From Alcanivorax sp. S71-1-4 (GTDB lineage Bacteria; Pseudomonadota; Gammaproteobacteria; Pseudomonadales; Alcanivoracaceae), in NCBI RefSeq assembly GCF_009846755.1, contig NZ_AQOR01000003.1, positions 62,001-126,000 on the forward strand: a DNA stretch of 64,000 nt. The letters are read 5' to 3'. Below, piece after piece: positions 1 to 64,000 of this stretch. The notes beneath the pieces were generated by a model. The model ran no database searches, was not told the DNA's origin, and saw only the letters and a list, made by a program, of their open reading frames with translations. The translations under genes and the position numbers were made by a program. Position 1 is the stretch's first letter, and each line of letters starts with the position of its first letter.

Positions 1-303
1 CATGACATCACCCGGAGGCGCTGATACAAGTCGGATTCCCAAAACCAAGAAAGGGCATTTCCGTGCTCACTCAACCTCAAACTCCTTCGCATCAGGCTCC
101 AGATTATGCCGCCAACGTTGCAGTCATTAATGAACAAGAAAGAAATTCATAAAACACTCAGACACTGACGTTTATCCGAGCTAAGATTTATTACTACAAT
201 TATTTTTTCACACCTAAAAAAAGCAAAGTCGATCCAACGAGATACGTTTTAAATACGGATTTAATAAACGCAAATAAAACCATTTCCTTTACTTTGGCTC
301 ATT
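1..303. other. AT-rich stretch without an intact gene; possible gene remnant
   Basis: No intact gene is visible. The stretch is much richer in A and T than the rest of the window. On the minus strand, about 123 down to 67, an open stretch reads LQRWRHNLEPDAKEFEVE and then stops, preceded by an in-frame stop. It looks like the decayed C-terminus of a gene, but it is very short and this is only an impression. The toxin gene that follows ends at 304. Confidence 0.3.
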
Positions 304-585
304 CTAAAAAGGCGGCCACTGACGCGCCGTATGCACCACGTTCAGAATCCGAACCTGTTGCCCTGAAACGTCATACACAAGCATATAGCCGGGATGAACA
401 ACCAGCTCCCGGGTACCCGGAACGCGACCAAGCCGCCCGCTGTCGGGATAATCCACAAGCTGTGCAGCTTTCCCGGAAAATATTTCATCCAGCGTCAGTG
501 CCGCCAGCGGGTTGTCTGGCTCAATGTAATCATAAATATCATCCCGGTCCTGAATGGCTTCTGGCGTCCAGAACAGCACCATCAT
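304..585 (-). CDS. ParE/RelE-type toxin of a type II toxin-antitoxin pair
   Basis: This is a 93-residue protein of the ParE/RelE superfamily, whose members poison gyrase or cleave mRNA at the ribosome. Visible family features are the N-terminal stretch WTPEAIQDRDDIYDYI, a central GRLGRVPGTRELVVHPGYMLVYDV segment read in parts as PGTREL and Y-x-LVYDV, and the C-terminal strand ILNVVHTARQWP. This pattern is typical of ParE rather than of the RelE RNases. Its start overlaps the end of the antitoxin gene by four bases (ATGA), so the two are translationally coupled. A second ATG follows immediately at 582. The gene sits at the AT-rich edge of the window, which fits a mobile or recently acquired module. 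The exact target cannot be read from the sequence. Confidence 0.85.
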   Translation of the reverse strand: MMVLFWTPEAIQDRDDIYDYIEPDNPLAALTLDEIFSGKAAQLVDYPDSGRLGRVPGTRELVVHPGYMLVYDVSGQQVRILNVVHTARQWPPF

Positions 586-866
586 TCAGACGAGCCCATA
601 CGGGCGCGTGTAGCGGCTCGGCGCGCCGCAAACCGGGCCTCGACGTCCGCCGCCGGGATCAGGCTGCCCGCTTCCCCAGAAGTCCGTGATTGTTCGACCT
701 TGGCAATCAACCATGCGTCGTAATCCGGCGCCTCCTGTTGCGCCACGTAGCTGCGCATAAAATCACGCAGGAGCTGCGCCCCGGTACGGTCATGGCCCTT
801 GGCTGCATTGGCAAAGGCGGCTTTCAACTCTTCATCGACCCGAAAAGTGAAGGTAGCGTCACTCAC
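582..866 (-). CDS. Ribbon-helix-helix antitoxin of the ParE-type toxin
   Basis: This is a 94-residue antitoxin. The N-terminal strand TFTFRVDEELK followed by two helices (AAFANAAKGHDRT, AQLLRDFMRSYV) is the ribbon-helix-helix DNA-binding fold of RelB/DinJ/CopG-like antitoxins. The basic, helical C-terminus (ARFAARRAATRARM) would wrap the toxin. I place the start at the GTG at 866, because a strong AGGAG lies directly upstream and the predicted strand begins within a few residues. The longer frame to 908 lacks such a site. Antitoxins of this class repress their own operon. A short imperfect palindrome TTACATGGTAA at 884-894, just upstream of the start, could be part of that operator, but this is weak. 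Confidence 0.82.
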   Translation of the reverse strand: MSDATFTFRVDEELKAAFANAAKGHDRTGAQLLRDFMRSYVAQQEAPDYDAWLIAKVEQSRTSGEAGSLIPAADVEARFAARRAATRARMGSSE

Positions 867-1206
867 GACATTCTCCTGATGTGTTACATGGTAATTGCAG
901 GGTAGCACAAGAGGCTCATAGTGCGAATATCCAGAAGCACAACCAATCCAACAAATTGATTTAAAAGGATAATTCTTATTTCAGATCAAGAGCGGCATAC
1001 CGCCGCATTATCAGACTCCGGCCCAGCTTGACTGCGCCAGCTGGAGACCCCGACGCTGCTATTGACCATCAGGCAGAACATCGCCCTACACACAAAGATA
1101 TTTTTTAAGAGAGGGATGTACAGAATCAGTCGTCAAGCTCCACAACCTCGGCCCGACCCTTCAGGAACTCGCGCATGAACAGCGAGGTGAGAAAAGGCAG
1201 AACCAA
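867..1206. other. Intergenic region; in-frame extension after the response regulator stop
   Basis: No complete gene is visible. Directly after the TGA of the response regulator the same minus-strand frame stays open for 26 codons (about 1206 to 1129), ending in MREFLKGRAEVVELDD and a TGA. It looks protein-like. It may be a lost C-terminal tail, the end of a decayed gene, or chance. The rest (about 867-1127) shows nothing I recognise beyond the upstream region of the antitoxin. Confidence 0.3.
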
Positions 1207-1812
1207 TCAATCCAGAATAAACCCCAACTGCCGCGCCTTCAGCACCGCCTGCGTCCGGTTATCACAGTCAAACAACCCCAGCAGATCCGACACATATTCC
1301 CTCACCGTCGCCGGCGAAATATTCAACTGCGCCGCGATCTCCTTGTTCGGCAGCCCCAGCGACAACAACTCCAGCGTAGCAAGCTGACGCGGTGACAACA
1401 TCACATGGCCGGTATGCGCCTGCCCACCCACAATCACCATCTCGCCGTCCATGATGTCCCGCAACGCTTTGATCATTGCTGCCTTGGTACTGGTCTTGGC
1501 AATAAAGCTGTCGGCGCCAAGCTGGAGCATCTGCTGGATGCTGGCGTGGTGATCGACGGTGGAGATCACCACCAGCGGCAGTGCCGGGTAGCGGGTCTTG
1601 ATCTCTCTGAGGCCATTGAGGCCGGTGGTGCCGGGAAGATGGATATCAAACAGCACCAGCGCAATATCCTGATGCGTGGCCAGGGCCACCTTGGCGGCGT
1701 CGAAGTCGGCGGCCTCGATGACCTGAATATCGGGGAAGGCGTCATGCAGCAGCAGGCGCAGGCCGTCCCGGTATAGCGCGTGGTCTTCGGTTATCAGTAC
1801 CTTGGCGGTCAT
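1207..1812 (-). CDS. LuxR/NarL-family response regulator
   Basis: This 201-residue response regulator has an N-terminal receiver (about 4-120) and a C-terminal LuxR-type helix-turn-helix (about 138-195). In the receiver the acidic pair E9/D10, the phospho-acceptor D56 in VLFDIHLPG and the conserved K106 are all present, so it should be phosphorylatable. The output domain carries LSPRQLATLELLSLGLPNKE and the recognition helix ISPATVREYVS, typical of NarL/FixJ regulators. It starts 92 bp downstream of the sensor kinase gene on the same strand and is most likely its partner. Target genes are unknown. The exported-protein operon lying upstream on the same strand is a plausible but unproven target. 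Confidence 0.92.
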   Translation of the reverse strand: MTAKVLITEDHALYRDGLRLLLHDAFPDIQVIEAADFDAAKVALATHQDIALVLFDIHLPGTTGLNGLREIKTRYPALPLVVISTVDHHASIQQMLQLGADSFIAKTSTKAAMIKALRDIMDGEMVIVGGQAHTGHVMLSPRQLATLELLSLGLPNKEIAAQLNISPATVREYVSDLLGLFDCDNRTQAVLKARQLGFILD

Positions 1813-1904
1813 GGGTCGGGCTCATGCTGGCCGGGGTTGCGGGGCGCGCCTTAACACCGGGCACGCGCAAGGAACGTATCACGTCCACCACCCGAGCGGC
1901 GTGT

Positions 1905-4235
1905 TTACGTTGGCATATCCAGGCTCATCGGTGACTGACGCCGCCGGGCGGCCACATTCAGCAACGCCCGCAACTGGGACGGCAGAAGCTGTGGGGATAC
2001 CCCGATCCACTGCGCTGGCAACGCCGCGTCTGTGGCGCACACACAGGCTGCCACTAGGTCCTGGGCCAGCCGCTGCACAGCGTCCGCAGGCAGCGCTGTC
2101 TGTGTGAGCGCGGCGGCGTCGCAGAGCAGTACGGCGGCGGGCCAGCCGGATTGCCATGCCTCGTCCACGGAACGGAACACCGAGACCTGGCATTGCCAGC
2201 TCTGCAGGCGTGCAGACAACGCATCCCTGAGTGCATCGTCCTGGATAACCAGGCTCACCTTCAATGCGCTGTCGCCCTGGTCCGCCGCTGCTGACCGTGG
2301 CAACGCCGGGTCTGCCAACACCGGCACGCTCAGGGTAAACGTGCTGCCCTGGCCGGGTCTGGAGATCACGTTCACAGGGTACCCCAACAGTTCAGCGATA
2401 TGCCTGACGATGGACAGGCCGATGCCGGCCCCTTCGGTTTTCTGCGGCACGTCGGCAGCGCGGTGGTAGATATCAAAGATATGCTGCCGTGCGCTGTCGT
2501 CCATGCCGCAGCCCGTATCCAGCACCTGGATGGCGACCTCGCGGCCGCGCCGGCGACAACCCACCACGACACGCCCGGTGTCGGTATATTTCACAGCGTT
2601 GGAAACCAGGTTGCGCAACATGCGATCAAGCAGCATCGGGTCGCTGAATACTGTCGCGGAGCAGGGGTGGAACCTCAGTTCAATGCCCTTCTCTCTCGCC
2701 AGCACCCGGTACTCGTTCTGCAGGCGCGCAAACAGGTCATTGAGCTGAACGGCCTTCAACTCGGGCCGGATCGCACCGGATTCCAGTTTGCTCAGGTCCA
2801 TGATCGACTTGAAAGATTCGCTCATCTGACGGTGCGTATTCTTCAGCCGGTAGAGTATTTTCTTGCCGTCCAGCCCCTGGACATGCGGCTGCAAGTGCTC
2901 CAGAAAGATACTCATGGAATTGAGCGGCTGGCTCAGGTCATGGCTGCTCTGCGCAATAAAACGCGACTTTGACTGGCTGAGGTATTCGGCCCTGACCTTT
3001 TCATCGCGCAAGGCACGCACGCGCAGGATCAGCGCCACGGCGTGCAGCAGCATGTGCAATATCTGGATATAGAGCACATGAAGCATCTTGTAGGATTCAG
3101 TCACTTCCTGAAACGCCCGGGACGCCCCCTGCGTGACCAGCACCACTTGCAGCATCGAAAGCACCACCGGGAACCAGCCGAGCAGATAAATAAAGTAGTA
3201 GCTGCCTTCGCGGCGCACTTTGGCCACGCCCGAGCCAAGAATCACCAGCGACACCACCAGATAATCCAGCACGTACAGGCGCACTTTGGCTTCCATGGGC
3301 AATGCAGTGGCGAGCAGGCAGATCACCAACGTCAACAGCGCCGCGCCGGCAAACGCCTGAAACCACCGCCCGGAGGCACGGTTGATGCGGAGAAAACTGC
3401 CGGCGAAGGCCAGTTGTGTCATCAGGGTGGAAGAGACCAGCCACCAGAACCAGTCCGTCTCGATATACGCCGATTGCCATATCAGCGCCGGGATGCTGCT
3501 GTGTCCCAGGTAATAAACGAGCATCAGCAGTGACGACAGCGCGCCCCAGAAAAAGGCCACTTCCGACATCAGCAACCAGCAGACCAGCCCCAGCACGACC
3601 AGGCCCAGGATGACGCCTATGGCCACCTTGAAAGCAAGGTCCAGGTGCATGGCCCAGGCCGCATACTGCTGCCCGCTCATCAACCCGATGTAGGGATGCC
3701 AGGTGCCGCGCCGGGCGTTCAGTTCAACGACCACCAGATAGGATTTGCCGGCTTGCAGGCTGAGGTTCACCGCCCGGCCGAGGGTGTTGATATCCGTCGG
3801 GTCGCCATAGCCCCCGTTGCCGAATCGCTGCACGACCTGACCCTCGTCGCTCCGGACCAGCACGCCCGATTGCCGGAAACCGAAATTGCTGATGTGGAGC
3901 ATCCAGTCGCTGGTCTCGGTCAGGTTGACGACGCGGGTATAGAGCCAGTATCGGCCGTGTTGCCTGAAATCCGGGGACAGGCCAAAGCGCTCGCCCGCCG
4001 GCACGGTATCGGGAGCCTTGTCCAGCGCCAGGCCTTCCGGCGCGGGAATGAAGCCTGAGGAATACACATTGGAGATAAGAGGGTAACGGTTGTCCGGCCC
4101 GGTGAGTTCGATGGCGTGAAATGCCGTAGCGGCCTGCGCGACGCGCAGCCCGGCGAGCACCATCACCAGGCAGACGATCAGAAACGTGCCCGCCGAAAAA
4201 CCGCGCTCCGCCCCGCACGATAGTGGTCGATTCAT
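1905..4235 (-). CDS. Sensor histidine kinase with 7TMR-DISM input domain and degenerate C-terminal receiver
   Basis: This is a 776-residue inner-membrane kinase. A signal/TM segment (about 15-36) precedes a periplasmic beta-rich 7TMR-DISM extracellular domain (about 37-185, ending in ARRGTWHPYIGLM). Seven hydrophobic helices follow (about 195-410), then a HisKA domain with the phospho-accepting H432 in SSHDLSQPLNSM, and an ATPase domain with N-box NLVSNAVKYT, G1 DTGCGM and G2 GAGIGLSIV. The last 120 residues resemble a receiver domain (VSLVIQDDALRDALSARL, then AAVLLCDAAAL) but are poorly conserved and may not accept phosphate. DISM sensors are thought to respond to carbohydrates or other small molecules. 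It is transcribed with the response regulator just downstream. Confidence 0.9.
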   Translation of the reverse strand: MNRPLSCGAERGFSAGTFLIVCLVMVLAGLRVAQAATAFHAIELTGPDNRYPLISNVYSSGFIPAPEGLALDKAPDTVPAGERFGLSPDFRQHGRYWLYTRVVNLTETSDWMLHISNFGFRQSGVLVRSDEGQVVQRFGNGGYGDPTDINTLGRAVNLSLQAGKSYLVVVELNARRGTWHPYIGLMSGQQYAAWAMHLDLAFKVAIGVILGLVVLGLVCWLLMSEVAFFWGALSSLLMLVYYLGHSSIPALIWQSAYIETDWFWWLVSSTLMTQLAFAGSFLRINRASGRWFQAFAGAALLTLVICLLATALPMEAKVRLYVLDYLVVSLVILGSGVAKVRREGSYYFIYLLGWFPVVLSMLQVVLVTQGASRAFQEVTESYKMLHVLYIQILHMLLHAVALILRVRALRDEKVRAEYLSQSKSRFIAQSSHDLSQPLNSMSIFLEHLQPHVQGLDGKKILYRLKNTHRQMSESFKSIMDLSKLESGAIRPELKAVQLNDLFARLQNEYRVLAREKGIELRFHPCSATVFSDPMLLDRMLRNLVSNAVKYTDTGRVVVGCRRRGREVAIQVLDTGCGMDDSARQHIFDIYHRAADVPQKTEGAGIGLSIVRHIAELLGYPVNVISRPGQGSTFTLSVPVLADPALPRSAAADQGDSALKVSLVIQDDALRDALSARLQSWQCQVSVFRSVDEAWQSGWPAAVLLCDAAALTQTALPADAVQRLAQDLVAACVCATDAALPAQWIGVSPQLLPSQLRALLNVAARRRQSPMSLDMPT

Positions 4236-4588
4236 GCAGTCTTCCTGTGACCAGGCCGGCCTGACAACCGGCGCTGGATGCCGTCACCGGCTGAACGACG
4301 CCCCAGCACGCCCCCGAATCGCCCATAATGCCTCACACGACGGTCTGTTGCGTACCCCGACATCTGTCGGGTACTGCCTGTTGCGCCCTGTAGCAGTGAT
4401 CACATTGATCCGATGGAGTGAGAGCAAGACAAGGCAGACCGGCGTGCTGGCCCACACTGACGCACGCCGGCCGTTTGATGGCGATGGATGCCGACTGCTG
4501 CGCCGGCCGGGTTCGCGTTCTGGCCAGGTTGCGTGCTGCATCAGGGCGGGCCATCTGGCTCGCCCGGTCGCACAGGTTTGCCGCAGGC
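4236..4588. other. Intergenic region with a palindrome, upstream of the kinase gene
   Basis: This 353-bp gap separates the kinase gene from the end of the exported-protein operon on the same strand. No convincing gene is present. A palindrome CCCGACA-TC-TGTCGGG lies at 4356-4371, flanked by GTAC on both sides (with one extra C on the left). It could be an operator for the two-component operon, whose start is about 120 bp away, or a weak transcription end for the upstream operon. No T-run follows on either side. Confidence 0.45.
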
Positions 4589-7500
4589 TTACAACAGCAG
4601 ACGTGTCAGCAACAGCAACACCAGTGCCGCCACCAGCAGCAGGGCCGCATACAGCAGGTAAAGATGCAGGCACAGCCATAGCAGTATCAGTGCGAGCAGC
4701 GCCAGCAACACTGCCGCCAGCACCAGGTACCCGCGCCGTTTCCGGACCAGCCCGGCTACTGTCAGGACCAGCGCCACCACGATGACCAGTGCGGCCAGCC
4801 AGTGCAGCCAACAGGCTGCCCGTTCGCTGAGATCACAGGCGGCTGTCCCCGTGGGGGTGTAGGGTAGGTCGTCCTCACCATCCGGTATCCCGTCGCCATC
4901 GCTGTCGGGATCCAGGCGGTTGTCGAGGCCGTCACCGTCTATATCACCACGCGGTTCCTCGCCATCCGGGATGCCGTCGTTGTCACTGTCCGGGTCGACG
5001 ACGTTATCGAGTCCATCGCCGTCGGCATCGCGCAGCGGATCACGTTCGCTGCCGTTGTCGGGCGCGTCGGGATCGTACAGCTCTTCACCGTCGGGAATGC
5101 CATCGTTGTCGCTGTCCCGGTCCAGATGATTGGGAATGCCGTCACCGTCTGCATCACCCTGCACTTCGTCTTCGTCGGCCAACCCGTCACCGTCCTGGTC
5201 GCCGGTCTGTATCAGCGGCACGGACAGATCGACGCTGCTGAACGCCGGCCCGGAACAGTCGTCGCCGGGGTAATGGCTGCTGGCCTCCCAGGTGCCGCCT
5301 TCCACCGCCACGTAGGCATCCTCGAAGCAACCGTACTCATCCGTCATCACTTCCCGGTAGACCGGATTGCCTGCCGGGTCCCGGTACCGCACGGTGACCA
5401 TTTCGTTCGGTCGTGGAGGCTGCGTGCACCCCATGGCGCTGAGGATGGCGCATTGTTCAGGCATCTTCTCTGCGTCCAGCAACAACCCCATGCCCGCCAG
5501 CGCCGCCCTGGCTTCGGCATTCTGCCCGTCCTGATATGCGCTCGCGGCCTGTGGCCGGAAGCGTTTCCCGCAATCCCGGACACTGGTGTCCAGCGTCATG
5601 TCGGTACGGCGTCGCAAGCCCACGCTGACCGTCGTGCCACCGACCGGCACCAGTGTGTCGCCACGGGGCATCCAGGCCGTGACATGGATATCGTGATCGG
5701 CGCAGACAGGCGCGTCGTCATTCGGCCGGAGATCCAGCCGCCCCAGATAGCGCTCGCCCGGTGCGACCAGACGCTTGGTGTCTGCAAACTGCTTGTGCCA
5801 GTCCGCCGGGATACCGTCTTCGCGGAAGTAGAACAGTTGCGGCTGTGCCTGTTCATTGACGATCTGGAAGTCGAACGCCACCGGCGTATACGGGCTCGCG
5901 GTGTCGCTGGTGACCACACGCAGGTTCTGCTGCGCCTTGTCGTTGCTGGCATCGGTATCGTTGACCTGACGCCGGATCTCGACGCGCACGCAGTTATGTT
6001 CATCGTCTGCGCCGTCCGGCGTCCAGACGAAGAAGACATCGCGGTATTCCCCCGAGGGAATGCTGCCGATAAAACGGATCGCCCGTTCATCGAAACTGCC
6101 CTCGCCTCCCACCGTGTGGTACGGCTCGGACATCAGGAATTTGACTTCCACATCGTAGGCGGTGGCCGGGCCGCTGTTATGGACGCGCACATAGATACGA
6201 TTCTGTTCGTCGGCAATCGGCTGCTCTTCCCCCGGCCCGGTCGACAATTGCACGGTCTGGTCATACGGGGCATAGCCGTCGCCATCGCGCTGGTTGTCCA
6301 CCCAGATGTCCGGGCTGGTCCAGTGCGGGTCGCCACGGCGCACGTAGAGATCGTATTTATCCGGCGGCGGATCATAATCCACATCGATCAGATAACCGTC
6401 GTTATCGGGCAGCCTGTCCAGCACATCGATATCAATCCCTGTACCTGCCGGCTGAAGGCTGCCGCCCACGGCCAGCGCAGCGTCGTTGATGTGATCGGTG
6501 GAAGGCGTGCCGTCGCGCACCAGCACCGGTGCTTCGCCCTGGGGAATGAGGCGGTTGGCGTAATACACCAGCACACCGTCGGCCGGCACCGGGTCGGTTT
6601 CCGCCAGCGCCGGGCTGCGCGCCTCGATCCAGTAGAAATGATGTTCGGATTCCAGTGTGGTGGCGCCCTCGGTGAGCCCGATGGCCACGGCGGCAATCTG
6701 GTCGGTGTCGATTTCTGCCTGATAGTGCAGCGGGATCGGCGGCTCGCCTTCGCGCTCTGTGCCGGACGGCGGTCGCTGGATATAGAGCACACGTCCGCCA
6801 CGGGACGTGACCCAGGTGGCTTTTTCCTTGGACCAGACCAGCGGGTGCGCACCGTCAAATGGCCGCGCCATATTGTCCCAGTGATCCGCCGTGTGCGTCA
6901 GCAGGCTGTCGACTTCGTCGTGGACGTACAGGTCTTCCAGCAGCAATTGATGCGACAGGCCGTGGGCATACTGCATGGTATTGTTGTCCGGCCCCTGCAC
7001 GGACACCGACAGGAAGCGGGTTTCACCCGCCGCGTCATAGGGCCAGAGGCCGGTCGTGGCCCAGTCACGCTGGAAGGCCGGGTCGTTGACGACGATCACC
7101 ACACGATCGATATCGTCTGCGGCCTCCGCCGTCGCGCCGTCCAGGACGGCTGGCTCTGCCGTGATGAGTTTGTCGAGCACCTCTTCGGCCATTTCCACCA
7201 GCAGGTTGCGGCGGCTGTCCTGATAGTGCGCACTGTCATGATCAAGCGCCACCGGGCCGCGATACAGCGGCACCACTGTGGTCTGGCCGTAGCTGACGCG
7301 TTCGATCCAGGCCGCCGCACCGGTCATGCGGGTTTCGATCATTGCCTGATCGGCGCTGCCGCCGATGCCGCTGAAATCCGCGCGCACTACCAGCGTGTTC
7401 TGCTCACCGATCGGGAACGGGCCGCGTGAAACCGTAACCGGTCGCAGTGCAATATTGTTGTTCTGCCTGACCTGCGCCAGCCCCGGCGCGGAGACGGACG

Positions 7501-8968
7501 GGTCGTGCAGGTTGAGCAGGCGTACCGCGAGATGCACACCTCCGTCTCCGGCCTCGACATCCTCCGGTGCCGGGGGGCGCCACACCAGCGGGCCCACCAC
7601 GGTCATGCTGTCCTGGGTCATCTGCCGGCCTGCAATCGTCGGCAGATACAGCCGGTTATCCGGCGTGTTGGACGAGGACGAGGCATAGGCGCTATAGAAA
7701 CCGCTGTCATGCCAGTCGTCGGGGAATGCCAGCGGCGAAGCCGGGTCTGCCCAGAACAGGCGCGCGGTCACATTGGTGATCGGCTGCTCGCCCCGATTAC
7801 GGACCGCCAGGTACAGATAATTGTTTTCGTCGAAGCGTGGCTGCTGAAAGGCATAGCTGTTGAGGCCGGCGCTGAGCGCGGCGTCCAGGTCGATGTCCGG
7901 ATGGTGACGCACAAGAATATCCGGCGACGACAGCAGATAGCCGCCGTCCGATGGCTGCACGCCGTCGTCGCCGACGTAATCGCGCACATAGGCATCGAAC
8001 GGCGGTGTATAGCCTGCCCCGGGGTACAGCACCACGCGATGCTGCGTGGCATCCAGGGCCAGCACCCGGCCCTCACCATCCAGTGCGATTTTCTGCAGCG
8101 CATCGAACAGGGGCGCACCGCCGAGATGACGATAAAAATCGCCGCTGTCCTCCAGCACGACAATACGGTGGTTATCCGTGTCCGCGACATAGACACGGCC
8201 GTCATCACCGACGGCCACATCGCGGGGGTAACGAAACTGCGCGCTGCCGGTGCCAAAATGACCCAGCGCTGTCTGGGCACCCCCGCCAGCCGGCAGCCGC
8301 AGCACGCGGCTGTTGCCGGTATCCGCCAACCACAAGTCGCCGGCAGTGGTCACATCCAGCCCGTAGGGATTGTTCCAGTCCGCGCCGTCGCGCCAGACAG
8401 CCCAGCTGTCGTCATCGGCGCTGTCCGCCACCAGCACCCGGTTGTTACCGGAATCCAGCAGGTAGACCGTGCCGTCTTCGGCCACGGCAATATCGCGGGG
8501 CATGAGAATGGCGCGGCCGTCCACGGTGGTGCCCGCGCTGGCGAATGCCGCGTCGTGGCTGTAGCTGTCGGCGCCGCTGTCGTAACGAAACAACTGCACC
8601 TGGCCGGCCAACGCATCGACGACAAACACATTGCCGTCGGCATCCACCGCCACACCCTGTGGCTCACGAAACGCGCCCGCCGCCGTCGCGTCTGCGTTAT
8701 AACCGAATTCGTGCCAGGTGTAGGGGCCGGGGAAATCGGCAAGGCTGGTATAGCGGATACGGTGGCTGCCGGTGTCCGCAATCAGCAGACGTTCCCGCGC
8801 CGCGTCCACGGCCATGCCGGTGGGCACCGTCAGGGCGTCGCCGATGATGAAAGGCGGGCCATATTCCAGATCGTCCGCCTGGGCCAGCGGCGCGGCCAGC
8901 AACAGCCCCGCCAGAAACCCCAGCATCCGGACAACGCCGGACATTCCCTGTCCGCAATGCGAAATCAT
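4589..8968 (-). CDS. Giant membrane-anchored exoprotein: NHL propeller, M6-like pseudo-peptidase region, TSP3 repeats, C-terminal hydrophobic anchor
   Basis: This 1459-residue protein has a signal peptide (about 10-31, ending LAQA). An NHL-type beta-propeller (about 35-325) shows repeated units such as YVADTDNHRIVVL. Two extracellular modules begin with the motif SPDI-V (about 345 and 885) and contain NxxYVxVxNxG strands. The middle (about 610-760) resembles an M6/immune-inhibitor-A peptidase: AHGLSHQLLLEDLYV followed by WSKEKATWV. The usual HExxH is HGLSH (about 668-672), so the catalytic Glu is missing. Residues 1255-1365 hold calcium-binding TSP3-like DxDxDG repeats. The C-terminus has two long hydrophobic segments (about 1387-1459) that would anchor it in a membrane. 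It is the last gene of the four-gene PAD operon, 16 bp after its neighbour. Confidence 0.8.
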   Translation of the reverse strand: MISHCGQGMSGVVRMLGFLAGLLLAAPLAQADDLEYGPPFIIGDALTVPTGMAVDAARERLLIADTGSHRIRYTSLADFPGPYTWHEFGYNADATAAGAFREPQGVAVDADGNVFVVDALAGQVQLFRYDSGADSYSHDAAFASAGTTVDGRAILMPRDIAVAEDGTVYLLDSGNNRVLVADSADDDSWAVWRDGADWNNPYGLDVTTAGDLWLADTGNSRVLRLPAGGGAQTALGHFGTGSAQFRYPRDVAVGDDGRVYVADTDNHRIVVLEDSGDFYRHLGGAPLFDALQKIALDGEGRVLALDATQHRVVLYPGAGYTPPFDAYVRDYVGDDGVQPSDGGYLLSSPDILVRHHPDIDLDAALSAGLNSYAFQQPRFDENNYLYLAVRNRGEQPITNVTARLFWADPASPLAFPDDWHDSGFYSAYASSSSNTPDNRLYLPTIAGRQMTQDSMTVVGPLVWRPPAPEDVEAGDGGVHLAVRLLNLHDPSVSAPGLAQVRQNNNIALRPVTVSRGPFPIGEQNTLVVRADFSGIGGSADQAMIETRMTGAAAWIERVSYGQTTVVPLYRGPVALDHDSAHYQDSRRNLLVEMAEEVLDKLITAEPAVLDGATAEAADDIDRVVIVVNDPAFQRDWATTGLWPYDAAGETRFLSVSVQGPDNNTMQYAHGLSHQLLLEDLYVHDEVDSLLTHTADHWDNMARPFDGAHPLVWSKEKATWVTSRGGRVLYIQRPPSGTEREGEPPIPLHYQAEIDTDQIAAVAIGLTEGATTLESEHHFYWIEARSPALAETDPVPADGVLVYYANRLIPQGEAPVLVRDGTPSTDHINDAALAVGGSLQPAGTGIDIDVLDRLPDNDGYLIDVDYDPPPDKYDLYVRRGDPHWTSPDIWVDNQRDGDGYAPYDQTVQLSTGPGEEQPIADEQNRIYVRVHNSGPATAYDVEVKFLMSEPYHTVGGEGSFDERAIRFIGSIPSGEYRDVFFVWTPDGADDEHNCVRVEIRRQVNDTDASNDKAQQNLRVVTSDTASPYTPVAFDFQIVNEQAQPQLFYFREDGIPADWHKQFADTKRLVAPGERYLGRLDLRPNDDAPVCADHDIHVTAWMPRGDTLVPVGGTTVSVGLRRRTDMTLDTSVRDCGKRFRPQAASAYQDGQNAEARAALAGMGLLLDAEKMPEQCAILSAMGCTQPPRPNEMVTVRYRDPAGNPVYREVMTDEYGCFEDAYVAVEGGTWEASSHYPGDDCSGPAFSSVDLSVPLIQTGDQDGDGLADEDEVQGDADGDGIPNHLDRDSDNDGIPDGEELYDPDAPDNGSERDPLRDADGDGLDNVVDPDSDNDGIPDGEEPRGDIDGDGLDNRLDPDSDGDGIPDGEDDLPYTPTGTAACDLSERAACWLHWLAALVIVVALVLTVAGLVRKRRGYLVLAAVLLALLALILLWLCLHLYLLYAALLLVAALVLLLLTRLLL
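4873..5200 (-). repeat. Tandem Asp-rich TSP3-type coding repeats
   Basis: This segment of the 1459-residue protein encodes repeated acidic units, e.g. DADGDGIPNHLDRDSDNDGIPDGEE and near-copies read as DSDNDGIPDGEE and DIDGDGLDNRLD. The spacing is 12-24 codons. At DNA level the units are imperfect repeats of gtcgttgtc/gccgtcatc-like blocks. Thrombospondin type 3 repeats bind calcium and often form a rigid stalk near a surface anchor, which fits the hydrophobic C-terminus that follows. Confidence 0.75.
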
Positions 8969-8984
8969 GCGCGTGCTCTCCCTG

Positions 8985-9941
8985 TCAGTTCTGCGGTGTC
9001 TTTCCGGCGTCTGTGCCTACCGGATTGTTGCGGTAGAACGCCCGCGCTTTCCGCACGATGTCGTCGTCCGCCGTGGCACCGTCTTTTTCCGGCACACGGT
9101 TCAACACCGCGCGCCACCGGGACGCGGTACCGAAATGTTCGGCGTCGGTCAGCAGGCGCTCGGCGTAGGTGGCGGCATTGAGGTAATCCGGCTGCGTCGT
9201 CGGGGCGCCGGATTTTTCGCTGTGCAGGCTGGCCGGCGGGTTGTCGATCAGCGTCACGCTGCGCATCAGCGCCTGCAGGCTGTTTTCGCCCGGCATGCGC
9301 CCGAGAATCTGCAGCAGGTCGTGCTGGCGAAACGCACGCGCCCGGCCCGGAAACGCCTTGTCGCTGGCGGTGGCTTCCACCGCCATCATGACCGCCTGCA
9401 CCGACGCCGGGTTATCAATCGCCACCAGCGCATCCACCATGCGCTGGTTTGCCTGCGGCGCCTGCCCGGCCAGGGGCGGCCGCAACAACCAGTACTCCCA
9501 GGCCAGCCGGTAGGCTTCCGTTGCCTCCGCCGCCGACAAGGGCGGCGCTGCGGGTGCGCGCGCAGCCGGCTCGGCCACTGCTGTCAGGTAGCGTTCGCGC
9601 AAGGCGTCATAGCGGGCGGGAGCATCACGCCGGTCAGCGGCGATCAGCAGCAGTTTCGCTGCCTCCGAGCGGTACTCCTGCGCCCGCGCCTGCGCGACCA
9701 GATCGGCGGATGCCAGCTTCGCCATCTCGCCCAGCGCGGCGTCAAATGCCTCGCCCTGTTTCGCCCGGCCCGCCACATCATGCGGCGGCAGGCTGGCCGC
9801 CTCACGCAGCACTGCGTTGATCCGCGACGCTGCGGCCACGATATTTTCCGGCCACGGCATCTCCGGCTCCTGCGCCACGGCAACCGACATCATCAGTGTG
9901 GCCAGCCACACCAGGCCACATAAATGCATGCATCGCTTCAT
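8985..9941 (-). CDS. Secreted helical protein of unknown function in the PAD operon
   Basis: This 318-residue protein carries a clear signal peptide (CMHLCGLVWLATLMMSVAVAQ). The rest is predicted mostly alpha-helical and rich in Ala and Arg, with a Pro/Ala-rich linker around residues 126-137 (AARAPAAPPLSAAE). Parts such as NPASVQAVMMAVEATAS and QHDLLQILGRMPGENSLQALMRSV look like HEAT-type helical pairs. I do not recognise a family. Its ATG overlaps the stop of the PAD gene (ATGA), and the next gene follows after 16 bp, so it is made together with the deiminase and the NHL protein. It could be a periplasmic adaptor for one of them. That role is a guess from context. Confidence 0.75.
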   Translation of the reverse strand: MKRCMHLCGLVWLATLMMSVAVAQEPEMPWPENIVAAASRINAVLREAASLPPHDVAGRAKQGEAFDAALGEMAKLASADLVAQARAQEYRSEAAKLLLIAADRRDAPARYDALRERYLTAVAEPAARAPAAPPLSAAEATEAYRLAWEYWLLRPPLAGQAPQANQRMVDALVAIDNPASVQAVMMAVEATASDKAFPGRARAFRQHDLLQILGRMPGENSLQALMRSVTLIDNPPASLHSEKSGAPTTQPDYLNAATYAERLLTDAEHFGTASRWRAVLNRVPEKDGATADDDIVRKARAFYRNNPVGTDAGKTPQN

Positions 9942-12900
9942 GGCTGATTACTCCACCAGTCGAGCCCGTAAGGCTGGCGCACCACGTTCGAACCGCAGTG
10001 CACTTCGCCATCCAGACGGTGATACAGGTCCCAGTCGTCGACATATTCCACATTCGGCAACAGGCCACGCATCAGTGCCTCAAAAATATCGTCGCCGCTG
10101 CCGACATCCCGCGCGCCGAACTGGCGCGGGAAATAGTAATGGCCGTTGACAGGCTGGAAGTTCGGAGCGCCCGGTGTAAAGGCAACGCTGAAACGTCCTG
10201 CGTCAAAGCCGGCCCGGGCGCCCACATACAGGGTCGGCACTTCGATATACGCCAAGGGTGCGCCGGCCGCAGCGTCCATCGCGTTGATGACATCCTGAAT
10301 CTTGTTCTGCACCGTAATGAGGTTGAAGTCGTGCATTTCGGTATCATCCAGCACTTCTTCCACCGTAATAAACGCCGGGGCCGGGGCCCTCCAGAGCCGC
10401 GTGTCTTCCACCAGCACATACTTGTCGCCGCTCTGCGGCTGCGCGAACCATCCCATCTGGGAAGGTGGCGCGGTGCGGATGACATTTTCATAGGCATTCG
10501 GATCGCCCGAGCCATCCGGCAGCAGTTTCGCAAACGTGTTCCAGACCCGGCCGATCTCGATAAAACCGTTACCCAGCGTGGTGATTTCCGCCACCTGCCC
10601 GCGTGCACCGGAACCGCTGGCGTCATCGTTATAGATACGCACATACCCCCAGCCTGCGCCGGTATGGTCCACACCGGTTTCCAGCCGTTGCGGATCAATA
10701 CTGTCTGCGGAGGCAGCACCGTCTTCCGGCGCTGCCCCCATGGCAAACAGCACAGACCGGCCACGGTCCGCCACCGGGACGGTTTGCAGCTGCGCCCAGG
10801 CTTCTGCCGGGCTGGCCACGATCACTTCGCCGTCGACCATCGAGAAGCCGAATATTTCGTCGACATGGCTCACGCTCAGCCAGGCGGTAGGCACTTCAAA
10901 CGGAGGCTGTACTTCCTGCGAGGCGAAGAAGTCGAACAGCGCATCCGAGCGCGTATCACCGACGACAATGCGACCGAGCGGGAATGCCGGTGTAGGCGGC
11001 AGCAACTCGACGTTGCCGCCGTAATCGCCCGCGCCGCCACCCACGTCCACGCCCATCTGGAAAATGGCGAAATCCGGCCCGAGCAGACGTGTCTGCATCC
11101 AGGGCGGCTGCGGCCCCGGTGGATTACGCCTGTAAGGCAGGCGCAGGCCGGCCTGCACCTTGGCACCACCCGGGCGCTCGTAGTAGCCCATTTCGCCGTG
11201 GTCCTGGAACCACTGCGAGGCCCCCTCGGCCAGGCCCACCGCCTGCATCTGCGTGGAATGATCCAGCCCGACGTAGCCGGCGTCCGCCGAGGCGGTTTCC
11301 CGGAAACTGGCGTTACCCGGGGTGTCCAGCACCCACACCGATTCCGACGGCTGTGAGTGCGGCAGCATGATCCAGGGTGCCACCTTCATGCGGATCTGGT
11401 CGCTTTCCACGACCGCACCACCGTCACGCAACTCCAGCGTGAAATCGATTTCACCATCGAACGGGTTCACGGCGGACATGCCGACAAAACGGAAAAACAT
11501 GCCTTCCAGCCCGAACGTGACATCGCCACCGGGGCCGCCCCCGACGAAGTCCGGCGACCCGGGATCCACCCACCGGGTAATATCCAGCTCCAGCGGTGGC
11601 GCCGGATCGCCCACACGCCCGCCCAGCGCGCCCCAGATGGCTGTCTCGCCGGCGCTGATCTGCTTGAACACATGCACGGACTCAATGTCTTCCTGCTCCG
11701 CAGCCCGCAGGAACACTTTCACCGATGGCGGCAATGAAGTGCCCGGATTGCGGATCACAAACGGCGTAATGTCCGCTTCATCCGCCGCACCGTTGATCTC
11801 GAAGTCTTCGTGCACCGGGTCGCCGGCATCGTCGAAATGCACCGCATCGGGGATCGGCCGGCCGGCGGCGGTACGACCGCCATCGCGGTCAAGGTTCACG
11901 GCGAAGACAGCGCCCCGCGTCTTGACCCAGGCGTCTTCGCCAGTGTCATCCGCCACGTCGTCGATCAGGCCGTCCCGCGAGGTATCTGCATCCAGATCAA
12001 GCCGCAGTATCTTGACGGTATGCTCGGCACTTTCACCCAGCACGCCGCCGCCACGCAGCGCGCGCAACAGGATGCGGTAATCGCCTGCCGGCACCAGATC
12101 GCCGACATGGTCGGTGCCATTCCATGACAAGGTGCCCGAGGCCACCGTCCCCAGACTGCCTTCCGCCACCACGACATCCGACGCGTCCAGTGCTTCCCAG
12201 GCAACATCGTCCAGCGTGGCGCCCCCGTCGATCTGATATTCGACCTGCACCTGGTCGCTGCCATCCGCCAGGTTTTCCCGCACGACATAATCCGACGAGC
12301 CCGGCAGTATGGACGGCTCCGCCACGGCGATGAGGATGGCGTTGTTTTCCCGGTCACTGATGCCGTGCGGCGTCATCGCCATGTCCACCAGATCAATGTC
12401 GATGCTGTAGCGGCCGGGCCTGGGCCGCTGCCCGGCGCTGCCCCGGCCGTCCCACTTGAATTCCATGCTGCCACCGTGCAGAACGCTGATGACATTCGGG
12501 TCATGGGCGGTATAGAACGGCACCACCGGATCGCTTTCGTGGAATATCCGCAAGCGCGCGAACAGCCCGCCGACGAACAGCGGGTTGTCATAGACCAGGG
12601 AATCCACGTGGTAGTAGATCAGCACATCGGTCCGGTCGGTAAAGTCCTCCACGTGCGGCATCATTTCCAGCGGGAAGTCCACGCACACCAGGCTGTCGCA
12701 ACTGCCGAGGCTGACATACGCCTGCGCATTGCCGGTCTTCGGCACGCTGTCATCGTCCGTGACGGCCAGCCCGATTTCGTAGTAGCCGAGACACACCAGC
12801 GACGGCGAATCCCCGGCGGCATAGAGCTCGAAATCCACCGCGTCGGGCCCGGACGGCGCACTGCCCGGTATGCAACCCGGCGGCACACGCGGCACGCTCC

Positions 12901-15019
12901 AGGCGTAGTCAGTAATGCCGAGGCCAAAGTCCGGCGTCTCGCCCAGCAGCACGTTGTCGTAATCCATACTCAGCAGACCACTGAGCTTCACGTCGCTGCC
13001 CAGCACACCGGCACCGTCCACCGTATAGCGGGAGAACGGCGGCATGATCCATACCCAGGGCGGACCGCCCTCATCAATGACCGACAACTGGAACGTGGCG
13101 GCGTCGGTATTGCCTTCGCCATCTTCCACTTCGAGCTGGAACAACCAGTCACCCGCCACCAAGTCGCCGGGGCCGATGGTCAGCGTCGCACCTTCCGCCG
13201 GCAACCCCAGTGCGTCATCCACCCGGCCGGGCAGATACTCCAACGGTGCGTCATAGGGCACATCCAGCAAGGTCCAGGTGTGGCGGACGATACCCGGCGA
13301 AAGCCCGGAAGGCAGGCCGCCGTCCAGTGTGTCGTGGCAGCGGTAGGCATCGCTTTCACAGGGCGAATCCGGATCCACAGAATCCTCCCCGCTGAGCGTG
13401 ACCGGGAACGACAATGAGCCCACCGTGGACGGCCCGGTGATCTCCGCCTCCGGCAACCCGTCCACCAACACACTGAATTCCTCCGTGACCTCTTCCTGCC
13501 ACGGCGGCAATTCATCATCGGTGACCGTCAGGCGGAACACCCAGGTCCCGGCATCGGCGGCGTCGGTGGACATGATCAGCAACGGCAGCTGATGAAAATC
13601 TTCCTGGACCATCAGTGTCGACGATTGCGGCGCCTGGATGATGCCCCATTTGAATTCAAGACCGCCGCCCTCGGCGTTGTCGGGGTCGTCCACTTCCGTG
13701 GTTTCTATCTGAAGATCGAAACCGGCATCGATTTCTTCATCACCGATCAGGTTGATGTCCGGTGGCAGGTTGTTGACCAGCAGCGAAATGGTGTCGGTAT
13801 CTTCCTCGCCCTCGTCGTCGATAGCCGTGCAGCGGAAGGCCCATTCGCCGATGTCACCTTCTTCGGTCAGAAAGGACAGCGACGAACCGTTGACGATATT
13901 CCCCGCGGCATACTGTCCACCGGGTGGTGCAGCCAGCACCTCCCATTGGAAATCAAGGCTGCCGCCGTCCACATCGTTCGCGGGACTGACAGTCACCTCA
14001 AGCGTCTCCAGTGCATTGATATCCGCTCCCGAGACAGTGATATCCGGCGGGCTACCGATCACACGGAAGGAGGCGGTACGGGAGTGGGTCGAGCCACGCG
14101 GATCCTCGACGGTCAGCCGAACACTCCAGTCTTCCTGTGGCAGATAGTTGTCATCGAACGGGGCATGGACCGTGCTGCCGGAAAAGTCGCTGGTCGAACC
14201 GTCCGGGGCAGTCAGGCGCCAACGATACACCAGCGCGCTCCGGTGCCCGGGGTCCTGATCCGTGGAGGACGTACCATCGAAGGTAATCGAAAAACCTTCA
14301 TGCCCCAGTTGCAGATCCGAGTCAGACAATGACAGCCTGGCTTCAGGACGATGATTGGTACAGGTTGCCTCCACGATATTGCCGATCAGTGAACTCAGCT
14401 CCGGCGCTGACGCGGAGATCGCCTCGCTGAGCGGCGGGCCGCCCGCCGAGTTGGCAATGCTGGACAGCACACCGGACCCCGCACCGATGAAAACCAGCCG
14501 CGACACAACATCCCCGCCGGACAACGCCGCTGCGGCGCTGCCGGAACTGGCGTACGAGGAGACATCCTCGCCATCCGTCATGATGACACCCAGGCGCAAA
14601 TTGCTGCTGCTTCGTGTTCTCAGCGCCGCCGCCGCGTTAATGATCGCATCGTACACCGCTGTGCCGTCGCAGCTATCGATAGGCCCTGACAGATTGGCCA
14701 CGACATTGCCCGGCGATTGCCAGCCCGTTGAAAGATAGGGCGCCGCGCAAAAAGTAAACGCCTGCGCTTCATCAAGGGTGGCACTGGCATCAACCGCCTG
14801 TACCACCTCAATCGCAAAGTCCCGTGCCAGAGCCAGCCGGCTGACGCCGGGCAACACCTCCGCCAACATGCTGGGCGACACATCCATACCAATCAGCAGC
14901 GAGACATCCTTGCGCTCGACACACTCCGCCACCGCGTGCGGAACAGTGCTGGCAGCCATGGCCGCCAGCACTGTCACCACAAGCCTCTGCATACCATGCG
15001 AAAGAAAGAGGCGCGTCAT
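9938..15019 (-). CDS. VWA/PKD/FlgD-Ig protein with C-terminal protein-arginine deiminase (PAD) domain
   Basis: This 1693-residue exported protein has a signal peptide (about 1-31) and a von Willebrand A domain (about 37-220) with the metal-site motif DVSPS at D46/S48/S50. Several PKD-like beta modules follow (about 225-660), then FlgD-Ig-like segments (about 880-1040, e.g. LVPAGDYRILLRAL). Residues about 1090-1693 match the catalytic domain of vertebrate-type PADs, which convert protein arginine to citrulline with calcium. WFQDHGEMGY carries D1273, GPDF follows, WLSVSHVDE carries H1385 and D1387, and YHRLDGEVHCGSNVVRQP carries C1675. These match human PAD4 D350, H471, D473 and C645. The Cys lies about 290 residues after the His, against about 174 in PAD4, so about 115 residues are inserted. 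The start has a GGAGG site and overlaps the upstream stop (ATGA). The substrate is unknown. Confidence 0.88.
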   Translation of the reverse strand: MTRLFLSHGMQRLVVTVLAAMAASTVPHAVAECVERKDVSLLIGMDVSPSMLAEVLPGVSRLALARDFAIEVVQAVDASATLDEAQAFTFCAAPYLSTGWQSPGNVVANLSGPIDSCDGTAVYDAIINAAAALRTRSSSNLRLGVIMTDGEDVSSYASSGSAAAALSGGDVVSRLVFIGAGSGVLSSIANSAGGPPLSEAISASAPELSSLIGNIVEATCTNHRPEARLSLSDSDLQLGHEGFSITFDGTSSTDQDPGHRSALVYRWRLTAPDGSTSDFSGSTVHAPFDDNYLPQEDWSVRLTVEDPRGSTHSRTASFRVIGSPPDITVSGADINALETLEVTVSPANDVDGGSLDFQWEVLAAPPGGQYAAGNIVNGSSLSFLTEEGDIGEWAFRCTAIDDEGEEDTDTISLLVNNLPPDINLIGDEEIDAGFDLQIETTEVDDPDNAEGGGLEFKWGIIQAPQSSTLMVQEDFHQLPLLIMSTDAADAGTWVFRLTVTDDELPPWQEEVTEEFSVLVDGLPEAEITGPSTVGSLSFPVTLSGEDSVDPDSPCESDAYRCHDTLDGGLPSGLSPGIVRHTWTLLDVPYDAPLEYLPGRVDDALGLPAEGATLTIGPGDLVAGDWLFQLEVEDGEGNTDAATFQLSVIDEGGPPWVWIMPPFSRYTVDGAGVLGSDVKLSGLLSMDYDNVLLGETPDFGLGITDYAWSVPRVPPGCIPGSAPSGPDAVDFELYAAGDSPSLVCLGYYEIGLAVTDDDSVPKTGNAQAYVSLGSCDSLVCVDFPLEMMPHVEDFTDRTDVLIYYHVDSLVYDNPLFVGGLFARLRIFHESDPVVPFYTAHDPNVISVLHGGSMEFKWDGRGSAGQRPRPGRYSIDIDLVDMAMTPHGISDRENNAILIAVAEPSILPGSSDYVVRENLADGSDQVQVEYQIDGGATLDDVAWEALDASDVVVAEGSLGTVASGTLSWNGTDHVGDLVPAGDYRILLRALRGGGVLGESAEHTVKILRLDLDADTSRDGLIDDVADDTGEDAWVKTRGAVFAVNLDRDGGRTAAGRPIPDAVHFDDAGDPVHEDFEINGAADEADITPFVIRNPGTSLPPSVKVFLRAAEQEDIESVHVFKQISAGETAIWGALGGRVGDPAPPLELDITRWVDPGSPDFVGGGPGGDVTFGLEGMFFRFVGMSAVNPFDGEIDFTLELRDGGAVVESDQIRMKVAPWIMLPHSQPSESVWVLDTPGNASFRETASADAGYVGLDHSTQMQAVGLAEGASQWFQDHGEMGYYERPGGAKVQAGLRLPYRRNPPGPQPPWMQTRLLGPDFAIFQMGVDVGGGAGDYGGNVELLPPTPAFPLGRIVVGDTRSDALFDFFASQEVQPPFEVPTAWLSVSHVDEIFGFSMVDGEVIVASPAEAWAQLQTVPVADRGRSVLFAMGAAPEDGAASADSIDPQRLETGVDHTGAGWGYVRIYNDDASGSGARGQVAEITTLGNGFIEIGRVWNTFAKLLPDGSGDPNAYENVIRTAPPSQMGWFAQPQSGDKYVLVEDTRLWRAPAPAFITVEEVLDDTEMHDFNLITVQNKIQDVINAMDAAAGAPLAYIEVPTLYVGARAGFDAGRFSVAFTPGAPNFQPVNGHYYFPRQFGARDVGSGDDIFEALMRGLLPNVEYVDDWDLYHRLDGEVHCGSNVVRQPYGLDWWSNQP

Positions 15020-16077
15020 GGTGCACCTCCGTCTCGCTCATCATCCGACCTAATCTGGTGACTCGGTGGTGCCCGATAGAGCGCGCCCGGCAACACAGGC
15101 TGCCCGGACACCTTGCCAGGCAAGGTGTTTTCCTGGACTCGCAGAACCGGCGCACGTGCAGCAGCATGCATGCCCGGCACATCTTGCCTGTCCGTCTCCA
15201 CGGCGAGGTCAGCTTGCGCCCTCAGCGCAAGCAAACGGGCGGACATCGCCTGCACTTCCCGTTGGCGCTGCAAATGCACTGCGGCCCGTGCCGGCGGGAT
15301 TGCCGCCTCTGCCGGTCGGGCATCCTGGCGCACCACCCAGACACCGTCTTCACTGACGATCGGCCCCACCAGGCTACCCACCGGTGAGCCAGCCAGCGCG
15401 TGATAAATCTGCGGATACCGCGACGGGCTGACACCCCCCAGACGCCCTTGGCGCCGGGCAGACTCATGATCGGAATAACGGGAGGCAGCCACGGCCAGCG
15501 ATATCTCGCCGGCTGCCAGCCGGGCCTTGAGTTTTTGCGCACGGGCTTCTGCCTGCCGCCACGCGGCCTCGTCGCCATCGCGCGGCACGGACACCAGCAC
15601 ACCACTGGCCGCCACGGCATTCGTGTCCCGCACACTGCGTTGTCTTGCCAGCCAGGTAGCCACCTCTTCGGCCGTAACAGGTGGCTGGGATGCCGCCACC
15701 ATGGCGCGCAGCAACACGCTGAGTTGCGCAACGTTTTGTTGCGCCGGCTTTTCCGCATCCGTTGCTGCGACCGCGCGCTGCGTGTTTTCCGCCTCGGCAG
15801 TCTGCGCGACGAGGAATTCGTCCACTAACTGCCGCCGGGCCAGTTCACGCAAACGCAACGGGTCCACGCCACCGGTGTGATGAGCACGCAACAACGCAAC
15901 GCGCGCATCCACTTGCGAACGGGTAATGACCTGCTGATTGACACGTGCGTACACAGCGGAAGATGCCGTCGCAGTGTCCTGCGCGGCGGATTGGACAGCG
16001 GGCTGCTCCGGCGTATCCGGAGAACACGCCAGCATGCCCAGGGTGCAACAGAGCACCACGGCAATATGCCTAGACAT
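15016..16077 (-). CDS. SurA/PpiC-like peptidyl-prolyl isomerase lipoprotein
   Basis: This 353-residue lipoprotein has a signal ending in the lipobox LACS, so it is lipidated at about C18. After a disordered linker there is a SurA-like helical N-domain (about 43-150: VYARVNQQVITRSQVDARVALL). A parvulin/rotamase domain follows (about 155-260: VLVSVPRDGDEAAW, GEISLAVAASRYSDHESARRQGRLGGVS, VSEDGVWVVR). The C-terminus is Arg/Gln-rich. The family helps exported and outer-membrane proteins fold in the periplasm. It is the first gene of the operon, and its stop overlaps the start of the 1693-residue deiminase, so it is probably a dedicated foldase for the giant proteins encoded behind it. About 210 bp upstream lies a long hairpin (16285-16327). 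Confidence 0.85.
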   Translation of the reverse strand: MSRHIAVVLCCTLGMLACSPDTPEQPAVQSAAQDTATASSAVYARVNQQVITRSQVDARVALLRAHHTGGVDPLRLRELARRQLVDEFLVAQTAEAENTQRAVAATDAEKPAQQNVAQLSVLLRAMVAASQPPVTAEEVATWLARQRSVRDTNAVAASGVLVSVPRDGDEAAWRQAEARAQKLKARLAAGEISLAVAASRYSDHESARRQGRLGGVSPSRYPQIYHALAGSPVGSLVGPIVSEDGVWVVRQDARPAEAAIPPARAAVHLQRQREVQAMSARLLALRAQADLAVETDRQDVPGMHAAARAPVLRVQENTLPGKVSGQPVLPGALYRAPPSHQIRSDDERDGGAP

Positions 16078-16872
16078 CCTTGTCTACCTCCCCGTTGAGG
16101 AGTTTCAGATTGTGAGAATACTGATCGTCCGAAAACCGATCCCGAGGCGAAAGACTTAACGCCTTTTTTGAGCCGGGTGCAACCGTACCGCCCGGCACAA
16201 CCCAACCAGCTAACCGGAACCTGCAGGTTTCACCAGACCATCAGCCAGACCATCAGAATAAGCCACTGTAACTAAAACCAAATTCGCCGAAACTAAAAAT
16301 GCACCATGGTGCTTTTCTATTTCGGCGTGAAGAAATCTTCACACAGCCATCGTGGCCATTATGTTATCGTGACCGCCTGTTCATGGACGCCGGATACACC
16401 CTGATCCGTCCCGGATTACATATCGGTACAGGAATCCCATGAATCGGCATTCAGCGAACAAGTGTGCTCAGAATCACGATATAAGCGGCATATCGGCGTT
16501 TATTTCCTGTTGCCATTTATCGCCAGACAGCTATGATATCAATTCAATATCAAGCAAATGAATCCATGCTTGGGCACGGGCTCATTCAGACTGACGCAAG
16601 GCAACACGACACAGGAAGTGGTTTGTCAATTAGGTGTGCCGGGATTTTAAGGCGCAACGCTGATTGTCACTTCATGCGTCATGTCACATAACGTGAAGGG
16701 TTTTACCTGATTATTACAGAAAGCCTTACCGAATAGCCGGATATATATCTATTCTTCAACTATCTCCAGTGCTATTCCCTTGAAAAAGACCGCCGGGGAA
16801 CGCGGACACAGACAGGCTGCATGGTTCGGCGCCTGTCTGGTCTGATCGCTAATTCATACAGACCGAAAAAAT
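16078..16872. other. Long AT-rich intergenic region upstream of the PAD operon
   Basis: This 795-bp stretch is clearly lower in GC than its surroundings and contains no convincing gene. It must hold the promoters of the PAD operon (minus strand) and of the small gene at 16873. The one obvious structure is the long inverted repeat at 16285-16327, listed separately. A 40-codon open frame at 16439-16561 follows an AGGAA but has no recognisable features. AT-rich upstream regions of this kind are typical sites for nucleoid-protein silencing. Confidence 0.5.
16285..16327. promoter_or_regulatory. Long near-perfect inverted repeat upstream of the PAD operon
   Basis: The 43-bp element begins CGCCGAAA and ends TTTCGGCG. 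Its centre is the perfect palindrome GCACCATGGTGC, and the A- and T-rich arms between pair with only a few mismatches. It lies about 210 bp upstream of the first gene of the operon. It could be a regulator-binding site or an RNA hairpin in the leader. It does not look like a standard terminator, because the T-rich part lies inside the stem. Confidence 0.5.
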
Positions 16873-17064
16873 ATGGCTATTGTTCTGGACCGTCTGACCG
16901 TCAAACAGCTTCAGGAAGTGATCGCGGACGCTGAAGTGCTGTTAAAAAAACGCCGCGAGCAACAGGCCCGCGCCGAAGCCGAAGCCCGCAAACCAGCCCC
17001 TGTCGACACACCGCACCGGGCACCTGCCATCCAGTATCGCGTTCGCCCCTCGGCACGGGACTGA
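16873..17064 (+). CDS. Small helical, charged protein (H-NS-like N-terminal helix?)
   Basis: This predicted protein has 63 residues. The first half (LDRLTVKQLQEVIADAEVLLKKRREQQARAEAEARK) is a strongly amphipathic, charged helix resembling the oligomerisation helix of H-NS-family proteins. The rest is Pro/Arg-rich and basic (HRAPAIQYRVRPSARD). It lacks the AT-hook-like DNA-binding motif of full H-NS, so the comparison is loose. No good ribosome-binding site precedes the ATG. The gene stands alone behind a long AT-rich region, and the next gene starts 43 bp downstream. It is probably real, given its codon use and the absence of a competing gene. Confidence 0.5.
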   Translation: MAIVLDRLTVKQLQEVIADAEVLLKKRREQQARAEAEARKPAPVDTPHRAPAIQYRVRPSARD

Positions 17065-17106
17065 TTTGGCATTACCCTGTGCAGCATCCTGTCGAGGAGA
17101 CTGCAC

Positions 17107-17445
17107 ATGGACAATTTCAACCGCCACACTGATGACTTCGCCACTTGCGGGCAGATCACGGCAGCGGACATTCCCGCACTCAAGGCGCAGGGTTTCCGCA
17201 CGCTGATCAACAACCGTCCGGATCAGGAAGGTGGCCCGTCGCAACCCGAGAGCGCCGCGCTGGCCGAAGCCGCCACGGCCGCCGGGCTGCACTATATCTA
17301 CCTCCCCGTCATCAGCGGCCAGATCACCGATGAGCAGGCCGCAACCATGCGCCGTGCGCTGGACAGCGCGGAGTATCCCGTGCTCGCGTTCTGCCGCTCG
17401 GGGGCACGTTCCACCCAACTCTGGAACATGGCTCTGTCGCAGTAA
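17107..17445 (+). CDS. TIGR01244/DUF442-type phosphatase-like sulfur transferase
   Basis: This 112-residue cytoplasmic protein belongs to the small dual-specificity-phosphatase-like family known as TIGR01244 or beta-lactamase-hydrolase-like (Blh N-domain). The conserved features are the N-terminal CGQITAADIPAL, the strand FRTLINNRPDQEGGPSQ read as INNRPD-E, YLPV, and the active-site loop FCRSGARS with the nucleophilic Cys at about 98. Relatives act in sulfur or sulfide handling or have unknown substrates. It has a good GAGGAG site before the ATG. A strong hairpin (17451-17480) follows the stop. Confidence 0.88.
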   Translation: MDNFNRHTDDFATCGQITAADIPALKAQGFRTLINNRPDQEGGPSQPESAALAEAATAAGLHYIYLPVISGQITDEQAATMRRALDSAEYPVLAFCRSGARSTQLWNMALSQ

Positions 17446-17450
17446 TCCAT

Positions 17451-17480
17451 TCACCCCGCGCGGTGTTGCGCGCGGGGTGA
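17451..17480 (+). terminator. Strong hairpin after the TIGR01244 gene
   Basis: A perfect 12-bp stem (TCACCCCGCGCG / CGCGCGGGGTGA) encloses a 6-base loop directly after the stop codon. There is no T-run, so it is not a classical intrinsic terminator. It may block 3' exonucleases or act with Rho. Confidence 0.5.
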
Positions 17481-17505
17481 CATCCGTCCGCAGACGCCCT
17501 AGCCT

Positions 17506-19203
17506 ATGCGGATGACTATACATACGGACAGTATTTCTTCCGATACCTCTCCCGCCCTGCCGGCCCCCGCCGCGCTGGATGATCCGTATTATTACCTGCA
17601 TAACTTCCACACCGCCCTGGACTGGGTGGGCACGCGCTATGCCGATCTGCTGGGTACAGAAGAGCAGGCATTCATTGGCTGTTTTGCGACGCTGCCGCGA
17701 CCGGCGCAAGCGTTGCTGGTACGCATGGTCATGCGCAAGGGCACGCTGTTCCGGATCGGCAAACTGCGCTATCCCGAGATCGGTGACATTCCCGCCGCCA
17801 TGGCCGCACTGTGCGCAACGAACTGGGTGATCGACGACCCGGACATTTCCCTGACGGACCTGTTTTCCGTGCTGACGCGCCCCGAATTACAGCGGGCATT
17901 CGGCAAGCACCTGCCCGCCGGCCGCAAGGCGGAACAACTCGCGGCGCTGGCGGCGGACGAACCGGCAGCACGCCCGTTATCGCGCTGGGCACCCTCGCTG
18001 CACGACACCCTGTACGCACTGACCATCATGCCGCTGTGCGACCGGCTGCGGCTGATGTTCTTCGGCAATCTGCACCAGGACTGGTCAGAGTTCGTGCTCG
18101 CGGAGCTCGGTGTCTACCGCTATGAAACCGTGCCGGTGGACCAGCACTCCCGCGCGTTCCACGATGCCGCCGATATTGACCTTGGACTGCGCCTGCACGC
18201 CTGCCGCGAGGCGCTGGACGCGGGCACACCGGTGGCCGACGTGCTGGCACAACTGCCGCAGGGCGACGCAGGGACCGACTGGCTGCAGGCACGCCGTGAG
18301 CGCCTGTTGTTCCGGCTTGGACAGCAGGCGGAAAAAGATCAGGATTTTGATACCGCACTGGCGATTTATCCCGCCTGCCGATGGCCCGGCGCCCGGGCGC
18401 GGCATATCCGGGTGCTGGAACGTTGCGGCCATGACCGTGATGCACTGACACTGGCGCGGCACGCCTGGCAACAACCAGAGAACGATGCCGAGCAGCAACA
18501 ACTGACACGCATGATGCCGCGCCTGCAACGCCGCCTTGGCGAACCGGTCGAGCGCACCGCCCGGCCAGCGCCGCCGGCAGAGCAGGTGTTGATACTGCCC
18601 CGCCCGGACGTACCGCAACCGGTGGAATATGTGGTGCGCGATCATCTGCACAGCGATGACGCGCCCGTGTACTACGTCGAGAACACCTTGATCACCGGCC
18701 TGTTCGGCCTGCTGTGCTGGCAGGCCCTGTTCACCCCCTTGCCCGGCGCGTTCTTTCACCCGTTTCATCATGCGCCGGCCGATTTGCTGCAAGCGGATTT
18801 CTATCCGCGCCGGCAAGCGCTGTTCGACGCCGCCCTGGCCGAGCTGGACGACACCCGCTGGCGCGAGACCATACGCCGGCATTTTCATGAAAAATCGGGG
18901 ATACAGAATCCCTTTGTATTTTGGGGCGCGCTGGACGCCACATTGCTTGAACAGGCGCTGGCCTGCCTGCCGCCCGCGCATCTCGCACTCTGGTTCCGGC
19001 GCCTGCTGCGGGATATTCGGGCGCACCGCGCCGGCATGCCGGACCTGATCCGCTTCTACCCCGATGAACACCGCTACGACATGATCGAGGTAAAAGGCCC
19101 CGGTGATCGCCTGCAGGACAACCAGCGACGCTGGCTTGCGTTCTGCGCCGAACATCGCATGCCGGTGAGCGTCTGTTACCTGCGCTGGGCGGATGACACA
19201 TGA
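17506..19203 (+). CDS. fan1: FAN1-type structure-specific nuclease (VRR-NUC domain)
   Basis: This 565-residue protein has the size and layout of Pseudomonas FAN1, which trims DNA flaps and helps unhook interstrand crosslinks. The N-terminal part (about 20-150: YYYLHNFHTALDWVGTRYADLL) is the DNA-binding/SAP-like region, and helical TPR-like repeats follow (about 200-380). The C-terminal VRR-NUC domain (about 450-560) has GMPDLI with D513 and IEVKGPGD with E528 and K530. The D-to-E spacing of 15 is the same as in Pseudomonas FAN1. The ATG at 17506 is followed by another at 17512; neither has a strong ribosome site. The stop overlaps the helicase start (ATGA), so nuclease and helicase are made together. 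Confidence 0.92.
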   Translation: MRMTIHTDSISSDTSPALPAPAALDDPYYYLHNFHTALDWVGTRYADLLGTEEQAFIGCFATLPRPAQALLVRMVMRKGTLFRIGKLRYPEIGDIPAAMAALCATNWVIDDPDISLTDLFSVLTRPELQRAFGKHLPAGRKAEQLAALAADEPAARPLSRWAPSLHDTLYALTIMPLCDRLRLMFFGNLHQDWSEFVLAELGVYRYETVPVDQHSRAFHDAADIDLGLRLHACREALDAGTPVADVLAQLPQGDAGTDWLQARRERLLFRLGQQAEKDQDFDTALAIYPACRWPGARARHIRVLERCGHDRDALTLARHAWQQPENDAEQQQLTRMMPRLQRRLGEPVERTARPAPPAEQVLILPRPDVPQPVEYVVRDHLHSDDAPVYYVENTLITGLFGLLCWQALFTPLPGAFFHPFHHAPADLLQADFYPRRQALFDAALAELDDTRWRETIRRHFHEKSGIQNPFVFWGALDATLLEQALACLPPAHLALWFRRLLRDIRAHRAGMPDLIRFYPDEHRYDMIEVKGPGDRLQDNQRRWLAFCAEHRMPVSVCYLRWADDT

Positions 19204-21530
19204 ACGCACCGCGCTACACCGTGGCCGTGCGCAGCCTGTGCGAGTTCACCGCGAAGACCGGCGACATCGACCTGCGTTTTACGCCCTCGCCGTCGGCACA
19301 GGAAGGCATGCTCGGTCACCAGGCCGTGGCCGCGCGACGGCCGCCGCATTACGAGACGGAAATAACACTGGAAGCGCCGTTCGGCTGCCTTCTGGTACGT
19401 GGCCGCGCGGACGGCTATGACGCCGAACGGAACCAGCTTGAAGAAATCAAGACGCACCGCGGCGACCTGTCCCGCGTGCCGGACAATCACCGCGCACTGC
19501 ACCGGGCACAACTGTATCTGTACGGCGCCATGCTGTGCGAGGCGCGCAATCTGGCGTCGCTGACCGTGGCACTGGTCTACTTCGATGTCAGCACCCAGCA
19601 GGAAACCGTGTTCCGCGAGCAGATGACGCGGGATGATTTACAGGCCATATTTTCTGACCACTGTGCGCGCTTTCTGCGCTGGGCCGAGCAGGAACTCCGT
19701 CATCGCGAACGGCGGGACGACGCGCTGCGTGCGCTGGCATTTCCGTATCCGTTTCGCACCGGACAACGGCCCCTGGCGGAACAGGTCTACCGCACCTTCG
19801 ATCGCGGCCGCGCCCTGCTTGCGCAGGCCCCGACCGGCATCGGCAAAACCCTGGGCACACTGTTCCCGGCCCTGAAAGCCCTGCCCACGCAACCGCTGGA
19901 CAAGCTGTACTTTCTCACCGCCAAGACGCCGGGCCGGCAACTGGCGCTGGATGCGGTCCACACACTCACGGAGCACAGCGAGACCCTGCCGCTGCGCACC
20001 CTGGAACTGGTGGCACGCGAGAAGCGCTGCGAATATCCCGGCAAGGCCTGCCACGGCGATGCCTGCCCGCTGGCCCGTGGCTTTTATGATCGGCTGCCGG
20101 CGGCACGGCAGGCGGCGGTCGAAGCCGGTTTTCTGGACCAGTCTCGCCTGCGCGAGATCGCACTGGCGCATGAGGTGTGCCCCTATTACCTCGGGCAGGA
20201 ACTCGCCCGCTGGTGCGACCTGATCGTCGGTGACTACAACTACTATTTCGATTTCAACGCACTGCTGCATGGCCTGACACAGCAAAACAGCTGGCGTGCC
20301 GGCCTGCTGGTCGACGAAGCACACAATCTGGTCGAGCGCGCACGCGGCATGTACAGCGTCATGCTGCCGCAGGCACGCCTGGAAGCCCTGCTGCACGAAG
20401 CCCCCGCCACACTGCGTCGCCCGCTCGCCGGGGTACTGCATCAATGGCAACGGATGAACACGCAGCACTGGTCACCGGACGACGGGCAGACCACGCAATA
20501 TCGTGTCCTGAACGAACCGCCGGAAGAACTGCTCAATGCATTGCAAGGCGCCGTGTACGCCATCAGCGAACACCGCAATGCGCACCCCACCCAACAACAT
20601 GCCGCGCTACTGGATTTCTATTTTGACGCCAGCAAATTCTGCCGTGTCGCCGAACTGGCGGACGGCTGTTTCATGACAGACCTGACCCTGACACGCGGCC
20701 AGCCCACCCGGCTGGATGACCCCGACGGCCTGCAGGGTGATCTGTGCCTGCGCAACCTGGTGCCGGCGCCACTGCTGGCAACGCGCTTCGGCACCGCACA
20801 TGCCAGCGTGCTGTTTTCTGCCACCCTCAGCCCTGACCGGTACTACCGCGACCTGCTCGGCCTGCCGGCCGACACACCCTGGGTGGATATCCCGGCGCCG
20901 TTCAGTGCCAGCCAGTTGCAGGTGGCCATCGTGCCCTGCTCCACCCGCTTCCGGCATCGTGCGCGTTCGGTCAAACCGATTACCGATCTGATCGCCCGGC
21001 AGTTTACCGAGCGCCCCGGCAACTACCTGGCGTTCTTTTCCAGCTTCGATTATCTGGAGCAAGTGGCCAGTGCATTGCATCGCCGGCACCCTGACATTCC
21101 CCTGTCCAAACAGGCACGGCGCATGAACGAACCGGAACGGCAGGCGTTTCTCGACCGGTTTACCCTGCGCAGCCAGCAGATAGGATTCGCCGTGCTCGGC
21201 GGCGCCTTCGGCGAAGGCATTGACCTGCCCGGCAGCCGGCTGATCGGCACTTTCATTGCCACGCTGGGGATGCCGCAATTAAATCCGGTCAATGAACAGA
21301 TGCGCGAACGCCTGCAGGCCTTGTTTGGTGACGGCACGCCCGGCCAGGATATAGGGCATGACTATACGTACCATTACCCCGGCCTCCAGAAAGTGGTGCA
21401 GGCGGCCGGCCGGGTGATCCGTACACCGCAGGATACCGGCGTGGTGTACCTGATCGATGACCGCTTCAGCCACCCCGGCACACGTGCGCTGCTGCCCGCC
21501 TGGTGGGCATTGTCCAGTCCGCGTGGTTGA
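19200..21530 (+). CDS. PD-(D/E)XK nuclease-XPD/DinG-type helicase fusion
   Basis: The protein has 776 residues. The N-terminal about 170 residues look like a RecB/Cas4-type PD-(D/E)XK nuclease, with RGRADGYD (D71) and EEIKTH (E82, K84). The rest is a superfamily 2 XPD/DinG-like 5'-3' DNA helicase: Walker A APTGIGKT (210-217), four cysteines between motifs I and II that could hold an iron-sulfur cluster (RCEYPGKAC, DACP, EVCPYY), DEAH at 372-375, FSATLSP, and the C-terminal QAAGRVIR motif VI. It is coupled by a 4-base overlap to FAN1. A repair role in flap or crosslink processing is inferred from the pairing. The aroG leader promoter overlaps its stop codon. Confidence 0.9.
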   Translation: MNAPRYTVAVRSLCEFTAKTGDIDLRFTPSPSAQEGMLGHQAVAARRPPHYETEITLEAPFGCLLVRGRADGYDAERNQLEEIKTHRGDLSRVPDNHRALHRAQLYLYGAMLCEARNLASLTVALVYFDVSTQQETVFREQMTRDDLQAIFSDHCARFLRWAEQELRHRERRDDALRALAFPYPFRTGQRPLAEQVYRTFDRGRALLAQAPTGIGKTLGTLFPALKALPTQPLDKLYFLTAKTPGRQLALDAVHTLTEHSETLPLRTLELVAREKRCEYPGKACHGDACPLARGFYDRLPAARQAAVEAGFLDQSRLREIALAHEVCPYYLGQELARWCDLIVGDYNYYFDFNALLHGLTQQNSWRAGLLVDEAHNLVERARGMYSVMLPQARLEALLHEAPATLRRPLAGVLHQWQRMNTQHWSPDDGQTTQYRVLNEPPEELLNALQGAVYAISEHRNAHPTQQHAALLDFYFDASKFCRVAELADGCFMTDLTLTRGQPTRLDDPDGLQGDLCLRNLVPAPLLATRFGTAHASVLFSATLSPDRYYRDLLGLPADTPWVDIPAPFSASQLQVAIVPCSTRFRHRARSVKPITDLIARQFTERPGNYLAFFSSFDYLEQVASALHRRHPDIPLSKQARRMNEPERQAFLDRFTLRSQQIGFAVLGGAFGEGIDLPGSRLIGTFIATLGMPQLNPVNEQMRERLQALFGDGTPGQDIGHDYTYHYPGLQKVVQAAGRVIRTPQDTGVVYLIDDRFSHPGTRALLPAWWALSSPRG

Positions 21531-21556
21531 AACTGTCACAATGAATCGCATATCCT
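21527..21556 (+). promoter_or_regulatory. Probable sigma-70 promoter of the DAHP synthase leader
   Basis: TTGAAA (21527-21532), which overlaps the stop codon of the helicase gene, is followed after 18 bp by TATCCT (21551-21556); after 16 bp CATATC is an alternative. Transcription would start near 21563, just before the leader peptide's GGAG at 21571-21574. Confidence 0.55.
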
Positions 21557-21584
21557 GCTTCAGACGTTTGGAGCGCAACACACC

Positions 21585-21707
21585 ATGATCACTTTACGTA
21601 CCACATCGCTGACGCAGATCGCCGCCCCGGTGGCCGGTGCGCGGCCGTGCGTGTCGTCTCCGAACAGCTATTTCTACGGGTATTGGTTTAGCCACTGGCG
21701 CGCCTGA
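21585..21707 (+). CDS. Aromatic-rich leader peptide of the DAHP synthase attenuator
   Basis: This 40-codon open frame has GGAG eight bases before its ATG. Its last 13 residues are SYFYGYWFSHWRA: three Tyr, two Phe and two Trp within 10 codons, just before the stop. Such runs of codons for the end-product amino acid are the hallmark of leader peptides that sense charged tRNA. The frame lies between a promoter and a terminator upstream of the gene for the first enzyme of aromatic amino-acid synthesis. The presence of all three aromatics suggests that shortage of any of them would stall the ribosome. The stop codon lies in the first of two overlapping hairpins. It is too short for routine gene calling. 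Confidence 0.88.
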   Translation: MITLRTTSLTQIAAPVAGARPCVSSPNSYFYGYWFSHWRA

Positions 21708-21741
21708 TACCCGCACAGGCGCCCAGCACACGGGACGCCTG
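21700..21741 (+). promoter_or_regulatory. Mutually exclusive hairpins of the attenuator
   Basis: GCGCCTG (21700-21706), spanning the leader stop codon, can pair with CAGGCGC (21716-21722). The same CAGGCGCCC block (21716-21724) can instead pair with GGG-A-CGCCTG (21732-21741). Only one can form at a time, as in trp-type attenuators, where the ribosome's position on the leader peptide decides. How the second hairpin affects the terminator at 21758-21790 is not evident from simple pairing. Confidence 0.6.
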
Positions 21742-21757
21742 ACGGATGCAACACTTG

Positions 21758-21790
21758 AAAACCCCCGGTCGGCTTCCCGCCCGGGGGTTT
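21758..21790 (+). terminator. Intrinsic terminator of the DAHP synthase leader (attenuator)
   Basis: The stem AAACCCCCGG / CCGGGGGTTT (21758-21767 with 21781-21790) is followed by further T residues (TTTTTCG). It lies between the leader peptide and the structural gene, about 60 bp before the ATG of DAHP synthase, so it would end transcription early unless prevented. Confidence 0.88.
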
Positions 21791-21848
21791 TTCGTTTCCG
21801 GGCCTGGTGGGCAGCACAACGACGACACAGCATGAATAAGGACAGGAC

Positions 21849-22883
21849 ATGAACGCATCACTTCCCGCCCGCGCCGCCACACCCGCGCAGAGCCAGCGCC
21901 TGCCGGGCACCGCCGAACTGAAGGCGGCCCTGCCGGTGGAGCCATCGCTGGCGCTGCGCATCAACCAGCACCGCCAGGCCATCCGTGCCGTGCTGCACGG
22001 TGAGGACGACCGCCTGCTGGTGGTAGTCGGCCCCTGCTCGATTCACGATCCGGAGGCGGCCCTGGAGTACGCTGCGCGCCTGGCACCACTGGCCGAGGCG
22101 GTCAGTGACACACTGCTGGTGGTCATGCGCGCCTACGTGGAGAAGCCGCGGACTACCGTGGGCTGGAAGGGCCTGCTGTACGATCCGCACCTGGATGGCA
22201 GCCACGACATGGCCACCGGGCTGCACACGGCACGCACACTGATGCGCGACATTGCGCACCTGGGGCTGCCGCTGGCGACAGAAATTCTGCATCCGATGGC
22301 CGCCGGCTATCTGGACGACCTGCTGAGCTGGGCCGCCATCGGCGCACGCACCACGGAGTCACAGATTCATCGCGAACTGGTCAGTGGTCTGGGCCTGCCG
22401 GCCGGTTTCAAGAACGGCACCGACGGGGGTGTGGCCGTCGCCGTGGACGCGATCCGCTCCGCCGCCGCCTCGCACCAGCATTTCGGTGTCGACAGCCACG
22501 GCCATCCGGCGGTGATCCGTTCCACCGGCAACCCGGACACGCATCTGGTGCTGCGCGGCGGGCGGCACGGGCCGAACTATTCGGCAGAGTCTGTGCGCGC
22601 GGCGCGCGAGGCGCTGGAAAACGCGGGCCTGGCACCGCGCATCATGGTCGATTGCAGCCATGCCAACAGCAGCAAGGATCATCGTCGCCAGGCGCTGGTG
22701 CTGAACGATGTGCTGGCACAACGACGTGCGGGAGATCGCTCGCTGATCGGTGTGATGCTGGAAAGTCATTTGCAGGAAGGCAACCAGCCCATGGGTGAAT
22801 CCCTGCGCTACGGCGTGTCGATTACGGATGCCTGTATGGGTTGGGAGGAGACTGAGCGTTTGTTGATGGAGGAAGGGCGGTAG
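21849..22883 (+). CDS. aroG: 3-deoxy-7-phosphoheptulonate (DAHP) synthase, class I
   Basis: This 344-residue enzyme joins phosphoenolpyruvate and erythrose 4-phosphate in the first step of the shikimate pathway to Phe, Tyr and Trp. Class I AroG/F/H motifs are present: VVVGPCSIHDP, MRAYVEKPRTTVGWKGL, GARTTESQIHRE, GFKNGTDG, the His/Glu metal ligands in LRGGRHGPNY and VMLESHLQEGNQ, and VDCSHANSSKDH. Length and sequence fit the E. coli-type isoenzymes. Which amino acid inhibits it cannot be read directly, so the symbol is used in the general sense. Expression is controlled by the attenuator upstream. Its TAG stop is formed by the first bases of a palindromic repeat element. Confidence 0.95.
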   Translation: MNASLPARAATPAQSQRLPGTAELKAALPVEPSLALRINQHRQAIRAVLHGEDDRLLVVVGPCSIHDPEAALEYAARLAPLAEAVSDTLLVVMRAYVEKPRTTVGWKGLLYDPHLDGSHDMATGLHTARTLMRDIAHLGLPLATEILHPMAAGYLDDLLSWAAIGARTTESQIHRELVSGLGLPAGFKNGTDGGVAVAVDAIRSAAASHQHFGVDSHGHPAVIRSTGNPDTHLVLRGGRHGPNYSAESVRAAREALENAGLAPRIMVDCSHANSSKDHRRQALVLNDVLAQRRAGDRSLIGVMLESHLQEGNQPMGESLRYGVSITDACMGWEETERLLMEEGR

Positions 22884-23048
22884 GGTGGGTAGAGCCAAAG
22901 GCGAAACCCACCGTGTCCATGCAGCACACTGCTCGCACGAAACCATCGAAACTACCTACCTCCGAGGCAGGGCAGTTTCGATGGTTTTGCGGGAGTGATT
23001 AACGGGCATGGACCTGGTGGGTTTCGCCTTTGGCTCTACCCACCCTAC
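22880..23048. repeat. MITE-like palindromic repeat, copy 1
   Basis: This 169-bp element has terminal inverted repeats of about 33 bp beginning GTAGGGTGGGTAGAGCCAA and ending with its reverse complement. Inside are shorter inverted blocks (CCATCGAAA ... TTTCGATGG) and a common block containing GGAGTGATTAACGGGCATGG. Related copies lie at 44648-44894 and 51115-51282. It fills the gap between two converging genes, and the TAG at each tip is the stop codon of the neighbouring gene. It has no coding capacity, so it would be mobilised, if at all, by an enzyme encoded elsewhere. It may also act as a two-way transcription end. Confidence 0.9.
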
Positions 23049-23860
23049 TTCACACCTTCTTTTTTCAGTTTGTTCTTCAAGCGCCAGTCCATCAGGCGGA
23101 ACAGCGGCTGGGTGAAGCGCGTGGCCGGCCCGGGCACAGCCGCCAGCACCACACTGCCCAGATTACCCAGCGCACTGCTGACACGTGCAGGGCGTTTTTC
23201 GACGGCACGGATCAGCCAGTCGGCTGCCCCGTCGCTGTCCATCATGCGCATGTGTTTATAAATACTGGTCTTGTTCGACATGGGCGTGCGCACCATCGGA
23301 AAGTGCACCACGGTCACATCGATGCCCTGACGGCCCAGTTCGGCCTGCAGTGAACGCGAAAACGATTCCAGCGCAGATTTGCTGGCCAGGTACGCCGAGA
23401 ACAACGGAATCGGCACCTGCGTCGACAGTGTCGAGATATTCACCACCTGCCCGTGGCCCTGGGCCAGCATGCGCGGCAACAGTTTCAGCGTCAGGCTGAC
23501 GGCACCCAGGTAATTGATCTGCATGGTGCGCTGGTAATCATGCAGCCGGTCCAGCGCCTCGACGATGGGCCGGCGGATGGAGCGGGCGGCGTTGTTGATC
23601 AGCACGTCCACGCGCGCGTGCTCGGCCAGGATGGCGTCCGCACAGGCAGCGGCTTCGTCTTCCACCGTCAGGTCGGCAGGATAGATCCACGCTTCACCGC
23701 CGGCGAGCTGAATCGCCTGCTGCACCTCGCGCAATTGGGTTTCGTTGCGCGCCACCAGGCACAGGCGCGCGCCGGCACGGGCCATTTTTTTCGCGGCCAC
23801 GGCGCCGATGCCACTGGAAGAACCGGTGAGTACGATGGTCTTGCCACGCAGACGGGACAT
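23045..23860 (-). CDS. Short-chain dehydrogenase/reductase
   Basis: This 271-residue SDR carries the nucleotide-binding motif TGSSSGIG near the N-terminus, the NNAA motif, the catalytic Ser in VNISTLS and the catalytic YLASK. It uses NAD(H) or NADP(H). Its closest look is to SDRs related to the reductase part of bacterial fatty acyl reductases and DltE-like proteins, and the basic C-terminus (FRLMDWRLKNKLKKEG) suggests membrane association. The substrate cannot be assigned; a fatty aldehyde or acyl group is a guess from the lipid-oriented neighbourhood. The stop codon lies in the tip of the palindromic repeat. It starts 81 bp downstream of the alpha/beta hydrolase gene on the same strand. Confidence 0.88.
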   Translation of the reverse strand: MSRLRGKTIVLTGSSSGIGAVAAKKMARAGARLCLVARNETQLREVQQAIQLAGGEAWIYPADLTVEDEAAACADAILAEHARVDVLINNAARSIRRPIVEALDRLHDYQRTMQINYLGAVSLTLKLLPRMLAQGHGQVVNISTLSTQVPIPLFSAYLASKSALESFSRSLQAELGRQGIDVTVVHFPMVRTPMSNKTSIYKHMRMMDSDGAADWLIRAVEKRPARVSSALGNLGSVVLAAVPGPATRFTQPLFRLMDWRLKNKLKKEGVK

Positions 23861-23941
23861 GCGCTGCTCTCCGCTGTTGTGCTGTCGGCCCTCACCCTAC
23901 GGCGCGTCATGGCGGCTGTATTGACCATTCACGCCGTGGCG

Positions 23942-24937
23942 TCAGTCGGCCAGTTGCTCGATCAGGATGCGGTGGAAGGCTGCCGGCGCCTGAACCTGTG
24001 GCGAGTGGCCCCACTCCGGAAACAGCATCAGCGCCGCATCGGGAATACGGGCCGCCGCCTCACGTGCCAGCACCGGATAATTGCCCAGCGCACGACGTGC
24101 CGCTTCCGGCGCGCTGGCCTTGCCGACGGCAGTGTTGTCCTGCTCGCCGATCAGCAACAGCGTCGGCACTCTGAGACGCGGAAATTCGTAATAGACGGGT
24201 TGGGTCAGGATCATGTCGTAGGTCAGCGCCGACAGCCAAGCCACCCGCTCCCGGCCGGGGCCGGCGAACATGCCCGCCTGCATGGTTACCCAGCGGTCAA
24301 ATTCCGGCCGCCATTCGCCGGCGTAATAGGTCGCCTGCTGATAGCGACGCATGCCCTCGGCATTGCTGCGCAGCTCACCTTCATACCACGCCTGCACGTC
24401 GCGATACGGCACGCCTTTCGCCAGCCAGTCTTCCAGGCCAATCGGGTTCAGCAGCACCAGCCGCGACACCCGCTGCGGGTACATCAGCGCGTACCGGGTG
24501 GCGAGCATGCCACCCATGGAGTGGCCCATGATCAGGTGTTCCTTGATGTCCAGGCTGTCGAGCAGCGCGCGGGTATTGGCAGCCAGTTGATGAAAACTGA
24601 ACTGGTAATGGGCCGGCTTGGCCGATTTGCAGAAACCGATCTGGTCCGGTGCGATCACCCGGTAACCGGCGCCGGCCAGCGCCTCAATGGTGCCTTCCCA
24701 GGTGGCGGCGCAGAAGTTCTTGCCGTGCAGCAGCACCACCGTCTGGCCGTTGGCGTCGTCCGGCTGTACGTCCAGGTAGGCCATGCGCAACGACTGCTGC
24801 TGGGAATCGAATTCAAAATAGCGCACCGGGTACGGGTAATCGAAACCTTCCAGCGCCACGCCGTATTCCGGCGTCTTGTCCGCCAGCGCCGACCAGGACA
24901 AGCCCAGCAGCACAATGCCCAGCCATCGTTGCAACAT
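23942..24937 (-). CDS. Secreted alpha/beta hydrolase
   Basis: This 331-residue hydrolase has a signal peptide (about 1-20, ending SALA). It shows the alpha/beta-hydrolase features: oxyanion segment LLHGKNF, nucleophile elbow GHSMGG, acid in GEQDN and the catalytic His in EWGHSP. Sequence such as APDQIGFCKSAKP and PVYYEFPRLRVPTLL is typical of esterase/epoxide hydrolase/haloperoxidase relatives. It is exported to the periplasm or outside; the substrate is not known. The start is the ATG at 24937 with GAAGGTGG upstream; the GTG five codons earlier is less likely. It precedes the SDR gene on the same strand. Confidence 0.87.
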   Translation of the reverse strand: MLQRWLGIVLLGLSWSALADKTPEYGVALEGFDYPYPVRYFEFDSQQQSLRMAYLDVQPDDANGQTVVLLHGKNFCAATWEGTIEALAGAGYRVIAPDQIGFCKSAKPAHYQFSFHQLAANTRALLDSLDIKEHLIMGHSMGGMLATRYALMYPQRVSRLVLLNPIGLEDWLAKGVPYRDVQAWYEGELRSNAEGMRRYQQATYYAGEWRPEFDRWVTMQAGMFAGPGRERVAWLSALTYDMILTQPVYYEFPRLRVPTLLLIGEQDNTAVGKASAPEAARRALGNYPVLAREAAARIPDAALMLFPEWGHSPQVQAPAAFHRILIEQLAD

Positions 24938-24995
24938 GGTCCACCTTCTCACATCTGTTCAGGTTCACGGACCATAGCACGCGCCACCGGCCGTC

Positions 24996-25367
24996 TCAGC
25001 CGGCAAACCATGACAGCGGGCTGTGGCGCATGGCCGCACCGGCGATGTAGAGAAACACCAGCACGGCCGCCAGCATCGCCCAGCCGTTGCGGCGCCGGAT
25101 CGCCACTGCACCGAGGCCGATATAGAACACCAGCCCGATCAGCTTGGCCGCCAGCCAGGGGGTGTCGTGCGGCGAAACACGCAGGGTCATCATCAGCGCC
25201 ACGCCCGCCAGCAACAGTGCCGTGTCGATGACATGCGGGCTGATCCGCACCCAGCGGCGTTGCAGCAGCGCACTGCCCTGAAGCGCCCAGGCAGCGCGCG
25301 TGACAAAGAACAGCAGGCTCACGGCGGCGAGCGTCATGTGCAGCATTTTCAGGTGCAGGTACTCCAT
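24996..25367 (-). CDS. SirB2-family membrane protein
   Basis: This 123-residue integral membrane protein has four hydrophobic helices. The SirB2 family pattern is visible: the N-terminal MEYLHLKMLHMTLAAVSLLFFVTR with an early His, then RRWVRISPHVIDTALLLAGV, WLAAKLIGLVFYIGLG, and a final helix. Proteins of this family occur next to varied genes and have no established biochemical role; the original sirB link to Salmonella invasion gene control is unclear. A GGAG site precedes the ATG. It lies just upstream of the hydrolase gene on the same strand. Confidence 0.87.
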   Translation of the reverse strand: MEYLHLKMLHMTLAAVSLLFFVTRAAWALQGSALLQRRWVRISPHVIDTALLLAGVALMMTLRVSPHDTPWLAAKLIGLVFYIGLGAVAIRRRNGWAMLAAVLVFLYIAGAAMRHSPLSWFAG

Positions 25368-25469
25368 CGGGCGAAACTCCAGAATGATCGGGGCGGGTCA
25401 CTATAGCGGGCAGGTCGCGCCGCGTCAGGATGGCGGCGAGTGCTTCCCGGTACAGGAAGGAAGTGATAG

Positions 25470-25486
25470 GGTAAGGAATCCTTACC
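25470..25486. promoter_or_regulatory. Palindromic operator of the AbrB/PIN toxin-antitoxin operon
   Basis: GGTAAGGAATCCTTACC is a 17-bp palindrome with perfect 8-bp arms around one central base. It sits 16 bp before the antitoxin ATG, just ahead of its GGGAG ribosome site. AbrB/MazE-type antitoxins repress their own operons by binding such sites, so this is the likely operator. No experimental support is available here. Confidence 0.65.
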
Positions 25487-25502
25487 TTCCGGGAGACAGC
25501 AC

Positions 25503-25805
25503 ATGCTGGCCAAGATGACTGCCAAGAACCAGCTCACACTGCCCAAGGCGGCGGTGGAAGCGGCGGGCAATCCAGAGTATTTCGAGATAGAAGTGCGTGC
25601 CGGGCAATTGCTGCTCACGCCCGTGCGCCTGCAACGGGCGGATGCCGTGCGGGCACGCCTGGCCGAGTTGTCGCTCACCGAGGATGACCTGGCCGACGCC
25701 GTGGCCTGGGCACGCCGGGCGGCGGCGCCGGCCCGTGAAGTGGCGGAACCCGCCGCTCCTTATGGCAAGGCCAGGCCGGCCAGGCCCCGCAAACCCCGCC
25801 CATGA
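25503..25805 (+). CDS. AbrB/SpoVT-type antitoxin
   Basis: This 100-residue protein has an N-terminal swapped-hairpin AbrB domain (about 1-45): MLAKMTAKNQLTLPKAAVEA, then YFEIEVRAGQLLLTPV. This is the DNA-binding part shared by MazE/VapB antitoxins. A helical segment follows (ADAVRARLAELSLTEDDLADAVAWARR), and the basic Ala/Pro/Arg-rich tail would contact the toxin. It is followed with a four-base overlap by a PIN-domain gene, so the pair forms a VapBC-like module. GGGAG lies before the ATG and a 17-bp palindrome just upstream. Confidence 0.88.
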   Translation: MLAKMTAKNQLTLPKAAVEAAGNPEYFEIEVRAGQLLLTPVRLQRADAVRARLAELSLTEDDLADAVAWARRAAAPAREVAEPAAPYGKARPARPRKPRP

Positions 25806-26233
25806 TGCGCACGGCGACGCCTCGCTGGGTGCTCGACACCAACGTGGTGCTGTCGGCGCTGATCCGCCCCGGCGGCGTCAGCGGCCGGCTGCGGCTGGCC
25901 TGGCAGGCGGTGCTGTTCGTGCCGCTGGTCAGCCGCGCGACCACGCTGGAACTGATCCGTGTGCTGGCGTACCCCAAGTTCCGCCTGGACGAGGATGCAC
26001 AGCACGACCTGCTGGCGGACTACCTGCCCTGGGCCGAACCCGTCACCCCGCCCGCAATCCTGCCACCCACCCCACACTGCCGCGACAGGGATGACGTGCC
26101 GTTTCTGCAACTGGCCGTCATGGCGCAGGCCAATGCACTGGTCACGGGTGACCGCGATCTGCTGGTGCTGGGTGACGACGCGCCCTGCCCGCTGCTGACA
26201 CCGGCCGAGGCCGTGGCGCAGCTTTCACGCTGA
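25802..26233 (+). CDS. PIN-domain toxin (COG1569 type)
   Basis: This 143-residue PIN-domain ribonuclease is of the COG1569 putative-toxin kind. Acidic residues that would bind the metal are visible: D in VLDTNVVLSALI, E in TLELIRVL, D in CRDRDDVPFLQLA and D in LVTGDRDLLVLG. The DTNV...RDRDD...TGDRDL order is typical. It is coupled to the upstream AbrB-type antitoxin by a 4-base overlap. Toxins of this group cleave RNA when freed from the antitoxin; the specific target is unknown. Confidence 0.88.
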   Translation: MMRTATPRWVLDTNVVLSALIRPGGVSGRLRLAWQAVLFVPLVSRATTLELIRVLAYPKFRLDEDAQHDLLADYLPWAEPVTPPAILPPTPHCRDRDDVPFLQLAVMAQANALVTGDRDLLVLGDDAPCPLLTPAEAVAQLSR

Positions 26234-26396
26234 AGCCCCGGGCGGGTACCGGCCAGATACTGTCGCGGCGCCCCGGCCCCCGGCGGCACGTCACAGGACG
26301 GACCCGGCCAACGCCGGAATGTGCGATGATCTCAGTCCGTGGCCAACGCCATCTTTCTGCCTGATGGCTGTTTTGCAGGACTTTAAGGAGCGCATC

Positions 26397-27197
26397 ATGA
26401 CGATTCCCGTTTTCGGCCTGGGTACTTTCCGCCTCAAGGGGCAGCAGGTGATCGACGCCGTGCGCATGGGCCTGGAGCTCGGCTACCGCCATATCGATAC
26501 CGCCCAGATCTATGGCAACGAGGCCGACATCGGCAAGGCCCTCCGCGCCAGTGGCATTGCGCGCGAGGATCTGTTCATCACCACCAAGGTCTGGACCACG
26601 CAGTTGGCCGGCGACAACCTGATCACCAGCCTGGAAGAAAGCCTGGAAAAACTCGGCCTGGACCAGGTGGACCTGGCGCTGATCCACTGGCCGGTGCCCG
26701 AGGCGCAAGTGCCGCTGGCGGAGTACATGACGTCACTGCTGGAAGCACGCCAGCAACACCTGGCCCGGCACATCGGCGTGTCCAACTTCACCATTGCGCA
26801 GATGGAACAGGCCATTGACGCGATCGGCACGGACAACATCGCCACCAATCAGGTGGAGATTCATCCGTTCCTGCAGAACCGCAAGGTGGTGGATTTCGCC
26901 AGCCGGCACAGCATTCCCCTCACCGCCTACATGCCGCTGGCCTACGGCAAGGTGATGGAAGATGAAACGCTGCAGCGCATCGCCACGGCACATCACGCCA
27001 CCCCCGCACAGATCACGCTGGCGTGGCTGCTGCAGCAGGGGTTCGTGGTCATCCCCTCCTCGACCCGGCGCGAGCACCTGAAGGCCAACCTCGAGGCCCG
27101 CAAGATCACGCTGACCGGCGAGGAAATGCAGGCCATCGCCGCGCTGGACCGTGGCGAGCGGCTGGCCAACCCGGATTTCGCGCCTGAATGGGACTGA
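26397..27197 (+). CDS. dkgB: Aldo-keto reductase, DkgB-like
   Basis: This 266-residue protein is nearly the same length as E. coli DkgB (2,5-diketo-D-gluconate reductase B), an NADPH-dependent enzyme acting on keto-sugars and aldehydes such as methylglyoxal. The AKR catalytic set is visible: D in HIDTAQ, Y in IYGNE, K in TTKVW and H in LIHWP. The cofactor site is in IPSSTRREHLKANLEA. The start is the ATG at 26397 with AAGGAG just upstream; the frame is open farther upstream but without coding character. The gene converges on the giant-lipoprotein operon, with a hairpin at 27272-27291 between them. Confidence 0.92.
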   Translation: MTIPVFGLGTFRLKGQQVIDAVRMGLELGYRHIDTAQIYGNEADIGKALRASGIAREDLFITTKVWTTQLAGDNLITSLEESLEKLGLDQVDLALIHWPVPEAQVPLAEYMTSLLEARQQHLARHIGVSNFTIAQMEQAIDAIGTDNIATNQVEIHPFLQNRKVVDFASRHSIPLTAYMPLAYGKVMEDETLQRIATAHHATPAQITLAWLLQQGFVVIPSSTRREHLKANLEARKITLTGEEMQAIAALDRGERLANPDFAPEWD

Positions 27198-27271
27198 GCC
27201 CAGCCGGCTTCGATGTCGAGACCGACAGCCAGAACTGGCTGCCGGGTGTGCAGAGTGTCTGATCCAGACCG

Positions 27272-27291
27272 CCGCTGCCGGCTGGCAGCGG
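27272..27291. terminator. Hairpin between converging genes
   Basis: The perfect 8-bp stem CCGCTGCC / GGCAGCGG has a GGCT loop and lies in the 107-bp gap between the end of dkgB and the end of the giant operon. It has no T-run on either side, so it may only slow transcription or act with Rho. Confidence 0.4.
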
Positions 27292-27304
27292 AGTGCTGCG
27301 TCAC

Positions 27305-30300
27305 TCAGAACAGCGGGTACGCCACGCTGCCTTCGTCCTCCAGCTTGCCGCGCTCGTCAAAGGTGATGAAGCGGCCGTCACGGTACACCTCGCCCTTGAT
27401 CCGGTATGTGCAGACATTGTCGGCACCCGGCTCCAGACACAGCACGTCCAGCCGCGTCGCCGGCGATGACAGCATGTTCTCGCTCCACCAGAGCTCCACG
27501 GCATACCCGCCGCGCGGCGTGGGAATGCCCGCAGCGGCATTGCTGCCGAACATCTGCACAAAGTTGTACTGGTCGTCCAGCAGGCTGATGATCACCCGGT
27601 CATCCTGATTCTCGCCGTCGTCCACCAGGGTCAGCACGGAACTGTCGGCCAGCAGGACCTGCAAGGTGGTGTCCGACACCAGCGCCTCGTGCGCCGGCGA
27701 GGAGATCCGCACCCGATAATGGCCAGCCTGCATCAGCAGCGGCAACTGGAATGCCAGACGATGCCGGTCACGGAACACCGGCTGCAACGCCAGGACCGGA
27801 GCGCCGCCGGTTTCCGGCACCAGCTCCACGCGCAGGTCCGCACGTTGATAGCTGTCCAGGTTTTCCCCAACCACGGTCGCTGACGCCCCGCCGCGCACCA
27901 TACTGCTTTCAAAACCGATCAGCCGTGCAGTGCTGCGCCAGGTGGCCTTCAGCCCCGGGATCGGCAAGCGGCTGCCGGGAAAAGCACTGAACTGGCTGCC
28001 CGGCACTTCCAGTGACACCGTCACGCTGCCGCTGCGCAGCGGTTGCATCAGCGGCACCAGTTCCGTGAACGGCACGCGCAGTTCATACCAGGGCCAGTCC
28101 TGCGGCACGCCCTTGTGCGCGGCACTCAGCGGCATACGCACCGTGTTGCGACCATCGGTGATCACCAGTGTCGGGAAAAAGGCATCGTCGCCTTCCCGGG
28201 CAATGGTGTTGCCGTAGAGCCGCAGCGCATTGGCGGGCAGATTCGCATCGATGGCGTTGTCCGGCAGCGGCGTGCTGACACTGGTCAATGCAGCACGGGG
28301 CACCACATTAAAGACCACCTTGCGCGGCATGATGGCGACTTCCCAGCCCTGATAGACACGGTTCAGCACACTCGCCATACGCAGCGGCACCGCGGCGGTT
28401 TCCGCCACTTCACCGAGCACATGGCTGACATTGCTGGCGAACAGCGTGCGTGCCTCACCGGTGAGCGAACTCAGGCAACGCTCGATGCGGAAATCCGTCG
28501 CGGCACCACGCAGCACATCCAGCACATACTTGAGCACGGTTTCCCGGAAAATGTTCTGCACGTCGGTCACCGAACCGGCGGCGTGCACCTTGTTGTGAAA
28601 ATCCACCACCATCAGCATGAAGCCGGGCACCTGTCCGCCCTGGCTGCCGATCAGGTTGCGCGTAATACAGGTGCTTGCCGTGGGCGGCACCGCCACGCCG
28701 GAAAGCTCCGTGATCAGCTCCAGCACCACACGCTCGATCAGGGTGCGGCCCAGCAGTGAATTGGCCAGTCTTTCTTCTTCCGCGGTCAACGCCGAACGGG
28801 TGCCCAGGCCGAGCGCGCCGAGCAGCACTTCCACATTGCAGGGTTTCATGTGGCACAGCGGCACGCCGCCGCTGTCGACCAGATAGGCCATCGAGGCGAT
28901 GTTCAGCATGCCGAAGCCGGCGCCGCCGATCAGGCCGGGGTCCAGCGCGTCCTTGATATGCCGGCTCAGTACCTCGCCGCTGCGCGCATCGACCACGCGC
29001 GCGCTGGCGACGAACGCCGCATCGTTTTCCAGGCAAATATCCGAAGGCCAGAGACCGGCAGGCCGGGTGATGTGTTCGAACCCGCCGCACACCAGCAGGT
29101 TGTTGATCACGCCGAGCGTCACATTCTGATACGACGCACGGCCCGGCAGCGCGCGGTGGTTGATGACGTCGATGGTCGGTTCATACAGCGAGCCGCCCGC
29201 CATGATGGCGTCGAGCATGTCCTGCGCCCAGCTGCTGCGCGCCTGCACCAGCCCGGCCGTGGCCGGCGCCGGGCTGGCCACGGCAGCGTCGGCCACCTCG
29301 CTGAATCCTTGCTGCACGCGCAACAGGGCCGCGCTGTCTCCCTGCAGGGCTTGCGTCAGGTCATCGTGCAGCGCTGGCGCACTGCTGGCCACGGCGTCCA
29401 GGCGCGCGCGCACGGACGGCCACTGCGGCCCGGCGGAGGACGACAGGCGCGGCTGCCGCCACAACCAGTGCTGCAGGGTGCTGTGCGCGCCGAGGACAAC
29501 GCCGGGCTGGTCCGGCCAGATCAGCCCCTGCACCGCCACCGGCCGGTCGCGATGCACCATCACCACCGTTTGCGGCATGCCTGCGGGCACCCACACGGTC
29601 TGCGCTGCACCGGCAGAAAGCAGCACGTCGCCCACTGCACCCTGCCAGCCTTCGCCGAGGGACATGTCCAAGGTGACGGTCGCCGCGCGCAGCACCGGCA
29701 GTGCGGCGCTGTAACGGTTGCCCTGATCATCCTGCCAGTGCAGCACATCGCCGGCCGGCAAGGCCGGTAGCGTCAGGCTGAGCAGCCCGTCGCCCAGCAG
29801 GCTGAACGGCAACCGTTGCGATCCCAGCGACAGGCGTGTGATGCGCTGCAGGTGTTCGCCGGACAGCGTCACCGTGTCCCCGGCGTACAGCGCGGACGCC
29901 GGCACCCGGATCAACGGCGCGTTCGCGGCCACGCTGCGCAGCCGCTGTGGCGACGAGCGATAGTCACCGGCCACCAGTGTCACCGACGCGGACAGCATTT
30001 CCGGCACCTGTGTCTGGATACGCCCGTGGCTGTCCGGTTGCACCGGTTGCGCGTGCACACCCTGCGCATGATGCCAGAGCAGAAACCAGGGGCCGCCGTA
30101 GAAACTGGTGCCCGTTGTCTCCAGCGCCAGCGGCGCGCCGGCAATGGCGATATTGTCCCAGCCACCCTGTTCGCGGGGCGCGTACACCGCCGTGATCGCC
30201 AGCACCGGCGCCTCCACGGCGGTGAACTGCAACGGTTGTGCGGGTGCAGGGTCCAGTGCATCCGGCAGGCCATCGCCGTCGGTATCCGCCGGCAGCGTTT

Positions 30301-30475
30301 CGACAAACGCCTCGCGCGCACCGAATGCCGGCGTGTTCACCAGCTCTGCGGTCTCCGGCAAGGGACTCTGCGCGCCACTGCCTTGCCCCCCCTCACCACC
30401 GCCACCGCAGGCACTCAGCAGCCACAGCATCGTCAGGGCAGGGACCAGCGCCCGGCACAGGCATCGCACGCTCAT
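27305..30475 (-). CDS. Giant lipoprotein, last gene of the second exoprotein operon
   Basis: This 1056-residue lipoprotein has a signal ending LLSAC (lipidation at about C23), followed by a Gly-rich spacer GGGGEGGQGSG. A TSP3-like element DTDGDGLPDALDP lies at about 64-76. IPT/TIG- or Ig-like beta segments follow (about 90-290: LIRVPASALYAGDTVTLSGEHLQRI) and again near the C-terminus (about 855-960: GFESSMVRGGASATVVGENL). The middle (about 400-740) is helical with scattered cysteines, including FEHITRPAGLWPSDICLEN and MKPCNVEVLLGALGLG. I do not recognise an enzyme domain. The start overlaps the stop of the upstream 1409-residue gene (ATGA). It is probably anchored in the outer membrane; function unknown. 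Confidence 0.75.
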   Translation of the reverse strand: MSVRCLCRALVPALTMLWLLSACGGGGEGGQGSGAQSPLPETAELVNTPAFGAREAFVETLPADTDGDGLPDALDPAPAQPLQFTAVEAPVLAITAVYAPREQGGWDNIAIAGAPLALETTGTSFYGGPWFLLWHHAQGVHAQPVQPDSHGRIQTQVPEMLSASVTLVAGDYRSSPQRLRSVAANAPLIRVPASALYAGDTVTLSGEHLQRITRLSLGSQRLPFSLLGDGLLSLTLPALPAGDVLHWQDDQGNRYSAALPVLRAATVTLDMSLGEGWQGAVGDVLLSAGAAQTVWVPAGMPQTVVMVHRDRPVAVQGLIWPDQPGVVLGAHSTLQHWLWRQPRLSSSAGPQWPSVRARLDAVASSAPALHDDLTQALQGDSAALLRVQQGFSEVADAAVASPAPATAGLVQARSSWAQDMLDAIMAGGSLYEPTIDVINHRALPGRASYQNVTLGVINNLLVCGGFEHITRPAGLWPSDICLENDAAFVASARVVDARSGEVLSRHIKDALDPGLIGGAGFGMLNIASMAYLVDSGGVPLCHMKPCNVEVLLGALGLGTRSALTAEEERLANSLLGRTLIERVVLELITELSGVAVPPTASTCITRNLIGSQGGQVPGFMLMVVDFHNKVHAAGSVTDVQNIFRETVLKYVLDVLRGAATDFRIERCLSSLTGEARTLFASNVSHVLGEVAETAAVPLRMASVLNRVYQGWEVAIMPRKVVFNVVPRAALTSVSTPLPDNAIDANLPANALRLYGNTIAREGDDAFFPTLVITDGRNTVRMPLSAAHKGVPQDWPWYELRVPFTELVPLMQPLRSGSVTVSLEVPGSQFSAFPGSRLPIPGLKATWRSTARLIGFESSMVRGGASATVVGENLDSYQRADLRVELVPETGGAPVLALQPVFRDRHRLAFQLPLLMQAGHYRVRISSPAHEALVSDTTLQVLLADSSVLTLVDDGENQDDRVIISLLDDQYNFVQMFGSNAAAGIPTPRGGYAVELWWSENMLSSPATRLDVLCLEPGADNVCTYRIKGEVYRDGRFITFDERGKLEDEGSVAYPLF

Positions 30476-33400
30476 GGCGCCTCCTCAATGGTCAGTTCCA
30501 CCGGCAATTGCACGGTGTTGCCGGTGTCGTCACTGACCGGCACGGTGAAGACACGGGTGCCCACCACCGGCACACCGTCGAAGCGAAAATACAGCGAATC
30601 GAAGGTGCCCTCCGGGGTGCGGTTGAAGAACAGTTGCTGCTCCAGCGCCAGCAGCCCGTAGCAACTGACGTTATCCAGATACGGCGACAGCGCATCCTGC
30701 TGCACGGCCACCAGCGCACATTCGCCTTCGGCACCGACCGGCTGTGTCAGCAGCAAGTCGTTGCGATAGGACACCATCAGGCCCGGCGCCGAGTAACGGC
30801 CCGCCAGATAGGTCGCCACCTGTTGCAGCACGCCGGTGTCCGGTGCCAGGCGGAACACGCCAAAGCGCACCGTGTCGCTGAGCTCCGGATCCGCACTTTC
30901 CACCGCGATATCCAGATGCAGGTAAAGGTCACCGTTGTGCCGCACGATCGGCGGGATCTGATAGCGCTCGATCTCCGAGGGAAGCTGCGGCGGGCCAAAT
31001 GCCTGTGCCTGTGACGCGCCGGCCTGCCAGCGATACAGTTGCAACGTGCCCGCCTGCGTGGCCACGGCCAGCAGCATGCCTTGCGCGTCCACATACGCCG
31101 TGTGCGCGCCGGCGCCGGCGGGCACGGTCAGCAACAGTGTGTCGCTGTCGTTATCCGCAAGACGCCAGAGCTGGTATTCGCCGCTGAGTGCCTGCCCCAG
31201 CACCAGCACATCGTCCCCGACGCCCCACATGCCTTGCAGCTGAATCGCCGCCGGCGCACTCCAGCGCAGCGCCAGCGTCGGGTCGGCGTTGCCGGCGGAG
31301 CAGTACAGGTTCGACGCCGACAGCACGCACACCGAATCCGTGCGCTGCGCGCGCAGACTGTTATAGCGATCGCAGAACAGGCTCGTCTGCGTCAGCGTCC
31401 GGGTCGCCGCCTCCACGATCAACAGGTTGTCGGTGTACGGGCAGCCGTAGAAATTGCCGCTGCTCTGGTCCACCACCGCAGAGGAAACGCTGGTGCCCAG
31501 CGGCACGACGATGCTGGTCACCGGCTGCCCTTCGCGCAGCATGAACAGGCGCGTTTCGGAGGGCCCTTCCGCCGGGAAGGTTGTGCTGTCGAAATACGCC
31601 AGCGGCTGCGTTGCACTGCCTTGCAGATCGGAGATGGTGACCTCCGCCGGCGTGCTGTAGCGCGCTTCAGTGTCTGCTCCCGGCAGCCAGGTGTAGACGG
31701 TGAACGGATCGCCGAAATTCACGCCCATATCCAGAAATACCACGCCGTCTTCACCGAACGGGCGCAGGTCGCGCGCGCGATTCTGCGACAAGGGCACGTC
31801 TCCCACGAACGGCGTGACATGCAGCGTTCCGGCGTCCCGCGCCAGCGTCGCCCCTTCCGGCTGTTGCGGCGCCCCCACCGACAACGGCTGCCCGTCCGGC
31901 TCGCTGACATACGCCAGCAACTGGCTGTCGGCGATGGTGAGTGTCTCCCCCTGCATCACCGAGAAGCGTGCCGTGCCGGTGACCACGGGCGCATCATCCA
32001 CAGGCAATACCGTGACGCGCACCAGGGCGCTGTCGGACTGACCACCGCCATTGGTGACCGTCACGCGGAAATCCAGCACGGTCTCCGTCAGCACCACTGG
32101 CGCGGTAAACCCGGCCACCGCCGTGCCGGCATTGCTGAGCGCCACCGCCGGACCATCGAGCTGAGTCCAGGCATAGCTCAATGTGCCGCCCGCCGGGTCC
32201 GTGCTCGGTGACGCATCCAGCATGGCCGGCTGACGTTCGTTAACACTGACGTTCTCCGCCAGCACCTGCGCGCGCGGGCCGTCATCACCGGGCGGCACGG
32301 TGTGCACGATGACGTAGCCGGGGCCAAGCACGTCCGCCCCCTGCACGTCTCGCAACACCAGACGGAAACTGGCTTCGCCAGCACCGCCCAGCAGCGTCAC
32401 CGGCACCAGCATCAATTGCTGGCCCGCCGTGAAATACAGGGTGCCGCTGAGGGCCTCGAAGTGTTCACCCTCGGCACCGGTATCGCCCTGGCCGGACAGC
32501 ACCTGATACTCGATCGTCACCGGGCCATTGGCCGGCCGGTCCAGTGTCAGCGCAATCAGCAATACCTGCTGCCCGCCGGGACGCGTCACGGTGAGGGTCT
32601 CTTCCAGCAGCACACGCGGCGGGCGCGGGGTGCCCAGGCAGGCATCCAGAGGATCGCGCGGGCAACTGTCGAGGCTGTCGATGTCGCCATCGCCGTCGGT
32701 GTCGGCCTGCCAGGGCAGCGTATGCAGACGCCACGGGCGAGAATCGATTTCATCCATGTTGGCCAGCGCATCGCCGTCACTGTCGGCACTGCCGTCAAGC
32801 AACGTCGCGTCGGCGGCGATTTCCGTCCGGGCGTCGGCCGACAGGCCAAGCCGCAGGCGATAGCGGCGCGCGCGGTCCGCCGTGTTCCAGGCCAGCAACT
32901 GGCTTTCGGTGTAGTACTGCGGGCATTCCGCGATAAACGCCGCCCATTCCTGCGAGTCGGCCTGTAGCCGTGCGAATTCGCTGTCGCTGATAAAACAGCC
33001 GGCCTGATCAAGCGCGGTACTCTGCAACAGACGACGGTCCAGCCAGCCGGTGGTGTCCTGTCCCGGCGGGACGGTGCCGAGTGTCTGCACCACAAAATCA
33101 ATATCCGCCTGTGGCAGGGTGTCGCTTTGCGACAGGTATTCCACCACGCCCTCGATGCGGTGCGTTGCATCCAGCGTGGCCAGTTCTGCATCAAACTCGC
33201 GCAGCCAGGTTTGCGGCGTGCGCGGGTCACCCAGACGGACCGGCGCGGGCGCGCCACGCAGGCGGGCTTCCATCGACAGCACCTGTTCCAGCATCAACAA
33301 CGGAAAGCTGTCTTCATCACTCAGCGTGACCACCGGAGACTGCACCAGGTTGCTGCGCAGCCACAGAATGAAGGCGGCTTTCCATTCCTCCGCTGTCTGC

Positions 33401-34701
33401 CAGGCGCCCGCGGCGTCGGGCGGGAATGCCAGCGGCGTGCGGTCTGCCACACGCGGCAGAAACGCAAGCTGGATGGTGCGGGTAACGCCGTCTTCGGACT
33501 CGGTGAGGTGGGCACCGCGCAGCAACGCCCCGTCACCGGCAGGCAAACGCATCGGTGGCAATCCACCCGCCTGCATGGCGGCGTCGGCAGCAGCGCGCAA
33601 CCGCAACGTGGCGATCTGGCTGTCACTCAGGCCGGCGAGATCCAGGTCGGCTTGCGTGATCAGCGTGTCTGCCTGCCAGCCCGCGTCGCCGGACAGTGAC
33701 GCGGCGGTGAGTTCATCCGGCCGCTGTACCGGGCTGCCCGACGGCACATATTCCACCTCGTACAGACGGCGCGCGGCGGGGAACGCCTTGTAACGCAGAA
33801 TGGCCTGGCGACCGGCCGCGCTGGCCGGGTCCACATCGGGCAACACCACGTCGACGTCGAACGCCGGTGTGCCACGCCAGAGTTCGTCGATGTCGCTCCA
33901 GCCATCGTTGTCGCTGTCCAGTGGCGGTGACACTGCCGTCGCATCCCGCAGCCACAGGTCGAACAGCGTCCAGCCGTCTGCGGCAGAGGGCGCCAGCCAG
34001 TCATCGTTGAGCGGGTCCAGGCCGGCGGCCAGTGCGACCAGATCAGGCAGCCCGTCGCCGTTGGTGTCGCGGCGCTCGCCATCGGGGTGCGTGCTGGCCA
34101 GCGTCAGCGTACGTTGCTGGCTGGCCAGCAACTGGTTGCCGCTGTCACGCAGCTCCACATCGATGTCATAGGTGTTGTCACGAATCAGGAAAAACCGTTC
34201 GACCAACTGACCGTTCACGACATGTTGCTCGTCCGCCGCCGTCAGGGTGCGCACAGACCAGGCGGCGCCGTTGATGCGCCAGCGCAACTGGTTGCCGGTG
34301 GCAATGCCGTCACTTTCCACGGCCATCTGCACGGCAACGGTGCCATCGAATTGCCCGCTGGCCGGCAACACGCGCAAGCGTGCCGGGCCACCGCCATCAC
34401 CGAGATTGAACTCCGCCGCCTGCAAGCCGATCAGCGACACGGACGGTTGCCACGATGTCATCCGCTCGGAGCTGTTCGGCAAGCCATTCACCAGCGCCTG
34501 GTATGGTGAACTGACCGGGTACACCGGCCCGCCCTGGCCGAGATAATTCGCCAGCCAGTCACCGGCGCTGAAGCTGGTGACCTGGCCGGTCTGGGGGTTC
34601 ACCAGCCAGAGGTTGGGGTTGCTGCCCTCAAACAGCGGGCTGGCCCTGGCCACCAGTGCGCTACCCAGCAGGACGAGGCAGAACAACAGGCGCGGCATCA
34701 T
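30472..34701 (-). CDS. Giant secreted protein with PKD and TSP3-like segments
   Basis: This 1409-residue protein has a cleavable signal (about 1-20: LLFCLVLLGSALVARA). Segments recognised in order are short TSP3-like acidic motifs (about 210-270: DTNGDGLPD, DSDNDGWSD; again about 640-680: DSDGDALANMDE, DTDGDGDIDSLDSCP), a Calx-beta-like stretch (about 690-800), and a PKD/Ig-like module (about 814-903: ERQPAMLDASPSTDPAGGTLSYAW). The large C-terminal half (about 905-1409) is beta-rich, with units like LYLHLDIAVES and LVLGQALSGEYQLWRL that may form a propeller. No catalytic motif is evident. It overlaps both neighbours by 4 bases. Likely periplasmic or surface-exposed; role unknown. Confidence 0.75.
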   Translation of the reverse strand: MMPRLLFCLVLLGSALVARASPLFEGSNPNLWLVNPQTGQVTSFSAGDWLANYLGQGGPVYPVSSPYQALVNGLPNSSERMTSWQPSVSLIGLQAAEFNLGDGGGPARLRVLPASGQFDGTVAVQMAVESDGIATGNQLRWRINGAAWSVRTLTAADEQHVVNGQLVERFFLIRDNTYDIDVELRDSGNQLLASQQRTLTLASTHPDGERRDTNGDGLPDLVALAAGLDPLNDDWLAPSAADGWTLFDLWLRDATAVSPPLDSDNDGWSDIDELWRGTPAFDVDVVLPDVDPASAAGRQAILRYKAFPAARRLYEVEYVPSGSPVQRPDELTAASLSGDAGWQADTLITQADLDLAGLSDSQIATLRLRAAADAAMQAGGLPPMRLPAGDGALLRGAHLTESEDGVTRTIQLAFLPRVADRTPLAFPPDAAGAWQTAEEWKAAFILWLRSNLVQSPVVTLSDEDSFPLLMLEQVLSMEARLRGAPAPVRLGDPRTPQTWLREFDAELATLDATHRIEGVVEYLSQSDTLPQADIDFVVQTLGTVPPGQDTTGWLDRRLLQSTALDQAGCFISDSEFARLQADSQEWAAFIAECPQYYTESQLLAWNTADRARRYRLRLGLSADARTEIAADATLLDGSADSDGDALANMDEIDSRPWRLHTLPWQADTDGDGDIDSLDSCPRDPLDACLGTPRPPRVLLEETLTVTRPGGQQVLLIALTLDRPANGPVTIEYQVLSGQGDTGAEGEHFEALSGTLYFTAGQQLMLVPVTLLGGAGEASFRLVLRDVQGADVLGPGYVIVHTVPPGDDGPRAQVLAENVSVNERQPAMLDASPSTDPAGGTLSYAWTQLDGPAVALSNAGTAVAGFTAPVVLTETVLDFRVTVTNGGGQSDSALVRVTVLPVDDAPVVTGTARFSVMQGETLTIADSQLLAYVSEPDGQPLSVGAPQQPEGATLARDAGTLHVTPFVGDVPLSQNRARDLRPFGEDGVVFLDMGVNFGDPFTVYTWLPGADTEARYSTPAEVTISDLQGSATQPLAYFDSTTFPAEGPSETRLFMLREGQPVTSIVVPLGTSVSSAVVDQSSGNFYGCPYTDNLLIVEAATRTLTQTSLFCDRYNSLRAQRTDSVCVLSASNLYCSAGNADPTLALRWSAPAAIQLQGMWGVGDDVLVLGQALSGEYQLWRLADNDSDTLLLTVPAGAGAHTAYVDAQGMLLAVATQAGTLQLYRWQAGASQAQAFGPPQLPSEIERYQIPPIVRHNGDLYLHLDIAVESADPELSDTVRFGVFRLAPDTGVLQQVATYLAGRYSAPGLMVSYRNDLLLTQPVGAEGECALVAVQQDALSPYLDNVSCYGLLALEQQLFFNRTPEGTFDSLYFRFDGVPVVGTRVFTVPVSDDTGNTVQLPVELTIEEAP

Positions 34702-37700
34702 GGCGTCACTCCATTGTTGGCCACCGGCAGCTGCGAGTCACCGGCGTTGATCCAGTCCGTGGCGCGCCAGCGCAGCGGGCGCTGGTGCGTGTCGAAATAC
34801 ACCACCTGATAACGGTAGGCATGGCCGGGCGAAGGCGGATTGCGATCCAGGAACACCAGATCCACTTCCTGATAGGCGTCATCACGCGCATAGACCCAGA
34901 GGTAAGGATCGTTGAGCACAAACAGCCGGCCCTTGCTGAAAACGCCGAGGTCATCCCAGTGCACGTAATCGATACGCGGCGACACCTGCACCACATCCGA
35001 CAGCTGGCCATCCGGCGCGCGCGCCTGGCGGTAGACAATGAAGCCGGTGCGTGACTGCATGGCGGCCTGCATCGCGTGCCAGGACCCTTCAAAACATTGC
35101 AGGCTGGCCACGTAGGCATCGCCCTCGCCGGTCATGTTGCCGACGCCCACGTGAGTGTCCTGCACGGAGCAGTCCGGTGTGTACGCCAGCATCCCCAGAT
35201 GAATCGCCAGTGCCCCGGATACCGGGCTGATCTGGCGCGTGCGCACGGCGCTGAAATCCATCGCCGCCAGCGGTTCGCCCTGCGGCACGGCAGGAATCTG
35301 CGGCCACGGCAGCCACTGCGTCAGCGGTGCCGCCGGGCTGAGACGCTCGCTGCACAGCGGCGCGCTCCAGCCTGAGCGGGGTGCCTCCCCCACTGTCGTG
35401 CCGACACCGTAGGTCCGCAGGCGCACGCACCATTGTTCGCGCGCCACAGTGCGCGGCGGCACATCAAGCCGCAGTTGCTGCTCCCCGCCGCCGTCGAGCG
35501 ATACCGCCGGCACGTTTTCCCGCAGCGGTGCCAGGCCCGCCGGCTCAACGCGGGTCAGCTCCACTTCCACCATCGACTGCCGCTGCGCCGGCACGCGCCA
35601 GCCGATCGCCATGCTGTCGTCGATCGGCGTCAGGGTCAGCGGCTGTGGCGCGGACGGCGCTGCCTGTGCGGGCTGCGCCGGAATCAGGCGGCAACCCAGC
35701 TGCGTGGTGGCAGAAATATTATTGTTGGCGTCATGGGTGACGGCGTAGCCACAGAACTCGCCGCGCTCGTGCACAAACGTCTGGCTCTCCGGTGTGGCGG
35801 TACCGCAACTGGACGCCACCCGTGTGCTCTCGCCATCGACCTGCTGGAACAGGCTGCTGCACGTGCCCGGCGGGCTCTGGACCGTGATGTTGAGCGGGCC
35901 GTGCACGACCCCTTCCGGCGCCGGCGCCGGTTGCAGGCACTGCACCGGTTTCAGGGTCAGCGTGCCGCTGCCGCACAGGTCCACCGACGCATCCAGGGGC
36001 GCCTCGCAGGCCAGCTCGCCCTCTTCGGGATCGGCGGGGTACTGGATTGAACGGCTGCCGCCGGCGCAGGCCTGCGGAAAAGTATCGGCGCGGCAGAAAC
36101 CGGCATTGCTGCTGACCAGCGTTTTGCTGGACACCGGGAACTGCACGCCGTTGCAACGCAAGCCGAAGCTGCCGTAGCGGTTTACCTCGTCTGCGAATTG
36201 CCAGGCGCCCTCGCTGCTGTATTCGGCCTCGCAACCACACACTGCCAGTTCCGGCTGTGTCACGCTCACGCTGGGCGCCGCCGGCAGGTCGCGCACGGGG
36301 AACAGCACACGCACCGGCTCACTCAGAAAACTCAGGCGCCCGCCGTTGGCCACGGTGGCCAGGCGGTACCAGTACACTTCGCCACGGTCATTGCCGGGCG
36401 TGGTGTCCACTACCTGCACATGCTGCGCGCCGGAGGGCAGCGTCACCGTCTGGAAGATGGCATTGACGCGCGCGCCGCCAGGGCTTTCGGCAGCCAGGCA
36501 TTGCGCGTTGGCCGGGCGTTCGTCGGCATCGGCAAAGCCGTCGCCGTCGCTGTCGCGAAAGGCGTTTGCCTGGTCAGCATCGTCGAAACGGTAAAGCAGA
36601 TACTGGTCGATTTTCAGTGCCACGCTGCGGCGCGGCGTGGTGGCGCAGTCTTCGTTGCTGCCGACAAATTCCAGTACACCGCGCGTCTCCGCCTCGGCGG
36701 TATTGCAGAATCGCTTGCCCTGCCCGAAGGCGCGCATATAACTGTCCAGTGTGATCTGCGGGAAACGCAGTTCGGCACGGCGCGGCTGGCTGTTTTCATT
36801 CAGCCAGACATCCAGGTTCCACGGCGCCGGTGGACGCGACAGATCCGGGATGCGCACCAGCGCGCCGGACGTCGGGCCGAAGTGGCCGGCAAAATCACGC
36901 GGCACCAGATAGTAGGCGCGCAGGTCGCCGGGGCGCAGCCCGGCCTGGCGCAGCGTCACCTGGGTTTCCAGCCATTCAGCCGTGCTGAGGTTGTCGTCGG
37001 GGGTGACGGTGATCAGCGTCTCGTTGATTTTTTCCAGGTCCGCAAACAGGACCTGGCCACGGCCGTCATGGGGCAGCCCTGCCGCTTCCGCCGCGAGATC
37101 GCGCGCCGGCACGGCGGTGGTATTGCCCGGCAGGTTCTGCCGGCTGCGATACAGGTCAAACCCGCTGATGAACAACTGGTTGGCCACACGGTCGGCCATG
37201 TTGCCGCCACCCGGCGCGTTCCAGTTCAACGCCACCGAATAGTGATCCTTCATGTCCGGCGCGTCGCAGGCGGACAGAAAAATCTGGCCGAACTGACGTG
37301 CGGACAGCACGCGTTGCGGTTGCGCCGTATTCACTTGTACCAACCCCACGCGACGTTCTTCGCCACCGGCATTGACCGCGCGCAACTCGTACTCAAACAC
37401 GCCGTTGCCGGGCTGGTCCCGGTATGCCCGATAGCGGGCCATGGCGATATTGAAATCATTACGCGAGGCCAGCATGGCCCAGAACGGATCACTCAGCAGA
37501 CGTTGCTGGATCACGCTCGCGTATTCAGCACCGGAAAAATCCGCGCGGCGGTCATCGCGCACGGCTTCTTCCTTGAGCAACGCCACCGTTTCCAGCAGCC
37601 GCCGCTGCTGGGCCGGCCCCTGATAGAGCGCATTGATGTCGGCCACCGGACGCACGCCCTGGGTCGGGAACACCTGCAACAGCGTGCCATCGCGGTACAG

Positions 37701-37898
37701 CCGCAGGCTGGTGATGTCCGCCGGCATGCTGCCTTCCAGAAGATCCCAGCGCAGGTAAACTTGCTCGCTGCCCTGCCCGCTCTGGCTCAGTGAAGCCGCC
37801 GGCCCGGATTTGGCAATGAGATAAAACTGACTTTCCGCCAACGCCACGCCAGGGAGGCAGAGCAGTGCGGCGACCAGCAGTGAACAACAACGCAACAT
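34698..37898 (-). CDS. Giant secreted protein with fibronectin-like modules
   Basis: This 1066-residue protein has a signal peptide (about 1-21, ending GVALA). The sequence is mostly beta-strand with FN3-like features: VYLRWDLLEGSMPADITSLRLYRDG at the start, ALNWNAPGGG, MAIGWRVPAQRQSMVEVELTRVEPAG, and a run ending PGHAYRYQVVYFDTHQRPLRW. It contains many cysteines (e.g. CGCEAEY, CRADTFPQAC, CSSLFQQ), which suggests disulfides in the periplasm or outside. One TSP3-like element DSDGDGFADADE is at about 447. No enzyme motif is recognised. It follows the 2157-residue gene by 12 bp and overlaps the next by 4. Confidence 0.75.
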   Translation of the reverse strand: MLRCCSLLVAALLCLPGVALAESQFYLIAKSGPAASLSQSGQGSEQVYLRWDLLEGSMPADITSLRLYRDGTLLQVFPTQGVRPVADINALYQGPAQQRRLLETVALLKEEAVRDDRRADFSGAEYASVIQQRLLSDPFWAMLASRNDFNIAMARYRAYRDQPGNGVFEYELRAVNAGGEERRVGLVQVNTAQPQRVLSARQFGQIFLSACDAPDMKDHYSVALNWNAPGGGNMADRVANQLFISGFDLYRSRQNLPGNTTAVPARDLAAEAAGLPHDGRGQVLFADLEKINETLITVTPDDNLSTAEWLETQVTLRQAGLRPGDLRAYYLVPRDFAGHFGPTSGALVRIPDLSRPPAPWNLDVWLNENSQPRRAELRFPQITLDSYMRAFGQGKRFCNTAEAETRGVLEFVGSNEDCATTPRRSVALKIDQYLLYRFDDADQANAFRDSDGDGFADADERPANAQCLAAESPGGARVNAIFQTVTLPSGAQHVQVVDTTPGNDRGEVYWYRLATVANGGRLSFLSEPVRVLFPVRDLPAAPSVSVTQPELAVCGCEAEYSSEGAWQFADEVNRYGSFGLRCNGVQFPVSSKTLVSSNAGFCRADTFPQACAGGSRSIQYPADPEEGELACEAPLDASVDLCGSGTLTLKPVQCLQPAPAPEGVVHGPLNITVQSPPGTCSSLFQQVDGESTRVASSCGTATPESQTFVHERGEFCGYAVTHDANNNISATTQLGCRLIPAQPAQAAPSAPQPLTLTPIDDSMAIGWRVPAQRQSMVEVELTRVEPAGLAPLRENVPAVSLDGGGEQQLRLDVPPRTVAREQWCVRLRTYGVGTTVGEAPRSGWSAPLCSERLSPAAPLTQWLPWPQIPAVPQGEPLAAMDFSAVRTRQISPVSGALAIHLGMLAYTPDCSVQDTHVGVGNMTGEGDAYVASLQCFEGSWHAMQAAMQSRTGFIVYRQARAPDGQLSDVVQVSPRIDYVHWDDLGVFSKGRLFVLNDPYLWVYARDDAYQEVDLVFLDRNPPSPGHAYRYQVVYFDTHQRPLRWRATDWINAGDSQLPVANNGVTP

Positions 37899-37910
37899 CC
37901 CTGTTCCCCT

Positions 37911-40900
37911 TTAATGAACCGCACTGACGGACAGGTCGAGGATCGACCAGCCGTTGACATAACCCGCCTGGAAACGCGCATCCGCCGTCGCGCACCAGGA
38001 GTCCTTGCGGCTGCGTTCCACCGAGGTCCAGCCAGCCGGTTCACAGGCGCCGACACCGGCGACCCCGAACCCTTCACCGACAAACGTGAAATCACCGTCG
38101 GTATTGATCTGGCCGAGCGCACGGATCTGGCCACGCAGCGCACCGATGCAACCCACCTTGCCGTAGGCGCCGCCACCGACCAGGCCGCCCAGCGTCAGCG
38201 GCGGGCCGGCCAGCAGCCAGGCGCCGATATCGGCAGCCGCGCCAATGGTGAGCGGGCAACCGCTGGTCCAGACCGGGATCGACGCCGCGCCACGCACATA
38301 GGCGCCGGCAAAACCGCTGGGCGGCAGCGGAATGAACTGCGCCACCTGCGGGTCCAGCGACATCAGCACATCCTGATTGCAGGTGCGGCCCACCAGGAAC
38401 GCCACCTCTGCCTGGATGTCACTGAACACCGCACCCGCCGAGGCACCGAGATAAACCTCGCGGTCACCGATACCGGCGGCGAACGCCGGGTCGTAAATCA
38501 CGAACTCGGTAAAACCGATATCACCCTGCGTGGCCAGGCCGCCGAACACGCCGCGCGGTGTCAGCGCGTACACGCCACTGCCGCCTTCCAGCGTGAAACC
38601 GAGGTAGATTTTTTTCATGGTGATTTTGGATGTGCCGACAGTGGCGGGGATGTTCATCGCCGAGACCGTCACATCGAGACGGCTTTCGGTGTCACTGCCG
38701 CCACACACCGCGCTTTTGTCGCTGGCACTCCAGCTCACGGCATCCAGCGCGGCACCGAAGGTATTGCCGGGCTCACCGTCGGTGGCCGGTCCCATGGTCC
38801 ATTCGGCACCGATGTGCGCGCGCTCCAGTTCTTCGCCGGCAATCACGCCGTAGCCATCCAGCCCGGCGCTGTTCAGCGGCAGGCCACGCACGGTGGCCGA
38901 GGCGTCAGCCAGCACGGCGTTGATTTCGTTTTCCACGGTGGACAGTGCGGTACGCACCGCCAGGTTGGCCTGGTCGGTGAGTTGCAGCGCCACTTCGTTG
39001 ACCTTGCGGTTCACTTCCACCAGTTCCCGGTTCACCGCTATGCGCAATTGCGTCACTGGCGGCGAAGCCATCACCAGGCTGACCAGATGCCGGCGCATCT
39101 GGTCGGCACTGAGATTGGCCAGCGGCAGGCGCTCGTCCAGCAGGCCACGCAGTTCACTGCGCACCAGATTGCGGCGCTGTTGCAGCGTCTGCCGCAACGG
39201 CGTGAACGCAAAGCGGAACACATCGGTTTCGCTGGCGCTGTCTGCCACCAGCACGTCGATGCGGTTGTTGCTCAGCCGTTGCAGGTTGGTTTCCAGTTCG
39301 GCCAGGATCAGCGCGCCCGGTTTGTCGGCCGGCCCGTCGGCCAGCTGTGTCTTGAGGTCTGTGAGAATCTGCTTCACGTCCGCCAGCGGCGCAAGCAAGG
39401 TCTGTTCGGCTGCGCTGAGCAGGCTGGCGAAATTGTCGAGCTGTATCGACACCGTATTCAGCCCGGCGCGCACCGTCGCCACCTGGGTGCCAATGTCCGT
39501 CATCAATGCCTGCGCATCGGTGAGCACCTGCCCGGCACCGCTGCCACAGAGATTGCTGCGCAACGTCTGCTCGGCGCTGTCCAGTCGCGTGCCAATTTGC
39601 TCCGCAGCGGCGCTGATATCCCGTTGCGCCTGGGCCAGGCCATCACGCACGGCGGGATCGGCAGCCACCAGGTTCACCAGTAGCGGCAGCACCTCGCTGC
39701 CCTGCAACAGGTTCACCACCGCCCGCAGGTCCGCCACATGCCCCAGCGCCGTGCCCAGGTAACCGCTGGCTTCGCTGCCCAGCCCGCTGCCGGCCATGCA
39801 CTGGCTTTCCAGCACGTCGGTGGCGCGTTCGAGCACGGCCATCACTTCACCGCGCGCGCGGTCGACCCGGTCCAGCGGCGCCGCCACTTTCTGCAACAGC
39901 GCACGCGCCTCGCTCACCGCCGCGTCCGTCGGCACGAACAGGGTTTCGATCCGCGCACGGGCGGTGTCGGCCAGCGCATGGGCAGTGTCCACGGCACTGA
40001 TCAGTGGCGCAGACGGCGACTGGCCTGCACCCAGGGCCAGCAATTGCGATTCCACTCGTTCCAGTTCGGCACGCAGCGCCTGTTCGCGGCGCACCAGTTC
40101 GTCGTCGAGCGGATCGAACAGTTGATCATCCAGCCGTTGCAGCAATTGCTCGGGGAAGCTGCGCACTTCCGCCAGCCCGTCCGCCAGCGTCTCCACCGGG
40201 TCCTGCTGATCCGGTGTCAGCGGAGCGGCCGCTTCACCCAGGCGGGTGATGGCCTCCAGCAGTGCTTTCTCCATGGCCTTGTCCAGGCCACGTGACGCCA
40301 GTTCGTTGACACGTCTCAGTTGCCGGCTGATGCCGCCCAGCGTCGGTGCAATGACCGGCTGCCGGATCAACCCGGCGCTGACCAGCAGTTGATCCACTTT
40401 TTCCAGCCCGTCCGGGTCGGTCAGGTCGACCTGGAAGCGCAGGTTTTTCAGCCGGGTGAAATCGGCGCTGGCACCGAACGATAACTTGGTCCGTTGCGGC
40501 TGGATAAAATCGATCCCGGCGCCCGCTTCCAGCACGAACAGATCCTGCTCCCAGCGGCGGCCATTGAATTGCGCCACGGCGCTCAGGCTGTCGGGCGCGG
40601 CGTAGTACACCGGCAGGCCAAAACCGAAGCCGGTGTTGCCCCACTCATAGCGGGCCTGCAGATCCAGCGCGCTGTCTTCGGCGATGTCGGCCAGCAGTGC
40701 ATCGTTGGTCTGCCGTGCGCGGCTGCCACTGACGGCCGGGGTGTCGCCCAGCAGGCTGCCCGGCGGCAGAATCACGCTGGATTCCGCCACCGGCAGGTTG
40801 CCCTGCCACCGGTTGGCCACGCGCAGTTCTGCCTGCAGGCTGTGCCAGAACGGCAGCGCCACGCGGCCCTCCAGCAACAGCACGCCATAGTCCTGCGACG

Positions 40901-43900
40901 GACCGCTGACCGGCAGCGGCGGCGGCAGCGTGCCGCCGGTCACCGCCACCGGGAAGCCCGCGTCGTCGCCACGCGCGTCCAGACGATACTGGTCCTGCGG
41001 CAGCACGGCGGAGCGCAGCGGCGTCCCGTCACCCTGCCAGGTGATGTCCAGCAACAGGGGTTTGTTCAGCGCGGCGAAATCCGCTTCCTGGCGCAGGGTC
41101 AGGCGCTGGTCGGCGGCCACGCATTGCGCACTGGCGCTGCCGTCGGGATGGGTGAATGCCAGATCAAACAGGCGGGTGGCGGCACGCCAGCCGGCCAGTG
41201 CGCAGCCTGCGCCACATTGTTCCGCCGCCAGGCGCGCCTGGCCGAAGCGGCCACTGCAACTGATATCCAGGTTGGCGAATTGCACGTCGAAGCCCGCCTG
41301 CCCCGGCAGGGCGATACCACCATCCACCCAGTTGTAGGCGTCCGGGACATTGTCCGTCATGCGCACAGCAAAACGGTCGAACGCGAACGGGTAACCGTAC
41401 AGCGCGATGCTGTCGCCCAGCACTGCCGGGTCGGCATTGAAGACGCCGGTGATGCCGGCATTGCGAATCACGTATTTGCTCGCCAGGTGGCCGTCCAGCG
41501 ACAGCGCGTCCGGCCCGATGTCCAGCCGCAGCGGCTGACCGGCCAGGCTCTCGCCCTCACCCACCACCGGTTGGCCGGTGTTCGACGCGTAGGTCTCCGG
41601 CCCCACCGTGATGCCCGGCGCGGCAAAGTTGCCCTGCCGATAGGCATCGGTCTCCGGCAGAAAACGCTGGTGCGAGAGCGGCGCGGCGCGGCGGTGCGCC
41701 ATCAGGTGATGTACCGCCGGGGCGTTGTCCGGCATCACCACGCCGGGCAACAGCAACGTGGCGCTATCGCCTGCCTGCAAGTCCTGCGGGCGAGCCCAGG
41801 CGAAGCCGTCGGCGCGGGCGCCCCAGGCGGGGCTGTCGCTCTGGTTGCCCACCGCCACGCGGGCGTGCAGGGTGCCGTCACGGTCGCTGTGCGCCGTGCC
41901 GCTGACGCGGTATTCGCGCACCGCACGGCGCAGGCAATCGGCCTCCACACAGTCGGCGTTCTGGGGCAGCACAAACGACAGCGCGATGTCCGTGTCCTGC
42001 AGACGACCGCCACGCACCGGCACCGTGAACGGCTGCCAGCTCAGTTGTCCCGCCGGCCAGCCTGTCGGACCGGAACCGGCACTCAGGGCGGTGTCGCTGT
42101 GGAGGCCGTCGGCATACAGCCACAAGGCCCCCGCCCCACCCTGACTGAACGGCGCGGCATTGGAGGGCATGCCGCCGGTGGCGCGCGGATCATTCGGTGA
42201 CAGCACCGGCGCGTTCAGGCTCACCACCTGGTCGTAATCCACCCGGATGCCCTGGGCGGTGAGCGCGGCGCCGGTGATACGGTAGGCAAAGGGCAGGTGT
42301 TCGGCATGCAGCAGCATGCGCAACGGCGCGCCCTGGCCGTTGTAACCGGGCAGCAGCAGTTCGGCCGCCTGCCCCATGCGCATCCAGTTGGGCGGCTGCG
42401 GGGTGGTGGCGAACAGGTTCGCCACATCGATTTCCAGCAGCGCGCGGTGCCAGCGCGGCAGCGGCAATGGTGCCTGGGACAGGTCTATCTCCCCTTCGCT
42501 CACCACCAGCGCCAGACCATCGCCTTCGTCGTCGATCTCTACGCAGACCGGGCCGCTGAGTTCGCCGTCCAGGGTCTGGCCACCCACCGACACGCTGTAG
42601 AGATAGTGTCCGTCCACCGCGTAATGCTCGGGATTGGCACAGCCATTGCTGCCCGGCGGGAACAGGAACTGTGCGCCCCCCACCAGAGCCAGTGACTGGT
42701 CACCAAAGCGGATGTCGTCCGGCAGCGGCAATGGCAACGGCATGTCGACGTCCGCCGCGACGCTCTCGCGTCCGGCGACACTCGCCAGCAAACGCACCTG
42801 CCAGCCGGCACGCCAGGCGTCCAGCAGAAACGGTGTCAGCGCGTCACCCTGCAAGGACGCCTGCAGGGTCGCCACCGGACTCACCGACTGCGAGGCGGCC
42901 AACACCTGTTCTGCCGGGTACAGGTAATCCCCCAGCGGCGTGCGCGCCCTTTCTTCGCCGTCGCCGTCTTCCGCCAGCAACGTCAGCGCGATATGCCAGT
43001 CGCGGCCGGCAGCAGCGCAACCGTCGCAGTCATCCTGCAACCCCAGCGCCAGCGCCATGACCACGGGCCGGTCGGCCACAAAGCCGATCAACGGCGGCAG
43101 GGCCTCGCTGCAGGCCAGCACGTCGAGGTCCGCCACCGGGGTATCCACGCCGATAAAACAGCCCGCCACCAGCGACAACGGGCTGTCGGCCACGGCGCCG
43201 CTGCCGAAGGGCACGCCGTCGGTGAGCGTGACCCGGGCGCTGCTCTGCGCCAGGGCGACCTCCTGCGACGGATCACGCAGGGTGACGGTGAAATACTCGG
43301 CGCCTTCATCGCGGGCATCGATCAGCACCGGCACGGTGACCCGGGTTTCACGCTCGCCATTCGCGAACACCACCGGGTAACTGCCGTCGACAAAATCAAA
43401 ACCGGCCAGCGCGGTGCCGGCGGTGGCATCCAGCGTGGCCGTCAGCGGCAGCAGGCTGGCGCCGTTGCGGCGGACGGTAATCTGCGCGCGGGCCTCGGAT
43501 TCGAACAGGGCCATGCCGGCCACCGACAGGGTCGGGCCCGGCGGCTGGAACCAGCCACACAGGGGGTCACACAGCCAGACGGTGTGCTGCTCGATCAGCT
43601 CGACCGACGGCAGATTGCTGATCACGCCAGCCTGGTGCATCAGTTCCAGCAGGTAACGGGCATCCATGCCGGCAAACACGTCCAGGACCTGTTCCGGCGG
43701 CACGCCCTGCTTCAAGGCGGCCTTGATCGCATCCAGCCCGGCCGGCATCCGGCCCGTCTCGCGCGGCAACTGCATCACCGCGCCGGACACCAGCAGCAAC
43801 TGCAGCGCCGGATCATCCAGGCTGGCGCCGGCGGGCAGTGCATTGAGGTCGAGCCTGCCCGGGTCCTGTTCCGGCGGCAGGCCGACGGCTTGCATCACCT

Positions 43901-44384
43901 GGCGCTCGCCCTGTTTGATCTGTGTCGCCAGCGGCATGCCGTCCTGCAATGAGCCCTGCAGCATCTGGCTGGCAAAATCGGTGAAGAGATTGACGTTCTG
44001 CGGCTGGCCATCGGCCAGCGTGAGGGCGGTGATCGGGTTGGCGAGTTCAACCTGTTCGCCCGTGGTTTCGTCGATGAACTGCCCGGAGGCCTCGATCAGG
44101 ACCGGCTGGCCACTGGGCGCCTGGAAACTGAAACGCCCCCCGTCCTGCACGTCGACCGGCATCGGCTCGCCAACGCCCTGCCCCGGCGTGAAGGGGAATG
44201 CCTGCACCCGCATCTGCATGAACGGGCCTTTCTGCACCACGCCACTCACCGTGACCTGGCGTTCGCCACCATCGCGGCTGCCCCCTCCGCCCCCGCAGGC
44301 GCTCAACAGCAAGGCGGTGGCGACCAGCGCGCACAACGGACGAAGCAGGACAGGACGCCCGGCACGGGCGGCTGATTCGGACAT
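37911..44384 (-). CDS. Giant lipoprotein (2157 aa) with Calx-beta module and long helical region, first gene of the second exoprotein operon
   Basis: The signal ends LLLSACGGGGG, so the protein is a lipoprotein. The module GVVQKGPFMQMRVQAF follows, of the kind often found after such lipoboxes. A Calx-beta domain lies at about 280-390 (SVAGMALFESEARAQITVRR ... EYFTVTLRDP). Beta-rich regions run to about 1320. A long helical, probably coiled-coil region covers about 1320-1840 (e.g. ELVRREQALRAELERVESQ), and a cysteine-containing beta domain forms the C-terminus. I set the start at the ATG at 44384, because AAGGAAGGAA precedes it and the signal begins close by; an upstream frame to 44441 is less likely. 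A MITE-like repeat lies upstream. No known function; the size and anchor suggest a surface structure or scaffold. Confidence 0.78.
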   Translation of the reverse strand: MSESAARAGRPVLLRPLCALVATALLLSACGGGGGSRDGGERQVTVSGVVQKGPFMQMRVQAFPFTPGQGVGEPMPVDVQDGGRFSFQAPSGQPVLIEASGQFIDETTGEQVELANPITALTLADGQPQNVNLFTDFASQMLQGSLQDGMPLATQIKQGERQVMQAVGLPPEQDPGRLDLNALPAGASLDDPALQLLLVSGAVMQLPRETGRMPAGLDAIKAALKQGVPPEQVLDVFAGMDARYLLELMHQAGVISNLPSVELIEQHTVWLCDPLCGWFQPPGPTLSVAGMALFESEARAQITVRRNGASLLPLTATLDATAGTALAGFDFVDGSYPVVFANGERETRVTVPVLIDARDEGAEYFTVTLRDPSQEVALAQSSARVTLTDGVPFGSGAVADSPLSLVAGCFIGVDTPVADLDVLACSEALPPLIGFVADRPVVMALALGLQDDCDGCAAAGRDWHIALTLLAEDGDGEERARTPLGDYLYPAEQVLAASQSVSPVATLQASLQGDALTPFLLDAWRAGWQVRLLASVAGRESVAADVDMPLPLPLPDDIRFGDQSLALVGGAQFLFPPGSNGCANPEHYAVDGHYLYSVSVGGQTLDGELSGPVCVEIDDEGDGLALVVSEGEIDLSQAPLPLPRWHRALLEIDVANLFATTPQPPNWMRMGQAAELLLPGYNGQGAPLRMLLHAEHLPFAYRITGAALTAQGIRVDYDQVVSLNAPVLSPNDPRATGGMPSNAAPFSQGGAGALWLYADGLHSDTALSAGSGPTGWPAGQLSWQPFTVPVRGGRLQDTDIALSFVLPQNADCVEADCLRRAVREYRVSGTAHSDRDGTLHARVAVGNQSDSPAWGARADGFAWARPQDLQAGDSATLLLPGVVMPDNAPAVHHLMAHRRAAPLSHQRFLPETDAYRQGNFAAPGITVGPETYASNTGQPVVGEGESLAGQPLRLDIGPDALSLDGHLASKYVIRNAGITGVFNADPAVLGDSIALYGYPFAFDRFAVRMTDNVPDAYNWVDGGIALPGQAGFDVQFANLDISCSGRFGQARLAAEQCGAGCALAGWRAATRLFDLAFTHPDGSASAQCVAADQRLTLRQEADFAALNKPLLLDITWQGDGTPLRSAVLPQDQYRLDARGDDAGFPVAVTGGTLPPPLPVSGPSQDYGVLLLEGRVALPFWHSLQAELRVANRWQGNLPVAESSVILPPGSLLGDTPAVSGSRARQTNDALLADIAEDSALDLQARYEWGNTGFGFGLPVYYAAPDSLSAVAQFNGRRWEQDLFVLEAGAGIDFIQPQRTKLSFGASADFTRLKNLRFQVDLTDPDGLEKVDQLLVSAGLIRQPVIAPTLGGISRQLRRVNELASRGLDKAMEKALLEAITRLGEAAAPLTPDQQDPVETLADGLAEVRSFPEQLLQRLDDQLFDPLDDELVRREQALRAELERVESQLLALGAGQSPSAPLISAVDTAHALADTARARIETLFVPTDAAVSEARALLQKVAAPLDRVDRARGEVMAVLERATDVLESQCMAGSGLGSEASGYLGTALGHVADLRAVVNLLQGSEVLPLLVNLVAADPAVRDGLAQAQRDISAAAEQIGTRLDSAEQTLRSNLCGSGAGQVLTDAQALMTDIGTQVATVRAGLNTVSIQLDNFASLLSAAEQTLLAPLADVKQILTDLKTQLADGPADKPGALILAELETNLQRLSNNRIDVLVADSASETDVFRFAFTPLRQTLQQRRNLVRSELRGLLDERLPLANLSADQMRRHLVSLVMASPPVTQLRIAVNRELVEVNRKVNEVALQLTDQANLAVRTALSTVENEINAVLADASATVRGLPLNSAGLDGYGVIAGEELERAHIGAEWTMGPATDGEPGNTFGAALDAVSWSASDKSAVCGGSDTESRLDVTVSAMNIPATVGTSKITMKKIYLGFTLEGGSGVYALTPRGVFGGLATQGDIGFTEFVIYDPAFAAGIGDREVYLGASAGAVFSDIQAEVAFLVGRTCNQDVLMSLDPQVAQFIPLPPSGFAGAYVRGAASIPVWTSGCPLTIGAAADIGAWLLAGPPLTLGGLVGGGAYGKVGCIGALRGQIRALGQINTDGDFTFVGEGFGVAGVGACEPAGWTSVERSRKDSWCATADARFQAGYVNGWSILDLSVSAVH

Positions 44385-44647
44385 GGTAAAGGTTCCTTCC
44401 TTTGATCCCCGGGCGATGATCAGGCGCGGTGAGCGCGGCATGGCGCCCGCCTGATCAACGGGTCTGCGCTGATATTAGGTTGCCCGCAGGCCACCTCACA
44501 GCCCCGAAACCGGGTGTGTCCCGCGAATTCGGGACAACCCGCAGGCCCTGCCCGGATGAGCGGCAAAGGAAAGGTCAGATGAGAGACAGAAGAAAGGTCC
44601 ATCACGGATCAGCAGCTGCCCGAACGCCCCTCCTGACGCACTGAGCT
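44385..44647. promoter_or_regulatory. Upstream region of the giant operon, with a palindrome
   Basis: TGTCCCG-CGAATT-CGGGACA (44517-44536) is a palindrome with perfect 7-bp arms, about 130 bp upstream of the 2157-residue gene. The block CCCGCAGGCC occurs twice around it (about 44483 and 44538). This could be a regulator site for the operon. No gene is visible here. Confidence 0.4.
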
Positions 44648-44894
44648 GTAGGGTGGGTAGAGCCAACGGCGAAACCCACCGAGCCCAAGCAGCACACTCC
44701 TCCCACAAAATCATCAAAACCACCTGACTCCCAAGCCGGGCAATTTCGATACCATCAAAAAAAACTGACGTCGGGTGATTTCGATATCATCGAAACAACC
44801 TGACTCCCTCAAGCCGGGTGGTTTCGATGGTTTTGCGGGAGTGATTAACGGGCATGGACACGGTGGGTTTCGCCGTTGGCTCTACCCACCCTAC
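44648..44894. repeat. MITE-like palindromic repeat, copy 2 (expanded)
   Basis: This 247-bp copy has the same terminal inverted repeats as copy 1. It begins GTAGGGTGGGTAGAGCCAAC and ends with the complement. The stem differs from copies 1 and 3 at paired positions: CCAACGGCG on the left is matched by CGCCGTTGG on the right, where the others have CCAAAGGCG and CGCCTTTGG. The interior is longer, because a unit of about 40 bp (CCTGACTCCC, AAGCCGGG, TTTCGAT) is present in roughly three imperfect copies. It separates the giant operon from the ABC transporter operon. Confidence 0.88.
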
Positions 44895-44922
44895 CGCCCC
44901 ACCCACACGACGCTGGCGGCCG

Positions 44923-45759
44923 TCAGGGCGTTTCGCCAAGCGGTGCCGTGGCGCCTTCCTCGCGCAGCATGCGCAGGATGCCGCTGCGCAGGCGAACAAA
45001 GGCGGGCGCACTGTACAGCGCCTCGGGTTCGTCCGGTTTTTCCGCCGGTGGCATCAGGATGTCGCGCACGCGGCCCGGATGCCGGGACAGACAGACAATC
45101 TTGTCCGCCAGGTACAGCGCTTCGTCCACATCGTGCGTAACGATCAGCACGCTCATGCCTTCGCGCCGTACCACATCCAGCAGCAGCCGCTGCATTTGCC
45201 AGCGGGTTTCGGAATCCAGCGCGCCGAACGGCTCGTCCATCAGCAGCAGGTCCGGGCCGTTCGCCAGCGTGCGGGCAATCGCCACACGCTGGCGCATACC
45301 GCCGGACAGCTCGTCCGGGTAGCGGTCGGCAAACGGTGTCAGCTTCACCCGTTCCAGAAAATAGTCCACGGTGCCTTCACGCAACGCCAGCGTCGAGCCG
45401 GTGACTTTTAAACCGTAGGCCACGTTCTCGCGCACCGTGAGCCAGGGAAAACAGGTGTAGCTCTGGAACACCAGCCCGCGATCCCGGCCCGGCCCGGTGA
45501 CTTCGCGGCCGGACAGCACGATGCTGCCGTCACTGGGTTGTTCAAGCCCTGCGACCATGCGCAGCACGGTAGACTTGCCACAACCGGACGGCCCCAGCAG
45601 CGCGCACACTTCGCCGGGCAATACCCGGAACGAGACATCGTCCACTGCCGTCACGACGCTGCCGCGCCGGGCGGTGAACACTTTACTCAGCCCTTCTACC
45701 CGCAGTTCGCGCCGGGCCACCGGCGCGCTGTGGAGACGGGACGCAGCATAGGCATTCAT
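44923..45759 (-). CDS. ABC transporter ATP-binding protein (nitrate/sulfonate/taurine type)
   Basis: This 278-residue ATPase carries Walker A GPSGCGKST, Q-loop VFQSYTCFPWLTV, signature LSGGMRQR, Walker B LLLMDEPFGALD and the switch His in VTHDVDEAL. The VFQ--.FPWLTV and the DEAL motif place it with SsuB/TauB/NrtD-type importers. It energises uptake through the permease encoded two genes upstream. It starts 22 bp after the binding-protein gene, with a good GGAGG site. The substrate (sulfonate, nitrate, thiamine precursor or other) cannot be told from this subunit. Confidence 0.93.
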   Translation of the reverse strand: MNAYAASRLHSAPVARRELRVEGLSKVFTARRGSVVTAVDDVSFRVLPGEVCALLGPSGCGKSTVLRMVAGLEQPSDGSIVLSGREVTGPGRDRGLVFQSYTCFPWLTVRENVAYGLKVTGSTLALREGTVDYFLERVKLTPFADRYPDELSGGMRQRVAIARTLANGPDLLLMDEPFGALDSETRWQMQRLLLDVVRREGMSVLIVTHDVDEALYLADKIVCLSRHPGRVRDILMPPAEKPDEPEALYSAPAFVRLRSGILRMLREEGATAPLGETP

Positions 45760-45781
45760 GCGACCTCCTGCGCCGGCGAAA

Positions 45782-46810
45782 CTATTCGCCGGCCACTGCG
45801 GTAAGCGGACGGAAATCGATACCGGCTTCCGGCGCCTGGATATCGCTGATCAGGCCGAATTTCTGCCACCATTCGCTGGTCAGCGCCCAGTGATCGCGAA
45901 TCTGGCCATGCTTCAGGCCCAGCGGCGGTTCGCCTTCCATCACGCCCATCAGGCGTGCCGCCTGCGGCAGATCCAGCACGGCGATGCCGCCTTCATGCGG
46001 CTCGCCAGTGGTGCCGATAACCGCCTCCACATCCGCCACCGGAAAACGCAACGCACCAGCAATGATGCGGTTGGCTTCTTCCGGATTTTCCTTCCAGAAA
46101 TCCACGGCGGCAAAGTAGGCCTGCATGGCCAGTTTCGCGGCCTCAGGCCGTTGGCTGATAAACGTCTCGGTCATGTACATGCCATCGCCCAGCAACGCCT
46201 GTTCCTGCCAGTAGGGTTCCAGCGAACTGGCCACCACGCGCGAGCCTTTCAGGTTGGCCAGCACCTGGCTGCCGAACGGTTCCCAGTATTCGCCCGCCGC
46301 CGCCGTGCCACCCACCAGCGCACCGACGGCATCGTCCATGATCAGGTTGACGAATGTCACCTGATCAATGGCCACCCCGTTATCCTCCAGCCAGATGCCC
46401 ATGAAAATCTGCGACAGGCCACCCTCCATCACCGCGACCTGTTCGCCGATCAGATCCTGCGGCGATGACACCTGCGGCCCGACGATAATCTTGTCTGTGC
46501 CATAAGACGGATTGGTATAGGCCACCAGTTTCACCGGCGAACCCTGCGACGCGGCAATCGGGCCGTATTCCACTGTGCTGGAAGTAATGTCCAGACGCCC
46601 CGCGCTCATCATCGCAAAGCTGTCGTACGGGTCTTCGATGATGCTGATATCCAGGTCCAGCTCCGGCACCAGATTTTTTTCCCTGGCGATAAACCAGAAG
46701 CCGTAACCCGGCCAGGAAAACAGCGACACGGATACACTTTCTTTTGCGCTGGCCGTCACCGTGACACCGCACAGCAGCATCGCCAGACACATCAGGGTCA
46801 GTTTTTTCAT
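45782..46810 (-). CDS. ABC transporter substrate-binding protein (NMT1/SsuA-like)
   Basis: This 342-residue periplasmic binding protein has a signal peptide (about 1-22, ending ASA). The NMT1/TauA/SsuA family pattern is visible: FSWPGYGFWFIAREKNLVPELDLDI, the DSFAMMSAGRLDITSSTVEYG segment that contributes to the binding pocket, VKLVAYTNPSYGTDKIIV, and EQVAVMEGGLSQIFM. Related proteins bind alkanesulfonates, taurine, nitrate or pyrimidine precursors; the pocket residues are not diagnostic enough here. It lies between the permease and ATPase genes of the same operon. GGAG precedes the start. Confidence 0.9.
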   Translation of the reverse strand: MKKLTLMCLAMLLCGVTVTASAKESVSVSLFSWPGYGFWFIAREKNLVPELDLDISIIEDPYDSFAMMSAGRLDITSSTVEYGPIAASQGSPVKLVAYTNPSYGTDKIIVGPQVSSPQDLIGEQVAVMEGGLSQIFMGIWLEDNGVAIDQVTFVNLIMDDAVGALVGGTAAAGEYWEPFGSQVLANLKGSRVVASSLEPYWQEQALLGDGMYMTETFISQRPEAAKLAMQAYFAAVDFWKENPEEANRIIAGALRFPVADVEAVIGTTGEPHEGGIAVLDLPQAARLMGVMEGEPPLGLKHGQIRDHWALTSEWWQKFGLISDIQAPEAGIDFRPLTAVAGE

Positions 46811-46856
46811 GGTGCTCTCCTCGCGCGCGGGCAGGCCCGCGTTATTGAATGCGTGC

Positions 46857-47711
46857 TCATTGACGGCGCTGACGCAGGTAGGGAAACACCCACCAGTGCA
46901 GCGCCCGGAAAAGCAGGTCCAGCAGCAGGCCCAGCAAACCGATCACCAGGATGCCGGCCATGATGTCGTCCACCCGCACAAAGCGGCGCGCACGCATCAT
47001 CATGGCGCCGATGCCGTCGGTGGCGGCGACGATTTCTGCGATCACCAGATAGGTCCAGGACACCGCCAGCATCTGCCGCAATGTATCGACAATGGCCGGC
47101 AGCGCGGCAGGCACCACCACCGTCCAGAGTGTGGCGCGCCGCGTGGCACCGAGTGTCTTGGCGGTTTCGATCAGGTCCACCCGCACGGCACGGGTGTTGT
47201 CCATGACCAGCGTGATCAGGAACCACACCACGCCCAGGCACAACAGCGCGATTTTCTGTGCCTCACCGGTGCCCAGCCACATCAGCAACAGCGGAATAAA
47301 CGACGGCGCCGGCAGATACCGGAACGGTGACACCAGCGCGTTGCCGAACGCAGCCACCACCGGGAACGCACCCATCAACACCCCCAGCGGCACGGCAAGG
47401 CTTGCCGCAATGGCGAAGCTGATCAGGATGCGCGTCAGGCTGGCGCGGATATCGCTCAAAAACTGTTGCTCGGTCAGCAACCGGTACAGCGCGCTGAACA
47501 CGTCGGTCGGCGCCGGGAAAAGCTGCTCCGGGGCGATGCCGGCACGGGCCAGCATCTGCCAGGCCGCCAGGAACAATCCCCAGGCCAGCACGCCCAGCGC
47601 GACGCGCCCGCGCCAGCTCAGCGTGCGCTGGAAATCGAACAGCGGTGTGCGCCAGCGGGTATCCTGACGTGCGCGGTCCGGCAAGGCGGTGGCAGGCAGG
47701 CTCGATGTCAT
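46857..47711 (-). CDS. ABC transporter permease (SsuC/TauC-like)
   Basis: This 284-residue inner-membrane permease has about six hydrophobic helices. The EAA-type loop that contacts the ATPase is visible near residues 180-200 (LIETAKTLGATRRATLWTVVVPAALPAIVDTLRQ). This sequence, with VGVLAWGLFLAAWQMLA and WLGTGEAQKIALL, is typical of SsuC/TauC/NrtB importers. It is the first gene of the transporter operon. A 178-bp gap without a gene separates it from the desaturase gene upstream on the same strand, so it may have its own promoter. Confidence 0.92.
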   Translation of the reverse strand: MTSSLPATALPDRARQDTRWRTPLFDFQRTLSWRGRVALGVLAWGLFLAAWQMLARAGIAPEQLFPAPTDVFSALYRLLTEQQFLSDIRASLTRILISFAIAASLAVPLGVLMGAFPVVAAFGNALVSPFRYLPAPSFIPLLLMWLGTGEAQKIALLCLGVVWFLITLVMDNTRAVRVDLIETAKTLGATRRATLWTVVVPAALPAIVDTLRQMLAVSWTYLVIAEIVAATDGIGAMMMRARRFVRVDDIMAGILVIGLLGLLLDLLFRALHWWVFPYLRQRRQ

Positions 47712-47889
47712 GCTCGTGTCCTGTGTCGCTGAAACGGATGTATCCGGGCTGCTGCAACATCAGTGCCAGCGGGCGCCGCCATATTTTCGAAATAATACGA
47801 GTAAAACTGCATGTTTTTGACTCCAGCGAAGGTTCCGCCGCGCGGAGCATGACGCACACTGGTGCGGCGCGCCCCGCACTGGTGCAGCC

Positions 47890-48906
47890 TCAGAATGCCG
47901 TCAGGAATGACGCGCCGGTCGACCCGACCACGGTGCCGTCACGCCAGCGGCGAGCCACCTCGGCGGGATCTTCCTCTGCGGCATCGAGCAACACCCGGTC
48001 CATGCGCCGGCGATGGAAACTCAGCAGTTGCGCTTTCAGCGGCACGACCATGCGCCGGTCGTCGCCATAGGTGTCAAAATGCAGCGCCCGCAACCGGTAC
48101 CAGGGAGCGGTCGGTCGGGTGTGGTGCGCGTTGTGGTAGCCGAAGTTCAGCGTCAGCCAGTCGATGGCCGGCAGGTTCGCGGCGATCGGGTTGCTGTAGG
48201 TGTGGGTGTCTTCATATTCCCGGTCGCCCTTGTGGCGGATCAGGTCCGGGTTGTCATCCAGCGCCAGCACATATTCATAGCTGTGCTGAAAGGCATCCAT
48301 GAAACGCAGCACCATCAGGAACAGCCCGTACGCCACCAGATACAGTACCCAAGCCTGCCAGCTGTACCAGAACAGTAGCGCGGCCAGTGTCCAGCGTACG
48401 GCGGCGACACCCACCACGCGCAGACGTTGCGATTTCTTTGCCTCGAACACGAACGGCGCGACGATCAGCATGGCGTGCATCATGATGTCCACCACCGGGA
48501 TATAGGCCCATTCCAGCGCGCGGGTGAGTGCCAGCATGCGCGGGTGGCGCAGCAGCCAGCCGCGATAATCCAGCGCAATCACGTCGGCATTGTCGACATG
48601 GTGGCGCATGTGTTTGTGGCGCAGGTCTTCGTAGGTGCCGTAGCACCCGCCGGTCAGCCAGTTCAGTGCGCGGCCAAGCCGGGCGTTGTGTTTTGCCGAC
48701 AGGAACACGGTGTTGTGGGCGCATTCGTGAATCATGTAGCCGGCGATCACCATGGCGTGCGCCAGCCACAATGTACCGGCCATTTTCCAGGGCCAGCTGG
48801 CGAACAGGATCAGCGCAAAGCCGGCGAGGTAACCGCCGAAGGCATACACCACCGCCAGGGTGTGCGGCCAGAAGCCATCGTCATAACGCAGGTATCGGGT
48901 CGTCAT
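47890..48906 (-). CDS. Membrane fatty acid desaturase-family protein
   Basis: This is a 338-residue integral membrane di-iron enzyme. The three His boxes are present: HECAH, HKHMRHH and HNAHH, with hydrophobic helices between. This arrangement is that of acyl desaturases/hydroxylases, which use oxygen and an electron donor to modify acyl chains. The LRHKHMRHHVDNADV box and NFGYHNAHHTRPTAPWY are close to the CrtR-/fatty-acid-desaturase type. The exact substrate is not known. The start is the ATG at 48906, 13 bp after the preceding gene and behind GGGAGG; the frame extends upstream without support. Confidence 0.88.
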   Translation of the reverse strand: MTTRYLRYDDGFWPHTLAVVYAFGGYLAGFALILFASWPWKMAGTLWLAHAMVIAGYMIHECAHNTVFLSAKHNARLGRALNWLTGGCYGTYEDLRHKHMRHHVDNADVIALDYRGWLLRHPRMLALTRALEWAYIPVVDIMMHAMLIVAPFVFEAKKSQRLRVVGVAAVRWTLAALLFWYSWQAWVLYLVAYGLFLMVLRFMDAFQHSYEYVLALDDNPDLIRHKGDREYEDTHTYSNPIAANLPAIDWLTLNFGYHNAHHTRPTAPWYRLRALHFDTYGDDRRMVVPLKAQLLSFHRRRMDRVLLDAAEEDPAEVARRWRDGTVVGSTGASFLTAF

Positions 48907-48919
48907 GCCTGCCTCCCGC

Positions 48920-49780
48920 CTACACGGCTTCATCGAGTGCCTGCACGGCGCGGAAGTGTTCGCGCTCGGTGTCGGCAATCCAGGTATTCACCTGCCACAG
49001 GTCCGCCACTGGCGCGCCGGTGAAGGGCAACTGATGCAGGTAACCGTCGGGGCCGAACTCCGGTGTCAGGGTCGTGGTACGGTAGCCGCGCCGGCGCTGG
49101 GCGGCCCAGATCTGTCCCCAGCAGCGCTGGTGCGAAGCCAGCGCCTCGGCGTACTCCGGCGCCGCCGGGTGCGGCACCTGGGGCCCCTGGTCGTAACCGA
49201 CCCGGGCGTGGATGTGGTGGGCATGTTCAGCGGCCAGTGCAATCGCGTCCGGCTCGCTGTCCATCAGCCGTTCGGCCACCACGCACCAGTGGCTGAAATC
49301 GCAGGTGAGCTTCAGGTCCGGCAGTGCATCCAGAATCTCCATGCTGCGCCACGGATTGAACAGCGAGCGGCCACGGTGGGTCTCGAAACTGATGGTCAGC
49401 CCATGCTTGTCCGCCAGCGCCATCGCCCCGCGAAAGAAATCCAGTGAGCGGGCCAGCGGCCAGGCGTCGCAACCGCCCAGGCAGTTGACGAACACGGGCG
49501 CCAGCACCCGGCTACGCCGCAGCGCGGCGTCGAGGCTGTCCAGATGTTGCACCAATGTGGCGCACCGCTGCGGCACATAACTGCCGGCGGTACAGATTTC
49601 GGCGATCCAGGGCAGGCGCCCGGCTGTCCCGTCCAGCGCTCCGGCCAGCGCATCCAGTTCCGCCCCGGTCACCGGGACCGCGCATTCAACGCCCTGGAAG
49701 CCCGCCGCCAACGCCTGCTGCACCGCGTCGGCGTAGCTGCCGCCATGTCCCCATAGCGTTTTATAAAGCTGTAACTGCAT
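48920..49780 (-). CDS. Sugar phosphate isomerase/epimerase-like TIM-barrel protein
   Basis: This 286-residue protein of the xylose isomerase-like TIM-barrel family has QLYKTLWGHGGSYADAVQQALAAGFQGVECAVP at the N-terminus. Candidate metal ligands are E in ISFETHRGRSLFN, D/H in LTCDFSHWCVV, H in HHIHARVGYDQGPQVPHP and E in TLTPEFGPDGY. Members isomerise or epimerise sugars or sugar-like acids. Its pairing with a desaturase is unusual, and the substrate is unclear. The start is the ATG at 49780 (CAGGGAG upstream). It diverges from the regulator gene, with a twin operator-like repeat between. Confidence 0.82.
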   Translation of the reverse strand: MQLQLYKTLWGHGGSYADAVQQALAAGFQGVECAVPVTGAELDALAGALDGTAGRLPWIAEICTAGSYVPQRCATLVQHLDSLDAALRRSRVLAPVFVNCLGGCDAWPLARSLDFFRGAMALADKHGLTISFETHRGRSLFNPWRSMEILDALPDLKLTCDFSHWCVVAERLMDSEPDAIALAAEHAHHIHARVGYDQGPQVPHPAAPEYAEALASHQRCWGQIWAAQRRRGYRTTTLTPEFGPDGYLHQLPFTGAPVADLWQVNTWIADTEREHFRAVQALDEAV

Positions 49781-49807
49781 GATGTTCTCCCTGTCTTGCA
49801 CAATCAT

Positions 49808-49828
49808 TTGCATGCAATTTTGCATGCA
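49808..49828. promoter_or_regulatory. Twin TTGCATGCA operator-like repeat in the divergent region
   Basis: TTGCATGCAA (49808-49817) and TTGCATGCA (49820-49828) are two palindromes about one helical turn apart. They lie 28 bp upstream of the isomerase-like gene's ATG and between it and the divergent regulator. A dimeric regulator, perhaps the MarR-like protein encoded next door, could bind here. Confidence 0.5.
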
Positions 49829-50003
49829 CTTATCATGCCAGAAGGGTCCGGAGTGACAGCCCTGCTGCGCCGCAAAGCCAGTGCCGCCGGGCGCGGAGGG
49901 CTTGCCATCGCGGCAAAGCATGGGATGATATGCGCCATTGTTACAGCGACAGCGCGCACCGGTTCATCCGATGCAGGATGCAGTGACCGCTCAGGGGGAA
50001 AGA

Positions 50004-50387
50004 GTGAAGGTCCGGAAAAAAAAGCACAGCGACAGGAAGCGCCGTCATTTCGTTGTGGCACTGACCAGCAGTGACCAGTACTGGGGTGAGCTGTTCGGCG
50101 ACAATATCTTCTACGATCTGAACTATTCCGACCTGTTCACCCGCATGTGGCTCAATGCCGACAAGGCCTACCGCAAGACCGACCTGTATGCCTTCATGCC
50201 CAAGGTCAGCCAGCGCACGGCGGCCAAGTACCTGCAGCAGGCCATCGACCGCGGGCTGCTGATCGAGAAACAGGACGACGAGGATCGCCGCTCGCGCCGC
50301 ATCACCATGTCCAGTGACTTGCGCCAGCGCATCGAGATGTACCTGGACTATTCCATCAGCGCCTTCGAGCCCCCCGCCAACGGTTGA
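50004..50387 (+). CDS. MarR-like winged-helix transcriptional regulator
   Basis: This protein of about 127 residues has a winged helix-turn-helix. Helices run through YSDLFTRMWLNADKAY, DLYAFMPKVSQRTAAKYLQQAIDRGLL gives the recognition helix, and the wing IEKQDDEDRRSRRITMSS is typical of MarR. A basic N-terminus (KVRKKKHSDRKRRH) precedes it. I prefer the GTG at 50004 with AGGGGG upstream; an ATG at 49971 in the same frame lacks a good site. It is divergent from the isomerase/desaturase genes and is likely to regulate them, perhaps through the twin TTGCATGCA site. The effector is unknown. Confidence 0.72.
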   Translation: MKVRKKKHSDRKRRHFVVALTSSDQYWGELFGDNIFYDLNYSDLFTRMWLNADKAYRKTDLYAFMPKVSQRTAAKYLQQAIDRGLLIEKQDDEDRRSRRITMSSDLRQRIEMYLDYSISAFEPPANG

Positions 50388-50465
50388 TCCCGCCGTGCCC
50401 GGGCTTCACAGATGTCCTTCAGAAGAGTAACTTTCGAAGGAAGAATGTGATGGGGGTCACACGGC

Positions 50466-51095
50466 ATGCAGACCTACAGAATAATAGCGGTCACCGCCAT
50501 TCTGCTGGGCGCCAGCTCGTCCACTCTGGCGGAATCCGCCGATCAACAGCTGTTCAGCCAGGTTTACCCCGAGGGCGGCAGCACGCTCTACTGCCAGAGC
50601 CCGTTCGCCGCCGGCGCCAGCACGCAGATCGACCGCCTCTACCCCGACCGGCAGCTCGAGCAGCACTTCCGCTGCAGCAACAGCATTACCTGCCGGCGCA
50701 CGCCGGGCTATCTCACGGCGCACAACGACCTCCACCAGATGTTCCCGATCGAACGCCGCGCCGACCTGGACCGGCGCGGCGCCCTGATCGGCGAGACCCG
50801 CACCAGCGGCAACGCCCATGCGTGCGGCTACCGGCTGACCTTCCAGACCTTCGAGCCGCCCGACCACGCCAAGGGCGATGTCGCCCGCGCCATGCTGTAC
50901 ATGCACACGCAGCATGGCCTGCCCTTGGTGGGCACGCTGGAGATGTATCAGCGCTGGAATGAACTGGACCCGCCGGATGACGTGGAGCGCGCCCGGAATG
51001 ATCGCATTGAAACGGCGCAGGGGCAGCGCAACCCGTACATCGATGCCCCCGAGACGGTCAAGGAAATCACCCTGACGCTGCCGGATCTGTTTTAA
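50466..51095 (+). CDS. Endonuclease I-family protein lacking catalytic residues
   Basis: This 209-residue secreted protein has a signal peptide (about 1-22). The C-terminal half matches bacterial endonuclease I (EndA/Vvn/Dns): GDVARAMLYMHTQHGLPL, YQRWNELDPPDD and RNDRIETAQGQRNPYID. The family's active site is EHVFP plus an Asn in a VNxxRGN motif. Here the first is IDRLYP (R57 where the catalytic His belongs), and the second is LDRRGA (D102 where the Asn belongs), although the neighbouring DLHQMFP is kept. It is therefore probably not a working nuclease. Its C-terminal half is intact, so it is likely a retained pseudoenzyme rather than a decaying gene. Confidence 0.8.
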   Translation: MQTYRIIAVTAILLGASSSTLAESADQQLFSQVYPEGGSTLYCQSPFAAGASTQIDRLYPDRQLEQHFRCSNSITCRRTPGYLTAHNDLHQMFPIERRADLDRRGALIGETRTSGNAHACGYRLTFQTFEPPDHAKGDVARAMLYMHTQHGLPLVGTLEMYQRWNELDPPDDVERARNDRIETAQGQRNPYIDAPETVKEITLTLPDLF

Positions 51096-51114
51096 CGCAC
51101 CGGAGGAGGGTACG

Positions 51115-51282
51115 TAGGGTGGGTAGAGCCAAAGGCGAAACCCCCCGGGTCCATGCCCGTTAATCACTCCCGCAAAGTCATCGAAATCACCCGGCTTGGG
51201 AGGTGGGTGGTTTCGATGATTCTGTGCGAGCAGTGCGCAACATGGTCCCGGTGGGTTTCGCCTTTGGCTCTACCCACCCTAC
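51115..51282. repeat. MITE-like palindromic repeat, copy 3
   Basis: This 168-bp copy lies inverted relative to copy 1: the block with CCCGTTAATCACTCCCGC is near the left end here and near the right end in copy 1. Its terminal inverted repeats match copy 1, with CCAAAGGCG paired to CGCCTTTGG. It fills the gap between the endonuclease-like gene and the end of the acyl-CoA dehydrogenase gene, which ends 10 bp beyond it. It is non-coding. Confidence 0.9.
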
Positions 51283-51291
51283 CAACGCAGA

Positions 51292-53067
51292 TCAGAAATC
51301 TTCTGCTGCCAAGGTCATCATGGTGCGGCTGCCTGCCTGCATCTGTTTGAGCAGGGTTTCAGCGCGGGGCAGCAGGCGCTCGAAGAAGAAGCGGCCCACC
51401 ACCTGCTTGCCCTGGCCGAACTTGTCGTCACGGCCGGCGGCGACCAGCATCATGCGCGCCCACAGCCAGGCGTAGGTGACCAGGCCGAACAGGTCCAGAT
51501 ATTCCACCGCCAGGGCGTTGACCGCGTCGGGATCATTGCCGGCCTGGGCCAGCAGTGTCGCGGTGCCTTCCTCCAGCAGCGCCAGCGCATTTTCCAGCGG
51601 CGCTTTCACCTCGGCCAGCGCCGGCTGGTCCGCCACGCCGGCGAGCCACTCACGCACTTCCGCCACGAACGCGGCGGCGGATTGGCCGCCATTGCGCGCC
51701 ACTTTACGGCCGGCCAGATCCAGCGCCTGAATGCCGTTGGTGCCTTCGTAGATCTGCGCGATACGCGCGTCCCGCACGAACTGCTCCATGCCCCATTCGC
51801 GAATATAACCATGGCCGCCGAACACCTGCTGGCCGATCACGCAGGTTTCCAGACCCCGGTCAGTGAAGAAGGCTTTCGCCACCGGCGTCAGCAGCGCCAC
51901 GCGGTCTTCGGCATGCGCTTTGGCGGCAGCGTCGTCGGAAAATTTGGCGATATCCAGCTGCATGCCCAGGTACGCAGACAGCGCACGGCCGCCTTCGTTG
52001 AGCGCGCGCATGGTCATCAGCATGCGGCGTACGTCACCGTGCACGATGATCGGGTCGGCATTGCCGGCCGGATTCTGCGCGCCGGTGGCGGCACGGCCCT
52101 GCAAACGGTCGCGGGCGTATTCCACCGCGCTCTGGTAGGCAATCTCGCCCAGGCCCAGCCCTTGCAGGCCGATGGAGACGCGCTCGTAGTTCATCATGGT
52201 GAACATGCAGGCCAGACCCTGGTTGGCTTCGCCGATCAGCCAGCCTTTGGCGCCGTCGAAGTTCATCACGCAGGTGGCGGAGCCCTTGATGCCCATTTTA
52301 TGTTCGATGGAACCGCACGCCACGCCGTTGCGCTCACCGATGCTGCCATCTTCATTGACCAGGAATTTCGGCACCAGGAACAGCGAGATGCCCTTGCTGC
52401 CTGCCGGCGCGTCCGGCAGTTTTGCCAGCACCAGGTGAATGATGTTGTCGTTGAAATCGTGCTCGCCGCCGGTGATGAAAATCTTGGTGCCGGTGACGGC
52501 GTAGCTGCCGTCCGCCTGCGGCTCTGCTTTCGTGCGCAGAATGCCCAGGTCGGTGCCGCTGTGCGGTTCGGTCAGGCACATGGTGCCGGACCATTCGCCG
52601 GAGTAGATTTTCGGCAGGTAAGTGTTTTTCAGCTCTTCGGAGGCATGCGCGTCCAGGCACAGACAGGCGCCATTGGACAGCAGCGTGTACAGCGCCAGCG
52701 AGGTGTTGCCGCTGTGCATCATTTCCTCGAACAGCACCGCCAGCATTTTCGGCATGCCCTGGCCACCGTATTCCGGGTTGCCGGAGAGCGCGGTCCAGCC
52801 GTTCTCGGCCATCATGCGGAAAGCTTCCTTGAAGCCCTTCGGCGTGGTGACCACGGTATCGTGCCAGGTGCAGCCTTCTTCGTCGCCGCTACGGTTGAGC
52901 GGCAGCATCACGCCTTCCACCATCTTGCCGGCTTCTTCCAGCACGGCGTCGGCCAGGTCGCGGCTCACTTCTGCCGTGGCCGGCATGCTGGCCCAGAGGG
53001 TTTCGGCATCGAATACGTCGTGCAGGATGAAACGCATGTCATCCAGGGGTGCCTTGTACGTTGCCAT
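51292..53067 (-). CDS. Acyl-CoA dehydrogenase, large (about 590-aa) type
   Basis: This 591-residue FAD enzyme catalyses the first oxidation of the beta-oxidation cycle. It is of the long form with a C-terminal extension after the dehydrogenase core (PF12806-like). Typical parts are MCLTEPHSGTDLGILRTKA, TGTKIFITGGEHD, KGISLFLVPKF, and the catalytic-Glu region IAQIYEGTNGIQALDLAGRK. The start is the ATG at 53067 with GGAGAAAG upstream. A second, very similar gene lies just upstream on the same strand, so the two are paralogues with perhaps different chain-length preferences. A hairpin (53121-53147) lies between them. Confidence 0.93.
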   Translation of the reverse strand: MATYKAPLDDMRFILHDVFDAETLWASMPATAEVSRDLADAVLEEAGKMVEGVMLPLNRSGDEEGCTWHDTVVTTPKGFKEAFRMMAENGWTALSGNPEYGGQGMPKMLAVLFEEMMHSGNTSLALYTLLSNGACLCLDAHASEELKNTYLPKIYSGEWSGTMCLTEPHSGTDLGILRTKAEPQADGSYAVTGTKIFITGGEHDFNDNIIHLVLAKLPDAPAGSKGISLFLVPKFLVNEDGSIGERNGVACGSIEHKMGIKGSATCVMNFDGAKGWLIGEANQGLACMFTMMNYERVSIGLQGLGLGEIAYQSAVEYARDRLQGRAATGAQNPAGNADPIIVHGDVRRMLMTMRALNEGGRALSAYLGMQLDIAKFSDDAAAKAHAEDRVALLTPVAKAFFTDRGLETCVIGQQVFGGHGYIREWGMEQFVRDARIAQIYEGTNGIQALDLAGRKVARNGGQSAAAFVAEVREWLAGVADQPALAEVKAPLENALALLEEGTATLLAQAGNDPDAVNALAVEYLDLFGLVTYAWLWARMMLVAAGRDDKFGQGKQVVGRFFFERLLPRAETLLKQMQAGSRTMMTLAAEDF

Positions 53068-53120
53068 GTCTTTCTCCGCAAAAATGCTGTCAGTGACTTT
53101 CAGGTCATGGGCCTGAAACA

Positions 53121-53147
53121 ACAATGCCCACCAGAGGCGGGCATTGT
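53121..53147 (-). terminator. Terminator-like hairpin between the two acyl-CoA dehydrogenase genes
   Basis: ACAATGCCC (53121-53129) pairs with GGGCATTGT (53139-53147). Read on the minus strand the stem is followed by TGTTTC. It would end, or reduce, transcription after the upstream dehydrogenase gene and so set a lower level for the second one. Confidence 0.6.
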
Positions 53148-53170
53148 CGTGATCGGTGCAGGCGACCGCC

Positions 53171-54967
53171 TCAGAACGCGAAGTGTGCCTCGTCCAGTTC
53201 CATCAGGCAGTCCAGGCCACCTTCGATGGCGCCTTTATGGCCTGCGGTACGCGGCAGGATGCGTTTGAAGTAGAACCGCGCGGTGGCGATCTTGGCCTTG
53301 TAGAAATCTTCTTCGCTGGTGCCTTCGGCCAGTTTGCGCTGGGCCACCTCGGCCATCGCTGCCCAGAAGTACGCCAGCGTGATATAGCCGGAGTACATCA
53401 GGTAATCGACGGACGCTGCACCGACGTTTTCGATGTTCTGCATCGCCTGGGCGCCGATGGACATGGTCAGGTCGCCCCATTCCTTGTTCAGGCGGGTCAG
53501 CGGCTCGACAAATTCCTGCATGCCCTGGTTGTCGACGTTGGTCTGGCAGAACTTGTGGATGATCTTGGTCCAGTTGCGCAGTGCAGCGCCCTGTGTCTGC
53601 AGCACTTTGCGGCCGAGCAGGTCGAGTGCCTGGATGCCGGTGGTGCCTTCGTACAGGGTGGAGATGCGTGCGTCACGCACGTTCTGTTCCATGCCCCACT
53701 CGCGGATGAAGCCGTGGCCACCGTAAATCTGTACGCCATGGTTGGCCGCTTCCAGACCGGCTTCGGTCAGGAACGCCTTGGCGATCGGGGTCAGCAGCGC
53801 CATCAGGCCGTCGGCCTCTTTGCGCTCTTCTTCGGACTTGGCTTTCTGGACCACGTCGCCCAGTTGCGCGGTGAAGTACACCAGCGCCCGGCCGCCTTCA
53901 GCGAACGCTTTCGCGGTCAGCAGCATGCGGCGTACGTCCGGGTGCACAATGATCGGGTCCGCCGGGCCATCCGGGTTTTTCGGGCCGGACAGGGCGCGCA
54001 TGGCAAGACGGTCACGGGCATAGGCCAGACCACCCTGGAAGCCGATCTCGGCGTGGGCCACGCCCTGGATCGCGGTGCCCAGACGGGCAAAGTTCATGAA
54101 GGTGAACATGGCGTGCAGGCCCTTGTTCTCCGGCCCGATCAGGTAGCCCTTGGCACCGTCGAAGTTCATCACACAGGTGGCGGACGCCTTGATGCCCATC
54201 TTGTGCTCGATGGAACCACAGGCGACACCATTGCGCTCGCCCAGGCTGCCGTCGGCGTTCACCAGGAACTTCGGCACGATGAACAGGGAAATACCCTTGG
54301 TGCCGGCCGGTGCACCCGGCAGGCGCGCCAGCACGATGTGAATGATGTTGTCCGCCATATCGTGTTCGCCGGCGGAAATGAAAATCTTGGTGCCGGAGAT
54401 GGCGTAGGAGCCATCGGCTTGCGGCTCGGCCTTGGACTTCAGGATGCCCAGGTCGGAACCACAGTGCGGCTCGGTCAGGCACATGGTGCCGGTCCACTCG
54501 CCGCTGATCAGCTTCGGCAGGTAGGTGTCTTTCTGTTCCGGGGTGCCGTGCTCTTCGATCGTGGCCACCGCACCGTGGGACAGGCCCGGATACATGCTCC
54601 AGGACCAGTTGGCGGAGCCGGTCATTTCGGAAATCGCGATACCGGCGGAAGAAGGCAGGCCCTGGCCGCCGTACTCGACGTGGCCGCCCATGGCCGGCCA
54701 GCCGCCTTCGACGTACTTGGCGTAGGCTTCCTTGAAGCCTTTCGGGGTGGTGACCACACCGTTGTCGAAGTGGCAGCCTTCCTCGTCACCGGAGCGGTTC
54801 AGCGGCGACAGCTCGTTGGCGGAGAATTTCGCGCCTTCTTCCAGGAAAGCGTCGATCAGTTCGCCATTCACTTCTTCCAGACCGAGGTTGGCGTAGTGCT
54901 CGTCCAGGTTCAGCAGCTCGTGCAACACGAAACGCATGTCGCGCACGGGGGCTTTGTATTCAGGCAT
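53171..54967 (-). CDS. Acyl-CoA dehydrogenase, large (about 600-aa) type
   Basis: This 598-residue FAD enzyme has the same architecture as its neighbour. Motifs are MCLTEPHCGSDLGILKSKA, SGTKIFISAGEHDMADNIIHI, KGISLFIVPKF, the catalytic-Glu segment ISTLYEGTTGIQALDLLGRK, and a C-terminal helical extension to residue 598. It should oxidise medium- or long-chain acyl-CoA and feed electrons to electron-transfer flavoprotein. GGAGG precedes the ATG. Two PsrA-type boxes lie about 140-170 bp upstream, so it is probably controlled by a fatty-acid-sensing repressor. Confidence 0.94.
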   Translation of the reverse strand: MPEYKAPVRDMRFVLHELLNLDEHYANLGLEEVNGELIDAFLEEGAKFSANELSPLNRSGDEEGCHFDNGVVTTPKGFKEAYAKYVEGGWPAMGGHVEYGGQGLPSSAGIAISEMTGSANWSWSMYPGLSHGAVATIEEHGTPEQKDTYLPKLISGEWTGTMCLTEPHCGSDLGILKSKAEPQADGSYAISGTKIFISAGEHDMADNIIHIVLARLPGAPAGTKGISLFIVPKFLVNADGSLGERNGVACGSIEHKMGIKASATCVMNFDGAKGYLIGPENKGLHAMFTFMNFARLGTAIQGVAHAEIGFQGGLAYARDRLAMRALSGPKNPDGPADPIIVHPDVRRMLLTAKAFAEGGRALVYFTAQLGDVVQKAKSEEERKEADGLMALLTPIAKAFLTEAGLEAANHGVQIYGGHGFIREWGMEQNVRDARISTLYEGTTGIQALDLLGRKVLQTQGAALRNWTKIIHKFCQTNVDNQGMQEFVEPLTRLNKEWGDLTMSIGAQAMQNIENVGAASVDYLMYSGYITLAYFWAAMAEVAQRKLAEGTSEEDFYKAKIATARFYFKRILPRTAGHKGAIEGGLDCLMELDEAHFAF

Positions 54968-55108
54968 GACGACCTCCGGGAAACAGGGTATTCAGATAAA
55001 AATCCGGGCATGGCGCCGCAGGTGCTCAAAAAACACTCAGCGCGCTGATGGGCGCCAATGTTAGCGCTGCACCAGTGCCCGTCCCACCAGTATTTGTGAC
55101 CCGCGAGT

Positions 55109-55135
55109 CAAACAGGCGTTTGAAACCAGTGTTTG
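55109..55135. promoter_or_regulatory. Two overlapping PsrA-type operators upstream of the acyl-CoA dehydrogenase genes
   Basis: CAAAC-AGGC-GTTTG (55109-55122) and GAAAC-CAGT-GTTTG (55122-55135) each match the PsrA consensus (G/C)AAAC-N2-4-GTTT(G/C) and share one base. PsrA is the TetR-type repressor that releases DNA when it binds long-chain acyl ligands and controls beta-oxidation genes in pseudomonads. The sites lie between the dehydrogenase gene and the divergent Trm112-like gene, which has a TATACT at 55149-55154. Confidence 0.65.
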
Positions 55136-55193
55136 GCAGCGGTTCGGGTATACTGCGCCGCAACCGCATCAACAACGCATGAAGGACGCTCGC

Positions 55194-55382
55194 ATGCTGG
55201 ACAAAGAACTGCTCGATATTCTCGTCTGCCCGGTCAGCAAGGCACCGCTGATCTGGCAGGAAAGCACCGGCGAACTGGTCTGCAAGGCAAACGGCCTGGC
55301 CTATCCGGTGCGCGACGGCATTCCGGTACTGCTGGCCGAGGAAGCCCGCACACTGGACGACGAGGAACTGCGCCGCCTGTAG
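55194..55382 (+). CDS. Trm112-family protein (YcaR/UPF0434)
   Basis: This 62-residue protein matches the E. coli YcaR type: [16 protein letters not shown], then [27 protein letters not shown]. The family is a small zinc-ribbon-like fold; the eukaryotic Trm112 activates several methyltransferases, and bacterial members are thought to play a similar helper role. Only two of the possible metal Cys positions (CP near 12, C near 28) are visible, as is common in bacteria. The start at 55194 has AAGGA upstream. Confidence 0.9.
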
Positions 55383-55512
55383 CCCTTTGCATGACGCAGG
55401 CCACGGCCAACAAATCTTTAACAACATTACCCACTCTGCTGTTGCAGAATGTCCGGCATGTCGCGTCGCGCGCGGCATCCGCACCCGCCCAGCCATGTCA
55501 CAAGGAGCGTCC

Positions 55513-56574
55513 ATGCGCGGTCACGCCCTCATCTCCCTTGCCCTGCTGCTGAGCGTCAGTGCCGTTCACGCCGAAATCATCGCCCCGCCCGCCCCTGATC
55601 CCGAGCAGACGCTGGCCCCGGAGACCGAGCAAGCCGGTGACACCCAGCCCATGGACGAACAGGACGCCTGCCTGCTGCGCGCGGTACGCAACGCGCCGGT
55701 GGACACACCGCTGTCGACCCTGAAGGAATGGTGCGGCCACGACACGCCGTCCGGCCGCCAGCGCAACGAAGACGCCCTGCGAGACCGGCTGTTGCTGGAA
55801 GAGAACTCGCAGTTCAACCCGTTCGTGATGACCCCGCACCGCCGCAACTACATCATGCCGATGAGCTACTGGTCGAACCGCCAGTGGAATGACCCGACCA
55901 AGAACGACAGCGAACTCAACCCGTACGAAGTGAAGTTCCAGTTGTCCATCAAGATGCCGCTGGTCACGCAGGTGCTGGACTACTACAACGTGTATTTCGC
56001 CTACACGCAGGTCAGCTTTTTCCAGGTCTACAACAAGGAGCAGTCACGGCCATTCCGGGAAACCAACTACATGCCGGAGCTGTTCGTCACCCGCACGGTG
56101 GACTGGCAGTTCGGGCCGGTGGATTCCGAGCTGATCAGCTTTGGCTATGTGCACCAGTCCAACGGCCAGGACGTGCCCACCTCGCGCGGCTGGGACCGGC
56201 TGTTCGGCAGCTATGTGGCCCGCACCGGGCAGTATTACTGGCAACTGATGGGCTGGTACCGCTTTCCCGAGAACAAGAAGGATGACCCGATGTCGCCGCG
56301 CGGCGACGACAACCCGGACATCGAAAAATACATGGGCAACTTCGAACTCACCGTGGCGCGCCCGTTCGGCAATCACGTGGTGGAGGTGATGCTGCGCAAC
56401 AACCTGCGCCGTGGCGAAAACCGGGGTGCCGGGCAAATCGACTATACCTTCCCCATTTCCAGCCGCTTCAAGGGCATTTTCCAGGTCTTTACCGGCTACG
56501 GGGATTCACTGATCAACTACGACGACTACGAAAACCGTGTGAGCCTCGGCGTGCTGCTGACCGACACTCTGTGA
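55513..56574 (+). CDS. pldA: Outer-membrane phospholipase A (PldA) with Asp in the triad
   Basis: This 353-residue protein has a signal peptide (about 1-20) and an acidic, Pro-rich N-terminal extension of about 100 residues before the OMPLA barrel. The active site aligns with E. coli PldA: VHQSNG gives H214 and S216. The third residue, Asn156 in E. coli (TSRSWNRL), is D228 here (TSRGWDRL) at the same 14-residue spacing. NPDIEKYMG and the C-terminal barrel strand signature GYGDSLINYDDYENRVSLGVLL are conserved. It hydrolyses phospholipids in the outer membrane when activated, usually by calcium and dimerisation. AAGGAG precedes the ATG. Confidence 0.92.
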   Translation: MRGHALISLALLLSVSAVHAEIIAPPAPDPEQTLAPETEQAGDTQPMDEQDACLLRAVRNAPVDTPLSTLKEWCGHDTPSGRQRNEDALRDRLLLEENSQFNPFVMTPHRRNYIMPMSYWSNRQWNDPTKNDSELNPYEVKFQLSIKMPLVTQVLDYYNVYFAYTQVSFFQVYNKEQSRPFRETNYMPELFVTRTVDWQFGPVDSELISFGYVHQSNGQDVPTSRGWDRLFGSYVARTGQYYWQLMGWYRFPENKKDDPMSPRGDDNPDIEKYMGNFELTVARPFGNHVVEVMLRNNLRRGENRGAGQIDYTFPISSRFKGIFQVFTGYGDSLINYDDYENRVSLGVLLTDTL

Positions 56575-56593
56575 AAGAAAAAAGGAACCCCGC

Positions 56594-56616
56594 CGGCCCG
56601 CCGAACCGGCGGGCCG
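56594..56616. terminator. GC-rich hairpin after pldA
   Basis: CGGCCCGCCG (56594-56603) pairs perfectly with CGGCGGGCCG (56607-56616) around an AAC loop, 20 bp after the pldA stop. There is no T-run on the plus strand; an A-run lies before it, so in the opposite sense it resembles a classical terminator. Confidence 0.55.
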
Positions 56617-56664
56617 CATCACGGTCTGCCTGAACATGCCTCACACTGACCGGAGACCCGATTC

Positions 56665-57120
56665 ATGCCGCTACGCCTCGTGACCCTGCTGTGCCTGTCC
56701 CTGCTGCTCGGTGCCTGCGCCAGCCTGCGCAATGCCGAGCCGCCGGAGGTGACACTCTCCAACGTTGAGCTGCTGGGCATCACCATGCTGGAGCAGGAAT
56801 GGGCGCTGACGCTGCGCGCCCGCAACCCGAATGACTTTCCGCTGACGCTGCGCTCGCTGGATTATCAGGTGTTCCTGGAAGGCCAGCCGTTCGGCCGTGG
56901 CCTGACCAATGCGGAAGTCACCGTGCCGGCCATGGGCGATGCGCTGGTGCAGACACGGGTGGTGACCGGGCTGTTCGAGACGCTGCGGCAACTGCAGAAG
57001 CTCGACTACAAATCCGGCCAGCCGCTGCATTACCGCATTGAGGGTGCCGCGCGGGTCAGCGGCAGCCCGCTGCCGCTGAAGTTTGATCACGAAGGCGAGA
57101 TCGGGTTGCCGGCGCCGTAA
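56665..57120 (+). CDS. LEA14-like lipoprotein
   Basis: This 151-residue lipoprotein has a signal ending LLGAC (lipidation at about C18). The rest is a LEA14/WHy-type beta-sandwich: VTLSNVELLGITMLEQEWALTLRARNPNDFPLTLRSLDYQVFLEGQPFGRG, then VPAMGDALVQTRV. The RNPN-F-L--L-Y-V pattern is typical. Bacterial members are envelope proteins of unknown detailed role, linked to desiccation or stress in plant relatives. It follows pldA but after a strong hairpin, so it is probably transcribed separately. It converges with the next gene, with only one base between. Confidence 0.86.
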   Translation: MPLRLVTLLCLSLLLGACASLRNAEPPEVTLSNVELLGITMLEQEWALTLRARNPNDFPLTLRSLDYQVFLEGQPFGRGLTNAEVTVPAMGDALVQTRVVTGLFETLRQLQKLDYKSGQPLHYRIEGAARVSGSPLPLKFDHEGEIGLPAP

Positions 57121-57121
57121 A

Positions 57122-57583
57122 TCAGGGCAAGGGCCGGGCCAGCATCGTCACAAGATTAATGGCGTCGTCTTGCTGTTCGTGCAGGTAGCGGACCCGCAGG
57201 GAGACCTCGTAGACCATTTGTCGCATGCCCATACCCGGCGTCACCTCGGCTACCACGCCAGAGGAAGTGCCTGCCCCCCGGGTAATCGGGGCCGCGTCGT
57301 TACCCAGCGCAGCGTCCTCTCGCATCACGTAGTCGGCCTCCACGATCTGCATCCAGCCATAACCCAGCGACGCGCCCAGCTCTGCGGCACGATATTCCGC
57401 CAGCGGCCGCAACCGGGTGCGATCGCCGCTGCGCCAGCTTTCAAACGAGATGCGGTATTCGGTATCACTCAGGCGGGTATCCTGGTAGCCGAACGGTTCA
57501 TTGCCGGATTGCGGGCGATAAATGGACTGGCAACCGCACAACAGCATGGCTGTCAGCAGGGCGCAGAGTGTTCTTGTCATCAT
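57122..57583 (-). CDS. CC0125/CC1285-family lipoprotein
   Basis: This 153-residue lipoprotein has the lipobox LLCGC (lipidation at about C17). The core segment PFGYQDTRLSDTEYRISFES followed by RLRPLAEYRAAELGASLGYGWMQIVEADY is characteristic of the small CC0125/CC1285 lipoprotein family, whose role is unknown. It has a GGGGG ribosome site. It lies next to, but faces the same way as, the envelope redox operon, 65 bp downstream of its last gene. It could be a seventh member, but the spacing leaves this open. Confidence 0.8.
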   Translation of the reverse strand: MMTRTLCALLTAMLLCGCQSIYRPQSGNEPFGYQDTRLSDTEYRISFESWRSGDRTRLRPLAEYRAAELGASLGYGWMQIVEADYVMREDAALGNDAAPITRGAGTSSGVVAEVTPGMGMRQMVYEVSLRVRYLHEQQDDAINLVTMLARPLP

Positions 57584-57648
57584 GAAACCCCCGATCAGAA
57601 GCGTGCATGATCACGGCATATCATGATGAGATCAATCATGGCATTCCG

Positions 57649-58773
57649 TCAGTACCAGAGCGTCACCACGAACGACGTCACCAGCGCATCGAAGCTGTAC
57701 AGCGGTTCCTGCCCCGCCGTGGTATTCACCCGCAGATCGCGAAAATCCCGATAGTCATATTCATAACGGTCCAGCCCGAGCTGCACGCCGAAGCGCTCCG
57801 CCCAGCGCAGGCTGTCCAAACGCTGCTGGTAGCTCACCGAGACGCCGTAGGAACGCGAATTGAAGCTGCTCATTTCCTTGTCGCGTGCCATGAAGTTCTG
57901 CGCATCCTGGTAGGGGAACAGATCGCTGTAGAAATCCGCCGCTTCCTGACGGTACTGGCGCACGCGCAACTCCAGCAGCCAGTGCTGGTACAGCGGCTGC
58001 ACGAAGGCCAGGCTCCAGTCGCGCGCCTCGATGCCCCAGGAATCCTCGAACCAGCGGTGCTCGGCGTGCAGCGCGGCGCGCCAGGGCAGGTAATAACTGG
58101 CCCGCAGCGCCCAGGCTTCGCTGGTGCGGGTGCCGGGGTAGACTTCCGGCTGGTAGGCATAACCGGTGGGCGTGAGGAAACGCACCGAGCGGTACGGGTT
58201 GTTCAGGTAACCGCTGTCGGTGATCAGCTCGTGGCCGAGGCTCACGATCAGGTCGCGCGTGAGCACCTGGCTCAGCCCCACCTTGTAGCTGCGCCGGCTC
58301 AGGTCCTCGCTGAAGGCACGGTCGCCACGGCGGCGCACTTCGTCATCGCCCTGGGCGTAGCTGAATGACACCGTGGTCAGGTCGCCGAAGAAATCCTGGC
58401 TGACACTGAAATACGCGGTGCGGCCAATATAGTCATCTTCGTCGCTGGCATTGATGCCGACGGAATAAATGGTTTTCCCGGTCAGGTAATCAACGCCGAT
58501 GGATTTCTCAATGCGCTCTTCCGTGTAGGGGCTGGCGGTGGTGACCACATCCACCGAGGCACCGCTGACCTGATCAACATAGTAGTTGGCATTCACCGAG
58601 ACTTTTTCGGCGAAGTTCTTGCGCACCAGCACCGACGGCCCCTTGATGTCCATGCCGCCGCCGTCGTAGCGGTGATACAGCACGTCCAGCCGTTCTTCCG
58701 CCAGCACCGCTGCCTGGGCGGCCACGGGCAGCCACAGCAACAGCCAGACCAGAGGCTTCAACTGCATCCGCAA
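57649..58773 (-). CDS. DUF3570 outer-membrane barrel protein
   Basis: This 374-residue protein has a signal peptide (about 1-21). Alternating beta-strands with aromatic girdles run to the C-terminal residue W373-Y374, as in outer-membrane barrels. The DUF3570 pattern is visible: LDVLYHRYDGGGMDIKGPSVLVRKNF, VDVVTTASPYTEERIEKSIGVDYL, DEVRRRGDRAFSEDL. The family is always found with DUF4266 and usually with thioredoxin or flavin-transfer genes, but its function is unknown. It overlaps the end of the DUF4266 gene by 16 bases and is the last gene of the six-gene operon. Confidence 0.9.
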   Translation of the reverse strand: MRMQLKPLVWLLLWLPVAAQAAVLAEERLDVLYHRYDGGGMDIKGPSVLVRKNFAEKVSVNANYYVDQVSGASVDVVTTASPYTEERIEKSIGVDYLTGKTIYSVGINASDEDDYIGRTAYFSVSQDFFGDLTTVSFSYAQGDDEVRRRGDRAFSEDLSRRSYKVGLSQVLTRDLIVSLGHELITDSGYLNNPYRSVRFLTPTGYAYQPEVYPGTRTSEAWALRASYYLPWRAALHAEHRWFEDSWGIEARDWSLAFVQPLYQHWLLELRVRQYRQEAADFYSDLFPYQDAQNFMARDKEMSSFNSRSYGVSVSYQQRLDSLRWAERFGVQLGLDRYEYDYRDFRDLRVNTTAGQEPLYSFDALVTSFVVTLWY

Positions 58774-58973
58774 CCTCCCCCGGCACCATCTTCCGCGCCA
58801 CGGGCGCGCTCGCGGGATTCATGCACATGCTTGAGATAGGCGGACGCCGCCGGGCTGCGGTCGCGGCTCATGATCGGGTCCGCCAGCCGGGCGCGCTCGT
58901 AGGGCTGCACCCAGGGCTGTACGGCGCAACCGGTGAGCAGTAACAGGCACAGCACAGGCAGGACGGCTTTCAT
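58758..58973 (-). CDS. DUF4266 small lipoprotein with Gly-Cys tail
   Basis: This 71-residue protein has the lipobox LLTGC (lipidation at about C16). The conserved DUF4266 segment VQPWVQPYERARLADPIMSRDR is followed by HVHESRERARGAEDGAGGGCGCS at the C-terminus. The GGGCGCS ending, with two cysteines two apart, is the hallmark of the family and could bind metal, form a disulfide or carry a covalent modification; which of these holds is unknown. It lies between the TlpA and DUF3570 genes, overlapping the latter. A TlpA-type thioredoxin next door could act on these cysteines (inference). Confidence 0.9.
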   Translation of the reverse strand: MKAVLPVLCLLLLTGCAVQPWVQPYERARLADPIMSRDRSPAASAYLKHVHESRERARGAEDGAGGGCGCS

Positions 58974-58988
58974 GCAGTGGCTCCCGGG

Positions 58989-59486
58989 TTATTCCAGCAC
59001 CAGTGCGCGCAGCTTTTCGGCGTAGATTTTTTCTTCGCCGCTGCGATAGCCCCGGTGCAGGTAACGTACATTGCCGTCACGGTCGATCAGCACCGTGCTG
59101 GGCATGGCATCCACTTCCCAGGCCTTGCTCAGTGAGCCCTGCGGATCGAACAGGATCGGGAAATCCACCGGGATACGCGCCAGCAAGGCTTCCGCATCGG
59201 CGGTATTTTCATCGACGTTGACGCCCAGCAGTTCGAAACCGTAGTCGCGGTATTCTTCGTAAAGGTCGTCCAGCTGCGGCATTTCCTGACGGCACGGGCC
59301 GCACCAGGAGGCCCAGAAATTCACCATCACCACCTGCCCCTGCAATTCGCTCAGGCGGATGTTCTCGCCGCTGCGGCTTTTCAGTGTGAAATCCGGTGCC
59401 GGCACCACGTCCGCCACGGCGCTTTCGCAAGCCACGGCCAGGACGATGGCCGCGCAGCCACGTGTGATCATCTGACGTATCGACAT
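58989..59486 (-). CDS. TlpA-like periplasmic thioredoxin
   Basis: This 165-residue protein has an N-terminal signal (about 1-25). The thioredoxin fold follows, with active site WCGPC (C62, C65), the TlpA/ResA pattern PAPDFTLKSRSGENIRLSELQGQVVMVNFWASWCGPC, the cis-Pro region MPSTVLIDRDGNVRYLHRGY, and the acid stretch typical of such proteins. It would reduce (or isomerise) disulfides in the periplasm. The start at 59486 has GAAGGGGG upstream. Its place between barrel and DUF4266 genes suggests that it serves the cysteines of the neighbouring lipoproteins or the hemes of the diheme protein. Confidence 0.92.
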   Translation of the reverse strand: MSIRQMITRGCAAIVLAVACESAVADVVPAPDFTLKSRSGENIRLSELQGQVVMVNFWASWCGPCRQEMPQLDDLYEEYRDYGFELLGVNVDENTADAEALLARIPVDFPILFDPQGSLSKAWEVDAMPSTVLIDRDGNVRYLHRGYRSGEEKIYAEKLRALVLE

Positions 59487-59523
59487 GTTTCCCCCTTCGT
59501 GCTTTTTCTTGTCGTGTTCCGTA

Positions 59524-60153
59524 CTAAAAAAACCCGCCCAGCCCCAGCGTCCATTCCAGATTGTGCGTGGTCTTGTTGCGGCCGGTGATATCCAGTTCAA
59601 ACAGGTGATCACGCATTTCCATCCGCAGTGTGAGCCAGTCGGCCAGAATCAGGCGATAACCCGCACCCAGGCTGAGCGTGAAGTGATCATCGCCGGCAAA
59701 ACGTGTCGAACCGGCCCCACCCAGCAGGTAAAACGCGCTGTTATAGGCACGCCGTGAGCCGAGAAAGGCTTCGCCCGGCAGCAGTTGATAACCCACCGAG
59801 AAGTTGTAGTAGCGGAAATCCCGCTCATCGCCTTCCAGCAGCGACACCCCCGGATTGAGCGTCTCGAAACTGCTGTCGCCGGCTTTCGCCTGCGCCACCG
59901 CCGCTTCGAAAAACACATCCTCGGACAGGTGATAGCCCAGCCGTGCGCCGACCAGCCCGCTGCTGCCAAAGTCCTCGATATTGATCAGGCCGCCGTAGAG
60001 GCCGATCTCGATATTGCTGCCCTCGATCTGCGCTTCACTGACCCGCCGCGTGGTGACCTCCGGTGACAGGTCACCGGGCACCTGGGCCAGGGCCGGCACG
60101 GTGGTCAGCGCCAGCGCGGCGCTCAGAACAGCACACTGAATCCGGTTCGCCAT
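59524..60153 (-). CDS. Small outer-membrane beta-barrel protein
   Basis: This 209-residue protein has a signal peptide (about 1-23, ending ALA). After IEGSNIEIGLYGGLINIEDFGSSGLVGARLGYHL the sequence alternates in the manner of an eight-stranded OmpW/OMP_b-type barrel and ends in a Phe (LGLGGFF), as outer-membrane proteins do. It starts within the end of the upstream gene (31-base overlap), so it is translated from the same message. It is paired with a second small barrel that carries an SH3 domain. Confidence 0.82.
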   Translation of the reverse strand: MANRIQCAVLSAALALTTVPALAQVPGDLSPEVTTRRVSEAQIEGSNIEIGLYGGLINIEDFGSSGLVGARLGYHLSEDVFFEAAVAQAKAGDSSFETLNPGVSLLEGDERDFRYYNFSVGYQLLPGEAFLGSRRAYNSAFYLLGGAGSTRFAGDDHFTLSLGAGYRLILADWLTLRMEMRDHLFELDITGRNKTTHNLEWTLGLGGFF

Positions 60154-60854
60154 TGTTCCAGCTCTTCGTTGTCATCCTGGGTGGTGAGAAACACGTAATG
60201 CCGGTATTCCGCGCGCCAGACGAACCCGCGCGTGAGCCAGAGCCGCAGGCCGGCGCCGGCATGCACCGAACGCTCACTGCGGTCACTGGACTGGACCAGC
60301 ACCGTGCGCGGATCCACTTCCACACGGCCACCACCGACCAGCACATACGGCGATAACCGGCGGTGTGGCAGAAACTGGTTCATCAGCGACACATCCAGCA
60401 ACCGGCGGCTGGCAAAATCACTGTTGGCTTCTGTCCATGACAGCGCGAGCTGGAAGCGGTCGGTAAAGGCCCAGCCGGCCTGCACACTCAATGCCGTGGT
60501 GCGGTCCAGCTCGCCGACCAAGACACCAAATTCCGCATGGGGTTTGAAAAAATCCGCCAGCTCGCGCTCTTCCAGCGCCACATAATCGCCGGTGTCATCC
60601 AGCGTACGCGCCAGTTGCGCACGGCTGACCCAGCCCTGATGGCCACGCGGTGCACGGACTTCAATCCACTGCGTGCGGCGTTTCAGCAAGGCGATCTGTT
60701 GCCCCTGCTCCACCACATGGAACACGGGATAGCCACGCCCCGGCCCGGTGCGCAGTTCGATAAAGGGATCGGCCACCGTGACCGTCAGTGTGTCGCCCGA
60801 CACCACCGCCGGCAGCAGGCACAGCAGGAAAAAAAGACCACGCCAGCCACTCAT
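60123..60854 (-). CDS. SH3-domain outer-membrane beta-barrel protein
   Basis: This 243-residue protein has a signal peptide (about 1-19). A bacterial SH3 domain follows (about 22-85: TVTVADPFIELRTGPGRGYPVFHVVEQGQQIALLKRR, then WIEVRAPRGHQGWVSR). An eight-strand-like barrel follows (about 95-243: FGVLVGELDRTTALSVQAGWAF, FVWRAEYRHYVFLTT) and ends in Phe (TGFSVLF). The SH3 part could hold the barrel to peptidoglycan or to a partner. The start at 60854 overlaps the stop of the diheme lipoprotein gene (ATGA); the frame upstream of it is not needed. Confidence 0.85.
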   Translation of the reverse strand: MSGWRGLFFLLCLLPAVVSGDTLTVTVADPFIELRTGPGRGYPVFHVVEQGQQIALLKRRTQWIEVRAPRGHQGWVSRAQLARTLDDTGDYVALEERELADFFKPHAEFGVLVGELDRTTALSVQAGWAFTDRFQLALSWTEANSDFASRRLLDVSLMNQFLPHRRLSPYVLVGGGRVEVDPRTVLVQSSDRSERSVHAGAGLRLWLTRGFVWRAEYRHYVFLTTQDDNEELEQWRTGFSVLF

Positions 60855-63535
60855 GTCTGCGGCACCTCGAACGGGTCGTTGTAATACTGGCCGCCACCAT
60901 CCAGCCACTCGCTGAGCAGGCGTATTTCTTCCGGGCTGAGCCAGCCCGCGTGGCTGCCGCCACTGGCGAACGGCAGGAAAAAGCGCGCGCTGCCACGGGC
61001 GTTGCCGGGGTTCATGCGCTGGCCGAGCTGTACCGGGACCATCACCGGAATCGGGTCGCCGTTTTCATCCAGCCGCAGTTCGCCCTCTTCATCCACTTCG
61101 TACACGGGCTGGCCGTTTTCAATAAGCGGCACCAGCAATTCCACCAGGGCACCGTCCTGCAGGGTCAGTTCGGTGTCGGGGAACAGCAGTTCGCGGTAGC
61201 TGGTCATGTGCAGGGGCTGCTGGCCGGAGGCATCGCCGGTCAGTTCCAGCTGTGCCGGCGCCACCTGCAACTGGCTCATGGCGTCGCGGCGCGTATGGCA
61301 GCCTGAACAGGTCACGTCCACCAGCGTGCCGTTGTCGTCCACTTCGCGCGGCAGGTCCCACAGCGGCTGGATATGGTTCGGATAGTGAATGATGGCGCGG
61401 CACAAGGTGCTCCAGTCGGCCAGGCAGTCCTCGGTGGCCGGCGCCGGCGTGGCCAGGGCGTCGTAGCCCAGGCGCAGCGGATCGTCCACGGCGCGCACGG
61501 CCGGGTCGGTCCAGATGTCGACATAGTCCGGGTCGGGGCGCAGCGCCTGGTCCTGCGGCAGCAGGCGCGCGCGCACCTGGGCCATGGTTTCGCCGGCATC
61601 GGCAAACAGCGCCGGATCGGTGTTCGGGAACGGCAGGCCGGTCACCGGCGCGCCGTCGTTCAACGGCGCCGGCACGGCATCAAAGCGGCCATGGGGCACG
61701 GCGCTGTTGGGCGCGTGGCAACCGTTGCATTGCAGCGTTTCACCGGGGCGCACTGTCAGCCAGTTCCCGTGCCGGTTGCCGAGCGCCTGGCCCGCAGCAT
61801 CCACCAGCTGGATGTCCAGCGGTACGTTGGCGGGCACGATGGCGCGCACCGAGCCGTCCGGCTCCACCGGCACATAGCCGAGGATTTCGCGCATGCCGAA
61901 CGCGGCACTGCGGCCGAAGGCAGCGCCCGGCACCTCGACCACATCATCGTCCGGGATCAGCACCGCCTTGCTGACGCGCAGGAAACGCACATTGCGTTGC
62001 GCAGCCGTCATCAGCGCCGGGTCGCGATAATCCGCCAGCGTGTCGATACCCGTGGGGCGGGCGCCCTGCACAGTGAAGGCGCCATCCATATCGAACACGG
62101 AACGGATATCCAGCACGCCGCTGAGCTGTTCGAACAGCAGCGGGTCCAGCCCGGCACCGGGTTGCCCGTCGGCGAGCACCGGCGGCAACGAGCGCGGCGC
62201 CATGACTGCCACGTCGCTGATGATGCGCTCCGCCTGCGGCAGCACGACGGGACGCTGGGTGCCGCTGACACGATCAAAAATCCACAGGCCATAGGCCGGC
62301 GGGGCTTCTTCAGCCTCCGGGTTTGCCAGCACATCGTCGTCGCAGGCTCGCAGGCTGTTGCCCACCTGCGCCCGGCACGGCGACCAGGCCACCAGATAGC
62401 GGTCGGTGCCATCAAACAGCGGCGCCAGCGCGGCCACGCGCCCGCCGGCGGAGAGTGTTTCCATGGTCGGCGCCAGCGGCAGGCCCAGCACCTCGGTTTC
62501 GGCACCGTCAGCACTTTCGCCCGGCAGTGGCTGCGAGGCGCGCTGAAAACGCTGGACGGCCAGCCGGCGCGGCACACCGGCCCAGCCGCCGCCGTTTTCG
62601 CGCGCCATCACCAGCAGGTCGCCATTCGGCAACCAGCGCGGGCGGGTGAATTGCAGGCCATCCGGGTCCGGGTTCTGGCGGTCGCTGCCGTACAGCAATC
62701 CGGTGGCCGTGCCGTCCGGGTGCAGGGCAAAGAAATCCAGGCTGTTGCGGTTCTGCTTGTTGTCCCAGCGCAGCGTCAGCACACGGCCGTCGTCCATCAC
62801 CATGGGCGCGAGATCGTGGCTGGGATTGAAACTGATCTGGCGCAGTTCGGTGCCGTCGGCATTCATCACATGCAGCGCCACGGCAAATTCGCGCCGCGTT
62901 TCTTCCAATGGCGCGAACTGCGGCTTGCCTTCATCGAGCAGCCGCGCACGGGCCTGCCGCTGGCGGGTGGAGACGAACAGGATGCGACCGTCCGGCAGGT
63001 AGCGTGGCGCCAGGTCCTGGCCTTCCTCGGCGATCAGGTCGTTGCCGATCACCCGGCGCAGTTGCTGGCTGTCGACGTCATATTCCCAGATATTCCAGGT
63101 CGGCTGCTCGTCGTCATCGGCGTTGGGAATTTCCGGTGCGCGCAGCGCGAACAGCAGACGGCGGCCATCGAAGCTCACGGACAGGTCGCGGATGTCGACC
63201 GGGCCATCGAACAGGTTTGCAGTGAGCACCCGCTCACGGGCATTCGGTGAGGCAAGGTCTCGCAGATGCAGCACGGCGCCGGGCAGGAACGCCGCCGGCT
63301 CGCGCAGCACGGGCGACAACGGCGCACCGTCGTCATCCAGTGCCTCGCCACGGCTGACATACGCCACCGGCCGGTCCAGCAGCGCCACATCACCGCTACC
63401 ACCGTCACCACTGCCACCCAGATCACAGCCCGACAGCCACAGCGCAGCCGCCAGCATCATGCCGGCACGGATCAACCGAGGTGTAAACGTTTCCCCTGAC
63501 ACGGTCTCTGATCGCCCCCGAACCCTGCTTGTCAT
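60851..63535 (-). CDS. HzsA-like diheme lipoprotein
   Basis: This protein of about 894 residues has the lipobox LSGC (lipidation at about C37). A PD40/TolB-type propeller follows (about 80-480: LLFALRAPEIPNADDD, LPDGRILFVSTRQRQARAR). Two heme c motifs, CNGCH (C603, C606, H607) and CSGCH (C743, C746, H747), lie in a domain like the middle domain of hydrazine synthase alpha. A TSP3-free acidic C-terminus ends in FARFFLPFASGGSHAGWLSPEEIRLLSEWLDGGGQYY read in parts as SEWLDGGGQYYNDPF, typical of this family. Start assumed at 63535. It is the first gene of the operon and likely handles electrons at the outer membrane; the true reaction is unknown. Confidence 0.85.
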   Translation of the reverse strand: MTSRVRGRSETVSGETFTPRLIRAGMMLAAALWLSGCDLGGSGDGGSGDVALLDRPVAYVSRGEALDDDGAPLSPVLREPAAFLPGAVLHLRDLASPNARERVLTANLFDGPVDIRDLSVSFDGRRLLFALRAPEIPNADDDEQPTWNIWEYDVDSQQLRRVIGNDLIAEEGQDLAPRYLPDGRILFVSTRQRQARARLLDEGKPQFAPLEETRREFAVALHVMNADGTELRQISFNPSHDLAPMVMDDGRVLTLRWDNKQNRNSLDFFALHPDGTATGLLYGSDRQNPDPDGLQFTRPRWLPNGDLLVMARENGGGWAGVPRRLAVQRFQRASQPLPGESADGAETEVLGLPLAPTMETLSAGGRVAALAPLFDGTDRYLVAWSPCRAQVGNSLRACDDDVLANPEAEEAPPAYGLWIFDRVSGTQRPVVLPQAERIISDVAVMAPRSLPPVLADGQPGAGLDPLLFEQLSGVLDIRSVFDMDGAFTVQGARPTGIDTLADYRDPALMTAAQRNVRFLRVSKAVLIPDDDVVEVPGAAFGRSAAFGMREILGYVPVEPDGSVRAIVPANVPLDIQLVDAAGQALGNRHGNWLTVRPGETLQCNGCHAPNSAVPHGRFDAVPAPLNDGAPVTGLPFPNTDPALFADAGETMAQVRARLLPQDQALRPDPDYVDIWTDPAVRAVDDPLRLGYDALATPAPATEDCLADWSTLCRAIIHYPNHIQPLWDLPREVDDNGTLVDVTCSGCHTRRDAMSQLQVAPAQLELTGDASGQQPLHMTSYRELLFPDTELTLQDGALVELLVPLIENGQPVYEVDEEGELRLDENGDPIPVMVPVQLGQRMNPGNARGSARFFLPFASGGSHAGWLSPEEIRLLSEWLDGGGQYYNDPFEVPQT

Positions 63536-63614
63536 GATCGACCGCCCGTTTCCCCGACGGGCGGTCAGACCGCCAGTATCAACAACTTTGCATTGTAAAT
63601 CTGGGCGGCGGTTC

Positions 63615-63667
63615 ACTATACGGGGGTGCATCAGTAGCGCAAACCCGCGTTGCCGGGCCGTTATAGT
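63615..63667. promoter_or_regulatory. Divergent promoter region of the redox operon
   Basis: TATAGT occurs on the minus strand at 63620-63615 (ahead of the diheme gene) and on the plus strand at 63662-63667 (ahead of the gene at 63744). Both are near-consensus -10 boxes followed by G. The spacing leaves leaders of about 70 bases on each side. No clear -35 was identified for either. Confidence 0.35.
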
Positions 63668-63743
63668 GGGTGCCGGAACGACAACAAAGACCACAGACGT
63701 TCGCCGCAATGGCGGGCTGCGACCTCGTCGGGGGGATGAGGGG

Positions 63744-64000
63744 ATGAAACGAATCAAACGCGTCACTGCACTGATGCTGTGCCTGGGTGGCCTTGTGGCT
63801 GCCAGCGAGGCAGCGGCGAATGCGCGTGACCAGGCGCAACGGATGCACAATCGGCTGACCGGCACACCCGCCTCAGACGCGCTGCTGACCACCATGGCCA
63901 ACCTGATCGACACCGGGCAGGCCCGCGAGGCTGCGCTGATGGCGACCGGGCAGGACGGCTTCTACAACGTGGTGCTGAAGAACTTCGCCACACCCTGGAC
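63744..64000 (+). CDS. Secreted protein, N-terminal part (cut by the window end)
   Basis: The first 86 codons of a gene that runs out of the window. A signal peptide (about 5-25: VTALMLCLGGLVAASEAAA) is followed by ARDQAQRMHNRLTGTPASDALLTTMANLIDTGQ, DGFYNVVLKNFATPWT. A GATGAGGGG site precedes the ATG. I cannot name the family from this part. It is divergent from the diheme operon and may be part of the same envelope system. Confidence 0.75.
   Translation, partial: MKRIKRVTALMLCLGGLVAASEAAANARDQAQRMHNRLTGTPASDALLTTMANLIDTGQAREAALMATGQDGFYNVVLKNFATPW

Follow-up and report, generated by a model that had tools for sequence, protein, structure and literature searches.

The locus and its front modules

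The window is the whole stretch of 64,000 nucleotides analysed from Alcanivorax sp. S71-1-4, and all positions are counted within it. The central gene encodes a protein of von Willebrand A (VWA), PKD, FlgD-Ig and protein-arginine deiminase (PAD) modules. The gene and its neighbours were as follows:

4589..8968, minus strand: NHL-repeat/CARDB protein of 1459 aa that has Asp-rich repeats and ends in hydrophobic segments, 95% identical in G374 (the genome carrying the ortholog)
8985..9941, minus strand: 318-aa protein with a signal-like N-terminus (by eye), 87% identical in G374
9938..15019, minus strand: whole gene of the 1693-aa VWA/PKD/FlgD-Ig/PAD protein with predicted signal peptide; ATG start, profile and phmmer matches, ortholog, codon-position G+C along the frame
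15016..16077, minus strand: PpiC/SurA-type peptidyl-prolyl isomerase, probable lipoprotein (lipobox by eye); PF00639 39.6 bits, SurA_N_3 in the ortholog

The PpiC gene and the 318-aa gene each share 4 bases with the PAD gene, at its start and its stop respectively; the NHL gene sits 16 bases beyond the 318-aa gene. The 318-aa protein had no match in Pfam or NCBIfam. A promoter scan returned 3 promoter-like sites against 4.5 expected, with none on the minus strand. The type II secretion secretin GspD is encoded in the genome. Ahead of the PAD unit, the following modules were recognised:

14927..15019, minus strand: predicted Sec signal peptide, residues 1-31 (cleavage AVA/E), by eye and by a crude signal rule
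14354..14923, minus strand: probable VWA domain, residues 33-222, with a MIDAS-like pattern; phmmer match to BatB, VWA_2 below cut-off
13040..14353, minus strand: PKD/Ig-like modules, residues 223-660; K319L-like_PKD and Big_9 on the whole protein
12056..12268, minus strand: FlgD Ig-like module, residues 918-988; PF13860 39.2 bits (cut-off 27), also in the ortholog

The crude signal rule was positive for the window protein and its ortholog (2/2), and also for 5 of 24 clade-A-like PADs. Residues 1-222 matched the VWA protein BatB by phmmer (E = 1.5e-5). The pattern DxSxS...T...D, which we take to be the MIDAS motif of VWA domains, was read by eye at D46, S48, S50, T120 and D149 and is readable in the ortholog too. 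Pfam VWA_2 scored 17.5 bits in the window protein (cut-off 27), the ortholog gave no Pfam VWA match even at E ≤ 1, and a single-sequence fold of the region was uninformative (pLDDT 41). K319L-like_PKD (47.7 bits) and Big_9 (27.8 bits) exceeded the Pfam cut-offs for the whole protein only and for no single stretch alone; PKD_4 (22.5 bits) and REJ (18.9 bits) were under the cut-off. The sequence-only reading had named VWA, PKD and FlgD-Ig parts. The FlgD-Ig part stood above its cut-off, whereas the PKD part is weaker and the N-terminal head is probably a VWA domain, its Pfam score being below the cut-off.

The PAD unit and its predicted calcium sites

The following features belong to the PAD unit, with counts from a 63-row PAD alignment for the catalytic columns:

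11438..12007, minus strand: PAD middle-domain-like part, residues 1005-1194, from alignments read by eye
9941..11437, minus strand: PAD catalytic domain, residues 1195-1693; PF03068, Foldseek to PAD4, PAD3, PAD2 and PAD1
11201..11203, minus strand: D1273, equivalent to PAD4 D350 (D in 63/63 rows)
10865..10867, minus strand: H1385, equivalent to PAD4 H471 (H in 62/63 rows)
10859..10861, minus strand: D1387, equivalent to PAD4 D473 (D in 63/63 rows)
9995..9997, minus strand: C1675, equivalent to PAD4 C645, the nucleophile (C in 62/63 rows)
10361..10783, minus strand: insertion within the catalytic domain (roughly residues 1413-1553), for most of which the other 21 rows of alignment A3 have no counterpart

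A PAD unit had been proposed at the end of the 1693-aa reading frame, and the profile search, Foldseek and the catalytic columns agree on it. PF03068 matched strongly, with 139.6 bits against a cut-off of 25 (E = 1.8e-40), and the genome holds 2 such matches, both inside this gene. At E ≤ 1, phmmer matched 29 distinct PDB sequences, 27 of them PADs and 2 VWA proteins. The numbered alignment confirmed the earlier numbering of the four catalytic residues and placed GPDF at residues 1314-1317 and WW at 1688-1689. W1270, Q1272, E1276 and H1674 are also conserved. The predicted fold is moderately confident (mean pLDDT 67.3, pTM 0.72). Its best Foldseek match had E = 9.9e-40, and all 50 matches listed were PADs, with TM-scores by target length of 0.63-0.70. 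The expected likeness to PAD structures was thus found in the model, although confidence is low around C1675 (pLDDT about 53). Model confidence is also low in the insertion, which had no PDB sequence match and showed dN/dS of 0.10 over residues 1413-1540. Overall, these data support the view that the product of 9938..15019 is a PF03068-type PAD with the catalytic tetrad, carried on a multi-module protein with a predicted signal peptide.

The Ca1 side-chain ligands of PAD4 are kept in the window PAD. The loop that supplies the Ca2 site, whose PAD4 ligands are presumably E351, D369, S370 and N373, is replaced at D369-S370-N373, and the E351 position is H1274. A second active-site calcium therefore could not be bound as in PAD4. 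The calcium-switch Asp is present as D1316 (PAD2 D389, PAD4 D388); it is not decisive for membership in clade A, because the Streptomyces row shares it. Ca sites 2 and 4 have also diverged in the PADs of fungi and actinobacteria, according to PMC8826395. For Ca3-Ca5, 9 of the 10 PAD4 ligand positions (as given in PMC3559651) were judged by eye to be kept: N1042, D1044, D1046, D1072, E1074, D1080, D1083 and E1172 lie at such positions, with D1072 and E1074 less sure since residues 1069-1080 align with gaps. The kept positions include those of D155, D157 and D179, which the same paper calls essential for PAD4 catalysis; the D165 position is V1069. Pfam found neither PAD_M nor PAD_N in the window protein. 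Cyanobacterial clade A PADs give no PAD_N match by Pfam either, and one PAD from cyanobacteria is an active enzyme with a strict need for calcium (both from PMC8826395).

Divergence from the ortholog and placement in the tree

An ortholog with the same architecture was found in 1 of 6 other genomes of the genus; that genome is a single contig with the same gene order. Two further matches were rejected as fusions: a PKD-rich match in G412 reads by eye as a lipoprotein of PKD repeats that lacks a PAD, and the G421 match is a short alignment of the FlgD-Ig region only. Between the window gene and its ortholog, the PAD unit is under purifying selection (dN/dS 0.04-0.15). By blastn, 1207-13867 aligned at 92% and 15885-24955 at 89%, leaving the following stretch between them:

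13868..15884, minus strand: stretch unaligned by blastn between the two species, covering the probable VWA domain, the first PKD modules and the part of PpiC beyond roughly residue 64

Synonymous change is saturated in residues 1-384. Past the unalignable block, dS declines gradually (0.79, 0.51, about 0.3), with no abrupt stop at the edge. From the alignments, one might imagine a cassette in which the PAD is fixed and the head, first PKD modules and foldase are swapped as a unit between species, which would retarget extracellular citrullination to the surface that the head recognises. We hold such exchange to be rather unlikely, and its odds were lowered because the synonymous divergence fades gradually beyond the block. 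If head and foldase did swap together, this would also reveal a way of aiming such an enzyme.

A 42-row tree joined human PAD4 to cyanobacterial PADs (98/96), and the larger clade that holds them (95/91) excludes the window pair, that is, the window protein and its ortholog. A very long stem leads to the pair (2.0-2.3 changes per column), and the pair's weakly nearest relatives are mostly predicted lipoproteins. Forcing the pair together with clade A was not rejected (p-AU 0.295). The domain had been called 'vertebrate-type'. This holds for the PAD family but is not supported for the branch: the PAD4 clade lacks the pair, even if joining is not rejected, and the Ca2 loop is replaced. In the same tree, the PAD of another genome of the class (G301) lies near Vibrio and Bowmanella PADs.

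Proposed function and relation to known PADs

We consider it fairly probable that the product is an exported, calcium-dependent protein-arginine deiminase on a modular stalk. The predicted signal peptide would direct passage through Sec. The co-encoded PpiC-type lipoprotein probably helps the protein to fold in the periplasm, because the genes overlap and PpiC and the PAD head diverge together. The type II secretion system, whose GspD is encoded, may then carry the protein outside. Through its metal-binding pattern, the VWA head probably attaches to a partner, either a surface or a protein, and the PKD/Ig modules would serve as a spacer. By family chemistry, the PAD unit would hold calcium at counterparts of the PAD4 sites Ca1 and Ca3-Ca5 and convert nearby protein arginines to citrulline, with C1675 as nucleophile assisted by D1273, H1385 and D1387. 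In favour of this view are the profile, PDB and Foldseek matches, the kept tetrad and Ca3-Ca5 positions, the purifying selection, the ortholog with its shared gene order, the lipoprotein-like nearest relatives and the calcium-dependent cyanobacterial PAD; weighing against it are the replaced Ca2 loop, the very long stem, the large insertion, the moderate confidence of the model and the VWA score below the Pfam cut-off.

The same enzyme could instead stay in the periplasm, where the foldase lipoprotein and the NHL protein would keep it close to a membrane, and citrullinate the cell's own envelope proteins. This differs from the exported enzyme only in its final place, with overlapping odds, and is a possible but clearly less favoured reading. 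The 4-base overlaps of the PpiC and 318-aa genes with the PAD gene, the NHL gene 16 bases on, the hydrophobic segments at the end of the NHL protein and the lack by eye of a C-terminal sorting signal on the PAD protein agree with it. Arguing against it are the encoded type II secretin and the VWA and PKD modules, which typically occur in proteins that are secreted or lie on the surface.

The PAD unit might also be a pseudo-enzyme without turnover, serving as a calcium-dependent binding module. The replaced Ca2 loop with His at the E351 position, the long stem of the pair and a PAD (L014) with catalytic His and Cys replaced point this way, and the inactive relative PAD6 offers a human precedent (PMC11067741). 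We think this improbable: the tetrad and W1270, Q1272, E1276 and H1674 are kept, the unit is under purifying selection, and PADs of fungi and actinobacteria have likewise changed at calcium sites, namely Ca2 and Ca4 (PMC8826395). Still less probable is an activity on small guanidines such as free arginine and agmatine, or on a single dedicated small peptide, instead of on proteins in general. The substrate-side loop is indeed remodelled, and a Streptomyces PAD acts on a lasso peptide (PMC12971885); against this, all 50 Foldseek matches listed were protein-PADs, and a binding head on a long stalk fits large substrates. Joining of two genes by assembly or annotation, for which the unusual architecture alone speaks, has almost no probability, as it is contradicted by the same fusion in the ortholog's one-contig genome and by the constrained frame through residues 385-1693.

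PADs were present in 71 of 282 Myxococcota genomes, and 29 of the 38 myxococcal PADs fetched were lipoprotein-like by a crude second rule, which was positive in 1/4 of a mixed group and 0/24 clade-A-like rows. The looser 'Sec' class of this rule flags 5/24 clade-A-like rows and misses a Streptomyces protein that is Sec-like by eye; across all groups, the first crude rule called 27 of 73 PAD rows lipoproteins. Export of PADs as such thus seems common in Myxococcota. Somatomedin B domains occurred in 4 of 9 myxococcal PAD frames scanned, and Pfam found VWA or PKD in none of 17 other PADs scanned. Three Myxococcota frames (L078, L079 and L080; 1706, 1275 and 1053 aa) were rejected as further fusions. 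They appear over-extended, because codon-position G+C shifts before the PAD in 3/3 and each has a lipoprotein signal a short way ahead of it (two by the second rule, the third by the first rule only); Pfam found nothing in them besides PAD. A viral or phage origin was likewise set aside: 28 IMG/VR stretches matched by pattern gave 0 confirmed relatives, and phage records gave no confirmed relative. Plasmid records held one PAD, the Streptomyces copy WP_320592483.1.

Work on citrullination has centred mostly on animals and on a single oral bacterium, whose enzyme is of another type. In this case, an animal-family PAD appears to be built into an adhesin-like bacterial protein with predicted export, which opens the question of whether bacteria citrullinate non-cytoplasmic proteins, and to what end. 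The sequence-only reading knew of no account of an exported form joined to VWA and Ig-like modules, and none was found in open-licence PMC papers. Export alone is not unique, given the Myxococcota PADs.

PAD4 and cyanoPADI (clade A, Cummings et al. 2021; PMC8826395) share with the window protein the PAD fold, the tetrad, Ca1 and most Ca3-Ca5 positions. Compared with clade A PADs, the window protein adds a signal peptide and a VWA/PKD/FlgD-Ig front, has the Ca2 site replaced and lies with its ortholog on a separate branch, whose joining to clade A is not rejected. The Streptomyces citrulassin PAD likewise comes from a bacterium and has a known substrate, a lasso peptide (PMC12971885). The two-domain PADs of Myxococcota and Streptomyces mostly carry export signals too, are weakly nearest in the tree and have a non-Glu residue at the E351 position in the rows shown, like the window PAD; their real lengths are about 550-900 aa, they are mostly lipoproteins, and none scanned has VWA or PKD. 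Porphyromonas PPAD, also a peptidyl-arginine deiminase, is exported by the type IX route and has an Ig-like part. Both it and the window protein are bacterial and combine an export signal, predicted in the latter, with an Ig-like part, whereas PPAD differs in enzyme type, being phyletically distinct according to PMC8826395.

Modules and predicted fold of the deiminase protein

The sequence-only reading had placed a protein-arginine deiminase (PAD) domain at the C-terminal end of a long exoprotein. The PF03068 profile recovered this domain, scoring 139.6 bits in Pfam on the whole protein against a cut-off of 25 (E=1.8e-40). A PDB phmmer search at E<=1 returned 29 distinct sequences, namely 27 PADs (PAD3 best, 5.8e-31) and 2 VWA proteins, and residues 1-222 alone matched the VWA protein BatB (1.5e-5). 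The N-terminus resembles a Sec signal, predicted to end in AVA before E. The modules follow the signal in the order listed, with an unassigned part ahead of FlgD-Ig.

9938-15019 (-): PAD-fusion ORF, 1693 aa
Residues 33-222: probable VWA
Residues about 223-660: PKD/Ig-like modules
Residues 918-988: FlgD-Ig
Residues about 1005-1194: PAD middle-like part
Residues 1195-1693: PAD catalytic domain

The exoprotein modules held to different degrees. In Pfam, FlgD_ig (39.2 bits) passed in one stretch of its own and PF03068 in two, and no other family passed individually. K319L-like_PKD (47.7) and Big_9 (27.8) exceeded their cut-offs for the whole protein only, and the VWA remains probable, with VWA_2 (17.5) under its cut-off, as were PKD_4 (22.5) and REJ (18.9). 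NCBIfam matched the N-terminal and FlgD-like parts weakly, below cut-off, and nothing else.

The four catalytic residues named from the sequence (D1273, H1385, D1387 and C1675) were upheld by alignment. The fetched loci gave 85 PAD frames, of which 63 were aligned after 22 overlapping or near copies were removed. The catalytic columns were D in 63/63, H in 62/63, D in 63/63 and C in 62/63 rows. The sole H and sole C exceptions in a 22-row alignment both came from the fetched locus L014, whose PAD (642-2267) carries Gln and Ser in place of the catalytic His and Cys and is a candidate natural pseudo-PAD.

Residues 989-1693 were modelled with 21 relatives by AlphaFold2 (mean pLDDT 67.3, pTM 0.72; residues 1427-1548 below 50). 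Each of the 50 PDB matches listed by Foldseek for the predicted fold was a PAD; the best E was 9.9e-40, and TM-scores normalised to the target ran from 0.63 to 0.70. Roughly 140 residues (1413-1553) form an insertion in the catalytic domain, for which a sequence search of the PDB gave no match.

Gene neighbourhood and the divergent block

The PAD gene lies in the following neighbourhood.

15016-16077, upstream with a 4-base overlap: PpiC-type foldase with lipobox
Downstream with a 4-base overlap: 318-aa protein, no family
Next downstream: NHL/CARDB protein (1459 aa) that carries Asp-rich repeats and ends in hydrophobic segments
Beyond the NHL gene: histidine kinase and LuxR-type regulator

The gene order is the same in G374, a one-contig genome whose PAD ortholog is 79% identical across residues 29-1693. 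Protein identity to G374 is 99% for the regulator, 97% for the kinase, 95% for the NHL protein, 87% for the 318-aa protein, 77% for the PAD and 42% for PpiC. The whole reading frame is coding-like by codon-position composition. The dN/dS of the aligned pair, calculated with a Nei-Gojobori script, was 0.04 in residues 1001-1194, 0.15 in 1195-1412, 0.10 in 1413-1540 and 0.12 in 1541-1693.

By blastn, the window aligned with G374 at 1207-13867 (92%) and 15885-24955 (89%), and nothing aligned between them. Within the unaligned 2 kb lie the VWA and the first PKD modules, together with all of PpiC except roughly its first 64 residues. At the amino-acid level, identity was 28% in residues 1-222 and 48% in 223-384, where synonymous change was saturated; it was 93% in 385-660 and 80% in 661-1000, and the PAD unit reached 90-97%. 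Because dS was still high in 385-660 (0.79) and 661-1000 (0.51), compared with 0.25-0.38 in the PAD unit, the divergence fades out with no sharp edge. The block may have diverged fast in place; we prefer the reading that it was replaced by recombination, perhaps more than once. From these two genomes, we infer that head and foldase must match.

Other features were observed in the window.

17506-21530 (+): DEAD_2/Helicase_C_2 (DinG-like) gene overlapped by a FAN1-type VRR-NUC nuclease gene
22880-23048, 44648-44900, 51114-51283: related stretches matching a single G374 place, some in both orientations, probably a dispersed intergenic repeat
27305-44441 (-): four very large genes side by side (1056, 1409, 1066 and 2176 aa); recognisable domains are sparse (PKD, cadherin-like, Calx-beta), and the starts of two of the genes look lipobox-like by eye
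60851-63913 (-): 1020-aa frame with PD40 repeats and a match (62.8 bits) to PF18582, the middle domain of hydrazine synthase alpha

Distribution and phylogenetic placement

PADs are rare among near relatives of the window genome. Its only two PF03068 matches both fall inside the PAD gene. The PAD-fusion gene, like the NHL gene, is present in 2/7 genomes of the genus (own genome counted), and 4/57 relatives searched had any match, two of them full-length. PADs were found in 2/390 genomes of the order sample (own and G374) and 2/369 of the class sample (own and G301, another genome). In the phylum sample, 2/299 genomes (own counted) matched at E<=0.001, with only the own genome above cut-off.

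A pattern scan of an 84,980-species collection gave 92 stretches and from them 30 loci; it requires exact short peptides, missed most myxococcal PADs and is no census. In Myxococcota, the phylum of Plesiocystis, PF03068 matched 71/282 genomes; of these, two or more, including the centre genome, were already known as positive. The fetched myxococcal loci are L037, L038, L040 and L047-L091. By a crude lipobox rule, 38 myxococcal PADs, mostly best-scoring rather than randomly sampled, were predicted to comprise 29 lipoproteins, 3 Sec-like starts and 6 with neither; the rule gave 0/24 lipoproteins for PADs resembling clade A (animal and cyanobacterial). Pfam at E<=0.01 on 17 distinct PADs besides the window pair (window PAD and G374 ortholog) found VWA or PKD in 0/17 and Somatomedin B domains in four (L053, L056, L058 and L081). 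The 17 came from two scans of 10 and 8 PADs that shared L050, and the four make up 4/9 of the myxococcal frames in the first scan. More than 400 residues precede the PAD only in window-type proteins and L078, L079 and L080 among the 85 frames, and these three were rejected as long fusions, their frames being judged over-extended. A second PAD of Symploca sp. SIO2E9 (L046:3191-6439, 1083 aa) has about 380 residues ahead of the PAD, where Pfam shows PAD parts only.

Three archaeal Methanophagales records also carry PADs (L034:3642-6952, L035:347-3641, L036:6362-9665), each shortly after a protein-glutamine gamma-glutamyltransferase-like gene. The L034 copy of this gene matched NF002869 at 329.5 bits against a cut-off of 307, and tblastn matched the gene in all three loci; it was not found in the remaining fetched loci or the window. 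The contexts are 92-94% alike across 3.7-5.3 kb, and a KsgA gene lies nearby in L036 and, by eye, in L034. PMC8826395 deems the sole Methanophagales PAD then known misattributed; the three contexts speak against this view. These loci put a citrullinating enzyme beside a cross-linking enzyme.

The PAD had been called vertebrate-type. A 42-row tree, with the insertion excised, was built from 41/63 rows plus human PAD4, omitting 2 rows for long branches and 20 by thinning. Human PAD4 grouped with cyanobacterial PADs (98/96), and the larger clade containing both (95/91) does not include the window pair. A stem of 2.0 changes per column leads to the pair, which adjoins Myxococcota/Streptomyces PADs with weak support (85/63); constraining the pair into the PAD4 clade was not rejected (p-AU 0.295). 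A 63-row catalytic-domain tree without human PAD4 put the pair beside the same myxococcal group (94/73; stem 2.28). Therefore, the family name is right and the vertebrate-type label is not established.

Proposed function and calcium sites

Searches of open-licence PMC text turned up no paper whose title and abstract describe a fusion of a PAD with VWA or PKD modules, or a myxococcal PAD. Words that start with "Myxo", "Deltaproteobacteria" or "secreted" are absent from the PMC8826395 main text. That paper reports an active, calcium-dependent clade A PAD from Cyanothece, and a Streptomyces PAD is reported to citrullinate a lasso peptide (PMC12971885).

Computation shows the family and the match in fold, and likewise the catalytic residues, the constraint, the order of the genes and the divergence of the block. 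In the proposed mechanism, Sec would export the protein, the PpiC-type foldase would help it, and a type II system could possibly pass it onward (GspD, 532.9 bits against a 351.35 cut-off in a profile search). The VWA head would do the binding, and the PAD unit would turn protein arginine into citrulline, depending on calcium.

The active-site Ca1 ligands of PAD4, which we take to be Q349, E353 and E411, are kept as Q1272, E1276 and E1338. Ca2 is presumably bound by E351 and the D369-S370-N373 loop; the E351 position is H1274 and the loop is replaced. PAD4 binds Ca3/Ca4 through N153, D155, D157, D165, D176, D179 and D388, and Ca5 through D168, E170 and residue 252 (PMC3559651). Alignments read by eye showed identical residues at 9/10 of these positions: N1042, D1044, D1046, D1080, D1083 and D1316 for Ca3/Ca4, and D1072, E1074 and E1172 for Ca5. 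The D165 position is V1069. Gaps in the alignment of 1069-1080 make D1072 and E1074 the most doubtful of these assignments. In fungal and actinobacterial PADs, PMC8826395 describes divergent Ca sites 2 and 4 and a switch Asp changed to Gly. The window PAD has Asp at the switch position (D1316), but so does the aligned Streptomyces row.
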